From positions 434,001 to 498,000 of the forward strand of contig OU015322.1 of NCBI GenBank assembly GCA_907163225.1: 64,000 bases of DNA. Direction: 5' to 3'. The notes below the pieces were generated by a model. It saw only the letters and a program-made list of their open reading frames with translations, was not told where the DNA came from and searched no databases. The translations under genes and the position numbers were made by a program. The stretch comes from an uncultured Rhodocyclaceae bacterium (GTDB lineage: Bacteria; Pseudomonadota; Gammaproteobacteria; Burkholderiales; Rhodocyclaceae). Of this stretch, positions 1-64,000 are shown one piece after another (the first letter of the stretch is position 1; every line of letters starts with the position of its first letter).

Positions 1-1479
1 CTGCGCCCGATTGTTCTGGTTAACAAGGTTGACCGCGACGGTGCCGATCCTGATCAGGCAGTCAATCTGACCTTCGACCTGTTCGACAAGCTCGGCGCGA
101 CCGACGAACAACTGGATTTCCCGATTGTTTACGCGTCCGGCCTCAACGGCTGGGCGGCCATGGAACTCGATCAGCCGCGCGAAAACATGATTCCGCTGTT
201 CGATACGATTCTGCGCCACGTGCCAGCGCCGGATACCGATATCGAAGCGCCGCTGCAACTGCAGATCACCGCCCTCGATTATTCCTCCTACGTCGGTCGT
301 ATCGGCGTCGGCAAGATCAATCGTGGCAAGGTCAAGACCGGTCAGAACGTGCTGGTCATGTTCGGTACCGAAGAAGAAGCGGCCGAACACGAGCGCACCC
401 CGATCAAGGCCAAGATTGGCCAGGTGTTTGGCTATAAGGGCTTGAATAAGATCGAACTGGAAGAAGGCCACGCTGGCGACATCGTCCAGATTACCGGTAT
501 CGAAGACCTGGTTCTTGGCTGTACCGTGACCGATCCGGAACAGCCGGAATCCCTGCCGCTGCTCAAGATCGACGAGCCGACCCTGTCCATGCAGTTCATG
601 GTCAACACCAGCCCGCTGGCCGGCACCGAAGGCAAGTTCGTCACCAGCCGCCAGATCCGTGACCGCCTGCACAAAGAACTGCTGACTAACATGGCGCTGC
701 GCGTGCATGACACCGGTAATGGCGACGTGTTCGACGTGGCTGGCCGTGGCGAACTGCACCTCGGCATCCTGCTCGAAAACATGCGTCGCGAAGGCTATGA
801 ACTGGCCGTCGGTCGTCCGCGCGTCGTCAAGAAGACGATCAACGGCGTTGAGTGCGAGCCGTATGAGCTGCTGACGGTTGACGTCGAAGAAGACACCCAG
901 GGTGGCGTCATGGAAAGCCTCGGTATGCGCCGTGGCGACCTGCAGGACATGGTGCCGGACGGTCGCGGTCGCGTCCGTATCGAATACCGTATCCCGGCCC
1001 GCGGCCTGATTGGTTTCCAGGGCGAATTCATGAACCTGACCCGCGGCAACGGCCTGATGAGCCACGTCTTCGACGAATACGCTCCGGTCAAGGACGGTAC
1101 GGTTGCCGAACGTCGCAACGGCGTGCTGATCTCCCAGGACAACGGCGAAGCCGTCGCCTACGCGCTTTGGAAGCTGCAGGATCGCGGCCGCATGTTCGTG
1201 GTGCCGGGCGACAAGCTGTACGAAGGCATGATCATCGGTATCCACAGCCGTGAAAACGACCTCGTGGTCAATCCGATCAAGGGCAAGCAGCTGACCAACG
1301 TCCGTGCCTCCGGTACCGATGAAGCCGTCCGCCTGGTGCCGGCCGTTCAGCTCAGTCTGGAAGCCGCCGTCGAGTTCATCGAAGAAGACGAACTGGTCGA
1401 ACTGACGCCAAAGTCAATTCGTCTGCGCAAGCGTTACCTGACCGAAATTGAGCGCAAGCGCTCGGTGCGTGGTCTGTAA
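1..1479 (+). CDS. typA: Ribosome-associated GTPase TypA/BipA, C-terminal part (5' end outside window)
   Basis: This is a translational GTPase of the EF-G/LepA superfamily that binds the ribosome and helps assembly and stress adaptation. The reading frame is already open at base 1. The first residues contain the G4 guanine-specificity motif NKVDRDGAD, so the P-loop and switch regions lie upstream of the window. The visible 492 residues cover the end of the G domain, the beta-barrel domain II, the EF-G-like domains III and V, and the BipA-specific C-terminal domain (motifs GRGELHLGILLENMRREG and RIEYRIPARGLIGFQGEF). The family is usually about 605 residues, so roughly 110 are missing at the N terminus. 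A hairpin terminator follows. Confidence 0.97.
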   Translation: MRPIVLVNKVDRDGADPDQAVNLTFDLFDKLGATDEQLDFPIVYASGLNGWAAMELDQPRENMIPLFDTILRHVPAPDTDIEAPLQLQITALDYSSYVGRIGVGKINRGKVKTGQNVLVMFGTEEEAAEHERTPIKAKIGQVFGYKGLNKIELEEGHAGDIVQITGIEDLVLGCTVTDPEQPESLPLLKIDEPTLSMQFMVNTSPLAGTEGKFVTSRQIRDRLHKELLTNMALRVHDTGNGDVFDVAGRGELHLGILLENMRREGYELAVGRPRVVKKTINGVECEPYELLTVDVEEDTQGGVMESLGMRRGDLQDMVPDGRGRVRIEYRIPARGLIGFQGEFMNLTRGNGLMSHVFDEYAPVKDGTVAERRNGVLISQDNGEAVAYALWKLQDRGRMFVVPGDKLYEGMIIGIHSRENDLVVNPIKGKQLTNVRASGTDEAVRLVPAVQLSLEAAVEFIEEDELVELTPKSIRLRKRYLTEIERKRSVRGL

Positions 1480-1530
1480 AAAGACAAAATTGATTTTCAG
1501 CCAGCTCTGACGGGCTGGTTTGGGAAAACA

Positions 1531-1559
1531 AAAAAGGCGGCCCATTGGGTCGCCTTTTT
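1531..1559. terminator. Bidirectional rho-independent terminator between typA and the GGDEF-EAL gene
   Basis: A GC-rich hairpin (GGCGGCCCA pairing with TGGGTCGCC) has an A-run on its left and a T-run on its right. It can end transcription of typA on the plus strand and of the convergent gene that ends at 1607 on the minus strand. Confidence 0.85.
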
Positions 1560-1606
1560 CTTGTCATGCCAGTATACCGATTAATGCAGGTGGATCTCTG
1601 AACGTT

Positions 1607-3511
1607 TTATCCTCGATTGCTACAGTCAACAAGAAATTTATCGGCAAATTCGACAGCTGGCAATGCCTTGCTGATCAGGTAGCCCTGAATGACATCGCAG
1701 CCCAGTTTTTCCAATAGCTGGCGCTGCGTAATGGTTTCAACACCTTCGGCAACGACCAGTAGCGAGAGGCTTTTGGCCATTGCGATGATGGCTCTGACCA
1801 TCGGTTCGCTACCAACGGCGCCGTCGTCAAGGATCAGGTTGTTGACAAATGATTTATCGATTTTCAATGTGCTGATCGGTAAGCGTTGCAGATAGGACAA
1901 AGACGAATAACCTGTGCCGAAATCATCAAGAGATATTGCTATCCCGGAATCACGCAAATGAAGTAATTGATCGACGCTGCTTTTGTCTGCTTCAAGTAGA
2001 ACTGATTCGGTGATTTCAGCCTCTAGCGCATGGGGTGGCAATCCAGCCAGCGCCAGTTTTTCAAGAAAGAGATCTGCCACCGATGAGCGCCAGAACTGGC
2101 GTGGTGAAAGATTGATTGCAACCGGAGGTATGTCGCCATATCGCTCTTGCCATTCGAGAATATGCAGGATGGCCCGGTCAATGACCCATTCACCTATTTG
2201 GATGATGAGTCCGCTTTCCTCGGCGACCGGGATAAATAGATCTGGAGGGATCTGCTTTTTCCCGTCATGCCAGCGGAGAAGGGCTTCGGCCCCCACCAGT
2301 TTGCCGGTTACGGTGTCAACCTTTGGCTGAAAATGGAGCGCCAGTTGCTCCTCCTGCAGTGCTCGCCGAAGCTGCGTCTCCAGCGACATGCGGAAGGTGA
2401 TCCGCTCGTTCATCACCGGCGTATGCGAGCGTATGGTATTGCCGCCAGCTGCCTTGGCTTCATACATGGCTGTATCTGCATGCCGAAGAAGCGTCTCTCC
2501 ATCGCTGGCATCTTCCGGAAACAGACTTATGCCTATGCTCGCTGTTGTGAAAAAGTCACTTTCTCCGCCAGTGATCGGTGTTGTTAATTGATCCTTGAGG
2601 ATCATGGCAGCGCTCAAGGCGGCGCGTGCATCCTCTACCGGATTGAGCAAAACAATGAATTCATCCCCGCCTTGACGGTATAGGCGACAGTTGGAAGGAA
2701 TATTTTGACTCAGGCGCTGGGTGATCAATTGCAGCAATTGATCACCAGCACGATGGCCCAGCGTGTCATTTATGTTTTTGAATCGATCAAGATCGATAAA
2801 TAACACAGCGAGTCGCTCTGCTTTTTCTCGAGCTTCTCTCAGGGCATCCTGCAAATGTTCCGCAAACTGTAGTCTATTTGGCAAGCCAGTCAGGTTGTCG
2901 TGCAGCGCCAGAAATTCCATTTCTTCCTGGTACTTTCGGCGGTCGGTGATGTCAGTGACTGAACCGACCATCTGATACGCTTTTCCGTGGCGGTCGCGAA
3001 CCGCCATGCCACGCGAAGCGATCCAGTGGTAGCACCCATCTTTGGCCAATACACGATATTCGCAATAGAAAAACTCGTTTTGACCTTTTAGATGGAGCGC
3101 AACTGCCCGGTTGTAAGCCGCAACATCTTCTGGATGCACAAGTTTTAACCACGCATGCGTATCAGGAAGGAAATCCTCTTGGTAGCCAAGGATTTCTAAC
3201 AGCCGTGACCCAACATGCAGCGCTTTGCTTAGTGGATCCCACTCCCAAAAGCCATCATGCGCGGCCAACATTGCCATGTCGTAGGCGCGACGTACTGATT
3301 GGAACGCACTCCATTCCGCATATGCAAGCCAAGCTGATCCAAGCAGGAGAACAAACACCAAAGATGCGGAGACTGGACTGGGAAAGATAAAATTCCCAAT
3401 CACGCTCAACAGAAATACCGAAATCAGTATCAGGACAAACGGGCGACTGCTGAGCGGATTTCGTTGCAGCGCATGTGACCATGCGAGCTTGGATCGACCG
3501 GTTTGTCCCAA
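1607..3511 (-). CDS. Membrane-anchored PAS-GGDEF-EAL cyclic-di-GMP protein
   Basis: This is a 634-residue bifunctional c-di-GMP enzyme. Two hydrophobic segments lie near residues 24-43 and 48-66. A PAS/PAC sensor domain follows (about 75-192), then a GGDEF domain with the intact signature GGDEF at 281-285, and an EAL domain beginning with EAL at 409-411. The EAL domain keeps NLSPRQF and DDFGTGYSSLSYL, so both diguanylate cyclase and phosphodiesterase activity look possible. In tandem proteins one domain is often dominant, and the sequence alone does not show which. It faces typA and is followed upstream on the same strand by moaA with only 7 bases between them. The ligand of the PAS domain is unknown. 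Confidence 0.95.
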   Translation of the reverse strand: MGQTGRSKLAWSHALQRNPLSSRPFVLILISVFLLSVIGNFIFPSPVSASLVFVLLLGSAWLAYAEWSAFQSVRRAYDMAMLAAHDGFWEWDPLSKALHVGSRLLEILGYQEDFLPDTHAWLKLVHPEDVAAYNRAVALHLKGQNEFFYCEYRVLAKDGCYHWIASRGMAVRDRHGKAYQMVGSVTDITDRRKYQEEMEFLALHDNLTGLPNRLQFAEHLQDALREAREKAERLAVLFIDLDRFKNINDTLGHRAGDQLLQLITQRLSQNIPSNCRLYRQGGDEFIVLLNPVEDARAALSAAMILKDQLTTPITGGESDFFTTASIGISLFPEDASDGETLLRHADTAMYEAKAAGGNTIRSHTPVMNERITFRMSLETQLRRALQEEQLALHFQPKVDTVTGKLVGAEALLRWHDGKKQIPPDLFIPVAEESGLIIQIGEWVIDRAILHILEWQERYGDIPPVAINLSPRQFWRSSVADLFLEKLALAGLPPHALEAEITESVLLEADKSSVDQLLHLRDSGIAISLDDFGTGYSSLSYLQRLPISTLKIDKSFVNNLILDDGAVGSEPMVRAIIAMAKSLSLLVVAEGVETITQRQLLEKLGCDVIQGYLISKALPAVEFADKFLVDCSNRG

Positions 3512-3518
3512 ATCTATT

Positions 3519-4673
3519 TTATCCTCCAGTCATCGACATGAAACGAATAACCTGGGGTGAGTCCATCTGTTGCGTAAAATCATGGCCGAACGGCTTTATC
3601 CCCATGCTGTCGACAATCGCTTGGAGCACCTTGGAATTACTGTCGCTGGCGCGGAGAACAGGTAGTAGGTTACTTGCATCATTCTGGCCAAGGCACGGAT
3701 ATAGCTCTCCCTTGGCGGTAATCCTTACCCGGTTGCAGGTGTCGCAAAAATTATGGCTGTGGGGAGAAATAAACCCTATGCGTGTTTCGCTACCCGACGT
3801 TCGCCAATAACGCGCCGGGCCACCGGAATTTTCTGTTGAAGGCACTAGGTCGAAATGCCGAGACAGCATTTCGCGAGTCTCTTCCGAGGAAATATAAGTA
3901 TTGCGACGCCCCTGAATTTCTCCCAGCGGCATTTCCTCAATAAAAGAAATATCTAGCTCATTTGAAACAGCAAAACGAACTAGGTCGATGAATTCGTCAT
4001 CATTGACGCCACGCATCATTACAGCATTCAATTTTGTCCGACGGAACCCAGCATCTTGAGCCGCTTGAATACCTCGAAGCACCTTATCAAGATCGCCGAT
4101 TCTGGTGATTTTCTTAAAGCGCTCGGGATTCAGTGAGTCCAGACTAATGTTGATACGTTTGACACCTGCCGCCCGCAATGGGGCTGCAAAGCGATCAAGT
4201 TGGGAACCATTCGTGGTCAGAACCAAATTTTCAAGCCCGGGCAGGGCGCCTAAGCGCTCGATAAGCCACATGGCGTCCTTGCGTACCAGCGGCTCCCCTC
4301 CGGTTACCCGTAGCTTGGTTACACCAAGACCGACAAACACTTCGGCAACCCGCAAACACTCCTCCAAGCTCATTACTTCGCGGCGTGGCAGAAAGCTCAT
4401 TTCCTCGGCCATGCAATAGGTACATCGAAAATCGCATCGGTCGGTGATGGATAGGCGAACATAGGTGATGCGCCGCCCGTATTTGTCGACCAGCGTGCCG
4501 TCGCTGTGCTTTAGCGAATTTTTCGCTATTTTTGGGGTGAATTCAGCACGACCAACCGGCGTCAGTTCCGGCCTCAGGGTTTCGTTTTGCATGGCGGACA
4601 ATTCTTTGGCGGCGGACAAGGAGAGGGTTGCTGTCTGGATGTCGATTATCGGTGTCAGTTCATTGCTGAACAA
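3519..4673 (-). CDS. moaA: GTP 3',8-cyclase MoaA (molybdenum cofactor biosynthesis)
   Basis: This radical SAM enzyme catalyses the first step of molybdopterin synthesis, turning GTP into 3',8-cyclo-GTP. The N-terminal radical SAM cluster motif CDFRCTYC supplies C80, C84 and C87. The second [4Fe-4S] cluster motif is CDTCNRVRITAKGELYPC, and the C-terminal GG needed for activity is present. The length is 384, about 50 residues longer than the common form. The extra residues are at the N terminus before DKYGRRITYVRLS, so translation may really begin at an internal Met (for example residue 28). It lies just upstream of the GGDEF-EAL gene, and no other moa gene is nearby. Confidence 0.95.
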   Translation of the reverse strand: MFSNELTPIIDIQTATLSLSAAKELSAMQNETLRPELTPVGRAEFTPKIAKNSLKHSDGTLVDKYGRRITYVRLSITDRCDFRCTYCMAEEMSFLPRREVMSLEECLRVAEVFVGLGVTKLRVTGGEPLVRKDAMWLIERLGALPGLENLVLTTNGSQLDRFAAPLRAAGVKRINISLDSLNPERFKKITRIGDLDKVLRGIQAAQDAGFRRTKLNAVMMRGVNDDEFIDLVRFAVSNELDISFIEEMPLGEIQGRRNTYISSEETREMLSRHFDLVPSTENSGGPARYWRTSGSETRIGFISPHSHNFCDTCNRVRITAKGELYPCLGQNDASNLLPVLRASDSNSKVLQAIVDSMGIKPFGHDFTQQMDSPQVIRFMSMTGG

Positions 4674-4915
4674 GTAGAGAGATCAAAAATGAAAAAAGTT
4701 TCCGTTGCTCAATCATGTGCCAGGTAGAGCGGGGAACCCATCCGGCATTCCGTTTAAGCGGAGTTTCGGTAAAAGGCGGCTGAATCAGTCGTGTACAGCA
4801 GTTTTCAGTTGGTACGCGATCCAGTACTTTCCTTTGTGATGCTATCATCGCCATGCGTTGAGCGAAGCAAAAGTACAGGGGATGATTTAAATGTTGAAAC
4901 CTTGGCCGGAAACAC

Positions 4916-4946
4916 AAAAAGCCCAACCGAATTGGCTGGGCTTTTT
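4916..4946. terminator. Terminator downstream of tRNA-Asn
   Basis: A perfect hairpin AGCCCAACC...GGCTGGGCT is flanked by A5 on the left and T5 on the right, so it works in both directions. It lies 10 bases downstream of the minus-strand tRNA-Asn. The stretch between it and moaA (4674-4915) shows no other feature. Confidence 0.85.
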
Positions 4947-4955
4947 AGTATTCTC

Positions 4956-5031
4956 TGGCTCCCCGACCTGGGCTCGAACCAGGGACCTACGGATTAACAG
5001 TCCGGCGCTCTACCAACTGAGCTATCGAGGA
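4956..5031 (-). tRNA. tRNA-Asn (anticodon GTT)
   Basis: This is a 76-nt cloverleaf on the minus strand, starting TCCTCGATAGCTCAGTTGG and ending in an encoded CCA. The anticodon loop is CTGTTAA, giving GTT. The acceptor stem TCCTCGA/TCGGGGA and the T arm GGTTCGAGCC are intact. Confidence 0.97.
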
Positions 5032-5103
5032 ACAGAGGCAATTATTATAGGGATAGAACCCCCTTTGGTCAAGCATCTTGTGGTTTTTTAAGAAGAAAAA
5101 TAT

Positions 5104-6813
5104 TTGTATATGGATCGTAATCTGGTTTTTGCAAAAACGCCGATCGGCGATGAGGCGGTGCGTCAGAGCACACGCGTAGTACAACGCAATTTGCGTATGG
5201 TTTTAGTTCAAGTTGACGGAAAAATGAGCGTCGCCGACTTGACCTCAAAAATCGGGAATCCCCGGCTCGTTGAGTCTGCGTTGCGAGAATTGGAGGAGGG
5301 CGGGTATATAGCGCCGAGCGCTGAAGCTAACGTACGAGCCAGTGAGAAAATCACGAACGTTGCGAGTATTGGTGCAGAGCAGATCGACTTGTCCGCCATG
5401 TCGCAGTTTTCGACTTTTGGTCAAAAATCGCTTGGCGCCAGCGATTTCGTGAAAAGCGATAGTGTCGCGCGCAATTTCTCATCCTTTGGCAAACCAATTC
5501 TTCCTTCCTCGTCAGAGCCCAAGGGGGAGATCATTCTGCCAAATAGTGCTGCCTCAGAAAAACGCAAGCCAACCCCAGAGTACCGTTCTCATACCCACCG
5601 AACTTCGTTCGGGCGTATCGCCATGTTGGCCGCGTTTGGATTACTGGGCATTCTTTGTTCAATAGTATTCTTTTATCCATATGATCGGTTTAAGCCCGCT
5701 ATTGAATTAGCCACATCCCAATTGCTAAAGGTACCGGTCAAAATTGATCTGGTTGGCGTGAACCTCTTCCCAACTCCACACCTGAAGTTGTCAGGAGTTC
5801 GAATCGGAGAGTCGTCTGACAGCACCATTGCTGAGATACGCATTGCCTCACCCATCAACCTGCTTGGTAACAGACCCTATCAAATTCCATTGGCAACTGT
5901 TTCTGGCGCTGATATTTCCGCCAATCTCATAGTTGAGCTACCGATGTTTGTTGGCACGCGCTCGGATGATTCGATTGTCGTGATTCGAAAAATTGAAATA
6001 GAGAATTCGCATATTTCGCTTGGCGAGGATCTTGCATCGGGTGATTTGAATGGCAAATTGGTTTTTGGTACAGATGGCTTAATTGAAAATGCTGTATTTG
6101 AAACGGTAGATCGCACCTTAGCGATTGATGCGCGCCCCGGCAATCAAGGGATCTCGCTGAATATTGAAGGCCGAGCCTGGCAACCTGCGGGTACGTCAGT
6201 GTCGTTCGCATCCATGCAAGCCAAGGGAGTACTGCGAAAAGGCAAATTGCTGATCCAAAACATCGACACCACATTTCTCGGAGGCATTCTTCGAGGAAAC
6301 TGGGTTCTCGAGTGGAGCAACGGTTTGGCGATGGCCGGCGATGCTACATTGAGCCGGGTCGACACCCGAAAAGTTAGCTCTGCGTTTGCTCAGTCACTAA
6401 AAATTGACGGTGACATGAGCGGGACAATCCGAATGCGCTCGAACGGACCCGACTGGCATAGCTTGTGGCGAAATACAGAGGCGACGTTGAACACTGAAAT
6501 TGTCCGCGGAGTATTTCATGGCGTTGACCTAGGCGAGGCCTCTCGTCGTAGCGGACTCTCCGAAGTGCGAGCAGGAGCCACCAAGTTCGATCGTCTTCGC
6601 TCAACAATCAATATCACTCCCAAGCAAATCGTCGGCCGTGATCTCCGAATGGATGCTGGCATGATGACGGCGTCAGGCCAGTTCGTTACTACGCGTAATG
6701 GGCAGGTGGATGGCAACATGTCCGTTACGATGCAGACGTCGGTGTCGACACAGAATGCAACGATCCATATCTTTGGCAACTTGCCTGACCTCAGCGCGAC
6801 CAGCCGAAAATAG
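5104..6813 (+). CDS. AsmA-like membrane-anchored protein
   Basis: The product has 569 residues. The N-terminal part (about 1-75) is a small charged domain that looks like a winged-helix or effector-binding fold (VQVDGKMSVADLTSKIGN). A low-complexity Ser/Pro linker follows, then one transmembrane helix (about 178-197). The C-terminal 370 residues are beta-rich and repetitive like AsmA/YhdP proteins, which lie in the periplasm and are linked to lipid transport to the outer membrane. A TTG start is chosen because AAGAAG lies 8 bases upstream; an ATG two codons later (5110) is the alternative. It ends 56 bases before the chromosomal dif site. The role is inferred from fold resemblance only. Confidence 0.75.
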   Translation: MYMDRNLVFAKTPIGDEAVRQSTRVVQRNLRMVLVQVDGKMSVADLTSKIGNPRLVESALRELEEGGYIAPSAEANVRASEKITNVASIGAEQIDLSAMSQFSTFGQKSLGASDFVKSDSVARNFSSFGKPILPSSSEPKGEIILPNSAASEKRKPTPEYRSHTHRTSFGRIAMLAAFGLLGILCSIVFFYPYDRFKPAIELATSQLLKVPVKIDLVGVNLFPTPHLKLSGVRIGESSDSTIAEIRIASPINLLGNRPYQIPLATVSGADISANLIVELPMFVGTRSDDSIVVIRKIEIENSHISLGEDLASGDLNGKLVFGTDGLIENAVFETVDRTLAIDARPGNQGISLNIEGRAWQPAGTSVSFASMQAKGVLRKGKLLIQNIDTTFLGGILRGNWVLEWSNGLAMAGDATLSRVDTRKVSSAFAQSLKIDGDMSGTIRMRSNGPDWHSLWRNTEATLNTEIVRGVFHGVDLGEASRRSGLSEVRAGATKFDRLRSTINITPKQIVGRDLRMDAGMMTASGQFVTTRNGQVDGNMSVTMQTSVSTQNATIHIFGNLPDLSATSRK

Positions 6814-6869
6814 GGGCGGTGTCTGGAACAAGGCACCTTTTTAAATCTTTATTTTGTGTGTGTTTTATT

Positions 6870-6897
6870 ATTTAACATAATAACAATTATGCGCTTC
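6870..6897. other. Chromosomal dif site, now attL of a dif-integrated element
   Basis: The 28 bases read ATTTAACATAA - TAACAA - TTATGCGCTTC. On the opposite strand this is an 11-bp XerC-type arm GAAGCGCATAA, a 6-bp centre and an 11-bp XerD-type arm TTATGTTAAAT. This is the layout of bacterial dif; the E. coli arms are GGTGCGCATAA and TTATGTTAAAT. Both arms are good, so the lysogen keeps a working dif for chromosome-dimer resolution. The left arm is chromosomal. By comparison with the partial copy at 50327-50354, the right arm and the bases after it come from the element. Confidence 0.88.
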
Positions 6898-7280
6898 ACG
6901 AGAGCATAAAAAAAACGGCCGACGCCGTTAGAATCAATCCGCATGTTCATGTCATCACCTCACAAGAGCAACAAGAAGCAATCGACTTAATCCGCTGGGT
7001 TTATGCCGTTGCAAGGCTTCCAGCTGATTCGCCGCGTTTTAATTGGTACGTTTCTCGCTGGGCCGTCCCCGAAAAGATTGCCCGCGCCAAACTCGACGGC
7101 AGCTTTTCCTCCGCCGTTGCCAATTGCCCGCCGATTGATCCCGCATGGATTCGATTCGTGCCCGCCGCGCTTGCTGCCTGCGACGAATTCAAAGCGACCA
7201 CCGAACTACCAAGACAACAGACCCGGCCATCATCGGGCAAACGTGGCAAGCCGCGCAATACTCTTAGGCTTGCCGCGTGA
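6897..7280 (+). pseudogene. 3' portion of the element's HTH gene, severed by integration at dif
   Basis: A 127-codon open frame runs from the dif core to a TGA at 7278-7280 with no usable start of its own. It encodes a plausible folded protein with Trp, Tyr and Phe spread evenly (motifs IDLIRWVYAVARLP and FNWYVSRWAVPEKIARAK). Joining the element's right end (50337) to its left end (6881), as in the excised circle, continues the frame of the HTH gene at 50108 straight into this segment and gives a 209-residue protein. In the integrated state this piece has no visible promoter or ribosome site. The function of the C-terminal domain is unknown. Confidence 0.72.
6908..6929 (-). terminator. Terminator at the left end of the element
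   Basis: On the minus strand the sequence is AACGGC-GTCG-GCCGTT followed by eight T, a compact intrinsic terminator closing the element's leftward operon just before dif. A near copy of the same hairpin stands at the chromosomal side of attR (about 50368-50388), so the element carries a look-alike of the host's dif flank. Confidence 0.75.
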
Positions 7281-7298
7281 TTGAATGTTTTTACGTGC

Positions 7299-7317
7299 CC
7301 ATAAGTTTTACTTATGG
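7299..7317. other. Perfect 7-bp stem-loop at the convergent gene ends
   Basis: CCATAAG-TTTTA-CTTATGG forms a perfect hairpin that overlaps the stop codon of the 99-residue gene and lies 18 bases after the stop of the severed regulator. There is no T-run, so it may be a weak terminator or a processing signal rather than a classic intrinsic terminator. Confidence 0.45.
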
Positions 7318-7611
7318 CTGACTCTTATATTTCTTTCGGCCTTCAGCATCAAGGCAGTATTTCCCGCCTCTTGGCCCGACGCACTCAGCGCCCGACGCAC
7401 ATGGGCAATCTGCGGTCAACGTGACAACATGCGGATATTCAGGCGCTTTGATTGTTTGCACGACTGGCACCGGCTCATTTGTTTTCACAGGTTCGCCCCA
7501 TGCCTTCAGCCATCCGGCCAGATTCCAAACAACCACCACGGCCAGCACACCCAGCAATGCCATCACCACCAAAAACGCCTTACCCAGCCACACCGCAATT
7601 TTTGCGAACAT
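7312..7611 (-). CDS. Small membrane protein with GPRGG-x-Y basic motif (prophage element)
   Basis: The product has 99 residues, with one transmembrane helix at about 10-35 and a short exported or cytoplasmic tail. The tail has four Cys and ends in CVGPRGGKYCLDAEGRKKY. The pattern GPRGG-x-Y-x(5)-GRKKY resembles the small PBCV-type basic adaptor motif found in some viral and phage proteins; this is a resemblance, not a proven match. The start codon follows directly on the T-run of the upstream terminator, and its Shine-Dalgarno GGGAGG lies in the 3' arm of that hairpin. It is the last gene of the leftward operon. A virion or host-envelope role is possible but not shown. Confidence 0.7.
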   Translation of the reverse strand: MFAKIAVWLGKAFLVVMALLGVLAVVVVWNLAGWLKAWGEPVKTNEPVPVVQTIKAPEYPHVVTLTADCPCASGAECVGPRGGKYCLDAEGRKKYKSQP

Positions 7612-7639
7612 AAAAAAGCCTCCCGATCAAGAGAGGCTT
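7612..7639 (-). terminator. Terminator whose 3' arm carries the next gene's ribosome site
   Basis: On the minus strand AAGCCTC...GGGAGGCTT followed by T6 forms an intrinsic terminator after the 271-residue gene. The GGGAGG in its 3' arm is also the only Shine-Dalgarno for the 99-residue gene, whose ATG follows the T-run directly. Read-through and translation of that gene may therefore be linked to folding. Confidence 0.75.
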
Positions 7640-7667
7640 ATTTTGCCTTGTTTTGCTTGTGGCGTGA

Positions 7668-8483
7668 CTAGCCGATTGACGCTGACGTCCCGAGCGGCAC
7701 ATACACTTGTCGGTTTCCGTGCGCTGCCCTGAATTTCGCCTGTGCTGCCCGCAACGATTCCCGCCGCCGCGATTTCTTCGACCCCGACGCCGCAATTTTT
7801 CCATAGTCTGCGACCGCCTGCGTTGCCATCATGTTCGCCACGCGGAACGCAATTTTCCTTGATGTCACTCGCTCGATTGATCCTACTTCGTTGAGTGAAT
7901 TATTCATGGACTCCGCCAGCGCCACCACGCCGCCCGCCGCCGAAATCTCCGCAACTGCCGTCTGAATCTCGCCTTCAAACTGAGTCAGCATTTCAGCCTT
8001 TGCCCATGCCAACAACTGCACCCGAATCGCCGCAGCGTCAAACGCCACGCCCTCGCCCGGCATAATTCCAGCCGGAATGCCCAGCCGCCCGGAAAATTCT
8101 GCCATGCCGATCTGCATCAAGTCCTCTTTCAACACGGCGACGTTCTGAATCGACCTGACCCGATACCCTGACCTGTCCTGAATGATCGCCGCCGCGAATC
8201 CGTCCAAGTCCTCTCGGATTGTGTCGACGTTCTTCAAGCTACGAATCGGAACGCCGATCCTTTCACCAACGGCCCCAGCTAACGACGCATCCGAAAACGG
8301 ATCATCTGGGTTTAGCTGCAATCCCGAGTAGTGCGCGACACGCTCAATCACCCAGCCCTCAAGCATGGCCTTCAATTCTTTGACTGACTCGTCACAAAAC
8401 AGCCTAGACAGACCATAAACAGCCAGCGCACGACCACCCCACGCCACCAATGCAGGCACCAAAGCCAAAAAGACAAACGGCAT
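7668..8483 (-). CDS. 271-residue protein of the prophage element, unknown function
   Basis: The N terminus (about 1-25) is hydrophobic and could be a membrane anchor or signal. The remainder is mostly helical with a very basic stretch near 235 (GSKKSRRRES). An internal repeat is visible: VPIRSLKNVDTIREDL at about 79-94 and YRVRSIQNVAVLKEDL at about 108-123. No Walker motif, peptidase motif or known phage domain was recognised. It follows the interrupted 340-residue gene after 118 bases and is closed by a terminator. Its place late in the operon suggests a structural or membrane-associated role; this is inference only. Confidence 0.7.
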   Translation of the reverse strand: MPFVFLALVPALVAWGGRALAVYGLSRLFCDESVKELKAMLEGWVIERVAHYSGLQLNPDDPFSDASLAGAVGERIGVPIRSLKNVDTIREDLDGFAAAIIQDRSGYRVRSIQNVAVLKEDLMQIGMAEFSGRLGIPAGIMPGEGVAFDAAAIRVQLLAWAKAEMLTQFEGEIQTAVAEISAAGGVVALAESMNNSLNEVGSIERVTSRKIAFRVANMMATQAVADYGKIAASGSKKSRRRESLRAAQAKFRAAHGNRQVYVPLGTSASIG

Positions 8484-8514
8484 TCAAACCCCCCGGCCAA
8501 ATGGCCTTATCTCT

Positions 8515-8605
8515 GATTACACCTAATCGAAAACCGGCATTTTGGATTCTTGCCCGGTTCCTGCCTGAAAATTCCTGAATTTCTGTTTTTATTGATTACA
8601 CCTAA
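8515..8605. repeat. Two copies of GATTACACCTAA, 79 bp apart
   Basis: The 12-mer occurs at 8515-8526 and 8594-8605. The second copy overlaps the stop codon of the 340-residue gene, the first lies upstream of the 271-residue gene. A short palindrome GGCCAAATGGCC sits at 8495-8506. The pair could be a regulator-binding or processing site in this 118-bp intergenic stretch. Confidence 0.5.
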
Positions 8606-9294
8606 ACAGATGCTTGGTGCATCGCCTCAATAAATTCCTTTCTGAATTCAACCTTCACCCTGTCCTCAATGTTCTTCTTTCTGTCCGGCCAATCCCCGGA
8701 CGCCCGCAACTGCCATTCTTGATAGCCGAAATAGGCACGAAACAAGTCCATCGGTATCCGCCGAATGTAATACGTGTCCTGCCAGATACTCAAATCACGA
8801 ATCACCTTCACCGTTCGCGGGTATGTCTGTAACGCCACGGCTGGCGTAACGCCTAAAAACTGTTGCCCTGCCACGGCACTCGACCCTAACCACTCCACTC
8901 CCCGTTTAGCCACTTCCGACCATCTAGCCATTGCCGCCGCCATCGAATCCGTGTCTGGAATAAACCAATCTCTCGCTGTTTCCGGTCGATATTCCCTAAC
9001 ACCTGCGAAGCTATCAACAAAACAGTATCTTAAATACTTTCTGACTGCCCCATCGCTGCCAGTCGCAGTTACCAGTATTGCCGCCCTGACGTGCCATGTA
9101 ACCGGCCCCACGTTTTGACTTGACGCGAATTGCATGGTATTCCATCCCGGCAAACCACCAGCCAACACCCCAGAACCCGGAATTGCATCCCCCAACCACG
9201 ACCCCGGCACGACCTCTGCCGTCATGTAATCCGACACCCTTACATCTGTTTTAAGTATTGCGTGTGTATTCCCTTCCAGCGACATCCCGACCTC
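8602..9294 (-). pseudogene. 3' two thirds of a 340-residue phage protein interrupted by the transposon
   Basis: The segment contributes residues 111-340 of a protein whose first 110 codons lie at 44736-45065. If the transposon and one copy of TACAC are removed, the reading continues exactly in frame (GGT GTA | GAG GTC GGG ATG). The C-terminal part is rich in aromatic residues and predicted strands (WHVRAAILVTATGSDG, TYYIRRIPMDLFRAYFGYQE) and ends in a charged helix. It is the only large beta-rich protein of the element apart from the fibre, so it is a candidate capsid protein, though no homologue was recognised. A new ATG at 9285 could allow a shortened product of 227 residues. Confidence 0.8.
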
Positions 9295-9299
9295 TACAC
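9295..9299. repeat. Left copy of the 5-bp target-site duplication (TACAC)
   Basis: TACAC stands directly outside the left inverted repeat and again at 44736-44740 outside the right one. A 5-bp duplication is the rule for Tn3-family transposition. Confidence 0.93.
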
Positions 9300-9332
9300 G
9301 AGGGTCGGACGGGAATCATGAAAAATTCCCCG
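9300..9332 (+). repeat. Left terminal inverted repeat (IRL)
   Basis: It starts GAGGGTCGGACGGGAATCAT and ends AATTCCCCG. It matches the reverse complement of 44703-44735 at 32 of 33 positions. The identity stops sharply on the inner side. Confidence 0.95.
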
Positions 9333-9340
9333 AAAATCGC

Positions 9341-10414
9341 CTACTCTTCTGAATTAAAAAGAGAATTCTGACTGTCAGCGCTATTCTTTGTGTTGACGCT
9401 TTTCGCCGGCGGTGCCTGCAAAGCCGTGAGTTTCTCAAAGATTTTCTCGTGGCTGACGACAACGGCTTTTGCCGCCATCAGTTCGGATTCCAGCCGCTGC
9501 CCCGTTTCCGCAGTCTCCTGTAGCTTGCTGACGTTCGCTTGGTTTTCCTTGTCCAGATCGGTCACCCGCGCATTGGCTTGCGCCAATTGCGCTAACAACT
9601 GTTGGTTTTTCACCTCGGCAACGGCCAACTGCTCTTTGGCCGAACGCAGTGATCGTAACTCGCCCTCTTGTCGATGAAGTTCACTGCGTGCATTTCCAAG
9701 CTCACTTGATAGCCTGGCATTGCTTTCGTGGCTACTGATCAATTCTTGCTGCTTGGTATTCACCGAGTCCTTGGCAGAACGTAATTCGCCCTGCAGGAAC
9801 TGAATCTGTTGTTCGGATTGCCGTTGATCCTGCTCCCGTTGTTCTTTGGCTGCAGTACGGAAATGCTCCAGCGCTTCGCGGGCGTGTTGATGCTTCTCTT
9901 CCAGGGAAAGACGATGCGTTTCCTCCTTGGCCAGTTGCCCTTCCATGTCCTGAATGCGCTGAGCCATTTGGGCGCGGGCAATCCGCGCTTCCTGAAGCGC
10001 TGCCACGGTGTTCGCATGAGCGGTTTTTTCAGTGGACAGATCGAGGGCTTGGCGCTCGACCTGTCCGCGGAACGATTCGACCTCGCTACGCAACGCGGTC
10101 ATGGCGTCGTTCAGAGCCGCAATTTCTGCCTTGTGTTTGTCGGTCAGCGCGGTCATGCGCTGATTGGCTTCCTGGTGCAGGCGTTCGGCCAGCCTGGCTG
10201 ACAAATCTTGGATGGCTTCGCTGACCGCGACCTGGGTGCCGGTACTCCCGCCTTCCTCTTCCTCGATCTCCTTCAGATAGCGGTGGATCGTGCCTTTCGA
10301 GCCGGTATCGCCCAATTCGCTACGGATGGCGTCGATCGATGGATAGCGCCCCATCGCCAACAGGTTGTTACGTGCTCTGACGACTTCTGATTTGTAAATT
10401 CCGGCTCTGGCCAT
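9341..10414 (-). CDS. KfrA/TnpT-like DNA-binding coiled-coil protein
   Basis: The product has 357 residues. Residues 1-60 match the KfrA N-terminal DNA-binding domain (VVRARNNLLAMGRYPSIDAI, then GSKGTIHRYLKEIE). The next 270 residues form a long Glu/Gln/Ala-rich coiled coil. KfrA proteins repress their own promoter and act in plasmid maintenance. A protein of the same build, TnpT, works with the tyrosine recombinase TnpS in resolving Tn4651-type cointegrates. Here it lies 8 bases inside the left terminal repeat, and the recombinase is at the other end, so a resolution role is inferred. A perfect palindrome in front of it is a likely operator. Confidence 0.85.
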   Translation of the reverse strand: MARAGIYKSEVVRARNNLLAMGRYPSIDAIRSELGDTGSKGTIHRYLKEIEEEEGGSTGTQVAVSEAIQDLSARLAERLHQEANQRMTALTDKHKAEIAALNDAMTALRSEVESFRGQVERQALDLSTEKTAHANTVAALQEARIARAQMAQRIQDMEGQLAKEETHRLSLEEKHQHAREALEHFRTAAKEQREQDQRQSEQQIQFLQGELRSAKDSVNTKQQELISSHESNARLSSELGNARSELHRQEGELRSLRSAKEQLAVAEVKNQQLLAQLAQANARVTDLDKENQANVSKLQETAETGQRLESELMAAKAVVVSHEKIFEKLTALQAPPAKSVNTKNSADSQNSLFNSEE

Positions 10415-10442
10415 GGCATCCTCGAATTTCGTACCGTATTAC

Positions 10443-10457
10443 GTAATATGATATTAC
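10443..10457. promoter_or_regulatory. Palindromic operator upstream of the KfrA/TnpT-like gene
   Basis: GTAATAT-G-ATATTAC is a perfect 15-bp dyad 29 bases upstream of the start codon, inside an AT-rich patch that also holds ATTACGTAAT. KfrA proteins bind such dyads in their own promoters. The rest of the 311-bp space up to the czcE start (10415-10725) shows no further clear gene; it is a candidate location for a resolution site. Confidence 0.6.
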
Positions 10458-10725
10458 ATACTAAATTATAGAAATTCAAGGCCATGCAAATGCAAATTGT
10501 AAGACGTGATAATGGTTGATTATTTGTTGTGATATGCGGTCGAGCGGAAAATTCATGTAGGAATGGTACGAAATAGCCGGTTCGCTTCCTGACAATTTGC
10601 GTACATAAGCTTTCAAAAATGTAACGCGGGGGTCAGCGTCCTGTTGGTATCGGAATCCTAAGATGGCATCACGGTTGGACGAAATGAGTCCGACACGATT
10701 AACCCGATGTCACAAGGAGAGAACC

Positions 10726-11118
10726 ATGAAAACGAAATTTTCCAAACTTGCCCTGATTGCTGCGATTGGCCTCGCTGCTGCCGGAACGAGCTACGCTCAC
10801 GAAGACTATTCCGAAGCCGGCACCTACCATTGGCTGAGCCACGTTTCAGAAAGCAAGAGCGCGCCGACGGCAAATCAACAGGCTTCGTTTGGCTACGCTG
10901 CCACGAAGAATGCCGACCGCGAAATCACCCTGGCCAGCGGCAGCAAGTATCTGAACGTGACACGCCTTGAGACCGTCAAGATCAATATCGGTGGCAAGAG
11001 CATCGTCTGGACCTTCGATACGCTCGGTACCGCACCGTTTCCGCTCGCCAAGATCGTATCTGGAGCCGACGGCATCACAGTCTATGTAACCGAGAACCCT
11101 TCCTACCAAGGCGGTTGA
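10726..11118 (+). CDS. czcE: CzcE-family periplasmic heavy-metal-binding protein
   Basis: This is a 130-residue secreted protein. The signal peptide (MKTKFSKLALIAAIGLAAAG) is cleaved near SYAHED. The mature part is a small beta-rich domain with the CzcE pattern, including LNVTRLETVKINIGGKSIVW and a closing ITVYVTENPSYQGG. CzcE of Cupriavidus binds copper in the periplasm and modulates metal resistance. The start was set at 10726 because AAGGAGAG stands 6 bases upstream. It is the first cargo gene, 105 bases before copK and in the same direction. Confidence 0.8.
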   Translation: MKTKFSKLALIAAIGLAAAGTSYAHEDYSEAGTYHWLSHVSESKSAPTANQQASFGYAATKNADREITLASGSKYLNVTRLETVKINIGGKSIVWTFDTLGTAPFPLAKIVSGADGITVYVTENPSYQGG

Positions 11119-11223
11119 TCAGCCTGACCGATGAGTGACGAAATTGTCACTCATCGGTTGGCAAATTGTCAGGATCAACTCACTAATATTTATATGCGGT
11201 ACAACTTCTTGAGGAGATTTAAA

Positions 11224-11502
11224 ATGTTGAAAAAAATGCTTGCAATCGTGGCCCTGAGCTCACTGGGTGTTTCCGCCTATGCCGTTGATGCATCTCAAGT
11301 GCAGAAGTCCATCGAACTGAAAGACGGCTCGACGGTTTATATCTTCAAAGACGGAAAGATGGGCATGGAGGACAAATATGGTCGTGCGACATACATGGAG
11401 TCTGGTCACGTGATGGAAACCAAGGATGGCAAAAAAATCATCATGAACGGAAATGAAATCTGGCGTGTTGATGAATTGCTGCACAAAGATCACCGCGGCT
11501 AA
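11224..11502 (+). CDS. copK: Periplasmic copper-binding protein CopK
   Basis: This small secreted protein binds Cu(I)/Cu(II) cooperatively and is induced strongly by copper in metal-resistant betaproteobacteria. The signal peptide covers about residues 1-20 and cleavage after AYA gives a mature protein starting VDASQVQKSIELKDGS. The Met-rich copper site is visible in the two stretches KDGKMGMEDKYG and YMESGHVMETKDGKKIIM. The length (92) matches the family. A good GAGGAG lies 9 bases before the ATG. Its gene is followed by a hairpin terminator. Confidence 0.92.
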   Translation: MLKKMLAIVALSSLGVSAYAVDASQVQKSIELKDGSTVYIFKDGKMGMEDKYGRATYMESGHVMETKDGKKIIMNGNEIWRVDELLHKDHRG

Positions 11503-11511
11503 GAGATCGCC

Positions 11512-12816
11512 TCATACAGTAGCGGCTCCTTCGGGGGCCGTTTTCATTTTGAAGCACCGCTCAAGCATTACCTTCAATTCCAGTATCCATTGGGCGTGAT
11601 CTCTGGTCTGGCCTTGCTCGTAGAGCATCGGGGCAACCTGTCGGAAGACGGCATAGATCGCCGGATCGAAATGCTGCCCAACCTCGCGTTCCATGATGCT
11701 CAGCGTCTCGTCCAATGACAAAGCCGGTTTGTAGGGACGAACGGAGGTCAGTGCATCGAACACGTCGACCAGGGCAAAGATTCTTGCGGCAAGCGGGATC
11801 ACCTCTCCCGAAAGTCCGTCTGGATAGCCTTTCCCGTCAAAGCGTTCGTGATGATGCCGGATGGTCTTCTCGGCACCGGCCAACCAGGGATTGCCGGCGA
11901 CGATCTCGATGCCCAGTACGGCGTGAGTCTGCATGACCTGAAATTCTTCGCTCGTCAGCCGTCCAGGTTTCAACAGAATCTGATCCGGAATGCCAATTTT
12001 TCCAACGTCGTGGAGAAAGGCGCCCAGCACCAGTTCGGCAATGGTTTCCTTGTCTACGCCCACCGCTTCGGCAAGTGTGACCGCATAGCAGGTAACCCGG
12101 TAGTTATGGGCGTCGGTGTCCGCGTCACGCTTGGCGATGGCGTTTCCAAGGGAGCGCAGCAGTGAAAGATTGGACTCCAGGAGTCGAGACGACAATGCCA
12201 CCGTTCGGCTCAGCAATCCTGACATCAATGGGTAAAGCAACAAGGCCGCAATGAATACCGATATAGAGGCCGTCAAGGCAGCCCAGCGAATCTGCTGTTT
12301 TCTCTCTTGCAGCGCCGACCGGGACACCAGGCTGATTCCCTCGACATAGCCTGCAAGACGACCGTCATTGGCGGTTATCGGCAGAATGACCTGGACCAGT
12401 TCCTCTCCTGCCACGGGGATTCGCTTGCTATGGCTATTGGGCGGGATTGGCCATGGATGGCGCTGCTGTCGGGCAACCTCTTTCAATGCTTCGGGTAGTG
12501 GTCGCCAGGCATCAAACAGCATCTCGGCATTGGGTGCAAAAACACGAATCCCGACAAACTCGTCGGTCAGCAACTGCGAAATCGCGGAGTGACCATCACC
12601 TTTCTCTCCGCTGACAGCCAATTGCATTGCAGGCGACTCGAAATGCCTGACCCCCGCAATGGCTTGCTCAAGGGTACGCTGCTCGACGCGATACGATTCG
12701 ACCCAATAGGCAAGACCTCCCGCGAGGCTTCCAACCAGGAGCGCGCCGATGCCAAGGCGTCGCGCCAACATGCGGCGCAATTGCCGGGGAGTTTCAGGAA
12801 GCTCGAAGGTTTTCAT
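11512..12816 (-). CDS. Membrane-bound HD-GYP domain protein (c-di-GMP phosphodiesterase type)
   Basis: The product has 434 residues. Helices at about 19-40 and 183-205 enclose a periplasmic sensor-like region. The cytoplasmic part is an HD-GYP domain with HDVGKIGIPD and HHHERFDGKGYPDGLSG, so the metal-binding His/Asp set is present. HD-GYP proteins degrade c-di-GMP. The start codon overlaps the stop of the FlgB-like gene (ATGA), so the two are translationally coupled. A signalling enzyme beside a flagellar-rod homologue on a metal transposon is unusual; it may adjust motility or biofilm under metal stress (inference). Confidence 0.9.
   Translation of the reverse strand: MKTFELPETPRQLRRMLARRLGIGALLVGSLAGGLAYWVESYRVEQRTLEQAIAGVRHFESPAMQLAVSGEKGDGHSAISQLLTDEFVGIRVFAPNAEMLFDAWRPLPEALKEVARQQRHPWPIPPNSHSKRIPVAGEELVQVILPITANDGRLAGYVEGISLVSRSALQERKQQIRWAALTASISVFIAALLLYPLMSGLLSRTVALSSRLLESNLSLLRSLGNAIAKRDADTDAHNYRVTCYAVTLAEAVGVDKETIAELVLGAFLHDVGKIGIPDQILLKPGRLTSEEFQVMQTHAVLGIEIVAGNPWLAGAEKTIRHHHERFDGKGYPDGLSGEVIPLAARIFALVDVFDALTSVRPYKPALSLDETLSIMEREVGQHFDPAIYAVFRQVAPMLYEQGQTRDHAQWILELKVMLERCFKMKTAPEGAATV
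11523..11544 (+). terminator. Terminator of copK
   Basis: CGGCTCCTTCGGGGGCCG followed by TTTT forms a hairpin 20 bases downstream of the copK stop. It overlaps the 3' end of the convergent HD-GYP gene. Confidence 0.65.
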
Positions 12817-13451
12817 TTTAAATTCTGCAGTAATTCCATGAAGTGCTTGAAGTGACCGCTAACTCGATCCAGAGAAAACTGGTACATCAGCGAATTTTCA
12901 GAGAACTTCTGTCGCTCTGCGTCCATTTCTACAGTATTACCATCGGCTGCGGTTTGATACGGCACATGGTACTTCAGCGGGAACGGTGGTGCCTGCATGC
13001 CCCCTGATAAATGGCCGGTAGCGGTGGTTGCCAATGGCAACGATCCCGATGCACCTTTGACGATTTGGGCGGCCTCTTCGATATCGATATCGACGGCCTT
13101 GTAGCCTGGCGTATCGGCATTGGCGATATTCGACGCCAGGATTTGCTGTCGATAAACTCGAACGCCCAGCATTTTCTGCTGAAAATCATGACCGGCATGA
13201 CCACCTTGTCCGATTGAGAAATGGTTGGGATGGGCAGATGACGTGCTGGATGCCGTCCCGGCAACTTGCCCGCCGTGAGCGCCGTGGTTGCCTTCGGGAT
13301 TGTTGGCCTTTTGAGCAATCGCCTGATTCAATGCTTGGGAAAACCCCCCGTTGTCGGCGTTGGCCGACGCCCCTCCATGCCCCTCATGACCGCCCTGAAC
13401 CGAAGATAAAGGTGTGTTGGCAGCCGGTGGAATGGATGGAATTCCTGCCAT
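12813..13451 (-). CDS. FlgB-like flagellar rod homologue with a Gly/His-rich N-terminal extension
   Basis: The product has 212 residues. Residues from about 93 match the flagellar proximal rod protein FlgB: VYRQQILASNIANADTPGYK, then VPYQTAADGNTVEMDAERQK and a C-terminal helix. The first 90 residues are foreign to FlgB, low in complexity and carry repeated Gly/His clusters (GGHEGHGG, NHGAHGG, GGHAGHD) that could bind metal ions. No other flagellar gene is near. It is coupled to the HD-GYP gene by an ATGA overlap. A metal-responsive rod variant or a secreted metal sink exported through the flagellar system are both possible; neither is proven. Confidence 0.82.
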   Translation of the reverse strand: MAGIPSIPPAANTPLSSVQGGHEGHGGASANADNGGFSQALNQAIAQKANNPEGNHGAHGGQVAGTASSTSSAHPNHFSIGQGGHAGHDFQQKMLGVRVYRQQILASNIANADTPGYKAVDIDIEEAAQIVKGASGSLPLATTATGHLSGGMQAPPFPLKYHVPYQTAADGNTVEMDAERQKFSENSLMYQFSLDRVSGHFKHFMELLQNLK

Positions 13452-13459
13452 GACGGCGA

Positions 13460-13702
13460 CTACTCGTTCATGATCAGGATGGCCTTCACCGGATCAATCT
13501 GGCCGATGTCATGCCATCTTCGATCGCTGTCCATTATGGCAGGCTCTGCCTGGCATCCATGATTGCATTCGACGATCCAGCGTGTCTGAAGCACCGTCCG
13601 ACAATAGTTGTAACTCAGCATTTTCGGGTCACAGCCGACCGCCAGCGCCAGTGTGCGACACACACACCGATCGCCGTGCTCTGCCGGTTTGCGGATATCC
13701 AT
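13460..13702 (-). CDS. Small cysteine-rich protein, unknown function
   Basis: The ORF has 80 residues with six Cys, including CVC near the start and CNHGC near residue 46, a pattern that could coordinate a metal. It lies 8 bases upstream of the FlgB-like gene on the same strand and may be the first gene of that operon. No family was recognised. It could also be a chance ORF, since there is no strong ribosome site visible. Confidence 0.45.
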   Translation of the reverse strand: MDIRKPAEHGDRCVCRTLALAVGCDPKMLSYNYCRTVLQTRWIVECNHGCQAEPAIMDSDRRWHDIGQIDPVKAILIMNE

Positions 13703-13715
13703 GGCTGAAATAATC

Positions 13716-13735
13716 AGGCCCCGGTTTCGGGGCCT
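13716..13735 (-). terminator. Terminator-like hairpin after the His-rich periplasmic gene
   Basis: AGGCCCCG-GTTT-CGGGGCCT is a perfect 8-bp stem just downstream of the stop at 13747. The following tract is T-poor, so termination may be partial. Confidence 0.6.
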
Positions 13736-13746
13736 TTGCTGGACAG

Positions 13747-13995
13747 TTATTTACCATCTCGCGGATGGTAGTGCTTGCTCTTGTCCTTAGCTGCGTTTGG
13801 TTTATCGGCCTTGGCATCCGGCATGCTTTGCGGCATGCCGGTTTTTTCCTGGACATGGGAATGCGGCTTGCTCGCGGTCTTGTCCATTTGGGCCTCGGCG
13901 GCCTTCGGGGCGGCGGCCTTTTCATCGGCGAAGACGACGCCGGTCATCGTGGTGCCAGCAAACAGAACGGCGGCAATGAGGGAGGAAACTTTCAT
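13747..13995 (-). CDS. Small His/Lys-rich periplasmic protein
   Basis: The product has 82 residues. A signal peptide of about 23 residues (ending VVFADEKA) precedes a hydrophilic Ala/Lys/His tail with HSHVQ and KHYHPRDGK. Such short secreted proteins are common in copper and czc clusters, but no named family was recognised. About 90 bases upstream stands a GATTACATT sequence like the boxes before the cus/cop operons, so it may share their control. A hairpin follows the gene. Confidence 0.65.
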   Translation of the reverse strand: MKVSSLIAAVLFAGTTMTGVVFADEKAAAPKAAEAQMDKTASKPHSHVQEKTGMPQSMPDAKADKPNAAKDKSKHYHPRDGK

Positions 13996-14070
13996 GATCT
14001 TGGCTCCTGAGTTTGGGGATTTAAACGGTCCGAATCGAGTGAACAGTTGCAGTTTGTGCTTCCGTCACTG

Positions 14071-14325
14071 TCAACAAGGTGACTTGCTGATTACATTGCT
14101 GTCAGGAAACGAGGCTGAATACGGATTCACCAAATGCCCGACTGCTTCCGCAAGCGCATCACGCAATTGCCGTTCGCAACCTCCCATCAGAATTCCGTCT
14201 TCCAGCGCATCCTGGGCCACCTGACGAAGTTCATCCAGGTTCTCGTTGAGCACCTTGATTTTTTCCGTACAGGCAATGAGCTTCCCGGATGAGTCTTGCC
14301 AAAGCACCGGCCTTGACGACATCAT
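14071..14325 (-). CDS. Conserved hypothetical protein
   Basis: The product has 84 residues, mostly helical, with the core ACTEKIKVLNENLDELRQVA followed by a short loop and a second helix ending LVNPY. The start is placed at an ATG that overlaps the stop of the previous gene (TGATG), giving translational coupling; a longer frame upstream is less likely. No catalytic motif is visible. Together with the phasin-like gene it forms a two-gene unit between the cad region and the FlgB/HD-GYP unit. The role is unknown. Confidence 0.6.
   Translation of the reverse strand: MMSSRPVLWQDSSGKLIACTEKIKVLNENLDELRQVAQDALEDGILMGGCERQLRDALAEAVGHLVNPYSASFPDSNVISKSPC
14084..14101. promoter_or_regulatory. Possible CopR/CusR box, third copy
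   Basis: GACTTGCTGATTACATTGCTGT resembles GACTTGCGGATTACATTTCCGT at 38210-38231, and its core GATTACATT also starts the box at 34272. The second half of the dyad is degenerate here. It lies within the 3' end of the upstream gene and about 90 bases before the His-rich periplasmic gene starting at 13995. Confidence 0.45.
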
Positions 14326-14633
14326 CAAGTTAACTTTGCCGAATGTTGGGCCAGCGTCTGCAAAACTTGGTGCTGGTATTCCAAACTGTCGAGGGTATAT
14401 GTCTTCCAATACTCGATGGATGAAAAGCCGACGGCAGCCCACCATGCCCCTGCTTGCCCAGGCTCACCCAGAGAAAATGACGGTGTTCGCTCAAGGAGTT
14501 CCTTGAGCGGGGAAATCTGCGTGGAAACCATCTTTTCCAAACAGTCGAGATTCACGCCAACCAACCGGGCAACCAAATCCAAATGGAAGTCGGAAGGTGC
14601 ATTGAAGATGGCGAACGAATTGTGTGCGGACAT
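14325..14633 (-). CDS. Phasin-like small protein
   Basis: The product has 102 residues, amphipathic and largely helical. The N-terminal half (LVARLVGVNLDCLEKMVSTQ) recalls phasins, the proteins that coat polyhydroxyalkanoate granules, in which a helix of the type NLxxLEKLxxxxL is typical. The match is weak and no full domain can be confirmed by eye. Its stop overlaps the start of the 84-residue gene. The 190 bases upstream (14634-14825) show no other gene. Confidence 0.5.
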   Translation of the reverse strand: MSAHNSFAIFNAPSDFHLDLVARLVGVNLDCLEKMVSTQISPLKELLERTPSFSLGEPGQAGAWWAAVGFSSIEYWKTYTLDSLEYQHQVLQTLAQHSAKLT

Positions 14634-14825
14634 GATTTTCCCCCTGCTGCACGATCAAGGCCCATTGCCTCGTAGGGAGAGTTTGCCTGTGGGTAGCTGT
14701 CACGCCCATAACGGGCGCATTACAACCCGGTCACTGTTTCGTCAGCTTGTTGCCGTACGTCGCTGAGACGTTGTTTTTTGGGGAGGTGAAAGAAAAAGGA
14801 ATAAATCGTACGTCAACTCAATACA

Positions 14826-15314
14826 TCAACCTTGGTTGCCTTGATAGCCCTTTGCCAACCTGCGGTTTGCAGCATGCCCATGCGATCCCAGAACGTGGGA
14901 TGCCGTCTTGCCGCCAGACACAATCGCTTGCGACAACCCGTCAAGAATGCCGCAGTGCGCGGCATCCCGCGCCTCGCCACACCGCTCACGCAGGTCTTTT
15001 AGTTGCCTCTCCAGTTCCTGGAGTTCTTGCATCCGTTGGGCGACGTGCCCAATGTGCCGATCAAGCAGACGATTCACATCCGCGCAGTTTTCCTGGGGTG
15101 ACTCCTTGAAGTGCAGCAATACCCGGATTTCATCAAGCGTCATGTCCAGACCGCGACAACGCCGAATAAAGAACAGTCGCTGGACATGGGGTTCGCCATA
15201 TATGCGGTAATTGCCTTCACTGCGGGCAGGCACTGGCAGCAGCCCATCACGCTCGTAATAGCGGATTGTTTCCACATTCGTCCCGGCAAGGCGGGCCAGT
15301 TCGCCGATTTTCAT
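14826..15314 (-). CDS. cadR: MerR-family cadmium/lead-responsive regulator CadR
   Basis: The product has 162 residues. The N terminus MKIGELARLAGTNVETIRYY is the MerR winged-helix DNA-binding domain. A dimerisation helix and a metal site follow, with Cys in ENCADVN, ERCGEA and AAHCGIL, matching the three-cysteine set of CadR/PbrR. The tail is His-containing (GSHGHAANRR). The start is the Met before KIGEL; an upstream extension is out of family. It is in one unit with ynfA, divergent from cadA, whose promoter has the lengthened spacer that MerR-type activators untwist. Confidence 0.93.
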   Translation of the reverse strand: MKIGELARLAGTNVETIRYYERDGLLPVPARSEGNYRIYGEPHVQRLFFIRRCRGLDMTLDEIRVLLHFKESPQENCADVNRLLDRHIGHVAQRMQELQELERQLKDLRERCGEARDAAHCGILDGLSQAIVSGGKTASHVLGSHGHAANRRLAKGYQGNQG

Positions 15315-15330
15315 CTTCGCATCCTGACGT

Positions 15331-15669
15331 TCAAACGGGACGAGCCGGTTGGAGCATGATGATCGCCATACCGGCCAGCGCGACTGCACTGCCGACAAGA
15401 TCCCATCGAGTTGGCACAACGCCATCGATCCGCCATAGCCAGATCAGGGCAATCGCCACGTAGACACCTCCGTAGGCGGCGTAGACTCGCCCGGCAGCAC
15501 CGGGGTGCAGGGTCAGTAGCCAGGCAAACAGCCCCAAGGAGACGGCGGCGGGGATCAAGAGCCAAACTGGACGCTGCTGGGTCAGCACCAGCCACGGCAG
15601 GTAGCAGCCGATAATCTCAGCCAGCGCGGTGATGGCGAACAATCCCAGAACTTTGACGAACTCAAGCAT
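15331..15669 (-). CDS. ynfA: YnfA/UPF0060 family small membrane protein
   Basis: The product has 112 residues and four transmembrane helices, as in the YnfA family of small multidrug-resistance-like transporters. The motifs [12 protein letters not shown] and [16 protein letters not shown] match the family signature. It is 16 bases upstream of cadR on the same strand, so the two are probably co-transcribed. The substrate is unknown; presence in a cad cluster suggests a metal-linked role. Confidence 0.9.
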
Positions 15670-15706
15670 GGCTTCGGCTCCGACTATTTTTCTTTATTGT
15701 AATCGC

Positions 15707-15737
15707 TTGACTCTGTAGTCACTCAAGGGTTTCTAAT
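15707..15737 (+). promoter_or_regulatory. CadR-type promoter of cadA
   Basis: The -35 TTGACT (15707-15712) and -10 TCTAAT (15732-15737) are 19 bp apart, longer than normal. Between them lies an imperfect dyad ACTCTGTAG...CTCAAGGGT. This is the layout activated by MerR-family regulators such as CadR. The GTG start of cadA is 21 bases downstream with AAGGAG in between. Confidence 0.8.
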
Positions 15738-15758
15738 GCTGGAAACAAGGAGAACGCC

Positions 15759-16697
15759 GTGAGTCCTGATCCCAACCTGAAGCCTCTTCAGAAAGCCGCC
15801 CATTGCGGATGTGCAGGCGGCTGTTCCGCAGCAGCGACCGCAGCCGCAGAAATCCCGCCAGCCTCCAATCTCGCTCAAAGCGATGGCGTGCCCGTTTTCC
15901 TGATTCCAACCATGGACTGCCCGAACGAGGAGAATGACATCCGTCGGGCGGTGGCCGGTATCGAGGGCATCCGTTCACTGCGTTTCCAACTGTCGGCACG
16001 CACCGTTTCGATAGATGCCACAACCGAAACGCTCGATGTAGCCTTGGCCGCCATCCGCAACGCGGGGTTTGACCCCAAGTCGGTGTCGGCAGGGCAGGCA
16101 GCGAATAAAAACGCCGGCCTCAGTGAGCTATGGCGAAGTGTTTTGGCGCTGGGGCTGGCCGTCGGTGCGGAAGCGCTGGATTTCTTCGCGCCCGACACAT
16201 TGCCTTTCAAGGGCTTCGGTATGGCATTAGCCGTCGTCGCCATCTGGCTGTCCGGCATTTCTACCTATAGCAAAGGCGTGGCGGCATTGCGGCGCGGGCA
16301 GTTGAACATGAACGCGCTGATGGGTGTGGCGGTGACCGGTGCCTTCCTGATCGGCCAGTGGCCCGAGGCGGCGATGGTCATGGCCTTGTATGCCATTGCC
16401 GAACTGATCGAGGCCCGCTCCGTGGATCGGGCGCGTAACGCCATCAAGGGCTTGCTCGACCTGACGCCGGAGACGGCGGAAGTCAGGCAGGCGGATGGAA
16501 CGTGGCGGGAAGTGTCGGCCGCAGAGGTAAAGCTGGAAGCCAGTGTGCGGGTCAAACCCGGCGCCCGAATACCGCTCGATGGTCAGGTGACGGCCATCAT
16601 CATTGGCGGTCCAATCAGATACTACGCCTTCCCCAAGGTGAAAAGGGAAAAAATATGTAATTATCGCAGGGCTATTTATAATGCTTTTCGGGGCTAA
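15759..16697 (+). pseudogene. cadA: Cd2+/Zn2+ P1B-type ATPase CadA, N-terminal fragment
   Basis: The fragment holds the metal-binding head and first membrane part of a CadA-type efflux ATPase. It has an N-terminal CGCAGGC cluster, an HMA domain with TMDCPNEEND (about 50-59), two to four membrane helices and the start of the actuator domain up to RIPLDGQVTA. There, near base 16597, similarity ends abruptly and the frame runs through 33 unrelated residues to a stop. The TGES loop, the CPC membrane motif and the DKTGT phosphorylation site are absent. The gene cannot give a working pump. It begins at GTG after AAGGAG. Confidence 0.9.
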
Positions 16698-17450
16698 CTA
16701 CCCCATTAGTTTTACCTAGTTCACTAATCAAATCTAATCCGGCATCTTGTGATTTCCTTGTCACGGCTCTTCCTCACGCACCTACACGTTTGCCCGCATC
16801 ATCCACTGCTGTCCTTCATCTCTATTTTACTCAATCACCTCCGCAAGCTTTTCTAAGTGGTTTACAAGAGGCATTTTTGTTTCCGGGGGTCCAATACTTT
16901 CCTGACCCCTGTCCTTTTCTTAACGCGCTACTCTTTTTCAACTGTTATCTTATGTCTTGAAACTGTCCCTTTCGTCTGTGTGTTTCTTTAGGGGGCACTT
17001 TGTTTGATGCTGCTGTCGAGTTTCTGAACTCTATCCCGGATGGGTCACTGTTCTGGATACTTGAGGATCTTCTTGTGTCAGTTGCTGGCTTTACCCCCTG
17101 AAAATTCTCGTCTTTCATGTTCTCGGTTGCATGCCTTTTCTTTGGCCGTGTTGTACTGTTTGTCGTTTCATCTGTTTTTGCTTATTCCGTGTGCTCTCGA
17201 GCGTATACGTCAGAGGTAAGGACTCGTGTTCGCGGGGTCCTTATCCCTTTGCTTTTGTTGATCAGTTTTAGTTATGGTGTCGTCGCTCCGGAGTACACGT
17301 TTTTGCTTTTCCATGTGTTCCCTCGGGGATCCAAAGTGACGGGTGTTTTACTCTTGCGTTCTTCATTCATAGCTCCTTCAGTACGATTTGAGACGGGTCG
17401 TAGCCCCTAGTGGCCTCTCTAGCTTGGTATTGCCCTAACTCATCCTATCA
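16597..17450. other. Unidentified T-rich segment replacing the middle of cadA
   Basis: About 850 bp of pyrimidine-rich, lower-GC DNA stands where about 700-750 bp encoding the cadA core should be. Both edges are sharp. No transposase, long terminal repeats or credible gene is visible; a 97-codon frame at 17117 is probably chance because T-rich DNA encodes hydrophobic residues. Two stem-forming pairs stand out: GGGGTCC...GACCCC (16885-16910) and TAAGGAC...GTCCTTA (17217-17243). It could be a remnant of a mobile element or structured RNA, or a product of rearrangement. Confidence 0.6.
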
Positions 17451-17465
17451 CCCGTTGAATCCCAG

Positions 17466-18293
17466 GTGCTCGCCTGGGCGGCCAGCATCGCCGGGCACTC
17501 GGACCATCCGGTCTCAAAAGCGATTGTGACCGGTCTCAAGCTTCCGGAAAATGGCTTGACCGATTTTGTCGCACTCGCCGGACGAGGTATTGAAGCTCGC
17601 ACGGATGGCCAACTCCTCGTCCTCGGCAACCATCGCCTGATTGAGGAGCGCAACCTGTGCAGTACCGAGATCGAGGCACTCCTTCAGGTGCACGAGACGC
17701 AAGGCCGGACGGTTACCATGCTGGCGTCAAAACAGCAGGTGCTGGCGATTTTTGCGGTGGCGGACACCATCAAGGACAGTTCGCGGGAGGCGGTGGCCGA
17801 ACTGCACCGTCTCGGTGTCGTCTCGGTCATGCTGACCGGCGACAATGTGGCGACGGCCGCGAGCATCGCCAAGGAAGCCGGCATCGACGACGCCCGGGGC
17901 AATCTTCTCCCGGAGGACAAACTGGCGGCCATCGAAGATTTGCAGCGCCGCCATGGCCCGACCGCGATGACCGGCGACGGCATCAACGACGCACCGGCGC
18001 TGGCGCGTGCCGACATCGGCGTGGCGATGGGCGCGGCCGGCACGGATACGGCGATGGAAGCGGCCGACGTGGTCATCATGAACGACGACCTGCGGCGTAT
18101 TCCCGAGGCCATTCGCTTGTCCCGACGCACCCATGCGGTGCTCTGGCAAAACATCGGGCTGGCCCTGGGGATCAAGGCGATCTTTCTCGGACTGGCTGTT
18201 TTTGGCAATGCAACCATGTGGATGGCGGTCTTCGCCGACATGGGCGCAAGTCTGCTGGTGGTGGGTAACGGCGTGCGACTACTGCGCAAATGA
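17466..18293 (+). pseudogene. cadA: CadA P1B-type ATPase, C-terminal fragment
   Basis: This carries the rest of the pump: the nucleotide-binding domain with SDHPVSKAI, the hinge MLTGDN, TGDGINDAPALARADIGVAMG, and the last two membrane helices. The part before it, including DKTGT and the membrane CPC, is lost to the T-rich insert. A GTG at 17466 could start translation, but the fragment would have no transport function. Its final 85 bases are repeated at 19839-19923. The stop overlaps the start of lspA (ATGA). Confidence 0.9.
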
Positions 18294-18790
18294 TCTCGGA
18301 TAAGCCCATGATGGACCGGTACCGCTGGCTGGGGTTGGCCACTGGTGTGGCCTTGGCGGACCAAGGGGCCAAGCATTGGATCGCGGGTGCCTTCCCCTTG
18401 GGCGCAGGCGAAACGGTGTTACCGTTTTTCAATCTCGTCCACATCCTGAATAGCGGCGCAGCCTTCAGTTTTCTCGCGAATGCCGGCGGTTGGCAACGCT
18501 ATGTCTTCATTGCCCTCGCCTTGGTCGTCTCGGTGGGGCTGACCATCATATTGCTCAAAGGCGTGGCGAACCGGTGGGAAGGGTGGGGGTATAGCCTGCT
18601 CCTCGGCGGTGCCGTCGGCAACCTGGTAGATCGCTTGGTCCGGGGAGCGGTCGTGGATTATCTGGACTTCCATGCCGGCGGCTGGCACTGGCCAGCCTTC
18701 AATCTCGCCGATACGGCGCTTTGTCTGAGTGCCTTTATTCTTCTTTTAGGAACCTTGCTGTCTTCAGCTCAAAGCAAGGCGCCCACTTAG
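18290..18790 (+). CDS. lspA: Lipoprotein signal peptidase II (LspA), cad-cluster type
   Basis: The product has 166 residues and four membrane helices. The catalytic aspartates are in GNLVDRLVRGAVVDYLDFH and WPAFNLADTALC, and NSGAAFSFL is also present. LspA cuts prolipoproteins at the lipidated Cys. Extra lspA copies next to cadA are frequent in mobile cadmium-resistance clusters. The start overlaps the cadA stop; a second Met (18308) is an alternative. The chromosomal lspA would be elsewhere. Confidence 0.92.
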   Translation: MISDKPMMDRYRWLGLATGVALADQGAKHWIAGAFPLGAGETVLPFFNLVHILNSGAAFSFLANAGGWQRYVFIALALVVSVGLTIILLKGVANRWEGWGYSLLLGGAVGNLVDRLVRGAVVDYLDFHAGGWHWPAFNLADTALCLSAFILLLGTLLSSAQSKAPT

Positions 18791-18810
18791 CACGTGCGCA
18801 GGAAATCCCG

Positions 18811-19302
18811 ATGCAAATGCTGGCTATAAATCAAAACGAGGAACACAAATTGGCTCAACAAGCCTTCTCCCTATTTGACCGTCGCACGTTGTCTGCCTTG
18901 ATGCTCATGGGCCTGGTCCATTGCACTTCGGCAGCCGAGGAACCCTTGCCTCCTGACCAGGCGTTTCGGCTCAAGGCATCCCTGAAGGGTAGCGATACGG
19001 TGGTGGCTGAAATCATTCCTGCCAAGAAGCACTACCTCTACAAGAACAAGGTCCGCTTCGCCTTGAAGAATGCCAGCGGCGTCATGATTAAGGAGGTGAA
19101 GCTACCTTCCGGCGAGATGAAGAACGACCCCTATTTTGGGTTGATTGAAGTCTATAAGTCGCCCGTCGTCGCGGAAATCGTTCTGGAACGCGCTCCCAAG
19201 TCTAAAGCCTTCACCCTTTATGCGTCTTATCAGGGGTGCAATGAGAAACTCGGCATCTGCTATCCGCCGATTGAGAAAACCATTGACATGAAGTTCGATT
19301 GA
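18811..19302 (+). CDS. Stand-alone DsbD N-terminal (alpha) domain protein
   Basis: The product has 163 residues with a signal-like hydrophobic stretch near 28-42. The mature part matches the immunoglobulin-like N-terminal domain of DsbD, which passes reductant to periplasmic partners. The two redox Cys are in YQGCNEKLGICYPP, as in DsbD-alpha. The membrane and thioredoxin parts of DsbD are absent. It follows lspA by 20 bases. It may keep Cys of the metal-binding periplasmic proteins (for example the DUF411 proteins) reduced; this is inference. Confidence 0.82.
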   Translation: MQMLAINQNEEHKLAQQAFSLFDRRTLSALMLMGLVHCTSAAEEPLPPDQAFRLKASLKGSDTVVAEIIPAKKHYLYKNKVRFALKNASGVMIKEVKLPSGEMKNDPYFGLIEVYKSPVVAEIVLERAPKSKAFTLYASYQGCNEKLGICYPPIEKTIDMKFD

Positions 19303-19371
19303 CGCCGGTTATCACATTTCCCCATTATTAGCGATTAGCCCATCTGCCATCTATTGAAAGGTTTTATTGTC

Positions 19372-19809
19372 ATGTTGAAAAAGCTCATTGCCTGCCTGTT
19401 AGCGACCACCGCACTACAGGGCGCCCTTGCGGCACAACTGCCCGAAGTGACCGTCTATAAGGATCCTGATTGCGGCTGCTGCACCGAGTGGGTCAAGCAC
19501 ATGCAAGAGTCCGGCTTTCAGGTGAAGCAGGTCAATACCCGAGCCATGGACGCGGAACGGCAACGGTTTGGGGTACCCCCGCATTTGGCTAGTTGCCATA
19601 CCGCGAAAGTTGGCGGCTACACCGTGGAAGGCCATGTCCCCGCCTCCGCCGTCAAGAAAATGCTGGCCGAAAAGCCGTCGGTACGAGGCCTGACCATTCC
19701 GGGCATGCCGGCCAACGCCCCTGGCATGGGGCCGCACATCGTGGGAACGCTCAAAGTATATACTTTGCCCAAAGCGGGTGAGTCGTCGCGCCTCTACTCG
19801 GTCGAATAG
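19372..19809 (+). CDS. DUF411 periplasmic metal-binding protein
   Basis: The product has 145 residues with a signal peptide of about 21 residues. The mature protein opens with PEVTVYKDPDCGCCTEWVKH, whose CGCC and the later CHTAKVGGY are the DUF411 metal-site signature. The family is linked to copper and silver resistance and is often called CopG-like. A close relative is encoded at 33762-34202 in the cus cluster. The start ATG is the one in front of the signal peptide. Confidence 0.88.
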   Translation: MLKKLIACLLATTALQGALAAQLPEVTVYKDPDCGCCTEWVKHMQESGFQVKQVNTRAMDAERQRFGVPPHLASCHTAKVGGYTVEGHVPASAVKKMLAEKPSVRGLTIPGMPANAPGMGPHIVGTLKVYTLPKAGESSRLYSVE

Positions 19810-19838
19810 CGCCGATTCCCGAAAGTGCGGTTGGTGGA

Positions 19839-19923
19839 GTTTTGGCAATGCAACCATGTGGATGGCAATGTTCGCCGACATGGGCGCGAGTCTGCTGGTG
19901 GTGGGTAACGGCGTGCGTGTCCT
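19839..19923 (+). pseudogene. Remnant of a second cadA 3' end
   Basis: Eighty-five bases are nearly identical to 18199-18283, the last membrane helix of cadA (FGNATMWMAxFADMGASLLVV). The rest of the gene is missing and the copy runs into the czcI leader. It shows that a second P-type ATPase gene once stood here, or that a segment was duplicated. Confidence 0.85.
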
Positions 19924-19967
19924 GCGGTGGACTTCCGGCAAAGACTTTCGCTGATACAATCCCGCCG

Positions 19968-20324
19968 ATGCGCCGCTGGCTCTCTATCCTTCTTCTCGTA
20001 TTTCTGCCGTTCCAGTTCTCCTGGGCGGCGGTCGCCGGCTATTGCCAGCACGAGACCGGGGCGGCGGCACAGCACTTCGGCCATCATGACCACCAGCATC
20101 AGGCTGCTGCCGATCAGGATGGCACACCGGATGCCAAAACCTTGGGCGGAGGCATCGACGGCGATTGCGTCGCCTGTCATGCGAGTTGTGCTGCGGCGAT
20201 TTTCAGCATGGCTTCCTTGCCGGCTTCAAGCAGCGCGTCCTTTGTGATTCCCTGGCTACAGGGAAATCTGACCACGCCACCTCTCGCGCACCCCGAACGC
20301 CCCAACTGGTCCGTCCTCGCCTAA
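19968..20324 (+). CDS. czcI: CzcI-type small exported protein of the czc operon
   Basis: The product has 118 residues. The signal peptide MRRWLSILLLVFLPFQFSWA is typical of CzcI, followed by a His-rich stretch (HFGHHDHQHQ) and CVACHASC. CzcI proteins precede czcCBA in Cupriavidus-type clusters and influence expression or metal handling. It stands 134 bases before czcC; that gap contains no other feature. Confidence 0.78.
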   Translation: MRRWLSILLLVFLPFQFSWAAVAGYCQHETGAAAQHFGHHDHQHQAAADQDGTPDAKTLGGGIDGDCVACHASCAAAIFSMASLPASSSASFVIPWLQGNLTTPPLAHPERPNWSVLA

Positions 20325-20458
20325 TCGGCGGGGTGGATAGCACTTTTCTGCGCTTCTCCCTTGCGGCTGCGGTGGACTGATCCGCCCTGACGCATTGCGA
20401 CGCTTCCCGGTCGCACCTCGCCGATTCCCCGTGTGTCTTTTCATCACTGGAGAATCGG

Positions 20459-21757
20459 ATGTCTCGAAGCAAATCGGTTTCACGAACTACCTTTTTATCG
20501 GCCCGCCTACTTGTTACCGGGCTGTGCTCGCTTGCTGTGCTATCGACCGGCAATCTATGGGCGCAAACGACGCCAGGCCCCGTTGGTGGCGCGATTACCT
20601 TGCCGCAAGCCTTTGCTGCCGCTTGGGCACGACAACCAGAGGCGCAATCGCTCGACCTGCGCCGCGATGCTGCCGAAGCGCGTCGACAGGTTGCCGGCAG
20701 TTGGACGGCCCAACCACCTTCGCTGGACCTGTCCGGCAAGACTGACCAACTGAGCAAGAATCAAGGCAGCCGTGAATACATGGCCGGCGTTGCCTTGCCG
20801 CTGTGGCTGCCGGGCGAACGCTCTCGTCAGGGTGCCTTGGCCGACGCCGAATCCAAAGCGCTGGATAGCCGGGTGACGGCCGCGCAACTGCGCACGGCCG
20901 CCGCCGTGCGTGATGCCTGGTGGAACTGGCAGCGGGCACGTGGCGAACAGTCGCTGGCCCGCGAGCGCTTGGTCAGCGCCCAAAAACTGGCAGAAGATGT
21001 CCGCCGCCGAGCCAAGGCCGGCGACCTGGCCCGCTCGGATCAGCATCAGGCCGATGGTGCGGCGGCCAGCGCTGAGGTAACGTTGGCCGAAAGCGCCAGC
21101 CTGCTGGCCGCAGCCACCCAGCAATTGCGTGCACTGATGGGCAAGCTGCCGGATGAGACAGCAGCCGACGGACCGGAAACCCCGCCGGCGGTGCCTGCCG
21201 ACTTCACCGCTCTGGATGCGACCCACCCAGCGGTCGTCGAACTGTTCGACCGGGCCGAAGTCGCTCGCCGCGCTGCTGATCTGGCCAGCGTGCAGACGAG
21301 GAACAATCCCGAACTGTTGCTGGCCACCACCCGCGAGCGGGGCGCTTTCGGCGACGACTATCAGCAGACGGTCACACTCGGCGTACGCATCCCGTTTGGC
21401 TCGGAGAGCCGCAATCGCGCCAAGGTCGGCCTGGCCCGCGCTGAAGCCCTCGAAACCGAGGGCCAACATCGCCTCGAACGCGAGCGCCTGGCGGCCGATC
21501 TGGAAGCGGCGCGGGTGCGTGTCGAATCGAGCCGCACGCAACTGGCAGCCGCCGAGAAACGCGCCCAACTGGCGCGTGAGTCGCGGGGGTTCTTCGACAA
21601 GTCCTTCCGGCTGGGCGAAAGTGACCTGCCGACCCGCCTGCGCATCGAACTCGAAGCCGTCGAAGCCGAACGGCAAAGCACTCGCACCCGGATTGATCTG
21701 GCCGCCGCGATCTCCGCCCTGCGCCAGGCCCTGGGCCTGCTCCCCGAACAAAAATGA
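20459..21757 (+). CDS. czcC: CzcC-type outer membrane efflux protein
   Basis: The product has 432 residues with an N-terminal signal peptide. The body is a TolC-family duplicated coiled-coil and beta-barrel repeat, with the repeat motifs AEARRQVAGSWTAQPPSLDL and TLGVRIPFGSESRNRAKVGL. It forms the outer-membrane exit of the tripartite RND pump encoded next. Its stop overlaps the next start (ATGA), as do the following pairs, so translation of the operon is coupled. Confidence 0.9.
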   Translation: MSRSKSVSRTTFLSARLLVTGLCSLAVLSTGNLWAQTTPGPVGGAITLPQAFAAAWARQPEAQSLDLRRDAAEARRQVAGSWTAQPPSLDLSGKTDQLSKNQGSREYMAGVALPLWLPGERSRQGALADAESKALDSRVTAAQLRTAAAVRDAWWNWQRARGEQSLARERLVSAQKLAEDVRRRAKAGDLARSDQHQADGAAASAEVTLAESASLLAAATQQLRALMGKLPDETAADGPETPPAVPADFTALDATHPAVVELFDRAEVARRAADLASVQTRNNPELLLATTRERGAFGDDYQQTVTLGVRIPFGSESRNRAKVGLARAEALETEGQHRLERERLAADLEAARVRVESSRTQLAAAEKRAQLARESRGFFDKSFRLGESDLPTRLRIELEAVEAERQSTRTRIDLAAAISALRQALGLLPEQK

Positions 21758-22329
21758 GGAACCCGAACATGAGAACAACAAACACACTGGCCACTTTGGG
21801 ATGGGCCGCCTGGATCGCCCTGGCCGCGCCACTGGCCTGGGCCGGTGACGGGCACGACCATGGCGAGGTGCCTGCTTCATCCGCCGGTCCAGCCGCGCCG
21901 CGTTTTGCGGCAACGTCCGAAACCTTTGAACTGGTCGGCGTCGTCAATGGCAAGCAACTGACGCTCTATCTCGACCGCTATGCCGACGGCAGCCCGGTCA
22001 AGGATGCCAAGCTCGAACTGGAACTTGGCGGCGTCAAAGTACCCGTCGAACCGCATGCCGAGGGCGAGTTCGAGGCGACGCTGGCGCAGGAACTCAAGCC
22101 GGGGGTCGTGTCGGTCGCGGCGACCGTCATCGCCGGCGAGGAAACCGACTTGCTGGCTGGCGAACTCGACATCCATGAAGAGGTACATGCCGAAACTACT
22201 GCCCACACCCACGGCTGGAAGGAATACGCCCTGTGGGCTGGAGCCGCCGGTGGGGCGCTGCTGCTCCTTGCCGCTCTATTGCGCCGCCTGCGCGCTTCCC
22301 GCAACCCGCGTTTCGGAGGTGCCGCATGA
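21754..22329 (+). CDS. Czc-operon periplasmic domain protein with C-terminal membrane anchor
   Basis: The product has 191 residues: a signal peptide ending near WAGDGHDHGE, a beta-rich middle (LTLYLDRYADGSPVKDAKLE) and one C-terminal helix (about 158-178) followed by Arg residues. The middle resembles the N-terminal domain that some CzcB adaptors carry; here it is a separate protein placed between czcC and czcB. It overlaps both neighbours by four bases. It probably assists the RND pump, but the exact role is unknown. Confidence 0.75.
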   Translation: MRNPNMRTTNTLATLGWAAWIALAAPLAWAGDGHDHGEVPASSAGPAAPRFAATSETFELVGVVNGKQLTLYLDRYADGSPVKDAKLELELGGVKVPVEPHAEGEFEATLAQELKPGVVSVAATVIAGEETDLLAGELDIHEEVHAETTAHTHGWKEYALWAGAAGGALLLLAALLRRLRASRNPRFGGAA

Positions 22330-23348
22330 AGCCCCGTCTGTTAATAAGTGCTCTTTGCTTTTCCATCTTGTTTTCCTCAACGCTAGTGCGGGCCGGTGAC
22401 GGCCATGATCATGGCGACGCCCCACCCGCTGCGAGCGGCAATGGCCCCAAGCGCCAACCGGACGGCAGCGTCTTCCTGCCCAAACCGGCGCAACGCCAGA
22501 TCGGTGTTCGCACCCTGCTGGTTGAGCTAGGCGAACTGCCCCGCACCCATGAGCTGGCCGGCAAGGTGGTCATGGACCCGAATGCCGGCGGCAAAGTGCA
22601 GGCCATCGTCGCCGGTCGTGTTACACCGGGACCACGCGGTCTGCCGCTGCCCGGCCAGCCGGTCAAGAAGGGCGAGGTGCTCGCTTACGTGACGCCGGAA
22701 GTCGGCGGCAACAGCCGCTCCCTGGCCGAAAGCCGCCTGCGCCGCCTGCGCGAACTCTCCGACACTGTGCCGCGCAAGGTCATCGAGGAGGCGGAAGCCG
22801 CCGTGGCCAACGAACAACTGGTGGCGCCGGTCAGCGGCGTCATCGCCTCGGCCAACGTCGTCTCCGGTCAGGTGCTCGAAGCCCGCGAAACCCTGTTCGA
22901 GATCGTCAATCCGGAACGCATGCTGATCGAGGCGCTGGCTTTCGATATGGCCGTCGCCAGCGATGTGGCCGGGGCCTTTGTCGCCGTCGGCGAGCAGAAG
23001 CTGCCGCTACGCCTGGTCGGCGTCGCCCGCAGCCTGCGCGAGCAGGCCCTGCCGCTGACCTTCCGGGGTGAAGGCGGCGTTTTGGCGGCGTTGGCCGTCG
23101 GCCAGCCGGTTCGGGTCTTCGTACAGACGCGCAGCGCGGTGCCGGGCATCCGCGTGCCGATGGCGGCGCTGATGAAGAACCCGGCCAACCAGAGCATCGT
23201 CTGGGTCAAGACGGCGCCGGAACGCTTTGAGCCGCGTACGGTAACTGCCGAGCCGCTGGACGGCACCCACGTGGCGGTGACCAGCGGATTGAAAGCCTGG
23301 GATCGGGTTGCCGTCCGCGCGGCCACTCTGATCAACCAGATACGCTGA
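22326..23348 (+). CDS. czcB: CzcB-type RND periplasmic adaptor (short hairpin)
   Basis: The product has 340 residues: a signal peptide, then a His-rich GDGHDHGD, a lipoyl/barrel-sandwich pair (KVQAIVAGRVTP... and LVAPVSGVIASANVVSGQVL) and the beta-barrel. The helical hairpin between the lipoyl halves is only about 35 residues (SLAESRLRRLRELSDTVPRK), much shorter than the usual 80 or more. The family is commonly 380-520 residues. The hairpin contacts the outer membrane channel, so the pump may dock differently. The start was set at the ATG that overlaps the previous stop. Confidence 0.88.
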   Translation: MKPRLLISALCFSILFSSTLVRAGDGHDHGDAPPAASGNGPKRQPDGSVFLPKPAQRQIGVRTLLVELGELPRTHELAGKVVMDPNAGGKVQAIVAGRVTPGPRGLPLPGQPVKKGEVLAYVTPEVGGNSRSLAESRLRRLRELSDTVPRKVIEEAEAAVANEQLVAPVSGVIASANVVSGQVLEARETLFEIVNPERMLIEALAFDMAVASDVAGAFVAVGEQKLPLRLVGVARSLREQALPLTFRGEGGVLAALAVGQPVRVFVQTRSAVPGIRVPMAALMKNPANQSIVWVKTAPERFEPRTVTAEPLDGTHVAVTSGLKAWDRVAVRAATLINQIR

Positions 23349-23360
23349 GCGGAGCCAATC

Positions 23361-26300
23361 ATGTTCAAGTGGCTTCTCGACAACAGCTTGGCCAACCGCC
23401 TGCTGGTCATCATCGCCAGCCTGGTGCTGATGGCTTATGGGGCATTCACGCTCTCGCGCACGCCGGTGGATGTGTTTCCCGACCTCAACAAACCGACGGT
23501 CACCATCATGACCGAATCCGGCGGCATGGCCGCCGAGGAAGTGGAGCAACTGATCACCTTCCCGCTGGAAACGACCATGAACGGTCTGCCCGGTGTGGAA
23601 AGCGTGCGGTCGGTCTCCAGCGCCGGCTTGTCTTTCATCTATGTGACCTTCAACTGGAAAACGGAGATTTTCCGGGCCAGGCAGATGGTGTCGGAACGTC
23701 TTTCCTCTATGGAGGAAGGGCTGCCAGCCGGCGTCACGCCGCGCATGGGGCCGATCAGTTCGATCATGGGCGAAATCATGCAGATCGCCATTCCCATCGA
23801 CACGGCGAAGATTTCGCCGATGCAGGTGCGCGAATACGCCGACTGGGTGCTGCGTCCGCGTCTGATGGCGATCGCCGGCGTCGCGCAGGTCATTCCCATT
23901 GGCGGCGAGGTGCGGCAGTTCCAGGTGCAGCCGAACACGACCCGGATGGCGGAACTGGGCATCTCGCACGAGCAGTTGACCGGGGCGCTCAAGGGCTACT
24001 CGGCCAACACCTCCGGCGGCTTCCTTGAACTCAACGGGCGCGAATACCTGATTCGCCATCTCGGCCGCACGTCGCGTCTGGACGACCTGAAGAACTTGGC
24101 GCTGACGGCCCGCCACGGTCAACCCGTGTTATTGCGGCAAATCGCCGACGTGACCTTTGCGCCGGCCATCAAGCGTGGCGATGCCGGTTTCGAGGGCAAA
24201 CCGGCGGTCATTCTGGGCATCCAGAAGCAGCCAACGGCAGACACCATCCATCTGACCCGGAGCATCGAGGCAGCCGTGGAGGATCTGAAGAAATCGCTGC
24301 CAGCCGGTATGGAAGCGCCCAAGGTGACCTTCCGCCAGGCCAGTTTTATCGAATCGTCGATCAACACGCTGCAAGGCAAGTTGATCGGGGCATCAGTCTT
24401 CGTCGCCGTCATCCTGTTCTTCTTCCTGGGCACCCTGCGCCCAACGGTGATCGCGCTGACCGCGATCCCGGTGTCGATTTTCATGACGGCGCTGGTCTTC
24501 GACTATTACGGCCTGTCGATCAACACCATGACGCTGGGTGGCCTGGCCATCGCCATCGGCGGCCTGGTCGATGACGCTGTGGTCGGCGTCGAGAACGTGC
24601 TGCGGCGCCTGAAGGAGGACCGGGCCAAGCACCACGATCACCGGATGCACCCGATTGAACTGGTGGCCCATGCGACGATGGAAGTGCGTTCGGCCATCCT
24701 ATACGCAACGATTATCATCGTGCTGGTTTTCCTGCCGCTCTTCGCGCTGCCCGGCATGGAAGGACGGTTGTTCGTGCCGCTCGGCATCGCTTTCATCGTT
24801 TCGACGCTGGCTTCGCTGGTGGTGTCGGTGACGGTGACGCCGGTGCTTTCCTTCTACCTGTTGCCCCGCATGAAGTCGCTAGATCATGGCGACACGAAAC
24901 TGCTGGCCTGGCTGAAGGCGAGCTATGGCCGCAGTTTACAGACGGTGCTCAACCATTCCAAAGCCGCGTTGGCGGCCGGTGCCATCGCCATTCTGGTGGC
25001 GGCGGTCGCGGTGCCGTTCTTTCCCAAGACCTTCTTGCCCCCTTTCAACGAGGGAACGCTGCTGATCGGCATGCGCCTCAACCCCGGCGTCACGCTGGCC
25101 GAGTCGTCGGCTCTGGCGCAACAGGCCGAGGTGCTGGTCAAGGCGGTGCCGGAAGTCATGCACGTCGGGCGACGCAGCGGCCGGGCGGAACTTGACGAGC
25201 ACGCTGAAGGCGTTCACGTCAGCGAACTGGATGTCGGTCTGAAGCCGGCATCGGAAATGACGCGCACAATGGGTGAGATTTCGGCGGATATTCGTGCTCG
25301 TTTGATCAACCTGCCGGCGGCGATTGCCATCGGCCAGCCGATTTCGCACCGCATCGACCACATGCTGTCCGGCGTGCGTTCGCAGATCGCCATCAAGATT
25401 TTTGGCGACGACCTCGACACGCTACGCGGTCAGGCCGATGCGCTGCGCGGCAGGCTGGCCGGTATTCCCGGCATCGCCGATCTGGAAATCGAGAAGCAGG
25501 TGCTGGCCCCGCAGATCAAGGTCAGCGTCAACTACGCGACGGCGGCGCAATACGGTGTGCCGACCCCGCAGATTCTGGCGACGCTGCAAAGCCTGGTTGA
25601 GGGCGAGAAGGTAACGCAGGTGGTCGAAGGCGGCCGGCGCTTTGCGCTGGTCGTGCGCTTGCCCGAGTCGTCCCGCTCGTTGCAAGGGCTGGGGCAGATA
25701 TTGCTGGAGACGCCCGGTGGCCCGATTCCCTTGTCAAAAATCGCCACCATCGAGGATGGTGACGGGCCGAACCAGGTCAGCCGCGACGACGGCAAGCGGC
25801 GTATCGTGCTTTCAGCCAACGCCCAAGGACGGGCGCTGTCCGAGATCGTCGAGGACATCCGCAAGGTCGTCGGCGAAAGCAAGCTGCCGGAAGGCTACTT
25901 CATCACCCTGGGCGGACAGTTCCAGGCGCAGGAAGAGGCTTCGCGGCTGGTTGGCCTGCTCTCCATCGTCTCGCTGGTGCTGATGTTCGTGGTGCTGTTC
26001 AGTCGCTACAAGTCGGTCGTGCTGTCGGCGCTGATTATGGCCAACATTCCGCTGGCGCTGGTTGGCGCAGTGCTCGGCTTGTGGCTATCCGGGCAGCCGC
26101 TGTCGGTCGCCGCGCTGGTCGGCTTTATTACGCTGGCCGGCATTTCGGTGCGTAACGGCATCCTCAAGGTCAGCCACTACATCAACCTGATGCGCATGGA
26201 AAGCGAGAACTTCGATCACAAAATGATTCTGCGCGGCTCGCTGGAACGACTCGCGCCGGTCTTGATGACCGCGCTGGTGACGGCCTTTGCGCTGGCGCCG

Positions 26301-26480
26301 TTGTTATTCGAGGCCGAGCGGCCGGGTACGGAAATCCTGCATCCGGTGGCGGTGGTCATCTTCTCGGGCCTAATCAGCTCAACCCTGCTCGACACCTTCC
26401 TGACACCCGCCATGTTCTGGCTGTTTGGCCGCAAGGATGTGGAACGCCTGATGGCCGACCGCGATGCCGGTGCGCTTTGA
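23361..26480 (+). CDS. czcA: Heavy-metal RND efflux permease (CzcA-like, substrate uncertain)
   Basis: The product has 1039 residues, the full HME-RND length, with 12 predicted membrane helices and two large periplasmic loops. The opening MFKWLLDNSLANRLLVIIAS and the motif RTPVDVFPDLNKPTVTIMTE are typical. In helix 4 it reads AIAIGGLVDDAVVGVENVLRR, which differs from the DFGx3DGAx3VEN signature of proven Zn/Co/Cd pumps and from the CusA type, so the cargo metal should not be taken from the name. It uses the proton gradient to expel metal through CzcB and CzcC. Confidence 0.88.
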   Translation: MFKWLLDNSLANRLLVIIASLVLMAYGAFTLSRTPVDVFPDLNKPTVTIMTESGGMAAEEVEQLITFPLETTMNGLPGVESVRSVSSAGLSFIYVTFNWKTEIFRARQMVSERLSSMEEGLPAGVTPRMGPISSIMGEIMQIAIPIDTAKISPMQVREYADWVLRPRLMAIAGVAQVIPIGGEVRQFQVQPNTTRMAELGISHEQLTGALKGYSANTSGGFLELNGREYLIRHLGRTSRLDDLKNLALTARHGQPVLLRQIADVTFAPAIKRGDAGFEGKPAVILGIQKQPTADTIHLTRSIEAAVEDLKKSLPAGMEAPKVTFRQASFIESSINTLQGKLIGASVFVAVILFFFLGTLRPTVIALTAIPVSIFMTALVFDYYGLSINTMTLGGLAIAIGGLVDDAVVGVENVLRRLKEDRAKHHDHRMHPIELVAHATMEVRSAILYATIIIVLVFLPLFALPGMEGRLFVPLGIAFIVSTLASLVVSVTVTPVLSFYLLPRMKSLDHGDTKLLAWLKASYGRSLQTVLNHSKAALAAGAIAILVAAVAVPFFPKTFLPPFNEGTLLIGMRLNPGVTLAESSALAQQAEVLVKAVPEVMHVGRRSGRAELDEHAEGVHVSELDVGLKPASEMTRTMGEISADIRARLINLPAAIAIGQPISHRIDHMLSGVRSQIAIKIFGDDLDTLRGQADALRGRLAGIPGIADLEIEKQVLAPQIKVSVNYATAAQYGVPTPQILATLQSLVEGEKVTQVVEGGRRFALVVRLPESSRSLQGLGQILLETPGGPIPLSKIATIEDGDGPNQVSRDDGKRRIVLSANAQGRALSEIVEDIRKVVGESKLPEGYFITLGGQFQAQEEASRLVGLLSIVSLVLMFVVLFSRYKSVVLSALIMANIPLALVGAVLGLWLSGQPLSVAALVGFITLAGISVRNGILKVSHYINLMRMESENFDHKMILRGSLERLAPVLMTALVTAFALAPLLFEAERPGTEILHPVAVVIFSGLISSTLLDTFLTPAMFWLFGRKDVERLMADRDAGAL

Positions 26481-26505
26481 TTTTTGCTCAACAAAAGGAA
26501 TTCTC

Positions 26506-26889
26506 ATGAAACCGATTCATCTTCTCGCCGCTGTTATCCTCTCCATGTCGGGCCTTGCCTTCTCCGCCGGTGGCCACGACCATGGGCACGAACACAAGCC
26601 GCTCCATGGTGGCGTCGTCAGGGAGGTCAAGGATATGGATTACGAACTGGTTGCCAAGCCGGATTCGATTCAGTTGTATTTGCGTGATCATGGCAAGCCT
26701 GCCGACATCACAAAGGGGTCGGCAAAACTTACGGTTTTGTCCGGCAACCAAAAGCAAGAGATCAATTTGATACCCGACGGAGAACGCTTCCTCGCCAAGG
26801 GAACATTTGCCATTGCACCAAGCGCTAAAGCTGTGGCGCAAGTGAGCATGGGGGGGCCTGCGGTAACGGTGCGATTCGTTCTAAAGTAA
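26506..26889 (+). CDS. Small secreted His-rich protein after czcA
   Basis: The product has 127 residues. The signal peptide ends near LAFSAGGHDHGHEHKPLHGG, which leaves a His-rich N terminus that can bind metal. The rest is a small beta domain (YELVAKPDSIQLYLRDHGKP). It belongs to the czc operon, 25 bases after czcA. It is similar in design to the 191-residue protein upstream of czcB, with HDH clusters followed by a sandwich-like domain. The function is inferred to be metal binding. Confidence 0.7.
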   Translation: MKPIHLLAAVILSMSGLAFSAGGHDHGHEHKPLHGGVVREVKDMDYELVAKPDSIQLYLRDHGKPADITKGSAKLTVLSGNQKQEINLIPDGERFLAKGTFAIAPSAKAVAQVSMGGPAVTVRFVLK

Positions 26890-26925
26890 AGCAACAGCGA
26901 CATAGTGCTTTGTTCGAACCATCCG

Positions 26926-27315
26926 CTATTGGATGCCAACCTTCCGCTGCTCAGCCCGCACATAGGCGGTGACGTGGGCGACGTCGTCCGGCGTTACCCC
27001 TTTCACCGGAGCCATGTCGCCAAATTTCCAGTGATGGGCCCGCACACCGTTGGCCACGGCCAACTGGAATGCCGCATCGGCATGATGTGACGGCTCATAA
27101 ATCTTGTGCAGCAGGGGCGGTCCCTTTTCCGATCCCTTCAAGTCGCCGCCATGACAGCCTGCACAGTGATTGGCGAACAGCGCCTTGCCCATGACGGGAT
27201 TGGGCATTAGGCCGGGGCCGGGTTTGGGAATGCTCCAGCCTTGAGCCAGGGCAAGGCTGGGCAGCAGCGCCACAAGAAACGATGCAGGAATCCAAAACAA
27301 ACGCTTACGCCTCAT
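26926..27315 (-). CDS. Periplasmic cytochrome c, single haem
   Basis: The product has 129 residues with a signal peptide ending near LALAQG. The haem site is CAGCH in GKALFANHCAGCHGGDLKGS, and a distal Met is available in KFGDMAPVKGV. Its ATG overlaps the stop of the upstream cusA-like gene, so it is the last gene of that operon. Such cytochromes are seen in copper clusters with a multicopper oxidase and may receive electrons in Cu(I) oxidation; this is inference. Confidence 0.85.
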   Translation of the reverse strand: MRRKRLFWIPASFLVALLPSLALAQGWSIPKPGPGLMPNPVMGKALFANHCAGCHGGDLKGSEKGPPLLHKIYEPSHHADAAFQLAVANGVRAHHWKFGDMAPVKGVTPDDVAHVTAYVRAEQRKVGIQ

Positions 27316-30300
27316 TGTTCCATCCCCCGTTTCATTCGCCACTGCTTGACCAGCGCGTAGATAGCCGGGATGACCGCGAGCGTCAGTACCGTCGAGGAAA
27401 TCATCCCGCCGACCATCGGTGCCGCAATGCGGCTCATCACCTCGGAACCGGTCCCGGTGCCCCACATGATTGGTAGCAGGCCAGCCATGATTGCCACCAC
27501 CGTCATCATTTTCGGGCGAACCCGTTCCACGGCGCCTTCCATGATGGCCTCGTAGAGATCGTGCAGCGTTGGCGCCTGATTTTCCGTCCGGCGCTTGGCC
27601 TTCAATTCTTCCCAGGCATGATCGAGGTAAATCAGCATGATGACCCCGGTTTCCGCCGCAACCCCGGCCAAGGCGATGAAGCCCACGGCGACGGCGACGG
27701 ACAGGTTATAACCGAGCAACCACATCAGCCAGACCCCGCCGACTAGCGCAAATGGCACCGACAGCATGACGATCAAGGTTTCTGTCAGTCGCTTGAAGTT
27801 CAGGTAAAGCAGCAGAAAAATGATCAACAGCGTCACCGGGATGACAATCTTCATTTTCTCGATAGCCCGTTCCATGTACTCGAACTGGCCACTCCAGGTG
27901 ACGTAGTAGCCGGGTGGGAACTTAACCTGTTCGGCGACAGCCTTCTTGGCGTCGGCCACGTAGCTGCCAATGTCGCGGTCGCGGATGTCGACATAAATGT
28001 AGGCAGAGAGCAAGGCGTTTTCGGTGCGGATGCTGGGCGCTCCCTTGGCGACGACAACCTTGGCCAATTGCCCGAGCGGAATCATCGCCCCGTCCATGGT
28101 CGGGATCAGCACCTCGCGGGCAATCTGCTGCGGATCGGAGCGTAGTTCGCGCGGATAGCGGATGGTGACGCCGAAACGTTCCCGTCCCTCGACCGTGGTT
28201 GTCACCATCTCGCCGCCCAGCGCCGTGCCGATCACATCCTGCAGATCGCCGACGGCCAGGCCGTAGCGCGCCAGTTGTTCGCGGTCGGGTTCGATGTTGA
28301 GGTAGAAGCCGCCGGTGATGCGCTCGGCGAAGGCACTGGTCGTGCCGGGCACGGCTTTGACCACGGCCTCGATTTCCTTGGCCATTTTTTCCATCTCGCC
28401 GAGATCCTTGCCGAAGACCTTGATGCCGATCGGCGTGCGAATGCCGGTGGACAGCATGTCGATGCGTGCCTTGATCGGCATCGTCCAAGCATTGGCGACG
28501 CCGGGGAATTGCAGCGCCTTGTCTAGTTCGGCGATCAGCTTGTCAGTGGTCAGGCCCTGCCGCCATTCTGATTGTGGCTTCAGATTGATCACCGTTTCGA
28601 ACATCTCGGTTGGAGCAGGATCGGTTGCCGTGTTGGCGCGCCCAGCCTTGCCATAAACCGAAGCAACCTCGGGGAAGCTCTTGATGATCTTGTTCTGCGT
28701 CTGCATCAACTCGGCAGCCTTGGTAATCGACATACCGGGCAGCGATGCTGGCATGTAGAGCAGCGTGCCCTCGTTGAGCGTCGGCATGAACTCCGATCCG
28801 AGTTGAGAGGCTGGGTAAATAGAGGCCACCAAGGCAACAACGGCTGCGACGATGGTCATTTTCTTCCAGCGCATGACGCCGGCGATGATCGGCCGATAGG
28901 CCCAAATCAGGAAACGATTCACCGGATTTTTTGCTTCCGGCATCACCTTACCTCGGATGAACAACATCATGAGGACTGGCACCAACGTCACCGAAAGCAG
29001 CGCGGCGCCGGCCATCGAGAAGGTCTTAGTGAAGGCGAGCGGCGAGAAAAGTCGCCCCTCCTGGCCTTCCAATGCAAAGACCGGGAGGAAGGAAACAGTG
29101 ATGATGAGCAGCGAGAAGAACAGCGCCGGGCCGACTTCCTTGCAGGCTGCGAGCATGGCATCGGCGCGCTCGGCATCGGTGTGCTCCTCTGGCAGGCGTT
29201 CCAGGTGCTTATGAGCATTCTCGATCATCACGATGGCAGCATCGATCATGGCGCCGATGGCGATGGCGATGCCTCCCAGACTCATCAGATTGGAGTTCAT
29301 GCCTAACGAGCGCATGGCGACGAAAGCGATCAACACGCCGACCGGCAACATCAGGATGGCAACCAGGGCACTGCGCACGTGCATCAGGAAGATGATGCAG
29401 ACCAGTGCAACGATGATCGCTTCCTCAATCAGCGTTCGTTTCAATGTGTCGATGGCGTTGTGTATCAGTTCGGAACGGTCGTACACCGTCTGTACCGTGA
29501 CGCCCTCAGGCAAGCCGGGACCAATTTCAGCTATCCGGGTTTTGAGATTGTGAATGACTTCCAGCGCGTTGGCACCATATCGCGCCATAGCGATGCCTGA
29601 CACGACTTCACCTTCACCGTTGAGTTCGGTCAGGCCGCGCCGTTCGTCGGGCACCAATTCGATGCGAGCAATGTCGCGGATCAGCACTGGCGTACCTTTG
29701 TCGCTTTTGACGACCAGCATTTCAAGGTCGTTTTTGCCACGCAGGTAGCCCTTGCCGCGCACCATGTACTCGGTTTCAGCCATCTCGACGACGCGCCCGC
29801 CGACATCGCGATTCGAGTCTCGGATGACTTGCGCCACCTTCATCAGCGGAATACCGTAAGAACGTAGCTTGACCGGGTCGACCGTGACCTGATAGGTCTG
29901 AACGAAGCCACCGATTGAGGCTACTTCGGCGACACCAGAGGCCTTGGTCAGTTGATAGCGGACGTACCAATCCTGAATGGTGCGAAGTTCGGCCAGCGTC
30001 TTGTCTTTGGCAAGTAACGCATATTGATAAACCCAGCCGACGCCGGTGGCGTCCGGTCCGAGCGAGGGGGTGACGCCCTTTGGCATGCGGCTGGAGGCAA
30101 AATTCAGATATTCCAGCACCCGCGAGCGCGCCCAGTAGATGTCGGTGCCATCCTCAAAAATGATGTACACGAAGGAAGCGCCGAAGAACGAAAAGCCGCG
30201 CACCACCTTTGATTTCGGCACCGACAACATGGCCGTGGTCAGCGGATAGGTCACCTGGTCCTCGACTACCTGCGGCGCCTGGCCGGGATACTCGGTATAG

Positions 30301-30446
30301 ACGATGACCTGCACGTCCGAAAGATCAGGCAAGGCATCGATCGGCGTGCGCAACACGGCATAAATGCCAGCGATGGTGATGAACAAGGTGGCGAGCAGAA
30401 CCAGGAAGCGGTTCCGACCCGACCATTCGATAATATTGGCCAACAT
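27312..30446 (-). CDS. cusA: CusA/SilA-type Cu(I)/Ag(I) RND efflux permease
   Basis: The product has 1044 residues. The start MLANIIEWSGRNRFLVLLAT and the helix 4 motif AIAIGAMIDAAIVMIENAHK belong to the monovalent-cation branch (CusA/SilA). Met residues that relay Cu(I)/Ag(I) through the periplasmic cleft are frequent. It works with the adaptor and channel encoded directly upstream on the same strand, in the order cusF, cusC, cusB, cusA, cytochrome. Its expression is likely under the CusRS-type pair through the box at 34272. Confidence 0.94.
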   Translation of the reverse strand: MLANIIEWSGRNRFLVLLATLFITIAGIYAVLRTPIDALPDLSDVQVIVYTEYPGQAPQVVEDQVTYPLTTAMLSVPKSKVVRGFSFFGASFVYIIFEDGTDIYWARSRVLEYLNFASSRMPKGVTPSLGPDATGVGWVYQYALLAKDKTLAELRTIQDWYVRYQLTKASGVAEVASIGGFVQTYQVTVDPVKLRSYGIPLMKVAQVIRDSNRDVGGRVVEMAETEYMVRGKGYLRGKNDLEMLVVKSDKGTPVLIRDIARIELVPDERRGLTELNGEGEVVSGIAMARYGANALEVIHNLKTRIAEIGPGLPEGVTVQTVYDRSELIHNAIDTLKRTLIEEAIIVALVCIIFLMHVRSALVAILMLPVGVLIAFVAMRSLGMNSNLMSLGGIAIAIGAMIDAAIVMIENAHKHLERLPEEHTDAERADAMLAACKEVGPALFFSLLIITVSFLPVFALEGQEGRLFSPLAFTKTFSMAGAALLSVTLVPVLMMLFIRGKVMPEAKNPVNRFLIWAYRPIIAGVMRWKKMTIVAAVVALVASIYPASQLGSEFMPTLNEGTLLYMPASLPGMSITKAAELMQTQNKIIKSFPEVASVYGKAGRANTATDPAPTEMFETVINLKPQSEWRQGLTTDKLIAELDKALQFPGVANAWTMPIKARIDMLSTGIRTPIGIKVFGKDLGEMEKMAKEIEAVVKAVPGTTSAFAERITGGFYLNIEPDREQLARYGLAVGDLQDVIGTALGGEMVTTTVEGRERFGVTIRYPRELRSDPQQIAREVLIPTMDGAMIPLGQLAKVVVAKGAPSIRTENALLSAYIYVDIRDRDIGSYVADAKKAVAEQVKFPPGYYVTWSGQFEYMERAIEKMKIVIPVTLLIIFLLLYLNFKRLTETLIVMLSVPFALVGGVWLMWLLGYNLSVAVAVGFIALAGVAAETGVIMLIYLDHAWEELKAKRRTENQAPTLHDLYEAIMEGAVERVRPKMMTVVAIMAGLLPIMWGTGTGSEVMSRIAAPMVGGMISSTVLTLAVIPAIYALVKQWRMKRGMEQ

Positions 30447-30470
30447 GGGGTGACTCTCCGTGGTTCTCGG

Positions 30471-32051
30471 TCAGTGACCGGCGTGCGGCTTGACGGCCGT
30501 AATCACCCATTCGCCGGGCTGCCGCTCGACGAACTCGACGGCGACTTTGGCTCCCGGTTTCATCCCTTGCAGCAGCGATGCGTTGGCAGCCTTGAACTCC
30601 ATGGTCATGGCCGGCCATTTGAGGCTGGCGACCGGGCCGTGATTGAGGCTGATCGTGCCGGCTGCCGCATCGACGCCATCCACCGTGCCTTCGGCCTGGT
30701 GGCTGGCTCCTTTGGCGCCTGGCTGTCCGGGTGCTGCCGCTTGCCCTTCTTTTGGGGCGGCGCCATGGGCGGCGTGGCCGAAACCGCCGACCGCTGCCTT
30801 GAGGTTGCTCTCGGCATCGATCAGGAAGTTGGCGGCGACCACCACCTGCTCGCCATCTCTGACACCCTCCAGCACTTCGACATGATTGTCACTGCGGGCA
30901 CCGAGCTTGATTTCGCGTGGCTCGAAGCGACCTTCACCCTGCTGGATCAGCACAATCTGGCGGGCACCGCTGTCGATGACGGCGGAAGTCGGTACCGTGA
31001 CTACCTGGCCTTTGGTGCCCACCGGCAGTTCGACCTGGGCGAACATCGACGGCTTGAGCAGCAGCCCCGGATTGGCCAGTTCGATGCGAACCGGTACCGT
31101 GCGGGTCTGGGCGTTCAAGGTTGGATAGACATAGCTGATCGTGCCTTCGAAGATCTTGTCCGGGTAGGCGTTGATCCTGACCTTGGCCTTGGCCCCCGTC
31201 CTGACCTGGCCGATGTCCTGCTCAAATACGTCGGCGACCACCCAGACGGCCGACAGGTCAGCCACTTGGTAAAGCGCCTCGCCTGGCATGAAACGCATGC
31301 CTTGTAGCGCCTTCTTCTCGGTGACGATGCCGGAAACCGGCGAGCGAAAAGTCAGCGTCCGCCGCGCTTCGCCGGACTTCGCCAAGGCTTTGACCTGCTC
31401 TTCCGAAATATCCCAGTTCTTCAGGCGCAACAGGCTGGAATCGGCCAGTTGCTTCATGCCATCCCGCGCCTGGCCGCCAGCGTCCTTCAGCGATTCGACG
31501 CCTTGGGCGGCAATTGCGTATTCGCGCTGGGCGGAAACCAGTTCCGGACTATAGACCTCGAACAGTGGCTGCCCCTTGCCGACCGACTGACCGGTGACAT
31601 TGACATGCAGGCGCTCGACGTAGCCCTCGAACTTGGGAGAGATCGCGTAAATGCGGCGCTCGTCCGGTTCGATACGACCGGCGGCGCGGACCACCTTGTC
31701 AAGGACGCGCAATTGGGCGGCTTCCGTCCGCACACCCAGCTTCTGTACCTTCTCGGTACTGATCTTGATCTGGTTGGCCGATGCCGGTTCGTCGTCCTGT
31801 TCTCCCTCATAGACCGCGATGTAATCCATCCCCATCGGGTCTTTCTTGGGCACCGGCGAAGTATCAGGCAGCCCCATCGGGTTACGGTAGAAGAGCAGTT
31901 TTTTTTCTTTCTTGGACGGTTCGGCTGGCGCGCTGGCGACCTGTGCCGCATCGCCATGGGAGGCGCCGCCACGTCCGCCCAGCCAGTAACCACTACCGGC
32001 GGCCACGGCAACCGCAATAACGCCGATGGTTAGTCCCGCACCCTTGTTCAT
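30471..32051 (-). CDS. cusB: CusB-type adaptor with N-terminal metal domain and C-terminal CusF-like domain
   Basis: The product has 526 residues. After one membrane anchor there is a heavy-metal-binding motif YRNPMGLPDTSPVPKKDPMG (about 55-74), then the barrel-sandwich, hairpin and beta-barrel domains of a CusB adaptor. The last 75 residues are a CusF-like OB fold (ISLNHGPVASLKWPAMTMEF) with the Trp/Met copper site. The adaptor and chaperone are thus fused, although a separate cusF is also present. The start overlaps the cusC stop. Confidence 0.93.
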   Translation of the reverse strand: MNKGAGLTIGVIAVAVAAGSGYWLGGRGGASHGDAAQVASAPAEPSKKEKKLLFYRNPMGLPDTSPVPKKDPMGMDYIAVYEGEQDDEPASANQIKISTEKVQKLGVRTEAAQLRVLDKVVRAAGRIEPDERRIYAISPKFEGYVERLHVNVTGQSVGKGQPLFEVYSPELVSAQREYAIAAQGVESLKDAGGQARDGMKQLADSSLLRLKNWDISEEQVKALAKSGEARRTLTFRSPVSGIVTEKKALQGMRFMPGEALYQVADLSAVWVVADVFEQDIGQVRTGAKAKVRINAYPDKIFEGTISYVYPTLNAQTRTVPVRIELANPGLLLKPSMFAQVELPVGTKGQVVTVPTSAVIDSGARQIVLIQQGEGRFEPREIKLGARSDNHVEVLEGVRDGEQVVVAANFLIDAESNLKAAVGGFGHAAHGAAPKEGQAAAPGQPGAKGASHQAEGTVDGVDAAAGTISLNHGPVASLKWPAMTMEFKAANASLLQGMKPGAKVAVEFVERQPGEWVITAVKPHAGH

Positions 32052-33319
32052 AGATCTTCCCCTAAAAGACGTTCGATTTCGGCCAGACGCATCTGGGCGT
32101 CGACTTGGGCCTTAAGCTGGTTTTGTCTGGCCTGCCGGATTTGGCGTTGGGCATCGAGCAAGGTGGCAAAATCCACCTTGCCGGTCTCGTAGCCGGCCAG
32201 CGCCGCATTGAAGGTCAGTTCGGCCTGCGGCAGCAGGCTGTTGGCCAGCAGGTTTTCCGTGCGACGGGCGGCTTCAATGCCGGACAGCGCCTCGGCCAGT
32301 TCGGCGGAGACCTGATTGGTGGTGGACTCCTTGCGCGAGCGGGCGGCATTGAGCATCGACTCGGATTCCCGCTCCTGCGACCGCCGCGAAGACTGTTGCA
32401 GCGGGATATTCAGTTCGACCATCAACTCCCATTCCTTGATGGCGTTCTGATACTGGATGGGGGATACGCCTAGCGTAAAGTCGGGATAGCGGTTTTTGTA
32501 GGTCAGGTCGCGAGATTTCTCGGCGGCCTTGATTTTCGATTCGTCAGCGAACAGTTGCGGGTTGCGGGTTCGCACGCGCTCTTCCAGCGTGGCGTAATCC
32601 AGCGTCACCGGCGCCGGCAGCTTGCGCAACTGGGTTGGCACCTGTAACGGCGCTTTATTTGGGCGGGCCAGCAAGGCGTTCAGCCGGGAATGCAGGTTGT
32701 ACTGTTCGGTTTCCAGCGCAATCAACTCGTTGCGCATATTGGTCTGCTCGACCTGAGCGCGGATAACATCCTGCTGTGCCGCCAGGCCGCCGGAATAGCG
32801 TACTTGGGCGACTTTTTCCAGGCGGGTCATCAGGTCGAGGATTTCGCGGGTCAATTGCTCGTTGCGGTGCACGTAATAAAGCTGGGCGAAATTGACTTTG
32901 ATCCGCCCGGCCACATCGGCCCATGTGCCCAGCGCACGACCCTTGGCGCCGTCGGCTTCAAGCGCTGCAATCTCTCGCTTCAGGTCGCGCTTGCCGAACC
33001 AGGGAATATCCTGCATCAGCAGGTAACGGGTGCTGCCGACGCGACTAGGGGACAAGGTTGCATTCTGCTCACCGAATCGGGTGATGTCGCGCAACTCGGT
33101 ACGAAACTTCGGGTCGGGCAAGGCACCGGCCGGCGTCACCCGCTCACCCGACGCTTCGGCTTCGGCCTGCATCGCAGCGTATTCCGGATTGCGCGTCTTG
33201 GCGTAATTGATCAGGCTATCGACGTTCGCACCGAGGGGGGCCTCTTGGGCAAACACGGGCGCGCCAAAGGCGATGGCAAGCGACAGGATCAAAATGGGTA
33301 ACGGCCTGAGTCGGCGCAT
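32048..33319 (-). CDS. cusC: CusC-type outer membrane channel protein (TolC family)
   Basis: The product has 423 residues with a signal peptide MRRLRPLPILILSLAIAFGA. TolC-like repeats are clear (LGVSPIQYQNAIKEWELMVE and an Ala/Glu-rich coil). It exports Cu(I)/Ag(I) across the outer membrane. The start is set at the ATG after GGGAGG, 40 codons inside the longer frame. The stop overlaps the next start. Confidence 0.9.
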   Translation of the reverse strand: MRRLRPLPILILSLAIAFGAPVFAQEAPLGANVDSLINYAKTRNPEYAAMQAEAEASGERVTPAGALPDPKFRTELRDITRFGEQNATLSPSRVGSTRYLLMQDIPWFGKRDLKREIAALEADGAKGRALGTWADVAGRIKVNFAQLYYVHRNEQLTREILDLMTRLEKVAQVRYSGGLAAQQDVIRAQVEQTNMRNELIALETEQYNLHSRLNALLARPNKAPLQVPTQLRKLPAPVTLDYATLEERVRTRNPQLFADESKIKAAEKSRDLTYKNRYPDFTLGVSPIQYQNAIKEWELMVELNIPLQQSSRRSQERESESMLNAARSRKESTTNQVSAELAEALSGIEAARRTENLLANSLLPQAELTFNAALAGYETGKVDFATLLDAQRQIRQARQNQLKAQVDAQMRLAEIERLLGEDL

Positions 33320-33398
33320 GCGACCTCCCTGAAATATTTGTTTTATGGAGCATGCTGACAGCGAGATGGAATCACCCTCTCGCCGCCAGTCGATCTTA

Positions 33399-33743
33399 TT
33401 ATTTGGCTGGTTCGAAATGGACGACGGTGATGGCACCATTCACGGTGTCGGCCATGAAGCGAATCTTATCGCCGGACTTCATTTGGTCCAACCAGGCGGC
33501 ATTGGAAACCTTGAAGACCATGGTCATCGCCGGCATGTTCAGGTTGGTCAGCGGGCCGTGCGACAAGGTCACCTTGCCGGCGGCCTTGTCCACTTTTTTG
33601 ACCTGGCCGTCGACCATTTGCATTTCAGCGGAGGCGGTGGCCGGTGCAGCCATGGCATGGCCGCCATGGTCGCCTGCAGCCTGGACCGAAACGGTGCCAA
33701 GGGAGGCAAAGGCAATCAGGGAGGCGGTGATGAGTGTTTTCAT
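33399..33743 (-). CDS. cusF: CusF-type periplasmic copper/silver chaperone
   Basis: The product has 114 residues: a signal peptide, a His-containing linker GDHGGHAM, and an OB-fold domain VTLSHGPLTNLNMPAMTMVF. It delivers Cu(I)/Ag(I) to the CusB/A pump. The usual Trp that stacks on copper (as in LKWPAMTM) is replaced: the motif here is LNMPAMTM, with a Met instead of Trp. The CusF-like tail fused to CusB still has the Trp. It lies 79 bases before cusC. Confidence 0.92.
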   Translation of the reverse strand: MKTLITASLIAFASLGTVSVQAAGDHGGHAMAAPATASAEMQMVDGQVKKVDKAAGKVTLSHGPLTNLNMPAMTMVFKVSNAAWLDQMKSGDKIRFMADTVNGAITVVHFEPAK

Positions 33744-33761
33744 GGGTTTCTCCTGTTGGGA

Positions 33762-34202
33762 TCAATGTTTTGCAAAAATGCTGGTTTCACCGCCGGACTG
33801 GACCAGCAGCGTGTTGTAGGGAACGGGTTTCGAACTTTCCATGCCTGGCGAACCGGGGGGCATCGAGGGCACCGCGATGCCGAGGGCTTTCGGTTTTTCC
33901 TTGAGCAAGCGCTGGATGCCGGCAACCGGCACATGGCCTTCGACCACATAGCCGGCTACCTTGGCGGTGTGGCAAGAGCCGAGGCGGTCTGGCATTCCCA
34001 ATTGTTTGCGGGCCGCCGGAACGTCCATGACGTTGTGCGAGCGGACCTCAAAGCCCGCATCTTTCAGATGATCGACCCACTTCCCGCAGCAACCACAATT
34101 CGGGCTCTTGTAAACATCCACCATTTCTCCGGCCGCCACCGCAGTGGAAAGGCCTGCGCCGAAGACGGAACTCAAAGCAAGAACAAGAATGGGGTTACGC
34201 AT
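33762..34202 (-). CDS. DUF411 metal-binding protein, second copy
   Basis: The product has 146 residues: a signal peptide, then GEMVDVYKSPNCGCCGKWVD and CHTAKVAGYVVEGHVP. It is clearly related to the protein at 19372-19809 (same CGCC and CHTAK motifs) but not a recent duplicate, since many residues differ. It is the first gene of the cus operon and is preceded by a GATTACATTTTTGTAATT box at 34272-34289. Confidence 0.9.
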   Translation of the reverse strand: MRNPILVLALSSVFGAGLSTAVAAGEMVDVYKSPNCGCCGKWVDHLKDAGFEVRSHNVMDVPAARKQLGMPDRLGSCHTAKVAGYVVEGHVPVAGIQRLLKEKPKALGIAVPSMPPGSPGMESSKPVPYNTLLVQSGGETSIFAKH

Positions 34203-34271
34203 GGCAAATCTCCTGTGTCAGTCGAGTGGCGTCAGTATGGACAGCCGACGCCAACAATTTGCTGTCCGCCT

Positions 34272-34289
34272 GATTACATTTTTGTAATT
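34272..34289. promoter_or_regulatory. CopR/CusR-type box upstream of the cus operon
   Basis: GATTAC-ATTTTT-GTAATT is an imperfect dyad about 70 bases before the ATG of the DUF411-cusF-cusCBA operon. The same dyad in perfect form lies at 38220-38237 next to the response regulator gene. A response regulator of the CusR/CopR type is expected to bind such 6-6-6 dyads. Confidence 0.72.
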
Positions 34290-34297
34290 TTCATGGG

Positions 34298-34960
34298 TTA
34301 ATGTTTGTGAGCTCCGTGGTCATGGCTGTGCGCTTTTTTGCCCTTGGCCGCCGGTTTTTCCTCGACCGGGGCTACTGGTGCCTCTTCGTGGCCTCCATGC
34401 CCCTGCTCGTGGCCTTCCAGTCCGCCATGGGAATGACCGTCACTGGCCGCCACCAGTTGCTCGTAGGCGGTCGCCGACAGCAAAGGCATTTTTTGCAGGA
34501 AGGCCGTCAGGTCCCAAATGGCCTCATCCTCCATGCCGCCCTTCGACCAGGCTGGCATACCGGAAGCCTTGATGCCGTGCTTGATGATCCAGAAATCGCG
34601 GGCAGCGTCACGTGACGATGGCGCAGCCGGTTTGTCGGAAAGATTGGGGGGAGTCGGATACAACCCCTTGCGAATCTCCGAATCTGGCGCTTCCGGAGAC
34701 AGGTGGCAATTGACGCACATTGCCGCATAGTTGCCAGCCCCGCGTCGCACGCGCTCGGGATCGGTAAGATCAGCCGGGATCTGGATTTCACTCGTACGGC
34801 TGGCAATGGCCCTTTCGCGGGCAAACGTCAGCGCCTGGTAGGTGAAGGAACTGTGGGGGGTATCGGCGCCGACATCGACGCCGCCGGCCACGACGACGAT
34901 CCCAGCCGTTGCCGCGCCCAAGCCGATGGTAGCTAGAGCGCCCAAGAGTAGTTTGTTCAT
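34298..34960 (-). CDS. Membrane-anchored cytochrome c with His-rich tail
   Basis: The product has 220 residues: an N-terminal membrane helix (MNKLLLGALATIGLGAATAG), then a haem site CVNCH and a Met ligand region (ASGMPAWSKGG). The C-terminal 60 residues are rich in His (DGHSHGGLEGHEQGHGGHEE, HSHDHGAHKH). The tail could bind copper. The gene is 29 bases after copA and may act as its electron partner or donor; this is inference. Confidence 0.88.
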   Translation of the reverse strand: MNKLLLGALATIGLGAATAGIVVVAGGVDVGADTPHSSFTYQALTFARERAIASRTSEIQIPADLTDPERVRRGAGNYAAMCVNCHLSPEAPDSEIRKGLYPTPPNLSDKPAAPSSRDAARDFWIIKHGIKASGMPAWSKGGMEDEAIWDLTAFLQKMPLLSATAYEQLVAASDGHSHGGLEGHEQGHGGHEEAPVAPVEEKPAAKGKKAHSHDHGAHKH

Positions 34961-34989
34961 GATAAATCTCCTGCGATATGGGTGTGATT

Positions 34990-36399
34990 TCAGTGTTGAC
35001 CGTGGCTGCCAGGCTTCCTGACCACGACCTCCTGGGATTGCGGTTTGCCCGCTGGGCGCATCGCGCCCTTGCCGGCATCGTGGCTGCGGGTTGCGGCCGC
35101 CACCGGTCCGGTCCATTCATAGGCTTGCGTTTTTTTTGGCTGTTTGTACCATCCCGGATCGCGATAGTCGCCTGGTTTCTGGTCGCGACGAACCTTGAGG
35201 ACGGAGAACATGCCCCCCATTTCAACCGCTCCATAAGGGCCTTGGCCGGTCATCATCGGCAGCGTGTTGTCGGGGATGGGCATTTCCATCTCGCCCATGT
35301 CGGCCATCCCGCGTTCCCCCATCACCATGTAGTCGGGTATCAAGTCCGTGATCTGCTTGACGACGCCTCGGTGATCAACGCCAATCATGGTCGGCACGTC
35401 GTGCCCCATGGCGTTCATCGTGTGATGACTTTTGTGGCAATGGAAAGCCCAGTCGCCTTCTTCGTCAGCGAGAAAATCAAGCTGCCGCATCTGGCCGACC
35501 GCCACGTCGGTGGTCACCTCGGGCCAACGCGAGCCGATTGGCGTCGGACCGCCATCAGTGCCACTGACGACAAATTCGTGTCCGTGCAGGTGCATGGGAT
35601 GATTGGTCATGGTCAGATTGCCGATCCGGATGCGGACCTTGTCTCCCTTGCGGACGTTTAGCGAATCGATCCCGGGGAATGACCTGCTATTCCAGGTCCA
35701 GAGGTTGAAATCGAGCATCGTGTTGACCTTGGGCGTGTAGCTGCCGGGGTCGATATCGTAGGCATTCAACAGGAAGCAGAAGTCGCGGTCGACAGTTTCG
35801 ATAAGCGGGTGGCGCTCTTTCGGGTGGGTCACCCAGAATCCCATCATGCCCATCGCCATCTGCGTCATCTCGTCAGCGTGCGGGTGATACATGAAAGTGC
35901 CGGGGCGACGCGCAACGAACTCGTAGACGAAGGTCTTGCCGACCGGAATCTGCTTTTGGTTGAGACCGCCCACGCCATCCATGCCGCTGGGCAGGCGCTG
36001 GCCGTGCCAGTGAATGGTCGTGTGCTCCGGCAGCCGGTTGGTCACAAAGATGCGTACCCGGTCGCCCTCGACTACTTCGATGGTCGGACCGGGGCTTTGT
36101 CCGTTGTAGCCCCACAGGTGAGCCTTCATGCCGGGCGCGATTTCGCGGACAACCGGTTCTGCAACCAAATGAAACTCCTTGATGCCGTTGTTCATGCGCC
36201 AAGGCAGGGTCCATCCGTTAAGGGTGACGACTGGATTGTAGGGACGGCCGTTGGGCGGAGTCAGTGGAGAGGCCGTGTCCGGGTTGTCCTTGGAGACCAG
36301 TTCGGGCAAGGCGGCAAGCGCGACGGAACTGACGGATGCAGCAGCCACGGCTCCGCCGGCCATGCCAAGGTTTCTGAAAAATTCGCGACGTGTGCTCAT
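34990..36399 (-). CDS. copA: Multicopper oxidase, CopA-type copper-resistance protein
   Basis: The product has 469 residues. The N terminus TRREFFRNLGMAGGAVAAAS is a Tat-type signal (twin Arg), consistent with export in folded form. The four copper-ligand motifs are present: TIHWHG, MYHPHADE, HPMHLHGHEF and HCHKSHHTMNAMGH. A Met-rich loop (MGERGMADMGEMEMPIPDN) lies near the active site, as in Cu(I)-oxidising enzymes. It probably converts Cu(I) to the less toxic Cu(II) in the periplasm. It stands 13 bases after the TolC-like gene. The start was taken at the internal Met before STRREF. Confidence 0.94.
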   Translation of the reverse strand: MSTRREFFRNLGMAGGAVAAASVSSVALAALPELVSKDNPDTASPLTPPNGRPYNPVVTLNGWTLPWRMNNGIKEFHLVAEPVVREIAPGMKAHLWGYNGQSPGPTIEVVEGDRVRIFVTNRLPEHTTIHWHGQRLPSGMDGVGGLNQKQIPVGKTFVYEFVARRPGTFMYHPHADEMTQMAMGMMGFWVTHPKERHPLIETVDRDFCFLLNAYDIDPGSYTPKVNTMLDFNLWTWNSRSFPGIDSLNVRKGDKVRIRIGNLTMTNHPMHLHGHEFVVSGTDGGPTPIGSRWPEVTTDVAVGQMRQLDFLADEEGDWAFHCHKSHHTMNAMGHDVPTMIGVDHRGVVKQITDLIPDYMVMGERGMADMGEMEMPIPDNTLPMMTGQGPYGAVEMGGMFSVLKVRRDQKPGDYRDPGWYKQPKKTQAYEWTGPVAAATRSHDAGKGAMRPAGKPQSQEVVVRKPGSHGQH

Positions 36400-36412
36400 G
36401 GTGGATCTCCCC

Positions 36413-37852
36413 TTAATGGTCGGCGCGGCCGGTGGCCGCAATGGTGGCTCGGGCCGATGCGTTCAACGACGGCTTGCCGATCATCGCCATCTCCAGATCG
36501 CCGCGAGCAATCCAGAAATCGCGCAAGGTTTCGATATAGCTGTTAACGCTGCCGATCTGCGTTCGGGCATCCGCGAGCAGATCGAAAACACCAATCAACA
36601 TGCCGTTGTAGCGGAGCATGTTCTCCTCAGAAATCCGCTTGTTAAGGGGAACCACCTCGTCGCGGAAATGACGGGCGATGTCGTAATTTGTCCGGTAGGC
36701 GTGATAAGCCTCACGAACCTCCGAGCGGGCATTGATTGCCGACTCGCCGGCACGCTCCACCGCCTGCATGTAAATCGATTCAGCCTTGGCCACCTTGGAA
36801 CCACCCAAATCGAAAATCGGCAATTCGAAGCTGATTTCGTAGCCCTTCTTGTAGCCGCTGTCGCGTGCGCCTTCGAGCACACGGGCCGGGCCGACTTCGA
36901 GGACGTTGATGAAGCGGGTCGCCTTGGACAGGCCAAGATTCTTCGCCAGCGCCTCGGTTTCGAGGCGAATTGCCTGCAGATCGAGGCGCTGATCGAGCGC
37001 GGCCTGTTCGATACCCGGCAATTCGTCGACCGTCTTGGGCAAATCGGGGAGTCGTTCTGGCAAGCGAATGGCGTTGCGGTCAGGCAGGCCCAGCACGCGA
37101 GCAAGACGTTCGCGTGCCGTGATTGCCGACTGCTCAGACCTGGCCAGGTTCAAGGCCGCGTCGGCATAGAACGCCTGCTCGCGAGTCTGGCGCAGTTTGC
37201 TGAAATTGCCCACCAACGCCATGCGCCGGGCCAGTTCTGCACCGGCCTCTGCGGCCTGCCTGACTTTACGTAGGTAGCGCACGGACTCTTCGGCGGCCAG
37301 CGCCGTGTAATAAGCTTGGCGAGTCTCGGCAGCCAGTCGGGCCACATCGACCACTGCCAGTTGCTGAGCCTGGGCGAATTTGCGTTTCTCCACCTCCACC
37401 GCCAGCGGCATGGTGATCAGGGCAAAGATGTTGAAGGTCAGGGCCTGTTCAATCTTGAACTCCCGGATGCCGTTCTCAGGTTTGCTGGCACGCAACATCG
37501 AAAAATGGGGATTGGGCAAACGCCCGGCCTGCACCAGTTCGGCCTCGCTGATGCCCAGATCGAAAAACGCCGCCTGCAAGCCGCGATTGTTGTAGAGCGC
37601 AAGCTGGATTGCGTCATCCGCCGTTAGCGGCTTGGCGAGCAGTTCGCCGACACGGGTTTGCAATGTCGTGCGTTCCGCATCGCTGCGCGCCCATTTGACG
37701 TCCTTGTCCAAACGCTCGAGGGTCGTTTGCTCGACACGGCCGAATCCGCCATCGTCCGAAAACGTGGCACAACCGGCCAAACCGAGAATGCCGATGGTGG
37801 CGACAAGAAGTTTTCCGCGACGCATCGGCAAAAAAGAGCGAGTAGAGGTCAT
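36413..37852 (-). CDS. TolC-family outer membrane lipoprotein of the copper operon
   Basis: The product has 479 residues. The lipobox LAGC at about 25-28 makes it a lipoprotein. The rest is a TolC-like coiled-coil barrel (GRLPNPHFSMLRASKPENGI, RVLGLPDRNAIRLPERLPDL). It sits between a small periplasmic gene and copA, so it may be the channel of a second copper pathway rather than of cusCBA, which has its own cusC. The start overlaps the upstream stop. Confidence 0.88.
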   Translation of the reverse strand: MTSTRSFLPMRRGKLLVATIGILGLAGCATFSDDGGFGRVEQTTLERLDKDVKWARSDAERTTLQTRVGELLAKPLTADDAIQLALYNNRGLQAAFFDLGISEAELVQAGRLPNPHFSMLRASKPENGIREFKIEQALTFNIFALITMPLAVEVEKRKFAQAQQLAVVDVARLAAETRQAYYTALAAEESVRYLRKVRQAAEAGAELARRMALVGNFSKLRQTREQAFYADAALNLARSEQSAITARERLARVLGLPDRNAIRLPERLPDLPKTVDELPGIEQAALDQRLDLQAIRLETEALAKNLGLSKATRFINVLEVGPARVLEGARDSGYKKGYEISFELPIFDLGGSKVAKAESIYMQAVERAGESAINARSEVREAYHAYRTNYDIARHFRDEVVPLNKRISEENMLRYNGMLIGVFDLLADARTQIGSVNSYIETLRDFWIARGDLEMAMIGKPSLNASARATIAATGRADH

Positions 37853-38133
37853 GGTTTGTCTCCGCTCGCCTGTGGAGTGCGTTCAGCGGGTTTTCCGTGC
37901 TCATGGGTTGGCTGTCCAGCCGCTTGGCCGGTTTCAAGATGTCCCATGTGTCCGCGCAGGCGCCCCATCTCGTCATTGACCTGACTCCAGTCATACAGCG
38001 TCTCATCCTTGAACGGTTTGTAATCCGCGAAAGCCGATTGGTAGGATGTTTCGGGTATCGCTTCCTTGGGCGGATGGGAATCGGCCCAGGCGGGTGTCGC
38101 GGCGAGCGCGATCGTTAACGCCATGATTTTCAT
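37849..38133 (-). CDS. Small exported protein, first gene of the copA operon
   Basis: The product has 94 residues with a short signal peptide (ending WADSHPPKEA) and a hydrophilic mature part including WSQVNDEMGRLRGHMGHLE and a His/Pro tail. The family is unknown, but such a protein is a common partner in front of TolC/copA in copper clusters. The divergent cusR gene begins 171 bases away with a shared CusR-type box between them. Confidence 0.75.
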   Translation of the reverse strand: MKIMALTIALAATPAWADSHPPKEAIPETSYQSAFADYKPFKDETLYDWSQVNDEMGRLRGHMGHLETGQAAGQPTHEHGKPAERTPQASGDKP

Positions 38134-38219
38134 GATGCCTCCATTGGGAATATGCGGAGTCTTTTGCTCCGATGATCGACATCATGCTTTCGCCAAACCA
38201 ACATCTTGCTGACTTGCGG

Positions 38220-38237
38220 ATTACATTTCCGTAATCT
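38220..38237. promoter_or_regulatory. CopR/CusR-type box between the copA operon and cusR
   Basis: GATTAC-ATTTCC-GTAATC is a perfect 6-6-6 dyad in the divergent promoter region, 87 bases from the minus-strand gene start and 67 bases from the cusR start. Its position allows control of both units, including autoregulation of the two-component system. Confidence 0.8.
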
Positions 38238-38303
38238 AGGCATTTGGCCTTTAAAAGCGACGGAAAATGCGCCATCAATAGCCAATGGTTGGCGGAGAGA
38301 GCG

Positions 38304-38981
38304 ATGAAAATTCTTGTAGTGGAAGACGAAACCAAAACCGGCACCTACCTCAAGCAGGGCTTGGTCGAGGCAGGCTTCGTCGTGGATTTGGCCGTCAACG
38401 GCCTCGACGGGCTGCATTTGGCGCTGACAGAGGCCTATGATCTGGCGATCCTCGACGTCATGCTCCCGGGTATCGACGGCTGGCAGGTGTTGCAAGGCAT
38501 TCGCCGGGCCGGCAAGGAAATGCCGGTGCTGTTTCTGACGGCACGCGACCAGGTGGAAGATCGGGTTAAAGGATTTGAACTGGGAGCAGATGATTATCTG
38601 GTCAAGCCCTTTGCGTTTTCTGAACTGTTGGCTCGCGTCAGATCTCTTTTGCGTCGTGGCGGAAAAGCCAAGGAATCCGAGATTCTGCGCGCAGCCGACC
38701 TCGAACTCGACTTGCTGCGCCGCCGCGTCAATCGGGCCGGGAAACGGATTGACCTGACCGCCAAGGAGTTTGCCTTGCTCGAACTGTTGCTGCGCCGTCA
38801 GGGTGAGGTGTTGCCACGCTCATTGATAGCCTCTCAGGTCTGGGACATGAATTTCGACAGCGACACGAACGTCATCGAGGTCGCGATCAAGCGCCTGCGG
38901 GTCAAGATTGACGACGGGTTCGAACCCAAGTTGATTCGTACGGTGCGTGGCATGGGCTATGTTCTGGAGATTACCGATTGA
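38304..38981 (+). CDS. cusR: CusR/CopR-type response regulator
   Basis: The product has 225 residues of the OmpR family. The receiver domain begins [20 protein letters not shown]; the phospho-acceptor Asp is in [10 protein letters not shown] and the switch Lys in DYLVKPFAF. The C-terminal winged helix ends with [14 protein letters not shown] and VRGMGYVLE. The start is the Met before KILVVED. The sensor gene overlaps the stop. It likely binds the GATTAC dyads found here and senses copper or silver. Confidence 0.93.
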
Positions 38982-40381
38982 CCCCGACTCGCGGCCCTTC
39001 ACTGACGCTTCGCCTGACCCTGCTGTTTGCGCTGGCCTCGGCCTTTGTGCTGTTCCTGCTCGGCCTGCTGATTGGCAATGCGGTTGAGCGCCACTTCGAA
39101 GAGCAGGATTTGGATGTGCTGACCGGCAAAATGCAGTTGGCGAGGCATATCCTGGAACGAAAACCAGATAGTCAGCCGAAAGAGACGCTGACCCAGCAAT
39201 TGGACGATGCGTTAACGGGGCATCACGGGCTGATCGTTGCTGTCTATGACCAGAATGGCAAAACGCTGTATGCCAACGAATCCATGGTCTTTCCGCAGGA
39301 TCTACTAAGCATTGGCGCGACACCAAAGCGCGAGCAGCCCGTCAAATGGAGCAGTAACGACGACCAGCCATGGCGGGGGATTTCCTCGATGGTCAAGTTT
39401 GGCACCGATGGCGGCGGTAGTTACACCGTGGCAATTGCCACCGAAATTACCCATCACGAACACTTCATGACTTCCTTCCGGCAGACCTTGTGGGGGTTCA
39501 TGAGCTTGGCAACCCTGGCGATGGGATTGCTCGGCTGGTTTGTCGTCCGGAGCGGCCTGTTGCCTTTACTGGCCATTAAGCGGCAGGCGGCCGAGATCAC
39601 CGCCAATCGCCTGCATACCCGCTTGCCGGTCGAAGCCATCCCCCGCGAATTGGCGGATCTGGCTGACACACTGAATGGCATGCTTTCGCGCTTGGAAGAA
39701 TCCTTTCAGCGCCTGTCGGATTTTTCATCGGACTTGGCCCATGAGTTGCGAACGCCGGTCAGCAATCTGTTGACCCAGACCCAGGTCACGCTCTCGAAAG
39801 CACGCTCGGCGGACGACTATAGGGACATCCTGGCGTCGAATGCGGAAGAGTTCGAGCGCCTGTCGCGTACCATTTCCGACATGCTCTTTCTGGCCAAGGC
39901 CGACAACAACCAAATCATCCCGAACCAGGAGCCGATCAATCTCGCCGAGGAAATCGGCGATTTGCTGGAATATTACGACGTGCTTGCCGAAGAGAAGTCG
40001 GTTGCCTTGTCACTCTCTGGTGACGGCCAAATCGTCGGAGACCGATTGATGCTGCGCCGTGCAGTCAGCAATCTGCTCTCAAATGCACTGCGGCACACGC
40101 CGAACGAGGGCAAAGTTACCGTTCGAGTCGAAAAAAACAGTGAAGGCAGGATTCTAGTCTCCGTCGAGAACACAGGGAGCGACATCCCGGCCGAACATTT
40201 ACCTCGTCTGTTCGATCGTTTCTACCGTGTCGACAGTTCGCGCCTGCGCACGACAGAAAATTCAGGCTTAGGGCTCGCAATAACCCAATCTATTGTGTTC
40301 GCTCACGGCGGGGATATGGGTGTCAATTCGGAAGACGGAAAAACACGCTTCACACTCTCTTTACCCTGTATCCATCAGTAG
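38978..40381 (+). CDS. cusS: CusS/CopS-type membrane sensor histidine kinase
   Basis: The product has 467 residues. Two membrane helices (about 10-30 and 162-185) enclose a periplasmic sensor region with [25 protein letters not shown] domain follows, then the dimerisation helix with the phospho-His in [12 protein letters not shown], and an ATP-binding domain with SNALRHTP and ENSGLGLAI. The start is TTG, overlapping the cusR stop by four bases (TTGA). It should sense periplasmic copper or silver. Confidence 0.92.
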
Positions 40382-40404
40382 TCTTTGGATACTCTGAAAA
40401 GACG

Positions 40405-41688
40405 ATGATGAGCCAGGTCGATCTCTACCTCGATGCTGCCGAGCGGACCAACACCCGGCGCAGCTATGCCTCGGCCATCCGCCATTTTGAGATCGAGTGG
40501 CACGGTCTGCTACCGGCAACGATCGATTCGATCGCTCGGTATCTGGCCGAACACGCCGAATCCTTATCCCTGAACACGCTCAAGCATCGCCTGGCCGCAT
40601 TGTCGCGCTGGCACCAGGAGCACGGTTTCCCCGACCCGACCAAGGCCGCCAAGATCCGCCAAGTTCTTAAAGGCATCCGGGCGCTGCATCCGGCCCAGGA
40701 GAAGCGCGCCAAGCCGTTGGAACTGGACATCCTGCAACAGACCAGTGACTGGCTGGTGCAGGCGACGGCCGGCGCCGTTGTCCGGGGCGATGCCGGCAGC
40801 GCGCTACGACATACCCGAGACCGCGCCCTTGCACTGCTGGGGTTCTGGCGGGGATTCCGATCCGATGAATTGGCCAGTCTGTGCATCGAGTTCATCGAGA
40901 TCAAGCCTGGCGAGGGCATGACTTGCTATCTCCCGCGGAGCAAAGGAGATCGCCAACTGGAAGGGCGAAAGTTCTCCTGCCCGGCACTCTCCCGCCTGTG
41001 CCCCGTGGAGGCAGTCGAGGATTGGCTGGCCTTGTCCAAACTCAAGGATGGTCCGCTCTTTCGCAAAATTGACCGCTGGGGTCATCTCTCAGAAACCGGC
41101 CTTCTCCCCGGAAGCATCATTCCCATGCTTCGCCAGTTCCTTGCGCAAGCGGGAATCGCCGATGCCGAAGCGTTCAGCAGCCACTCCCTACGCCGGGGAT
41201 TTGCCCAGTGGGCAGGTTCGAGCGGGTGGGATATCCGGGAGTTGATGACCTACGTCGGCTGGCGCGACATTAAAGCCGCAATGCGCTATTTGGACGGGAT
41301 TGATGTTGGTCTCAAGGCGCGCTTCGAGCAGGGTTTGGATCGTGCTTTGCCGGAGCCGGCAAAGCAGACGCCGCAACTGCCGGCCATTCCGGAAGTGGCA
41401 CAGACGATCATCGAGGTATCGATCCAGCTATCTTCGTTCAACGGCAGCAGCCGGAAAGAAGCCAGTGCGTTACGCGACATGCTGGATACCGGTCTCGCCC
41501 GTTTTCAGGCGCAGCAAGTTGACAGCGATCACGGCCTATATCAGCTATCCATCCCGACACCATCGGCCGATATCCTGGACGATCATCTATACGCTTTGCT
41601 GGATGAACTCCACCGCATTGCCGATGCCAAGGAATGTTTTCTGGAGGCAGTTTGCCGCGATCCATCAAGCGGCAAGCATTGGGATTGA
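40405..41688 (+). CDS. Tyrosine recombinase of the Tn3-family transposon (TnpI/TnpS-like)
   Basis: The product has 427 residues. The catalytic residues of the tyrosine recombinase family can be placed at R152 (GFRSDEL), H260-x2-R263 (SSHSLRRGF) and Y295 (AMRYLDG). The N-terminal part is a SAM-like core-binding domain; about 100 residues after the Tyr form a family-specific tail. It directly precedes tnpA (9 bases) and would resolve cointegrates formed by replicative transposition, in place of a serine resolvase. Tn4651 TnpS and Tn4430 TnpI are analogues. Confidence 0.88.
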   Translation: MMSQVDLYLDAAERTNTRRSYASAIRHFEIEWHGLLPATIDSIARYLAEHAESLSLNTLKHRLAALSRWHQEHGFPDPTKAAKIRQVLKGIRALHPAQEKRAKPLELDILQQTSDWLVQATAGAVVRGDAGSALRHTRDRALALLGFWRGFRSDELASLCIEFIEIKPGEGMTCYLPRSKGDRQLEGRKFSCPALSRLCPVEAVEDWLALSKLKDGPLFRKIDRWGHLSETGLLPGSIIPMLRQFLAQAGIADAEAFSSHSLRRGFAQWAGSSGWDIRELMTYVGWRDIKAAMRYLDGIDVGLKARFEQGLDRALPEPAKQTPQLPAIPEVAQTIIEVSIQLSSFNGSSRKEASALRDMLDTGLARFQAQQVDSDHGLYQLSIPTPSADILDDHLYALLDELHRIADAKECFLEAVCRDPSSGKHWD

Positions 41689-41697
41689 TCCAGTAGC

Positions 41698-44694
41698 ATG
41701 ACCCAACTTCACGAGACCGCGTATCCCCGCTTGAATGCGGACCCTTCCGCGCAGGATCTTGAAGAGGTCTACACCCTGACGCCGGATGAAATTGCCTTCA
41801 TCGACCAGATCGTCAAACGACCAACGGCACGCACGGTGGCTTTTCTCTACCTGAAGCTTTTTCAGCGACTGGGCTACTTCATCCGTATCAAGGATGTGCC
41901 GACCGTCATCCGGCAGCACATTGTGGCCCAAACGGGATTTGCACGCCCCCCGAGGCTCGACGAGTTGTTGCAGTTCGACCGCTCAACCGGCCGCGAGCGG
42001 ATGGTCGAATCGTTACGCCGCTTCCTGGATGTCCGCCCGCTAAATCCGGAGGGTCGTGCCTGGCTCCAGCACATTGCCGAGACGGCCGCCGACAATCGCC
42101 ACGTTGTGGCCGATATTATCAACGTGATGCTGGAGGAACTGGTCCATCACCGCTATGAGTTGCCCGGCTTCACGGTTTTGGATCGATTGGCGATCCAGGC
42201 CCGCGAAAAGATTCACGAGGTGCATTTCGCGGGTATCGCCAACCAACTCGATACCAAGGTCAAGGAACGGATCGACACCCTGTTCAAGGTCAGTAAGGAT
42301 GAAGCTGTTACGACTTGGAACATGCTCAAGCGGGAACCGAAAAAGCCCACCAACAAGGAAACCCGCTCCTACCTCCAACATATCCGGCGCTTGCAATTGC
42401 TGGTTGAGCAATTGCCCCAACCAGACATTCCCGTCCCCAAACTCAAGCAGTATCGCTATATCGCTCGCTCCCTGAATGCCAGCGAAATGGCGGAACTGAA
42501 ACCGCAGAAGCGTTACGCGCTGGCGGTCATTTATATCCGCGCGCAGTTTGCGCAGACCCTCGACGATGCAGCCGATCTGTTCGTCCGCATGCTCCAGAAC
42601 CTGGACAATCAGGCACGTACCAAGTTGGGTGAGTACCAGCAAGAACACTTGCAGCGAACAGATCGTCTGATCGGGCAGTTGAAGGAGGTGTTGCTGGCAT
42701 ATCAGATCAACGGAACCGACCATCAGCGCGTGGAGGCCATCGGCTCCAGTCTGATCGCCGACGTCGATGACTTGGTGGCCATCTGCGACGAACACATGGC
42801 CTATGCCGGTCGCAATTACCTGCCGTTCCTCATCCAACCCTACAAGGCAGTGCGCGCCCAATTACTCAACTGCATCGAAATCATCAATCCGCAGAGCAGC
42901 AGCGAGGACGATACCTTGATCCGGATGATGAAGGCGTTGCAGGCACTGCGCAGTACGCGGCACGAGATCGTGCCGATTTCGCTAGTCGAACTGGAACCAG
43001 AGCGCGATCTCCAGTGGTTGCCCGCCGCCTGGCGAAAACTGGTTGTTACTGAACGTTCCGACGGACGAGTCGCCACCATCAATCGCCGCTACTTTGAATT
43101 GGCAGTCATGTACGCCATCCGCGACGAATTGAAATCAGGCGACCTTTTCATCCAACATGGTGAGCGCTACGACGATTATCGCGAACAGTTGGTTGACGAT
43201 GAAACCCTGAATCGTGAACTGGCCGACTATGGCCAGGTAACGGGCGTTGAAACCGATCCCAAGACCTTTACCCAGGCATTGAAATCCGTCTTGCTGGAAA
43301 CAGCCGAAGCCGTTGATGCCGAGTTCCCGGAAAATGCCTACGCCGAGATTGTCGATGGTCGGTTGATCCTGAAAAAACCACCGGCGAGCGAATTGCCGCC
43401 CGGCATCCGCCAGATTGATCATCTGATTACCGAGCACATGGAGAACGTCAGCATTGTCGATGTGCTAATCGATACCGAGCGCTGGCTGCAAATGCATAAG
43501 CTGTTCCGACCCATGATGGGAACCGAAAGCCGGATCGAGGAATTGCGCCCACGGGTGATCAGCACCTTGTTCTGTTACGGCTGCAACCTCGGTCCGACCC
43601 AGACGGCGCGGTCGATTCGCGGAATGAGCCGCAAACAAGTTGCCTGGCTCAATATCAAATACATGACCGAAGAGTCGCTGGAACAAGCCATCGTCAAGGT
43701 GATCAATGCCTACAACAAGTTCGAATTGCCCGGATACTGGGGTTCGGGAAAACATGCCTCAGCCGATGGCACGAAATGGAATCTCTACGAGCAGAACCTG
43801 ATTTCCGAGCACCACATTCGCTATGGTGGCTATGGCGGCATCGGTTATTACCACGTTTCCGACAAGTTTATCGCCTTGTTCAGTCACTTCATTTCCTGCG
43901 GCACTTACGAAGGGACGCACATCCTCGACGGACTGATGTCCAATACCTCGGATATCCGACCGGACACCATCCATGGCGATACGCAGGCCCAGAGCTATAC
44001 GGTCTTCGCTTTGTCGCATCTGCTTGGAATCAAGCTGATGCCCCGGATACGGGGCATCAAGGATCTGGTGTTCCATCGCCCGGATAGTGACAAGAAATTT
44101 GCACACATCGAGGGCCTATTCACGGACGTTATCAACTGGCAAATGATCGAAACCCATTTGCCGGACATGCTGCGCGTGGCTATTTCCATCAAGCTCGGAA
44201 AAATCTCAGCATCCGCCATCCTGCGCCGCCTGGGCACCTACAGCCGCAAGAACAAACTGTATTTCGCCTTTAAGGAATTGGGCAAGGTCATCCGAACCAT
44301 GTTCTTGCTGAAATACGTCGGTAGCGTCGAACTACGCCGACTCATCCATGCCGAAACCAACAAGTCGGAGCAGTTCAATGGCTTCGCCAAGAAAATATTC
44401 TTTGGCGGAGAAGGGGAGATCGCCGAGAACCTACGCCATGAACAACGCAAGGTGATTAAGTACAACCATCTCGTCGCCAACATGGTCATCCTGCACAACG
44501 TGGTGGGAATGAGCCGGGTGTTGAAGCAACTACAGGCCGAGGGCGTGCTAGTCAATCAGGAAATACTGGCTGGGTTGGCACCATACCGCCTAGAACACAT
44601 CAATCGCTTTGGCGACTATGTTCTGGATTTCCGGCGGAAGGTTGAGGTGTTGGCGGATGGTTTTCGGATTCTCGACAACAAATCAGATGTTTAA
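41698..44694 (+). CDS. tnpA: Tn3-family transposase TnpA
   Basis: The product has 998 residues, the normal length for the family. It catalyses replicative transposition at the 33-bp ends. The DDE triad can be placed at D690 (SADGTKWN), D761 (TIHGDTQAQ) and E891 (NKSEQFNGF). The N-terminal half contains the DNA-binding and scaffold domains. It ends 8 bases before the right inverted repeat. It is intact, so the transposon may still be active. Confidence 0.96.
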   Translation: MTQLHETAYPRLNADPSAQDLEEVYTLTPDEIAFIDQIVKRPTARTVAFLYLKLFQRLGYFIRIKDVPTVIRQHIVAQTGFARPPRLDELLQFDRSTGRERMVESLRRFLDVRPLNPEGRAWLQHIAETAADNRHVVADIINVMLEELVHHRYELPGFTVLDRLAIQAREKIHEVHFAGIANQLDTKVKERIDTLFKVSKDEAVTTWNMLKREPKKPTNKETRSYLQHIRRLQLLVEQLPQPDIPVPKLKQYRYIARSLNASEMAELKPQKRYALAVIYIRAQFAQTLDDAADLFVRMLQNLDNQARTKLGEYQQEHLQRTDRLIGQLKEVLLAYQINGTDHQRVEAIGSSLIADVDDLVAICDEHMAYAGRNYLPFLIQPYKAVRAQLLNCIEIINPQSSSEDDTLIRMMKALQALRSTRHEIVPISLVELEPERDLQWLPAAWRKLVVTERSDGRVATINRRYFELAVMYAIRDELKSGDLFIQHGERYDDYREQLVDDETLNRELADYGQVTGVETDPKTFTQALKSVLLETAEAVDAEFPENAYAEIVDGRLILKKPPASELPPGIRQIDHLITEHMENVSIVDVLIDTERWLQMHKLFRPMMGTESRIEELRPRVISTLFCYGCNLGPTQTARSIRGMSRKQVAWLNIKYMTEESLEQAIVKVINAYNKFELPGYWGSGKHASADGTKWNLYEQNLISEHHIRYGGYGGIGYYHVSDKFIALFSHFISCGTYEGTHILDGLMSNTSDIRPDTIHGDTQAQSYTVFALSHLLGIKLMPRIRGIKDLVFHRPDSDKKFAHIEGLFTDVINWQMIETHLPDMLRVAISIKLGKISASAILRRLGTYSRKNKLYFAFKELGKVIRTMFLLKYVGSVELRRLIHAETNKSEQFNGFAKKIFFGGEGEIAENLRHEQRKVIKYNHLVANMVILHNVVGMSRVLKQLQAEGVLVNQEILAGLAPYRLEHINRFGDYVLDFRRKVEVLADGFRILDNKSDV

Positions 44695-44702
44695 AGCAGA
44701 AA

Positions 44703-44735
44703 CGGGGAATTTTTCATGATTCCCGGCCGACCCTC
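44703..44735 (-). repeat. Right terminal inverted repeat (IRR)
   Basis: On the minus strand it starts GAGGGTCGGCCGGGAATCAT and ends AATTCCCCG. It differs from the left end at one base (C for A at position 10). Transcription of the interrupted phage gene reads into it and adds 14 foreign codons before a stop. Confidence 0.95.
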
Positions 44736-44740
44736 TACAC
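44736..44740. repeat. Right copy of the 5-bp target-site duplication (TACAC)
   Basis: It repeats the TACAC at 9295-9299. The two copies and the in-frame restoration of the phage gene show a simple insertion without loss of target DNA. Confidence 0.93.
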
Positions 44741-45065
44741 CATCAGGTGGCGACACTACGGTGAACGTTGCGAAGTCGTTTATCGACACCACCTCGCGCT
44801 CTATCACCTTGTCCCTGATTTTCCCGAAAATCGTCTGATACACCCGCCGCGCCTTGTCGTCCAACACCTTCAGCCGCGCCGCTTCTGTCACTTCAAAATC
44901 ACTTACCTTGCACAGATGTTTCCGCACCGCGTCATCATCCTGCACGGTATGGCGCAAGGCTTCGACAATGGCCGCAAGAATCAGATTCTTTCCCGCTTCC
45001 CGCTCTGCCTTCGTCATTGGCCTGCCCGGCTGAAGGTTTGCCAGCGATACCGGATTTACTTCCAT
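44736..45065 (-). pseudogene. 5' part (110 codons) of the interrupted 340-residue phage protein
   Basis: The frame starts with ATG one base after the stop of the 138-residue gene and holds exactly 110 codons up to the transposon. The first 80 residues are helical and charged (MTKAEREAGKNLILAAIVEA, ARRVYQTIFGKIRDKVIERE), and strands begin near residue 90 (SINDFATFTVVSPPDGV). It continues in frame at 9294 on the other side of the transposon. In place the product would be truncated at 124 residues, including 14 encoded by the repeat. Removal of this protein should prevent production of virions if it is structural. Confidence 0.82.
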
Positions 45066-45066
45066 T

Positions 45067-45483
45067 TCAGCCCCACTTTGCCAAGCAAAAATTAGCCTCT
45101 TCGATCATTGCGGCCTGTTTTTCCGGGTTTTTCTGTTTCGCGGCCAAGGCCACCACGCGACCGGCAACGCCTTCGAGATTGGCCCTTTTCTTGGCCTTCC
45201 ACGCCGCCGCCGCTATCGGATTGATCGAATCCACGATCTCCCTTTCGCGCCGCCCGCGCACGGCCATTGACTCGCACCACCGCGCCGCCGTTGTCTCACT
45301 CAGGAAGGAATAGACCTTGCCGGCAGGGCCTATCAATACCCTATCCCCAACGACCAGCCCCGACGGCCCCAAGTGCCACGCAGCGCCATCCGTGAGCAAG
45401 GCTTGTGCCATAACCGGGCAAATGAAGCCCTGCGCCGATTGTTTTACAAATGCCGATGAAAAAGCGGATGAAAACGCGCTCAT
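45067..45483 (-). CDS. 138-residue protein of the prophage element, unknown function
   Basis: The start is the ATG that overlaps the stop of the fibre gene (TAATG). The N terminus has a repeated SAFSSAFSSAF. The middle has a small strand-rich section (GPSGLVVGDRVLIGPAGKVY) and the end is helical (AWKAKKRANLEGVAGRVVAL). No known family was recognised. Its place between the fibre and the 340-residue protein suggests a structural or assembly role. Confidence 0.68.
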   Translation of the reverse strand: MSAFSSAFSSAFVKQSAQGFICPVMAQALLTDGAAWHLGPSGLVVGDRVLIGPAGKVYSFLSETTAARWCESMAVRGRREREIVDSINPIAAAAWKAKKRANLEGVAGRVVALAAKQKNPEKQAAMIEEANFCLAKWG

Positions 45484-46472
45484 TACTCGACTTCCCACAC
45501 AATTTTGAAGATAGCACCGACTATCGCTTGGCCAGCCGTAATGCTCATGGCCTGCATGTTTCCAGAACTGAACACCCCGCCGCTTTGAGGTGAAAACGAC
45601 GTAAACGGTTCCCCCCCCGAAAAGCTCGCGGCACTCCTTACCGACAACTTACCTGCCTGCCCCGCTCCGACATTCACCGTTATCGACGACGCGACCGATA
45701 CATTGCACTTCATCTCAAGCCAATACCGCCTCACACGTCCAACGACCTCACACCCTGACGCATTTAACGAGAAATTCGCCGGGACGACAGGAATCCACAC
45801 TTCATTAGTCGCACCGCCGCCAGCCATACCCTGCCATTCCGTCCAACTATTTCCTTCATTGACTTCGAAATTTCCCATCCGACACAACGGCACGGCACCG
45901 CCAATATACGGAGAATACGGCGCATAAATCTGAAGAGTACCACCGCCCCCGTGGTAGCTTTTAATCGTTAAAACAGACCCATAATGACCCGGATACCCGT
46001 TTTGATACGCAAAATCCAACGTCACACCCAATGGATAATCCAACGGAAGTACGCCCCCACCCCTGACCTCAGATGTAGGCGACAGCAAAGGCGCACTGGT
46101 CACCGGCCCGGCCACGCCCGGCACACCTTGCGGCCCTACGTCTCCTCTATCCCCTTTGGCCCCCTGCACGCCTTGCGGCCCGGCCACGCCATCGGCCCCG
46201 GCATCGCCCTTGTCACCTTTCAGCCCTTGCGGCCCTGCCACACCCTGCGCACCGGCGACACCCTGCGCACCGCCGGCCCCGGCCGGCCCTACGTCGCCCC
46301 TATCCCCTTTGGCCCCCGGAACGCCCTGCGGCCCGGCTGGCCCGGTCAATAGCGCAATATCTTCCGGCTCAAGTTCGACGAAGTGACTCAGCGCTGCAAC
46401 GTGTGACGGCTGGATTACCCCGGCCTCCCCTGTATCGACCCATTCGACTGGCTTGATGTGACTTACTATCAT
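45483..46472 (-). CDS. Collagen-like fibre/spike protein
   Basis: The product has 329 residues in three parts. Residues 1-42 form a short base. Residues about 43-125 are an uninterrupted run of Gly-x-y triplets rich in Pro, Lys and Asp (GPAGPQGVPGAKGDRGDVGP), which form a collagen-like triple helix. Residues 126-329 are a beta-rich, Gly/Ser/Ala-containing tip. This base-shaft-tip build is that of trimeric receptor-binding fibres; the spike protein P5 of phage PRD1 also has a collagen-like shaft. No signal peptide or C-terminal anchor is present, which argues against an inovirus pIII. It overlaps the neighbours at both ends. Confidence 0.82.
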   Translation of the reverse strand: MIVSHIKPVEWVDTGEAGVIQPSHVAALSHFVELEPEDIALLTGPAGPQGVPGAKGDRGDVGPAGAGGAQGVAGAQGVAGPQGLKGDKGDAGADGVAGPQGVQGAKGDRGDVGPQGVPGVAGPVTSAPLLSPTSEVRGGGVLPLDYPLGVTLDFAYQNGYPGHYGSVLTIKSYHGGGGTLQIYAPYSPYIGGAVPLCRMGNFEVNEGNSWTEWQGMAGGGATNEVWIPVVPANFSLNASGCEVVGRVRRYWLEMKCNVSVASSITVNVGAGQAGKLSVRSAASFSGGEPFTSFSPQSGGVFSSGNMQAMSITAGQAIVGAIFKIVWEVE

Positions 46473-46630
46473 TTTTCTGCCCTCAAAATTTCAACAGCCC
46501 CAACCAGCGCCACGCCAGCCGATACCAGAATATCCACATACCCAACCGGCAACACGCCCGCAGCTACCAGCAACCAACCCACACCGCGCCAAGTGCTAGG
46601 CTCTTTCGCCCTCTCGACAATCCACGCCAT
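46469..46630 (-). CDS. Small two-helix membrane protein (53 residues) of the prophage element
   Basis: The sequence begins MAWIVERAKEPSTWRGVGWL and holds two hydrophobic stretches (about 17-28 and 33-47). It could be a small coat, holin or membrane protein of the virion. The start is chosen just after the strong terminator at 46647-46674, with GAGAGG about 8 bases upstream. A longer frame is open upstream but would run through the terminator. The stop overlaps the fibre start (ATGA). Confidence 0.6.
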   Translation of the reverse strand: MAWIVERAKEPSTWRGVGWLLVAAGVLPVGYVDILVSAGVALVGAVEILRAEK

Positions 46631-46646
46631 AACCCAACCTCTCGAC

Positions 46647-46674
46647 AAAAAAAAGGGGCTACCCGCGCCCCTTT
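46647..46674 (-). terminator. Central terminator of the prophage operon
   Basis: On the minus strand GGGGC-GCGGGTA-GCCCC is followed by eight T. It lies between the 68-residue and the 53-residue genes and would reduce expression of the late genes downstream. Filamentous phages also use a central terminator to set gene dosage, so the arrangement is of interest even though the gene content differs. Confidence 0.85.
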
Positions 46675-46694
46675 CTGCAACCCAATCGCACCAA

Positions 46695-46901
46695 TCAACA
46701 GGCGTCATCATCAAACCTTCGACACATCCTGATTTTTTCAATCTGCGCCCCAAATTTTTCGATTTCCTTTTGCTGGCGGACAATATCGCGCAACATTGCT
46801 TTTTGCTCTGCGCGAATGCCACCGTAAATAGCACCCGCGCAAAGCAACATGCCGACCAGCTGCAAAGCTAACCCGGCATCACCGCCATTAGGCATTTGCA
46901 A
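46695..46901 (-). CDS. 68-residue membrane/coiled-coil protein of the prophage element
   Basis: One hydrophobic helix (about 10-28) is followed by a charged helix (EQKAMLRDIVRQQKEIEKFG) that looks like a coiled coil, and two Cys near the end. The frame overlaps the upstream 177-residue gene. Small one-helix proteins of this type can be virion or lysis-accessory proteins. No family was recognised. Confidence 0.65.
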   Translation of the reverse strand: MQMPNGGDAGLALQLVGMLLCAGAIYGGIRAEQKAMLRDIVRQQKEIEKFGAQIEKIRMCRRFDDDAC

Positions 46902-47421
46902 TAACGGTCAGGCGTGCGACTTCGGTATCAATCGCCGCAACGTCAGTTACCACAGCGGCGCGCTGGGCTTGCACTTCCAGCTTTTTGGCTTGCTGCGCCG
47001 CATTGCCGACTTCCCAGCCAACCATGAGCGTCAAATCAGCGTCGATTTCGGCGATGATCGCGTTTTGCGAAACCTTGGCCTTTGCCAGTCGGACGATCTG
47101 AGACTCAGCGAACGCTTTCATGTCATTCGGAACCTTGCTGGCCAGCACCGCGCCCGTGTCGACTTCGACGGTATAGACGCCGTTGCCCTTTTCGGCGACC
47201 TTGGCCGCGAACTTGAGCGCATCGTCGACATTCGAGAAGGTTTTGATCTTGCCGGCATCGGTGGCGAGTTCGTAGGTATTGCCGTCGATAGTCATCTTTC
47301 CCACAAATTTCAAGGCCGAAGAAGTACCGACAACGGTGAGCAGGATGGCGGCAACAGCGCCCGGAGTGCCGACTTTCCAAGCACCGAAGAGGCGGGAAAG
47401 TTCGCGTTGAGTTTTACGCAT
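46888..47421 (-). CDS. 177-residue secreted or membrane protein of the prophage element
   Basis: A basic N terminus and a hydrophobic helix (about 17-40: GTPGAVAAILLTVVGTSSAL) lead into a beta-strand section (MTIDGNTYELATDAGK, YTVEVDTGAVLASK) and a long helix at the end rich in Ala. It is the first gene after the replication gene, 98 bases away, where a promoter may lie. It may be a major virion membrane protein; no homologue was recognised. It overlaps the next gene by 14 bases. Confidence 0.68.
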   Translation of the reverse strand: MRKTQRELSRLFGAWKVGTPGAVAAILLTVVGTSSALKFVGKMTIDGNTYELATDAGKIKTFSNVDDALKFAAKVAEKGNGVYTVEVDTGAVLASKVPNDMKAFAESQIVRLAKAKVSQNAIIAEIDADLTLMVGWEVGNAAQQAKKLEVQAQRAAVVTDVAAIDTEVARLTVIANA

Positions 47422-47519
47422 TTTTGAATCTCCAATAAGATTTGTTTTGCCTATAGCAACACGCTATTGACTAGCGCGCACCATAAACAAAATCTATCGG
47501 CGCATCAAGTATTTTTTTC

Positions 47520-49340
47520 TCAGGCTATCGCCGCCATTGGTGGCGACTCGAAAATTGCCGCCGCCATCCCGGAAAACTCTGCTTCAATCCTTGAAATACT
47601 TCGCTTTATTGCTTCGTACCGGCCAACTCCCGGATCATCGCCGGTACAGTTATTGACACAAGACCGAGTAGAGTCAAAAACAACCCCGCCCGATTTTTTT
47701 GCCAGCCCGCCCCAATGAATCACCCAATCGCGCACGGCCAACATCAAACGCGCCCCGCCCTGACAAACGCCCGTCACCACAGGCGCGGCAACATCCCCGT
47801 ATTCCGTCAGACGCGCCCCAACCGACTTCATCAAGGCCAGCCCGCCCGCCTTGCACGCCAGCCAGAACTCGCACCAATCCGAATCATCCGCCGCCCGCGT
47901 TGCCCGTGCCAACGCGCCATTAACCGGCAAGCCCCCGGCCTCCAACCTGCGCAGCGTTCGCCAGATTCCGACAGACGGCATACCGAAAAATTGAAACTGA
48001 CGAATCGACCAATGCGACGCCCACGCATCAACTCGCTTAACCGTTGATGATATATATCCCCCGGTCTCCAAATCCCGCTCTTTTTCCATGCCGCCGCCGT
48101 CAATATTTTTACTGACATAAGCCGCCGCGTAATGCGCCGCGCCTGTCCCTGATTCTGCAATTTTGAAATTGAATCTGTGCTGAATTGCCCCCATCTCGTC
48201 GCCAGAATCAAGCAAGGCATACCACCTAGCGATATGGCGGGCGAAGCACAAATCTTGCGGGGGACCATAGACAATCAAGTGCCAATGCGGACATCCATCA
48301 TGATGCGGCTCTGCGGTGCGAAGCCCTGCCACCACTAGCCCACGGCGTTTCAGCGCCGCCCGAATCCGCGCCCAAACGCTGCACAAATAACGCTGAGCAT
48401 CGGCTGGCGAAAGCGGGTTTCTTGTCTCTTTTCCGAAGGAGTCAAGCACCGGCTTTCCCTCGTCATTTACTACCAGCTCACCAAAATTCGGATTTGGTTC
48501 GGCGCAGTATCCCGTTATCTTCTGCGCATGAAATCGGCTTGGGGCGGTAATTGTCCAAAACTCACAAGCCCAGCCCTGAAGATGCGCGTATCCATCACAC
48601 CCTCGAATCCTCACCATCAATTCCGCCCGCTTGTTTTCCGGGTTCGCAAGGCTTCCTGCTACGATCTCCGACATCTCTACCGTTTCGCCATCCGCCGCAA
48701 TCGCCACCGCCCTTTCCATCGCCGCAGCGTTTCGCTTGCGCTGATCCTGACGACGTATCACGGCATCCTGCGACGCGTAAGGCCACAGACCACGCCTGAC
48801 TACGCCGCCTTCAATCGCTGCGCCCTCTGCCCGCCGCCCGTGAGACCGCCGCAATCGGCGCAAATACCACCGCCCGTCGAGCATCCGCAGCATTCCCGGT
48901 ATGCCCTCTTGTTTTGCCGCCTCTATCCCCCAAGACTCACAATGCGCCTCAAGCACCGCCCGCACCTCGTCATTGCTTGCCCCGGCCCCTATTTCCGCCC
49001 TTGCGAAGTCCTGCGCCGTCTTCGCGGCCTCTTCTGCCGCCTCTCGAATCGCCCAATCCGTCGCAGCTAGCGGCAATCGCCCGCCCGCCTTGGCCGTCAC
49101 GTCCAGCAACCACGCGTTTGCAACACGCGACCCCAGCCCGCCGCGCCTCCCATGCTCCGCCGTCACATGCTGACGCCACACGAACGGCATCAATGCCACC
49201 TTTTTCCGCAGCCAAATCCGGCCGGCCTCTTCTTCCTTGGCCACAACCCCCCTCAACAACGCATCAATCCGCCGCGTACCCTCTTCTGACGGATCAACAT
49301 ACTTGTGCGGCTCACCCAGCAAAAACCGCGCTTCGCTCAT
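47520..49340 (-). CDS. HUH rolling-circle replication initiator (phage gpA superfamily)
   Basis: The product has 606 residues. Three motifs of superfamily I rolling-circle initiators are visible: motif 1 FWTITAPSRFH (about 261-271), motif 2 with the HUH pair PHWHLIVYG (H352, H354), and motif 3 YAAAYVSKN with two Tyr (Y404, Y408) and the Lys. This is the set found in P2 gpA, phiX174 A and PM2 P12. It nicks the origin and starts replication of a circular genome. The start is at the second Met, which overlaps the upstream stop (ATGA). It is the strongest phage marker in the element. Confidence 0.9.
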   Translation of the reverse strand: MSEARFLLGEPHKYVDPSEEGTRRIDALLRGVVAKEEEAGRIWLRKKVALMPFVWRQHVTAEHGRRGGLGSRVANAWLLDVTAKAGGRLPLAATDWAIREAAEEAAKTAQDFARAEIGAGASNDEVRAVLEAHCESWGIEAAKQEGIPGMLRMLDGRWYLRRLRRSHGRRAEGAAIEGGVVRRGLWPYASQDAVIRRQDQRKRNAAAMERAVAIAADGETVEMSEIVAGSLANPENKRAELMVRIRGCDGYAHLQGWACEFWTITAPSRFHAQKITGYCAEPNPNFGELVVNDEGKPVLDSFGKETRNPLSPADAQRYLCSVWARIRAALKRRGLVVAGLRTAEPHHDGCPHWHLIVYGPPQDLCFARHIARWYALLDSGDEMGAIQHRFNFKIAESGTGAAHYAAAYVSKNIDGGGMEKERDLETGGYISSTVKRVDAWASHWSIRQFQFFGMPSVGIWRTLRRLEAGGLPVNGALARATRAADDSDWCEFWLACKAGGLALMKSVGARLTEYGDVAAPVVTGVCQGGARLMLAVRDWVIHWGGLAKKSGGVVFDSTRSCVNNCTGDDPGVGRYEAIKRSISRIEAEFSGMAAAIFESPPMAAIA

Positions 49341-49588
49341 TTCAGCCGCGCCGCCCACGCCTCAAACCTTTTCAATCCTGCCACCACATCGCCGCGCACA
49401 TCAGCCGGCAAACTGCACCACTCCCCCCGGCCATAAAATGCAGCTTCAGACGCCGTTTTTCTGGCCATCGCCAGCAACAGCCGTCGATCGGACGGCGAAG
49501 CTATTTCATCCCACACCGCCCGGAACTTGTCGCGCTCTCCGCCAATAATCGCCCTACACTCCGCAAGACGAACCACCTCGGCCGTCAC
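49337..49588 (-). CDS. Small protein upstream of the replication initiator
   Basis: The product has about 83 residues. A GTG overlapping the upstream stop (GTGA) is the probable start; another GTG three codons earlier is possible. It is helical and charged (EVVRLAECRAIIGGERDKFR). Overlap with the initiator gene by four bases indicates coupling. The function is unknown; it may help replication or bind single strands. Confidence 0.6.
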   Translation of the reverse strand: MTAEVVRLAECRAIIGGERDKFRAVWDEIASPSDRRLLLAMARKTASEAAFYGRGEWCSLPADVRGDVVAGLKRFEAWAARLK

Positions 49589-49953
49589 GCTAACCACCCA
49601 TCCCTATAAACCTCACCCCTCGCCGCGCACACCCCGCCCGCGCCTGTCACATATTTTCTCGTCGCCCCGGAAGGAATCCTACAAGTGGCATCTATCAACT
49701 CCCCGGGCGAAACACAAAACCCCTCCCGAAAATCAACCGGGTAATCTCGCCCACCAAGGAAAACAACTTTTCCGCTTTCAAAATCACGCCACACAGGCAA
49801 CGCCGCCGGCTCTGTCACCAGATAGCCCGCGAAGTCCTCAGCCAACCGCCGCCGAAATCCGGCCTTTGCTACCCCACGACAAACCACCCGCACCAAATCA
49901 CAGGCGACCGCATGCCCACGCGCCCGGCGTGAATACTTTGTGATTGCAAACAT
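49585..49953 (-). CDS. 122-residue early protein of the prophage element
   Basis: This is the first leftward gene of the element. It is rich in Arg and Val, with a basic N terminus (YSRRARGHAVACDLVRVVCR) and a strand-rich centre (VVFLGGRDYPVDFREGFCVS). Small basic proteins at this place in ssDNA phages often bind DNA, but no family was recognised. The 154 bases up to the divergent HTH gene must hold both promoters; a short dyad GGCC...GGCC at 50001-50015 is visible there. Confidence 0.62.
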   Translation of the reverse strand: MFAITKYSRRARGHAVACDLVRVVCRGVAKAGFRRRLAEDFAGYLVTEPAALPVWRDFESGKVVFLGGRDYPVDFREGFCVSPGELIDATCRIPSGATRKYVTGAGGVCAARGEVYRDGWLA

Positions 49954-50107
49954 GGATTCAGCCCCTGATCACGGGCATAGAAAATACTGATTGGCCTTTG
50001 TACGGCCTTCCGTCGCAGCATTGCCAAATGAGAGCCACTAGCAACTGACAACCATCTGGTGACTGAGCATAAACAACCAACCGAAGCCGCGCACGGGATA
50101 CAACGCC

Positions 50108-50386
50108 ATGAACGACGCCACTATTGCCGCCCTGATTCACCGATTCCGCAGCGCCGCGCAATGCGCCGCCGCCCTTGGCATTTCCCGCCAAGCCTTCAGA
50201 GCGGCCATGCAACGCGGCCAACTCTCCAACGCCGTCGCCTTGCGCGCCGCCGCCATTCTTGCCCAAAACCCCACCGCGCCAATACTCGACGCCGCCCCTG
50301 ACCTTCCCAAACAGCTTTACATAACAACCCGCCGGAATAACAATTATGCGCTTAACGAGAGCATAAAAAACGGCCTACGCCGTTAA
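50108..50386 (+). CDS. Helix-turn-helix regulator, truncated by integration at dif
   Basis: The N-terminal 60 residues have a helix-turn-helix of the Cro/YdaS sort (AQCAAALGISRQAFRAAMQR) in a protein divergent from the early genes, the normal place for a lysogeny repressor. The last 10 codons (after YAL) are supplied by the chromosome past the dif core and end at TAA. In the excised circle the gene would go on for 127 more codons (6897-7280) and give 209 residues. Integration therefore changes the regulator's C terminus. The ATG is 154 bases from the opposing gene. Confidence 0.75.
   Translation: MNDATIAALIHRFRSAAQCAAALGISRQAFRAAMQRGQLSNAVALRAAAILAQNPTAPILDAAPDLPKQLYITTRRNNNYALNESIKNGLRR
50327..50354. 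other. attR: partial dif (XerC arm and centre only)
   Basis: The bases are ACCCGCCGGAA - TAACAA - TTATGCGCTTA. The centre and XerC-type arm match the left dif, while the XerD arm has been replaced by element sequence. Beyond the core about 35 further bases also match between the two ends (ACGAGAGCATAAAAAA, hairpin AACGGC...GCCGTT), so the element carries a copy of the host's dif flank. The implied attP has only one good arm, as in several dif-using phages. Confidence 0.85.
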
Positions 50387-50497
50387 AATTCACGCGCTAT
50401 TACCAATTGTTCCTGTCACAAGGAACCAAAGCATCCTGTCAAAAGCGAAACGTAACTTGTCTTGCATCACAGACTAGGGTGACATAAAAGTGTTTGT

Positions 50498-50583
50498 TGG
50501 TGCCCGGGACGGGAATCGAACCCGTACGGCCATAGGCCGAGAGATTTTAAGTCTCTTGTGTCTACCAATTTCACCACCCGGGC
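50498..50583 (-). tRNA. tRNA-Leu (anticodon TAA)
   Basis: This 86-nt class II tRNA on the minus strand starts GCCCGGGTGGTGAAATTGG and ends with an encoded CCA. The anticodon loop is CTTAAAA and a long variable arm (CTCGGCCTATGGCCGT) is present. It is the first chromosomal gene to the right of the element. Confidence 0.96.
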
Positions 50584-50654
50584 TAGCGCCAAATTATATC
50601 GATGCCCAAACACGAAAAAAGGGAAAGCGACCAGCGCTTTCCCTTTTTCTCTTT

Positions 50655-50730
50655 TGGAGCGGCAGAAGAGTCTCGAACTCTCGACCTATACCTTGGCAAG
50701 GTATCGCTCTACCAACTGAGCTACTGCCGC
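50655..50730 (-). tRNA. tRNA-Gly (anticodon GCC), copy 1
   Basis: A 76-nt cloverleaf starts GCGGCAGTAGCTCAGTTGG, with anticodon loop TTGCCAA and encoded CCA. It is identical over its length to the copy at 50868-50943. Confidence 0.97.
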
Positions 50731-50737
50731 AAAACCT

Positions 50738-50811
50738 TGGAGGCGCGAGCCGGAGTCGAACCGACCTACACGGATTTGCAATCCGGTGCATAACCGCTTT
50801 GCTATCGCGCC
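50738..50811 (-). tRNA. tRNA-Cys (anticodon GCA)
   Basis: A 74-nt cloverleaf starts GGCGCGATAGCAAAGCGG, with anticodon loop TTGCAAA and encoded CCA. It lies between the two tRNA-Gly copies. Confidence 0.96.
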
Positions 50812-50867
50812 TAACCGAAACATCTATCACTACTTGGACAAAGCCTGAAGGCTTTACCCAGAAAATC

Positions 50868-50943
50868 TGGAGCGGCAGAAGAGTCTCGAACTCTCGACCT
50901 ATACCTTGGCAAGGTATCGCTCTACCAACTGAGCTACTGCCGC
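50868..50943 (-). tRNA. tRNA-Gly (anticodon GCC), copy 2
   Basis: It is identical to the copy at 50655-50730. The cluster order on the minus strand is Gly, Cys, Gly, Leu, likely one transcript following pgsA. Confidence 0.97.
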
Positions 50944-50997
50944 ACTGAAACAGAGCGCGCATTATAGGCGACACAAGGATATTGTCAACATTGCCGT

Positions 50998-51576
50998 CTA
51001 TTTTTCTGCAGTCCGCTTGGCAATTTCTGGCCATGCCATACGTAGGTAATAGCCCATCGACCAAAGCGTCAACAAGGCGGCGATCCAGATCAGCCAGTTA
51101 CCAAGCTCTCGCATGTCAATGCCGAATAGTGGGTGGTAATAAAGCAGGATAGGGATAGCGAGCATTTGAGCGGCGGTCTTTATCTTGCCAATCATGGATA
51201 CAGCTACGCTTTTTGCTGCACCGATCTTTGCCATCCATTCGCGTAACGCTGAAATGGTGATTTCGCGTCCGATGATGATGGTGGCTACGATGGCATCAGT
51301 TCTGCCTAGTTGGACAAGAACGATCAGTGCCGCGGCGACCATCAATTTATCGGCAACTGGATCAAGAAAAGCGCCAAAGGCCGATGTCTGGTCTAGTTTT
51401 CGGGCGAGATAGCCATCTGCCCAATCGGTAAAGGCGGCGGCTACAAAAATTGATGTGGCGGCAAGATCGCGTTCATGCGAAGTGGCCCAGTCTGCCGGAA
51501 GGTAGTAAACAGCAATCAACAGCGGTATCGCGAGGATACGAAGCCATGTGAGCAGGATAGGTAAATTGAAGGGCAT
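50998..51576 (-). CDS. pgsA: CDP-diacylglycerol-glycerol-3-phosphate 3-phosphatidyltransferase PgsA
   Basis: The product has 192 residues and several membrane helices. It makes phosphatidylglycerol phosphate from CDP-diacylglycerol. The CDP-alcohol transferase motif is spread over DWADGYLARKLDQTSAFGAF and LDPVADK. It is followed by the tRNA cluster and lies 5 bases after uvrC, a common order in betaproteobacteria. Confidence 0.96.
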   Translation of the reverse strand: MPFNLPILLTWLRILAIPLLIAVYYLPADWATSHERDLAATSIFVAAAFTDWADGYLARKLDQTSAFGAFLDPVADKLMVAAALIVLVQLGRTDAIVATIIIGREITISALREWMAKIGAAKSVAVSMIGKIKTAAQMLAIPILLYYHPLFGIDMRELGNWLIWIAALLTLWSMGYYLRMAWPEIAKRTAEK

Positions 51577-51581
51577 GTGGT

Positions 51582-53393
51582 TCAGTGTAATGCGGAATAT
51601 ATCTTTTCGGCCATTTCCCGGCTGATACCAGGCACTTCGGCCAATTGTTCGGCGTTGGCAGCGAGGACTCCTGGGAGACCGCCAAATCTCGCAACCAGCG
51701 CTTTTCGACGGGCCGGTCCGACGCCGGGCAGGCTGTCCAGCCTGGAGGTTTTTCGAGCTTTCGCACGTTGGGCGCGATGACCCGTAATGGCGAAACGATG
51801 GGCTTCGTCGCGAATTTCCTGAATCAGGTGCAGGGCAGGATGTTCGGCAGGCAATTGCAATGGCTCGCGGCCATCAGGAAAGACGAGGGATTCCAAGCCG
51901 GGCTTTCGCCCTTCGCCTTTGGCGACGCCAATCATCGGCAGATGGGCTAGACCGAGGTCAGCGAGTGCTGAAAACGCACATCCCACTTGCCCCTTGCCAC
52001 CATCAATCAGGATCAGGTCAGGGGCAGCGCCCTCCCCGGCTGCAATGCCATCATAACGACGGGAAACGGCCTGCCGCATGGCTGCGTAGTCATCGCCAGG
52101 CTGGATATCGCGAATATTGAAACGCCGATAATCGGCATTTTTCATGCGATTTTCCTGGTAGACCACGCATGAGGCGACGGTTGCCTCACCCATTGTGTGA
52201 CTGATATCGAAGCATTCAATACGGGCAATAGGTTCAGGGAGTTCAAGGACATCTTGTAAGGCGGCTAGCCGCTTTTCTTGTTGGGCGGTCGCTTGATTTC
52301 TGGCCACGATGGCCAAGCGCGCATTCTGCATCGCCATTTCAACCCAGGTTTTTTGGGTGAGCCCGCGAGCTTCCTGCAATGGAACGGCGCGGCCAGCCAA
52401 CTCGGCCAGTGCTGCCGCGGCGTCTCCCGTCTCATCTTCGGCCGGCAAGGGGCTAACCAATACGCGTGACGGAGCAGGATGCACAGCGTAGTGTTGAGAG
52501 ATGAATGCGGCGCATGCGTCAGCAACTTGGGCGTCGCCGGCATTGGCGGGAAAAAATGGACGATCTCCGAGGTGCCGCCCACCGCGCACCATGGCAAGGT
52601 TTACGCACAACTGACCGGCTTCGTTGATTGCCACCAGAATATCGACATCCTCGCCCTTGCTGCTGGATACAAACTGTTTTTCTTGAATTTGGTGTAGCGA
52701 CTGAATAAGATCCCTGTAAACGGCTGCCTGCTCGAATGCAAGTCGATGGGATGCCGCGTCCATCGCCTCATTTAGTCGGCGTGCTACTTCCTGCTGTTTG
52801 CCAAGCAAGAACATCGAGGCCAACTGGACGTCCGTTGCATAGTCTTCCGGCTTGATCAGACCGATGCATGGTCCGCTGCAACGCTTGATCTGGTAGAGCA
52901 GGCACGGCCTCGAGCGGTTTGAGAATACGGAGTCTTCACAGGTGCGCAAATGAAACATCTTTTGTATCAGGTGGATACTGTCGCGCACCGCCCAGCTGGA
53001 GGGATAGGGGCCGAAGTAGTCGGCTTTCCGATCCGGATTGCCGCGATAGAAAGCGAGCCGGGGAAAAGCCCCTTTGGTCAGTACAATGTACGGGTAAGAC
53101 TTGTCGTCACGAAACAGGATGTTGTAGCGCGGGGCAAGTGACTTGATCAGGTTGTTTTCCAGCAACAGTGCTTCAGCCTCGGTTCGCGTCGGCGTCGTCT
53201 CTATGGTTGCAATCTGACGGACCATGTGTGCGATGCGCGGGCTGGAAACATTTTCCCGGAAGTAGGACGAAACCCGTTTTTTCAGGTTCTTTGCCTTGCC
53301 AACGTAAAGCACCGCGGCGCCGGCATCCAGCATGCGGTACACGCCAGGTAATTCAGTTAGCGTGGCGAGAAAGGCCTTGGCATCGAAACTCAT
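51582..53393 (-). CDS. uvrC: UvrABC system protein C (excision endonuclease)
   Basis: The product has 603 residues. The N-terminal GIY-YIG nuclease domain is seen in LPGVYRMLDAGAAVLYVGKAKN, the UVR motif in the middle, an RNase H-like domain with IECFDISHTMGEATVASCVV and LILIDGGKGQV, and the C-terminal tandem HhH (LDSLPGVGPARRKAL). The start is the Met of MSFDAKAFLA; the longer frame upstream overlaps the glycosylase gene. It makes both cuts in nucleotide excision repair. Confidence 0.97.
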   Translation of the reverse strand: MSFDAKAFLATLTELPGVYRMLDAGAAVLYVGKAKNLKKRVSSYFRENVSSPRIAHMVRQIATIETTPTRTEAEALLLENNLIKSLAPRYNILFRDDKSYPYIVLTKGAFPRLAFYRGNPDRKADYFGPYPSSWAVRDSIHLIQKMFHLRTCEDSVFSNRSRPCLLYQIKRCSGPCIGLIKPEDYATDVQLASMFLLGKQQEVARRLNEAMDAASHRLAFEQAAVYRDLIQSLHQIQEKQFVSSSKGEDVDILVAINEAGQLCVNLAMVRGGRHLGDRPFFPANAGDAQVADACAAFISQHYAVHPAPSRVLVSPLPAEDETGDAAAALAELAGRAVPLQEARGLTQKTWVEMAMQNARLAIVARNQATAQQEKRLAALQDVLELPEPIARIECFDISHTMGEATVASCVVYQENRMKNADYRRFNIRDIQPGDDYAAMRQAVSRRYDGIAAGEGAAPDLILIDGGKGQVGCAFSALADLGLAHLPMIGVAKGEGRKPGLESLVFPDGREPLQLPAEHPALHLIQEIRDEAHRFAITGHRAQRAKARKTSRLDSLPGVGPARRKALVARFGGLPGVLAANAEQLAEVPGISREMAEKIYSALH

Positions 53394-53404
53394 GATGGTG
53401 CGGC

Positions 53405-54052
53405 TTAGACGAGACGGGATTGGACCCCGGAGAACACAGCCTCGAAGCTTTCCCGCGAAAGCCGCCCCGTGCGCCAGTTGTAGCCGCTGCAATGGTAGCT
53501 GTCGACCAGCGTGCGTCCATCCGGCAAGGCGTGGCTGACATTGTGGCCGAAGGCAAATTCCTTGAGCTTGAGGCCGTAGGCCCAGAGCAGTGCTTGATGT
53601 GCGATAGCGCCAAGTGCAACGATCACTTTCAGGCGTGGCATGGCGGCCAACTCTGCTTTGAGATGTCCATTGCACTGACGAATTTCAGCTGTCGTTGGCT
53701 TGTTGGCCGGTGGCAGGCATCGAACGGCATTGGTTATGCGGCAGTTACTCAGTTGCATGGCCGCATTGGCCCATAGGTCAGCCCCAAGCGGTTCTGGCTG
53801 GCTAGCGAAACCGAAACGATGCAAGGCCGGATAGAGCAGTTCTCCGGCGACGTCACCAGTGAATGGCCGGCCAGTGCGGTTGGCCCCTTTTTCACCCGGG
53901 CCGAGGCCGACAACGAGCAGTTCGGCATCGAGCGAACCAAAGGCCGGAACCGGCAAGGCATGCCATTCCGGGTCACGCTGGCGAATGTTGGAAAGGTGCT
54001 CTGCCAGGCGCGGGCAGGCGATGCAGGCGGTAGGGTCTTGAAATCTGGGCAT
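53405..54052 (-). CDS. Uracil-DNA glycosylase, family 5-like
   Basis: The product has 215 residues. The motif GLGPGEKGANRTGRPFTGD and the distal HCSGYNWRTGRL are those of the Fe-S family 5 (UDGb) enzymes. Cys residues for a [4Fe-4S] cluster are in CIACPRL and further on (CRITNAVRC). It removes uracil and perhaps other deaminated bases. It is 11 bases upstream of uvrC, so two repair genes are linked. The start is the Met before PRFQDPTAC. Confidence 0.88.
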   Translation of the reverse strand: MPRFQDPTACIACPRLAEHLSNIRQRDPEWHALPVPAFGSLDAELLVVGLGPGEKGANRTGRPFTGDVAGELLYPALHRFGFASQPEPLGADLWANAAMQLSNCRITNAVRCLPPANKPTTAEIRQCNGHLKAELAAMPRLKVIVALGAIAHQALLWAYGLKLKEFAFGHNVSHALPDGRTLVDSYHCSGYNWRTGRLSRESFEAVFSGVQSRLV

Positions 54053-54067
54053 GGCGGGGATGGTAGC

Positions 54068-55159
54068 ATGGCGACCATGCAGCTTCATTGGGACATCTTT
54101 TGCCGGGTTATCGATAACTACGGCGACATAGGCGTTTGCTGGCGCCTGGCCAGGCAACTGAGTGCCGAGCATGGCCGCAAGGTTCGCTTGTGGGTCGATG
54201 ATCTGACGAGCTTGCTGCCTTTGTGCCCCTCGGTTGATACCACGAAGGCTGTGCAGGCATGTCAGGGCATTGATATCTGTCTGTGGACAGAGAATATTGC
54301 GGTCGACCGCACTGGAGACGTAATTGTCGAAGCCTTTGCCTGCGAACTACCACCGAAATATCTGCAGGCAATGGCAGAGCGCGCTGAAAAGCCCTGTTGG
54401 ATCAATCTCGAATATTTGACGGCCGAACCCTGGGCTGAGGGTTGTCATGGCATGGCGTCGCCCCACCCTTCCCTGCCATTGACCAAATATTTCTTTTTCC
54501 CTGGTTTCTCTGCCAAGAGCGGAGGGCTGTTGCGTGAAGCGAGATTATTGAACGAACGCGATCAATGGTTTACTGAAAGCCCGGCACCAAATTGCCTGGA
54601 AATCAGCCTGTTTTGCTATGACACCGCCCCGGTCGGCGCCCTGCTCCATGCTTTGGGGCAATCACCCACAGCGGTAACTTGCTACGTTCCCCATGGCAAG
54701 CCGTTGGCGGCGGTAGTTGCGCAGTTGGGGGGCTGCGGCCCCTGGCAACTTGGCAAGGCGCATATCAAGCCAATCCCATTCATGCCTCTGGACGACTACG
54801 ACCGCTTGCTGTGGCGTTGTGACATCAATTTTGTGCGCGGCGAAGATTCATTTGTTCGCGCCCAGTGGGCCGGAAAACCATTCGTCTGGCAGATATATTC
54901 GCAGGATGAAGAGGCGCATCTCGTTAAGCTGGATGCGTTCCTTGATCGCTACTGCGCGGGTATGGATGCAGGCCAAGCGGCAACGATGCGTGGGATGTTT
55001 CTCGCCTGGAACACCGGCAACGGGGTCGCCTCAGCCTGGCAGGACTTCGTTGCTGACCGAGATTTTTTTACGCGATACAACAGGGATTGGGCAGCCCGCC
55101 TGGCGTCAGCGCCGGATATGGCAACAGCGCTCGTCAACTTCTGTGCGGCCAAGGTATAA
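54068..55159 (+). CDS. earP: EF-P arginine rhamnosyltransferase EarP
   Basis: The product has 363 residues and transfers rhamnose from dTDP-rhamnose to an Arg of elongation factor P. The sequence opens with LHWDIFCRVIDNYGDIGVCW, the hallmark of EarP, and has the sugar-nucleotide site motif FVRGEDSFVRAQWAGKPFVW near residue 255. The efp gene follows after 38 bases and has the Arg acceptor, so enzyme and target are encoded together. The start could also be nine bases later (54077). Confidence 0.95.
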   Translation: MATMQLHWDIFCRVIDNYGDIGVCWRLARQLSAEHGRKVRLWVDDLTSLLPLCPSVDTTKAVQACQGIDICLWTENIAVDRTGDVIVEAFACELPPKYLQAMAERAEKPCWINLEYLTAEPWAEGCHGMASPHPSLPLTKYFFFPGFSAKSGGLLREARLLNERDQWFTESPAPNCLEISLFCYDTAPVGALLHALGQSPTAVTCYVPHGKPLAAVVAQLGGCGPWQLGKAHIKPIPFMPLDDYDRLLWRCDINFVRGEDSFVRAQWAGKPFVWQIYSQDEEAHLVKLDAFLDRYCAGMDAGQAATMRGMFLAWNTGNGVASAWQDFVADRDFFTRYNRDWAARLASAPDMATALVNFCAAKV

Positions 55160-55197
55160 TTGAACGTTTATCTTTTTCTGACTTTTGAGAATCCCGT

Positions 55198-55755
55198 ATG
55201 AAAACTGCAATGGAACTCCGCTCCGGCAACGTCATTATGGTGGGTGCCGACCCGCTCGTCGTTCAGAAGAGCGAATACAACAAGTCTGGCCGCAACGCCG
55301 CTGTTGTCAAAATGAAACTCAAGAACCTGTTGACCGGCGCTGCTTCTGAAGCAGTTTACAAAGCCGACGACAAGTTCGAGCAGGTCATCCTCGACAAGAA
55401 GGAAGTCACCTATTCCTACTTCGCCGACCCGATGTATGTGTTTATGGATGCCGACTACGAGCAGTTCGAAGTCGAAGCCGAAAACATGACTGACGCGCTG
55501 AAATATCTGGAAGATGGCTTGGCTTGCGAAGTCGTTTTCTACAACGGCAAGGCGATTTCGGTCGAACTGCCGAACAGCGTCGTGCGCGAAGTGGTTTACA
55601 CCGAGCCTGCCGTCAAGGGCGACACTTCCGGCAAGGTCATGAAGCCGGCCAAGCTGGCCACCGGCTTCGAACTGCCGGTTCCGGCCTTCGTCAGCATTGG
55701 CGACAAGATCGAAATCGACACCCGTACCGACGAATACAAGAACCGCGTCAAGTAA
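55198..55755 (+). CDS. efp: Elongation factor P (Arg-type)
   Basis: The product has 185 residues with three OB-type domains. The acceptor loop reads KSGRNAAVV, with Arg at position 32 instead of the Lys of E. coli. This fits rhamnosylation by EarP. EF-P relieves ribosome stalling at polyproline stretches. A strong hairpin follows the gene. Confidence 0.97.
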
Positions 55756-55776
55756 TCGGCGCTTCTCTTGTATTTA

Positions 55777-55802
55777 ATTCGGGCAGCTTCGGCTGCCCGA
55801 AT
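55777..55802. terminator. Bidirectional terminator between efp and nagZ
   Basis: ATTCGGGCAGC-TTCG-GCTGCCCGAAT is a long perfect stem with a stable tetraloop. It lies 22 bases after efp and 6 bases before the end of the convergent nagZ. Confidence 0.88.
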
Positions 55803-55807
55803 GCATT

Positions 55808-56827
55808 TCAGGCCATCAATTCCGCGATGGTTTTCTGGGCAGCCTGGTAATCGGAGTCAGCCAGCAAGGCATCCCAAGTCGTTGCAGCTGCTTGGGGAAT
55901 CAGGGCTTCGACTCGCTTGCCGCGCGCCGGATCGACTTCCGGCTTCCAGTTGCTGAGCACATCACCGACTACGTCTGGTGCATTGCACACCAGCAACATG
56001 TCGCATCCAGCGTTGTATGCAATCTCGACGCGGTTGAGCATTCCGCCGACGATGCCAGCGCCCGCCATCGACAAATCATCAGTAAAAACGACGCCGTCAA
56101 ATTTAATGTCATTTCTTAGATAGCTTATCCATTTATTTGAAAATACAGCGGTATTGCAATCCATGCAGTTGTAAATTACGTGCGCCGCCATAACGCCATC
56201 AAGTGGCAATTGACAGTATGGCGCCATATCCTCCTGCATCGCCTCGAAGGGTCGATCATCAACCGGAAGCTCGACATGCGAATCCGGAATGACGTAGCCG
56301 TGCCCCGGGAAATGCTTGCCACAACTGCCCATTCCGGCCCGATGAAGGCCTTCGCCAAGGGCCTTGGCCAAGGCGATGATGGCCACCGGCTGACGATGAA
56401 AGGCGCGATCGCCAATAACCCTTGACGGGCCATAACCCAGATCGAGCACCGGGGTAAAGGAGTAATCGACGCCACGGGCGCGGAGTTCCGACGCCAGCAC
56501 ATAGCCGACCTGATTAGCAGCCTTGAGTGCGGCCTCCGGATCAACCTCCCACAATTTCCCCAGCGTGGCCATTGCCGGCAAGCGCGTGAAGCCATCGCGG
56601 AAGCGCTGCACCCTGCCCCCTTCATGATCGACTGCAATCAACAGTTGCGGCGAGCGCAAAGCATGAATTGCTGCGGTCAACGCCGCCAACTGATCGGGAT
56701 TCGAATAGTTGCGGGTGAACAGGATGATCCCGCCGACCAAAGGATGGCAGAGTCGTTCCCGGTCCAGGTCAGTCAGTTCGGTACCGGCGATGTCTATCAT
56801 CAACGGCCCGAGTGGCAGATGCTTCAT
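55808..56827 (-). CDS. nagZ: Beta-N-acetylhexosaminidase NagZ
   Basis: The product has 339 residues, a family 3 glycosidase that removes GlcNAc from muropeptides in cell-wall recycling. The motifs IAVDHEGGRVQRFRDGFTRL, GKHFPGHG and VVFTDDLSMAGA (nucleophile Asp and acid/base His loop) are present. It is cytoplasmic, with no signal peptide. The start overlaps the acpS stop (ATGA). It is the last gene of the minus-strand cluster. Confidence 0.96.
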   Translation of the reverse strand: MKHLPLGPLMIDIAGTELTDLDRERLCHPLVGGIILFTRNYSNPDQLAALTAAIHALRSPQLLIAVDHEGGRVQRFRDGFTRLPAMATLGKLWEVDPEAALKAANQVGYVLASELRARGVDYSFTPVLDLGYGPSRVIGDRAFHRQPVAIIALAKALGEGLHRAGMGSCGKHFPGHGYVIPDSHVELPVDDRPFEAMQEDMAPYCQLPLDGVMAAHVIYNCMDCNTAVFSNKWISYLRNDIKFDGVVFTDDLSMAGAGIVGGMLNRVEIAYNAGCDMLLVCNAPDVVGDVLSNWKPEVDPARGKRVEALIPQAAATTWDALLADSDYQAAQKTIAELMA

Positions 56828-57201
56828 GCTTGCTCCAGAATGACGTAGGCGACTGCATATTCGGCTTCGTCGCTGATTGAAAGATGCGCTTTCAGGTTCT
56901 TGTTTTCGATCATTTTTTCCAGTTGACCGTGGAAGTGCAGTACGGGCTTACCCAAATCATCATGGGCAACGGCGATGGCCGGCAACGTGGCTGGCGGACG
57001 TACGCCGGTACCAAGCGCTTTGCTGAAAGCTTCCTTGGCAGCAAAGCGCTTGGCGAGAAACCGCCCTTTGTCAGCCGACTTGGCGAAGTCATCCCTCTCC
57101 TGCGGGGCCAGAATTTTATCCAGCAACCTATCACCGTGGCGTTCCCACATGCCGCGCAGGCGGGAAACAGCCACGATGTCGGTGCCGATACCGTAGATCA
57201 T
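56824..57201 (-). CDS. acpS: Holo-[acyl-carrier-protein] synthase AcpS
   Basis: The product has 125 residues. It attaches 4'-phosphopantetheine to ACP. The motifs [12 protein letters not shown] (Asp ligand) and [19 protein letters not shown] are typical. It overlaps pdxJ upstream and nagZ downstream by four bases each. Confidence 0.96.
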
Positions 57202-57965
57202 TCGCCGTGCGCTTGCGGAAAATTCGCGGCCTCGCGCATCAAGACCTTCATTTCTCGCACGGCTTCGCGCAGTCCGACAAAAATGGCACGACTGACGATG
57301 GCATGACCGATGTGTAGTTCGCGAATGCCCGGCAAGCGGGCAATTGGCTGGACATTGTGATAATTCAGGGCATGACCGGCATTGAAGCGCATGCCGAGCT
57401 GTCGGGTCAGTTGCCCCGCTCGGCGGATCTTGTCGAGCTCAACAAGGACTGCGGGCGCCCCTGCATCGCGGCCCTTGCCGTAAAAAGCGTGCGCGTAAGG
57501 GCCGGTATGAATTTCACAGACGCTAGCGCCAATCCGGGCTGCAGCTTCGATTTGAGGCAATTCAGCATCAATGAAAACACTGGTCACGATGCCAGCATCG
57601 GCCAGTCGTGAAATGATTCCTTTCAGCCGGGCTTCCTGAGCGATGACATCGAGCCCGCCTTCGGTGGTTACTTCATGCCGCCCTTCGGGGACAAGCATGG
57701 CCATTTCCGGTTTCAGGGTGCAGGCGATACCAAGCATCTCATCCGTTGCTGCCATTTCGAGATTCAGCTTGATCTGGGTCGTTTCACGCAGGCGACGGAC
57801 ATCGGCATCCTGGATATGGCGACGATCCTCACGCAGATGCACGGTAATACCATCAGCACCGCCCAGATGCGCTTCAACGGCGCCCCATACCGGATCCGGC
57901 TCGTAAGTCTGGCGAGCCTGCCGGATGGTTGCCACGTGGTCGATATTGACGCCGAGTTCGATCAT
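57198..57965 (-). CDS. pdxJ: Pyridoxine 5'-phosphate synthase PdxJ
   Basis: The product has 255 residues. It condenses deoxyxylulose 5-phosphate with 3-amino-2-oxopropyl phosphate in vitamin B6 synthesis. The opening [16 protein letters not shown], the [11 protein letters not shown] loop and [11 protein letters not shown] are family signatures. It follows recO with overlapping start and stop codons. Confidence 0.97.
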
Positions 57966-58690
57966 AGCTCCTGCAACTCCTTGAATATTTTGCGTGTTTC
58001 GAGTTCCTTACCAGCCAGATAATAAGCCATCAGGGTGCGCATCAACGCCTTGGCTTCGCGGCGGGAACGTGGATCCGAGAAATCCTCCGCCTCAAGATCA
58101 AGCAAGGTTTTGCCTTTGACGACCTGAGCTGCAGCTTCGGCATGCTCCAGGCGAACCGGCCCCTGTTCCATGCGGTAAGTATAGAAGGCATCAGCAAGAA
58201 TCGGCTGACCGTCACTGTCGTGATTCAGTGTGAGGCCGTAACCCAGCTCCTGAAGCAGTGATTTCTCAAAGCTGCGCAAATCTGCTTCGCGAACCTTTCC
58301 GGATGAATCAGCCGCCAGACGAGCCAGCATTTCGCTATAGCTTGCGAATAGTCGCTCGTGCGCATCTTCGCGCGGCAACAAATACATCAGTAATTCGTTG
58401 AGGTAATAGCCACAAAACAAGGCCTCACCGGCCAACAAGGGCAGGCCACCCTGCCACTCGGCTTTCATCAGGTTCAGTACTTCACCCTTGCCAGCCCAGG
58501 CAACCTCCAGGGGCTGAAAGGCCATCATCAGACCACGGATGGCAGAACGTGGACGACGCGCGCCTCGGGCCAGCAGCGCTACCCGCCCGAAATCGCGGGA
58601 AAACACTTCAACAATGAGACTGGTTTCCCGAAAGGGACTGGTGTGCAAAACGTAAGCCGGCTGGCCGTCGACTTTGCTCCGCAGGCTCAT
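57962..58690 (-). CDS. recO: DNA repair protein RecO
   Basis: The product has 242 residues with an N-terminal OB fold ([20 protein letters not shown]) and a helical C-terminal domain. It helps load RecA in the RecFOR pathway. It overlaps era and pdxJ, a typical gamma/betaproteobacterial order. Confidence 0.95.
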
Positions 58691-59571
58691 TCGTAACCGA
58701 GGCTCTTTAGCAGGCGCTCGTCATCGTTCCAACCAGACTTCACCTTGACCCATATTTCAAGATAAACCTTGCCACCGAAGAGTCGCTCCATGTCGTGACG
58801 CGCTTCCGTGGCAATCCGTTTCAATTGGTCGCCACCCTTGCCGATAACGATCGCCTTGTGGCCGTCGCGGTCAACGACGATGGCGGCAAAAATCCGCCGA
58901 AGGTCACCCTCGACTTCAAATCTTTCTATTTCGACGGCTGTTGCATAGGGCAACTCATCGCCAAGCAGGCGAAAAACTTTTTCACGAATGTATTCAGAAG
59001 CGAGAAAACGTTCACTTTTATCGGTCAGATCATCTTCCGGGAACATCAGTCCGTCATTCGGCAGATGCTTTTTGGCCTCGCTTAGCAAATCTTCCGTCTG
59101 TCGCCCTTTGGCTGCGCTGACCGGAACGATAGCAGCATAATCGTGATCAGCGGAGACTTCTGCCAAAAACGGTAGCAATTCAGTACGATCCTTCAGCTGA
59201 TCGGTCTTGTTGACCACAAGAATTACAGGTCGATCCTTCGGAAGCAAGCGGACAACCGCCTTGTCCTTGATGTCATAGCGGCCAGCCTCAACAACAAACA
59301 GCACAACATCGACATCACTCAGGGTTTGGGTAACGCCCCGATTCATGGCCCGATTTAATGCGTTCGAAAATTTCGTCTGGAAGCCAGGTGTGTCTACAAA
59401 GACAAATTGGGCGTCGTCCTTGGTAAGGATGCCGGTGATCCGGTGTCGGGTCGTCTGCGCCTTGCGCGAGACGATACTGATTTTTTCACCGACCAAGCGG
59501 TTAAGAAGGGTTGATTTGCCAACATTGGGACGACCGACAATAGCAATATAACCGGAACGGATTTTTTTCAT
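58687..59571 (-). CDS. era: GTPase Era
   Basis: The product has 294 residues. The G1 motif GRPNVGKS, G3 DTPG and G4 NKTD are present, with a C-terminal KH domain ([20 protein letters not shown]). It binds 16S rRNA and is needed for 30S assembly. It overlaps rnc by four bases. Confidence 0.97.
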
Positions 59572-60236
59572 GCAGTGAGTACTTTCAAGGCCATCTCGGC
59601 CGCAACCTGTTCGGCGATTCGGCGGCTGGTACCGTGGCCGATGGTTCGCAATGAGGGGTGATCTATTTCGCAGGCAACTTCGAAACGCTGGTCATGAGCG
59701 GCTCCGGTAGCTTCCAGCAACTGATAGCGAGGCAAACTTTTCTTCCGCCCTTGCAGCCATTCCTGAAGACGGGTTTTGGCATCTTTCTGAAGCTGCCCCG
59801 GCTCCAGTTTGTCAATCAACGGGGCATAGAGTTTCTCGATGGCCAAGCTTGCAGCGTTAAATCCCGCATCAAGGTAAATGGCACCAAACAGCGCCTCGAG
59901 TGCGTCGGCAAGAATGGATGGGCGAAGCGCGCCGCCACTTTTCAACTCGCCTTCCCCGAGGCGAAGAGCGCCTCCGATATCCAGATTGAGCGAGATCTGA
60001 TGAAGGGTATTCTGATTCACAAGATTCGCCCTTAGCCGCGACAAATCCCCTTCCGGCAGCGCCGGGTAACGATGGAACAAAACCGCTGCAATGACGCAAT
60101 CAAGCACACCATCACCCAGAAACTCCAGACGCTCATTATTCGGAGTGCCAAAGCTGCGATGGGTCAGCGCCGTTCTGAGCAGAGCCGGATTGGAAAACGC
60201 GTGGCCAATTCTGGCCGCAACAGTTTGCGCGGTCAT
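59568..60236 (-). CDS. rnc: Ribonuclease III
   Basis: The product has 222 residues. The signature [20 protein letters not shown] and the second acidic set [14 protein letters not shown] define the active site. A dsRNA-binding domain is at the C terminus ([20 protein letters not shown]). It processes rRNA precursors and mRNA. Confidence 0.97.
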
Positions 60237-60239
60237 GTC

Positions 60240-60590
60240 CTAGCCAGCGGTCGACCCTTTGTAATCAATCACAAGGCTGACATTCCAGAACAGAGGAATA
60301 CGTTTTTCGTAAGAAAACTCAATCACTACCCTGCCACCATCCTTGGAGACATCCAGTTGATTGGATGGAAATTCGAGCATGTCAATTTCAGCGAACTTGT
60401 CGAAGGTGCGTCGAACATCTGCGACGGTTGCATCCGAGCCAACCTTGGCTACTGTCGCTTTGGCATCCTTCAGGATTTTGTAGTACTCAAGGTAGGTTGG
60501 TACCACCTTCATGGTAAGCACTGCGCCAAGAACCAGAACAATGCTCCAGAACAGTAGCCCGGAAAGGGCAACGCCACGTTGATATTTCAT
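60240..60590 (-). CDS. DUF4845 membrane protein
   Basis: The product has 116 residues: a short cytoplasmic start, one membrane helix (about 9-30, LSGLLFWSIVLVLGAVLTMK) and a periplasmic domain. Proteins of this type lie between lepB and rnc in many betaproteobacteria; the function is unknown. It begins 10 bases after lepB and ends 3 bases before rnc. Confidence 0.9.
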   Translation of the reverse strand: MKYQRGVALSGLLFWSIVLVLGAVLTMKVVPTYLEYYKILKDAKATVAKVGSDATVADVRRTFDKFAEIDMLEFPSNQLDVSKDGGRVVIEFSYEKRIPLFWNVSLVIDYKGSTAG

Positions 60591-60600
60591 CTATATCCCC

Positions 60601-61389
60601 TTACCTGAATGAACCGATCCGGCTGAAGTCGCTAAAGTTGAACCAGACGAAGAACGCCTTGCCGACGATATTTTCTTCCGGCACGAAGCCCCAAGCACGG
60701 CTATCGCGGCTGTTGTCACGGTTGTCGCCCATCATGAAGTAATGTCCAGCCGGAATCTTGCAAGTCACACCAGCGGCATTGTAGGTGCAGTTTTCGCGAT
60801 GCGGGAAACGGGCTGCATCCGGGATAAATGCTGGCGCATCAGTATCATTGAGCAAACGATGCTCGACATCTCCGAGCTTTTCCTGAAACTGTTCCGAGTA
60901 ATACAAGCGCTCCGGATGAAGATAGTCGCCCACTTTCTGTGCATCCACAGCTTGTCCATTAATGGTCAGTCGCTTGCTTTGATAGGAAACCGTATCACCA
61001 GGAAGACCGACAACTCGCTTGATATAGTCCAGCGACGGATCCTCCGGGTAACGGAAGACCATCACATCGCCGCGTTGCGGCAAGTTGATATCAATAATTT
61101 TTTTATTGATGACGGGCAATCGAATGCCATACGTAAACTTGTTGACCAGGATGAAGTCACCAACCAGCAAGGTGGGAATCATCGACCCTGAAGGGATCTT
61201 GAAGGGCTCAAAAAGGAATGAGCGAAGTATGAATACAACCAGGATAACCGGGAAAAAGCTGGCTCCCCACTCTACCCACAGCGGCTCCTTGGCATCCCTG
61301 GCTCGCAATGGTCGGAACTTCAGAATATCGACCGCGTAGAGCATGCCGGTAACAACAAGCAGCACGAATAGAATTAGGGCAAAGTTCAT
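60601..61389 (-). CDS. lepB: Signal peptidase I LepB
   Basis: The product has 262 residues with two N-terminal membrane helices. The catalytic Ser is in PSGSMIPTLLVGDFILVNKF and the Lys in DYIKRVVGLPGD. The box GDNRDNSRDSRAWG is also present. It cleaves signal peptides of exported proteins. It follows lepA after 8 bases. Confidence 0.97.
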   Translation of the reverse strand: MNFALILFVLLVVTGMLYAVDILKFRPLRARDAKEPLWVEWGASFFPVILVVFILRSFLFEPFKIPSGSMIPTLLVGDFILVNKFTYGIRLPVINKKIIDINLPQRGDVMVFRYPEDPSLDYIKRVVGLPGDTVSYQSKRLTINGQAVDAQKVGDYLHPERLYYSEQFQEKLGDVEHRLLNDTDAPAFIPDAARFPHRENCTYNAAGVTCKIPAGHYFMMGDNRDNSRDSRAWGFVPEENIVGKAFFVWFNFSDFSRIGSFR

Positions 61390-61397
61390 CGCTACTC

Positions 61398-63188
61398 TCA
61401 GTTATCAACGCGCAGGACGGCAAGAAATGCCTCTTGTGGAATTTCTACACTACCGACTTGCTTCATCCGTTTTTTGCCGGCCTTTTGCTTTTCAAGCAAT
61501 TTTTTCTTGCGGGAAATGTCGCCGCCGTAGCACTTTGCAAGCACATCCTTGCGCATAGCCTTGACGTTCTCGCGTGAAATAATATGTGAGCCAATGGCCG
61601 CCTGAATGGCCACATCGTACATCTGACGCGGAATCAGCTCGCGCATCTTGCTGGCCAACTCTCGACCGCGGTATTGAGCATTCGCGCGGTGAACAATCAG
61701 TGAAAGCGCATCAACTTTTTCGCTGTTGATCAGGATATCCAGTTTAACCACATCGGCAGCACGGTATTCCTTGAAATCATAGTCAAGCGAGGCATAGCCT
61801 TTTGAACAGGATTTCAACTTGTCGAAAAAATCCATCACTACTTCCGCCATCGGCATTTCATATACCAGCTTTACCTGGCGGCCGTGGTAGTGCATATCAA
61901 CCTGATTGCCGCGCTTCTGGTTGCATAGCGTGATGACATTGCCCAGGTAATCCTGCGGCACGAAGATGGTGGCCGTAATGATCGGCTCGCGCACCTCTTC
62001 AGTTTTAGTGATATCCGGCAGTTTGGCCGGGTTTTCGACCTCGACGATCGAACCATCGCGCATGACGACCTGATAGACCACCGTCGGTGCCGTGGTGATC
62101 AAATCCTGATCGAATTCACGCTCCAGTCGCTCCTGGACGATTTCCATGTGCAGCAAGCCTAAGAAGCCACATCGGAAGCCGAAGCCAAGTGCCTGTGAAA
62201 CCTCAGGCTCGTATTGCAGCGAGGCGTCGTTGAGTTTGAGCTTTTCCAACGATTCACGCAGCGAATCATACTGATTGGACTCAACCGGGTACAAACCTGC
62301 AAATACCTGTGGCTTGATTTCCTTGAAGCCAGGCAAAGCTTCAGTCGCTTTGCGGTCTACCGTGGTAATCGTGTCGCCTACTTTGGCAGCTTTCAACTCT
62401 TTGATGCCGGAAATGACGAAGCCGACCTCGCCAGCCCGAAGCGCCTCACGCGATTCGGACTTGGGGGCAAAAACGCCAACCTGTTCACACAGTTGCTGAG
62501 CACCGGTCGCCATGAATAGCAACTTATCCTTGGGCTTCATGACGCCATCGACGACACGCACCAGCATCACAACACCAACGTAATTGTCGAACCAGGAGTC
62601 GATAATCAAGGCCTTGAGTGGAGCGTTTGAGTCTCCCTTGGGCGCGGGAATGCGAGCGACAACCGCTTCAAGAATGTCCTGGACTCCAAGCCCGGTCTTT
62701 GCTGACGCAAGGACGGCTTCGGTTGCGTCAATCCCAATTACATCTTCGATTTCCTGACGGGCATTTTCCGGGTCAGCCGATGGCAGGTCGATCTTATTCA
62801 AGACCGGCACCACTTCGACATCCAGCTCCAGGGCGGTGTAACAGTTGGCCACTGTCTGCGCCTCAACTCCTTGAGAAGCGTCAACAACCAGCAAAGCGCC
62901 CTCGCAGGCAGATAGCGAGCGTGATACTTCATAAGAGAAGTCGACATGCCCCGGTGTGTCGATCAGGTTCAGGTTGTAAACCTTGCCATCACGCGCCTTG
63001 TAACTAAGGGCTGCCGTTTGCGCCTTGATGGTAATGCCGCGCTCTCGTTCGATATCCATCGAATCGAGGACCTGCGCTTCCATCTCTCGGTCAGAAAGGC
63101 CGCCACAGAGATGAATGATGCGATCAGCCAGCGTCGATTTGCCGTGGTCGATATGCGCAATAATCGAGAAATTTCTAATATGATCCAT
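61398..63188 (-). CDS. lepA: Elongation factor 4 (LepA)
   Basis: The product has 596 residues. The GTPase motifs are seen in [28 protein letters not shown] and NKIDLPS, followed by EF-G-like domains and the LepA-specific C-terminal domain ([20 protein letters not shown]). It acts on ribosomes under stress or in initiation. It is the first gene of the lepA-lepB cluster. A strong terminator upstream separates it from grx. Confidence 0.97.
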
Positions 63189-63198
63189 TGGTGCCAGT

Positions 63199-63224
63199 AA
63201 AAAAGGGCGCTGTCCGGCGCCCTT
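63199..63224 (-). terminator. Terminator between the mucD-grx unit and lepA
   Basis: On the minus strand GGGCGC-CGGACA-GCGCCC is followed by six T, just before the lepA start. It ends the upstream mucD-grx transcript, so lepA should have its own promoter or rely on read-through. Confidence 0.85.
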
Positions 63225-63247
63225 CCCTTTTCAGAAGACCCTGAATT

Positions 63248-63496
63248 TTAGCGGATTCCCGCTAAATATTCACGGGTTTTGGCTTCATCCAGAAAGTAAT
63301 GGCAAAGCTCAATCTCACCATGGAGCAACACCGGAACCAACTCGTCGTACTTTGCTTCGAGGGCAGGGTCGGCATCAACGTCAAGTACGATGATTGAAGC
63401 GCCGAACTCGTCAGCAAGCGGCTTCAGCGCCAATTCCATGTCGTGGCATAGATGGCAGTAGCCACGGCTCATGACGGTCAATTCAATTGGCCCCAT
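63248..63496 (-). CDS. Glutaredoxin-like (DUF836) protein
   Basis: The product has 82 residues with a thioredoxin-type fold. The active site is YCHLCHDM, a CxxC. It belongs to the short glutaredoxin group found before lepA and after mucD in betaproteobacteria. It overlaps the protease gene by 14 bases. Confidence 0.9.
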   Translation of the reverse strand: MGPIELTVMSRGYCHLCHDMELALKPLADEFGASIIVLDVDADPALEAKYDELVPVLLHGEIELCHYFLDEAKTREYLAGIR

Positions 63497-64000
63497 TCAA
63501 ACCCTTGATGGTAATGAAGGTCTGCATCTCACCACGTCGGATCAGCAGGGTGACATTGCTTCCTTTCTCAAACTGAGCAAGAAGCTTGTTGAACTGATCA
63601 GTTGACTTGACCTCAGTTGTCGCGCCCTTGCTGATGACGGAAATAATGATGTCGCCGGGACGCAAATCTGAGCGTGCACCGATGCCGCGGACATCTTCAA
63701 TCAGCAAGCCAGAATTCATTTTTAGTTCGCGTTTTTGGTCTGCACTCAATTCGCTGACCACCAAACCTAGGCGATTGGTAGCCTGCTCCGCAGGCTTGGC
63801 ACTACGCTGTGGTTTCGTGCTGGCGAGTTTGTCGTCAGGAATTTCACCTACGATCACGCCAACTTCGCGGGTAGCCCCCTTGCGCCAAACCTGAACAGTG
63901 GAACGCGAACCTGGTTTGGTAATGCCCACCATACGAGGCAGGTCAGCCGAACTATTGATGGGTTTGCCATCAAACTTCAGGATGACGTCACCTGCCTCGA
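63483..64000 (-). CDS. DegP/MucD-type periplasmic serine protease, C-terminal part (5' end outside window)
   Basis: The frame is open at the right edge of the window. The visible 171 codons cover the end of the first PDZ domain (AGDVILKFDGKPINSSADLP) and the second PDZ domain (SGLLIEDVRGIGARSDLRPG). The catalytic His-Asp-Ser part lies outside. Such proteases degrade misfolded periplasmic proteins and are normally in the rpoE-mucD cluster, which fits the gene order here. Confidence 0.9.
   Translation of the reverse strand, partial: EAGDVILKFDGKPINSSADLPRMVGITKPGSRSTVQVWRKGATREVGVIVGEIPDDKLASTKPQRSAKPAEQATNRLGLVVSELSADQKRELKMNSGLLIEDVRGIGARSDLRPGDIIISVISKGATTEVKSTDQFNKLLAQFEKGSNVTLLIRRGEMQTFITIKGLNGAN

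Follow-up and report, generated by a model that had tools for sequence, protein, structure and literature searches.

What becomes of a regulatory gene when the phage that carries it places its own attachment site within the reading frame? The window, as we call the whole stretch of 64,000 nucleotides analysed here from an uncultured Rhodocyclaceae bacterium, contains two copies of the att core AATAACAATTATGCGCTT, at 6879 and 50336 (Table 1), and a helix-turn-helix (HTH) gene whose frame, starting at 50108, crosses the second of them. The first-pass annotation had proposed that this frame runs into the dif core and stays open when the ends of the element are joined. This was confirmed: with the right end fused to the left end, an identical, unbroken frame of 209 residues resulted at all four core offsets tested, and the C-half frame (6879-7280) is open up to a stop. 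The further proposal that integration exchanges a long form of the protein for a short one also holds, with attP lying inside a regulator-like gene, the arrangement kept in relatives, and full-length copies occurring naturally. Neither in the window nor in Dechloromonas denitrificans does an ATG, GTG or TTG codon stand ahead of the conserved domain of the C half, and in the window this domain is therefore readable solely as the 3' portion of the joined gene. Across six elements, two C-half frames lack a start codon before the domain; some are present in the other four.

The origin of the short form's end required correction. As had been claimed, the 92-residue form closes on a stop supplied by the flank, but its tail, previously called chromosomal, is 11 residues long and imperfectly repeats the phage sequence past the core (flank 50345-50390; ALNESIKN versus ALHESIKK). 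Among the 30 dif sites listed for the genus, a similar flank is found only at the phage-bearing site of D. denitrificans (L049) and perhaps at one other (L057). Judged from its sequence, the flank beyond attR is probably the scar of an earlier phage integration rather than ordinary chromosome.

Table 1. Features of the integrated element and its attachment sites, in window positions.
Feature	Position	Strand	Remarks
dif, left end (attL)	6870..6897	+	sole site in the window genome within one mismatch of the searched dif pattern
C half of long form	6879..7280	+	conserved domain, predicted helical, then tail with RLAA end; domain not preceded by a start codon
Phage ORF	7668..8483	-	homologues in relatives
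Tn3-family transposon inside phage	9300..44735		38-bp terminal inverted repeats, 33/38 matching; TACAC 5-bp duplication at 9295-9299 and 44736-44740
Collagen-like protein	45483..46472	-	
177-aa protein	46888..47421	-	no clear family match; homologues from six other elements align at 39-68% identity to window
Rolling-circle replication protein	47520..49358	-	Phage_GPA, E 1e-58
Small conserved phage ORF	49337..49597	-	86 aa
Phage ORF divergent from HTH gene	49585..49953	-	homologues in relatives
Operator-like palindrome GACAAC-N5-GGTGAC	50047..50063	.	2 mismatches to GTCAAC-N5-GTTGAC; divergent intergenic region
HTH gene, prophage form	50108..50386	+	92 aa: 81 residues through core and 11-aa flank-supplied tail
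att core, right end (attR), AATAACAATTATGCGCTT	50336..50353	+	XerD-side arm degenerate

The two cores imply a circle of 43,457 bp. A 43-kb phage was nevertheless rejected in favor of a phage of about 8 kb with a 35.4-kb Tn3-type copper transposon inside it. Once the transposon and a single copy of the duplication are subtracted, the phage measures 8,016 bp, close to the 7,931-bp spacing (start positions subtracted) of the two long-form genes on the viral contig described below. The transposon cargo comprises two RND pumps, outer-membrane efflux proteins, a multicopper oxidase, a CusS-like sensor, and pieces of a P-type ATPase. A KfrA-like gene also lies in the transposon, beside the copper/metal resistance genes, and a KfrA-like protein 73% identical to it occurs in the D. 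denitrificans copy (L025), together with metal-efflux-looking ORFs adjoining the phage half of that copy.

Within the phage itself, the HTH gene and the Rep block are divergently oriented, and the 177-aa protein is a candidate structural protein; the related phage on the viral contig L029 additionally encodes a lysozyme and an HU-like protein. Neither an integrase nor a Zot/pI-like assembly ATPase was found among the window and L029 proteins scanned (some small ORFs fell outside the scan), and the P2-type coat protein that, with a packaging ATPase, would mark a Corticoviridae-like phage was not found among 10 L029 proteins or the window proteins scanned. A dif-like attP, the host dif as integration site, and no integrase found are the features of an Xer-exploiting phage. 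The dif pattern (at most one mismatch) occurs in 57 of 76 genus genomes, once per genome except for two sites in G017, and all four genus prophages have a dif match at the end of the C half. The dif site of the window genome shares its center, TAACAA, with the phage core; most of the genus dif sites listed have TACAAA.

Both halves of the gene recur together, and the named relatives are D. denitrificans ATCC BAA-841 and an Azonexus metagenome-assembled genome. Counting the window's own genome, the C half was matched in 7/100 relatives, 8/395 family genomes, and 5/399 order genomes. At E 0.1 the N half matched 15 of the 76 genus genomes; only four of these matches fall below 1e-6 (G000, G059, G043, G011), and all four genomes also have the C half; in the family it was found in 4/395 genomes (G000, G059, G011, G119), again with the C half in all four. 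Ten further genomes, mostly picked for a C-domain match, gave one convincing N half (G119, E 2.6e-6) and one at E 0.04 (G084), with none in the other eight. A match in G057 (E 8.7e-4) was dropped because the frame showed no resemblance by eye. A tblastn search of 50,697 phage records with the window's N and C halves returned nothing at E 1. In viral contigs, the C-half profile A1 had no match and profile A3 matched two loci, one on the L029 contig and one, L106, left out for a C half identical to that of G119.

In all five prophages with both halves (window, G059, G043, G011, G119), the two share a single reading frame at the core. The N half runs into it as NNNYA in the window, NTNYA in G059, G043 and G119, and QYLYYVK in G011; the C half continues from it as NNNYA, NTNYA (G059, G043), ANYA, and NLYYVK, respectively. 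In G059 the two halves lie on separate contigs, and in G011 the gene traverses dif in the reverse orientation, still in frame. The chance of five such agreements is about 0.004, with the open frames not yet counted in; this test omits G412, whose N half was lost in an assembly gap, and G004, which begins inside the C half. Like the window's short form, the prophage forms of G059 (117 residues), G043 (153), and G011 (117) are each shorter than the joined form. That of G119, at 224 residues, is not below its joined form (about 221, by arithmetic), and its attL has no match to the dif consensus; together with an absent palindrome (see below), these features count against a switch.

The first-pass annotation had suggested looking for free relatives with an HTH gene reading across attP, and such a relative exists. 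The IMG/VR contig L029 (IMGVR_UViG_3300025896_003560) carries two unbroken 230-residue copies, 7.9 kb apart, that read across attP, are of equal length without gaps, and share 83% DNA identity. This contig holds two related, distinct phages in tandem (L029 1-11341 and L083), each with an intact attP-spanning gene. That the joined frame is merely a chance open frame or an assembly artefact is hardly credible, since independent genomes and the viral contig agree, and the natural full-length copies refute it.

A model of the natural long form, which the earlier annotation had also recommended, predicts two domains on a loose joint: a Cro-like HTH bundle (residues 1-62), disorder (63-125), helices (130-208, pLDDT about 92), and a disordered tail. 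The loose joining of the domains keeps the mean pLDDT at 69.9 and the pTM at 0.39. In the PDB, the whole AlphaFold model comes closest to Cro and XRE repressors, with Xfaso 1 Cro at the head (probability 0.99, TM 0.66 to target, E 0.64), and the viral structure matches include several phage immunity repressors at E 0.12 or more; all Foldseek E-values among the matches listed exceed 0.1, which weighs against the switch. By sequence, the N half resembles HTH families weakly (Pfam below cut-off; best PHROG E 0.0023). The core codons, at about residues 101-105, lie within the disordered linker.

This placement is what would be expected if a short dif-type site had simply happened into the tolerant linker of a regulator, with truncation of little effect. 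We consider such a passive by-product improbable, however, as the frame has persisted in five prophages and in both natural long copies, through either dif orientation, and the domain that integration removes is under purifying selection. Between the L029 copies, dN/dS is 0.29 over the whole gene, 0.45 in the N half, 0.64 around the core, and 0.17 in the C half, with differences distributed 32/23/63 over the codon positions. Between the window and D. denitrificans, the N half has dN about equal to dS, a point against the switch. The removed part, a conserved domain of about 80 residues, is far larger than a tag and so probably has a function of its own.

The ends of these genes also argue against a passive by-product, being enriched for Ala-Ala. 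Seven of nine C halves end in this way (RLAA in the window, G059, and G043; KKAA in G119; SEAA in G412; TKAA and AIAA in L029), although the shared descent of these ends means that the count overstates their independence (perhaps four lineages) and that the binomial figure is too small. The background is 8 of 368 mechanically called ORFs of at least 90 residues in 400 kb of the window genome. None of the five prophage forms ends in Ala-Ala, nor does any of the six more distant C-domain frames (G212, G236, G084, G311, G623, G606). The G084 frame, which ends AARF, stays open across the dif of that element in the window's phase and so may be one of the fused genes; counting it, Ala-Ala stands at 7/10. 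Two C halves, G004 (KKAM) and G011 (KSAK), lack the ending and speak against the switch. The ssrA-like end is confined to the viral form, the pattern tested for immunity of the BPs type.

Upstream of the HTH gene, GTCAAC-N5-GTTGAC occurs with at most two mismatches in six of seven copies: none in G043, G011, and the first L029 copy, one in G059 and the second L029 copy, and two in the window. The G119 upstream region has no palindrome within three mismatches. The palindrome was picked after inspection of the sequences, which counts against the switch; its window copy was equalled in 6 of 2000 shuffles. Elsewhere in the scanned phage segments there is a single other site (G011, two mismatches), and the transposon stretch has two sites at one or two mismatches in 35.8 kb.

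Considering the attP position, the frame, the natural long forms, selection on the C half, the domain prediction, the Ala-Ala ends, and the palindrome, we think it probable that the locus is an integration-dependent lysogeny switch operated by host XerCD; repressor function, proteolysis, XerCD dependence, and the short form as the active one are what we infer. In the proposed mechanism, the circular phage would make a two-domain regulator consisting of a Cro-like HTH, a flexible linker encoded by the attP DNA, a helical C domain, and an Ala-Ala tail that may mark it for ClpXP-type proteolysis. Repression of the divergent replication operon would be weak, and the phage would replicate. Once XerCD recombine attP with dif, the gene would be severed in the linker, and the prophage would make the DNA-binding half alone, ended by a host stop and devoid of C domain and tag. 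This stable short form would repress the operon via the palindrome, and excision would restore the long form. If true, host recombinases would throw the lysis-or-lysogeny switch of a small Azonexus/Dechloromonas phage, tying lysogeny to chromosome dimer resolution and explaining how integrase-less phages control the reversible Xer reaction.

Alternatively, the long protein could be a self-limiting integration factor that aids XerCD in recombining attP with dif, the C domain acting as an Xer activator that the HTH places at attP; integration would cut the gene, switch the activator off, and lock the prophage in. We regard this as rather unlikely. It would leave the Ala-Ala ends and the palindrome unexplained, and excision would need to proceed without the long form. 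Moreover, the C half has no Pfam match, the C domain alone has no PDB fold match (best probability 0.13), and DUF3653, which we take to be the family of the Xer activator XafT, was rejected as its family with matches in 0/40 genus genomes. The C half is matched by PHROG 10187, of unknown function; the match in G623 (E 1.6e-10) is better than the weak one in the window (E 0.0043).

Three kinds of evidence favor an integration factor nonetheless: selection is stronger on the C half than on the N half; the Xanthomonas phage XacF1, when deprived of the 5' part of ORF12, is reported to show delayed integration and an unstable prophage (PMC5666396); and the C domain recurs beside a dif-like site in five of six more distant elements, the exception being G311. 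Of 20 arm positions, 18-20 are matched in G084, G623, and G606, and 15 in G212 and G236, a level also reached by chance (e.g., L026:787). In G623 the HTH and C-domain genes even flank the core as two genes, the former stopping 26 bp before it and the latter starting about 150 bp after it, and the fused state is thus a property of the window's phage group and not of all dif phages. Phrog_4441 and phrog_638 match both the G623 HTH (strongly) and the L029 long form (weakly), which fits two neighboring genes having become fused. The two ideas might also be combined, in that a repressor may have been fused to a dif-linked recombination factor with attP at the joint; one Xer crossover would then remove the degradation tag (immunity on) and destroy the integration factor (excision off). 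We hold this fused version to be unlikely. If it were true, phage commitment would be a by-product of host XerCD activity at the terminus.

Returning to the switch operated by XerCD, its closest functional parallel is mycobacteriophage BPs, a tailed actinobacterial phage, unlike the small rolling-circle type of Betaproteobacteria considered here, in which a whole conserved domain is lost along with the tag. According to the published reports, the BPs repressor gp33 is shortened from 136 to 103 residues on integration, attP lies within the repressor gene, and the prophage form is closed by a host stop (PMC4557955); likewise, the long form bears an ssrA-like Ala-Ala tag and the divergent control region has a palindromic operator (PMC4557955, PMC9934374). 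BPs encodes an integrase (PMC4557955), whereas none was found for the window phage, which uses the host dif. For Mycobacterium abscessus prophages, the marks of integration-dependent immunity are given as a core in the repressor gene, a host stop, and an '-AA' tag (PMC9934374). From sequence, all three are present in the window's phage group, with host dif sites replacing the integrase. By analogy, this is probably integration-dependent immunity as in BPs, but through host XerCD.

Other integrase-less phages share parts of this arrangement. Jorvik, a membrane-containing phage of Rhodobacter capsulatus, is described as having no integrase, a dif-like attP/attB, and an attP adjoining the HTH gene gp1, which is thought to act in the lysis-lysogeny decision; unlike in the window phage, attP lies outside gp1 past a non-coding stretch, resembling the two-gene layout of G623 (PMC10589892). 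The corticovirus-like elements in G212 (with a P2-type coat protein) and G623 (with a related packaging ATPase and Rep) have, as the window phage does, a Phage_GPA-type Rep and a C-domain relative beside the site, but no HTH fused across attP was found in either, the C domain being a separate gene. These elements, L078 (G212; another genus of the same family) and L081 (G623; another family of the same order), stand beside dif-like sites, and their C-domain gene (PHROG 10187) stands alone. Enterogokushovirus EC6098 is similarly small, lacks an integrase, and uses XerC/XerD at dif, but it is a microvirus, and the dif motifs surveyed with it are reported as mostly non-coding or at gene ends (PMC7062461). 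PhiRs551 was rejected as a precedent, its published description indicating that it uses its own resolvase, and the NO16 vibriophage literature consulted gave no case of attP inside a regulator.

The suggestion that no described dif-using phage has this arrangement, by contrast, did not survive comparison with Xanthomonas inoviruses. In XacF1 and Cf1c, according to the reports, dif-site integration is XerC/D-dependent in XacF1, and attP lies inside an ORF, a possible regulator (ORF12/Cf1cp8), that is split on integration (PMC4076744, PMC5666396). XacF1 ORF12 is reported to affect prophage stability, and its deletion phenotype is consistent with a role in keeping the prophage (PMC5666396). On these accounts XacF1 is the nearest precedent, with the same kind of site and the same kind of gene, and the switch offers a testable account of ORF12. 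Unlike the window phage, XacF1 and Cf1c are of the Inovirus type with a Zot-like protein, and Cf1cp8 has only about 30 residues from the core to its end, RTGQ, without Ala-Ala. No paper was found joining 'integration-dependent immunity' with 'XerC', weak evidence of absence as most subscription papers lay outside the search, and in a further literature search on the combination the 2017 XacF1 paper was the single match. As far as the literature searched shows, the combination of a BPs-type repressor split with host Xer/dif is new. How integration switches a repressor has been established for phages that encode an integrase of their own, and the same logic seems to have arisen here with a borrowed host system.
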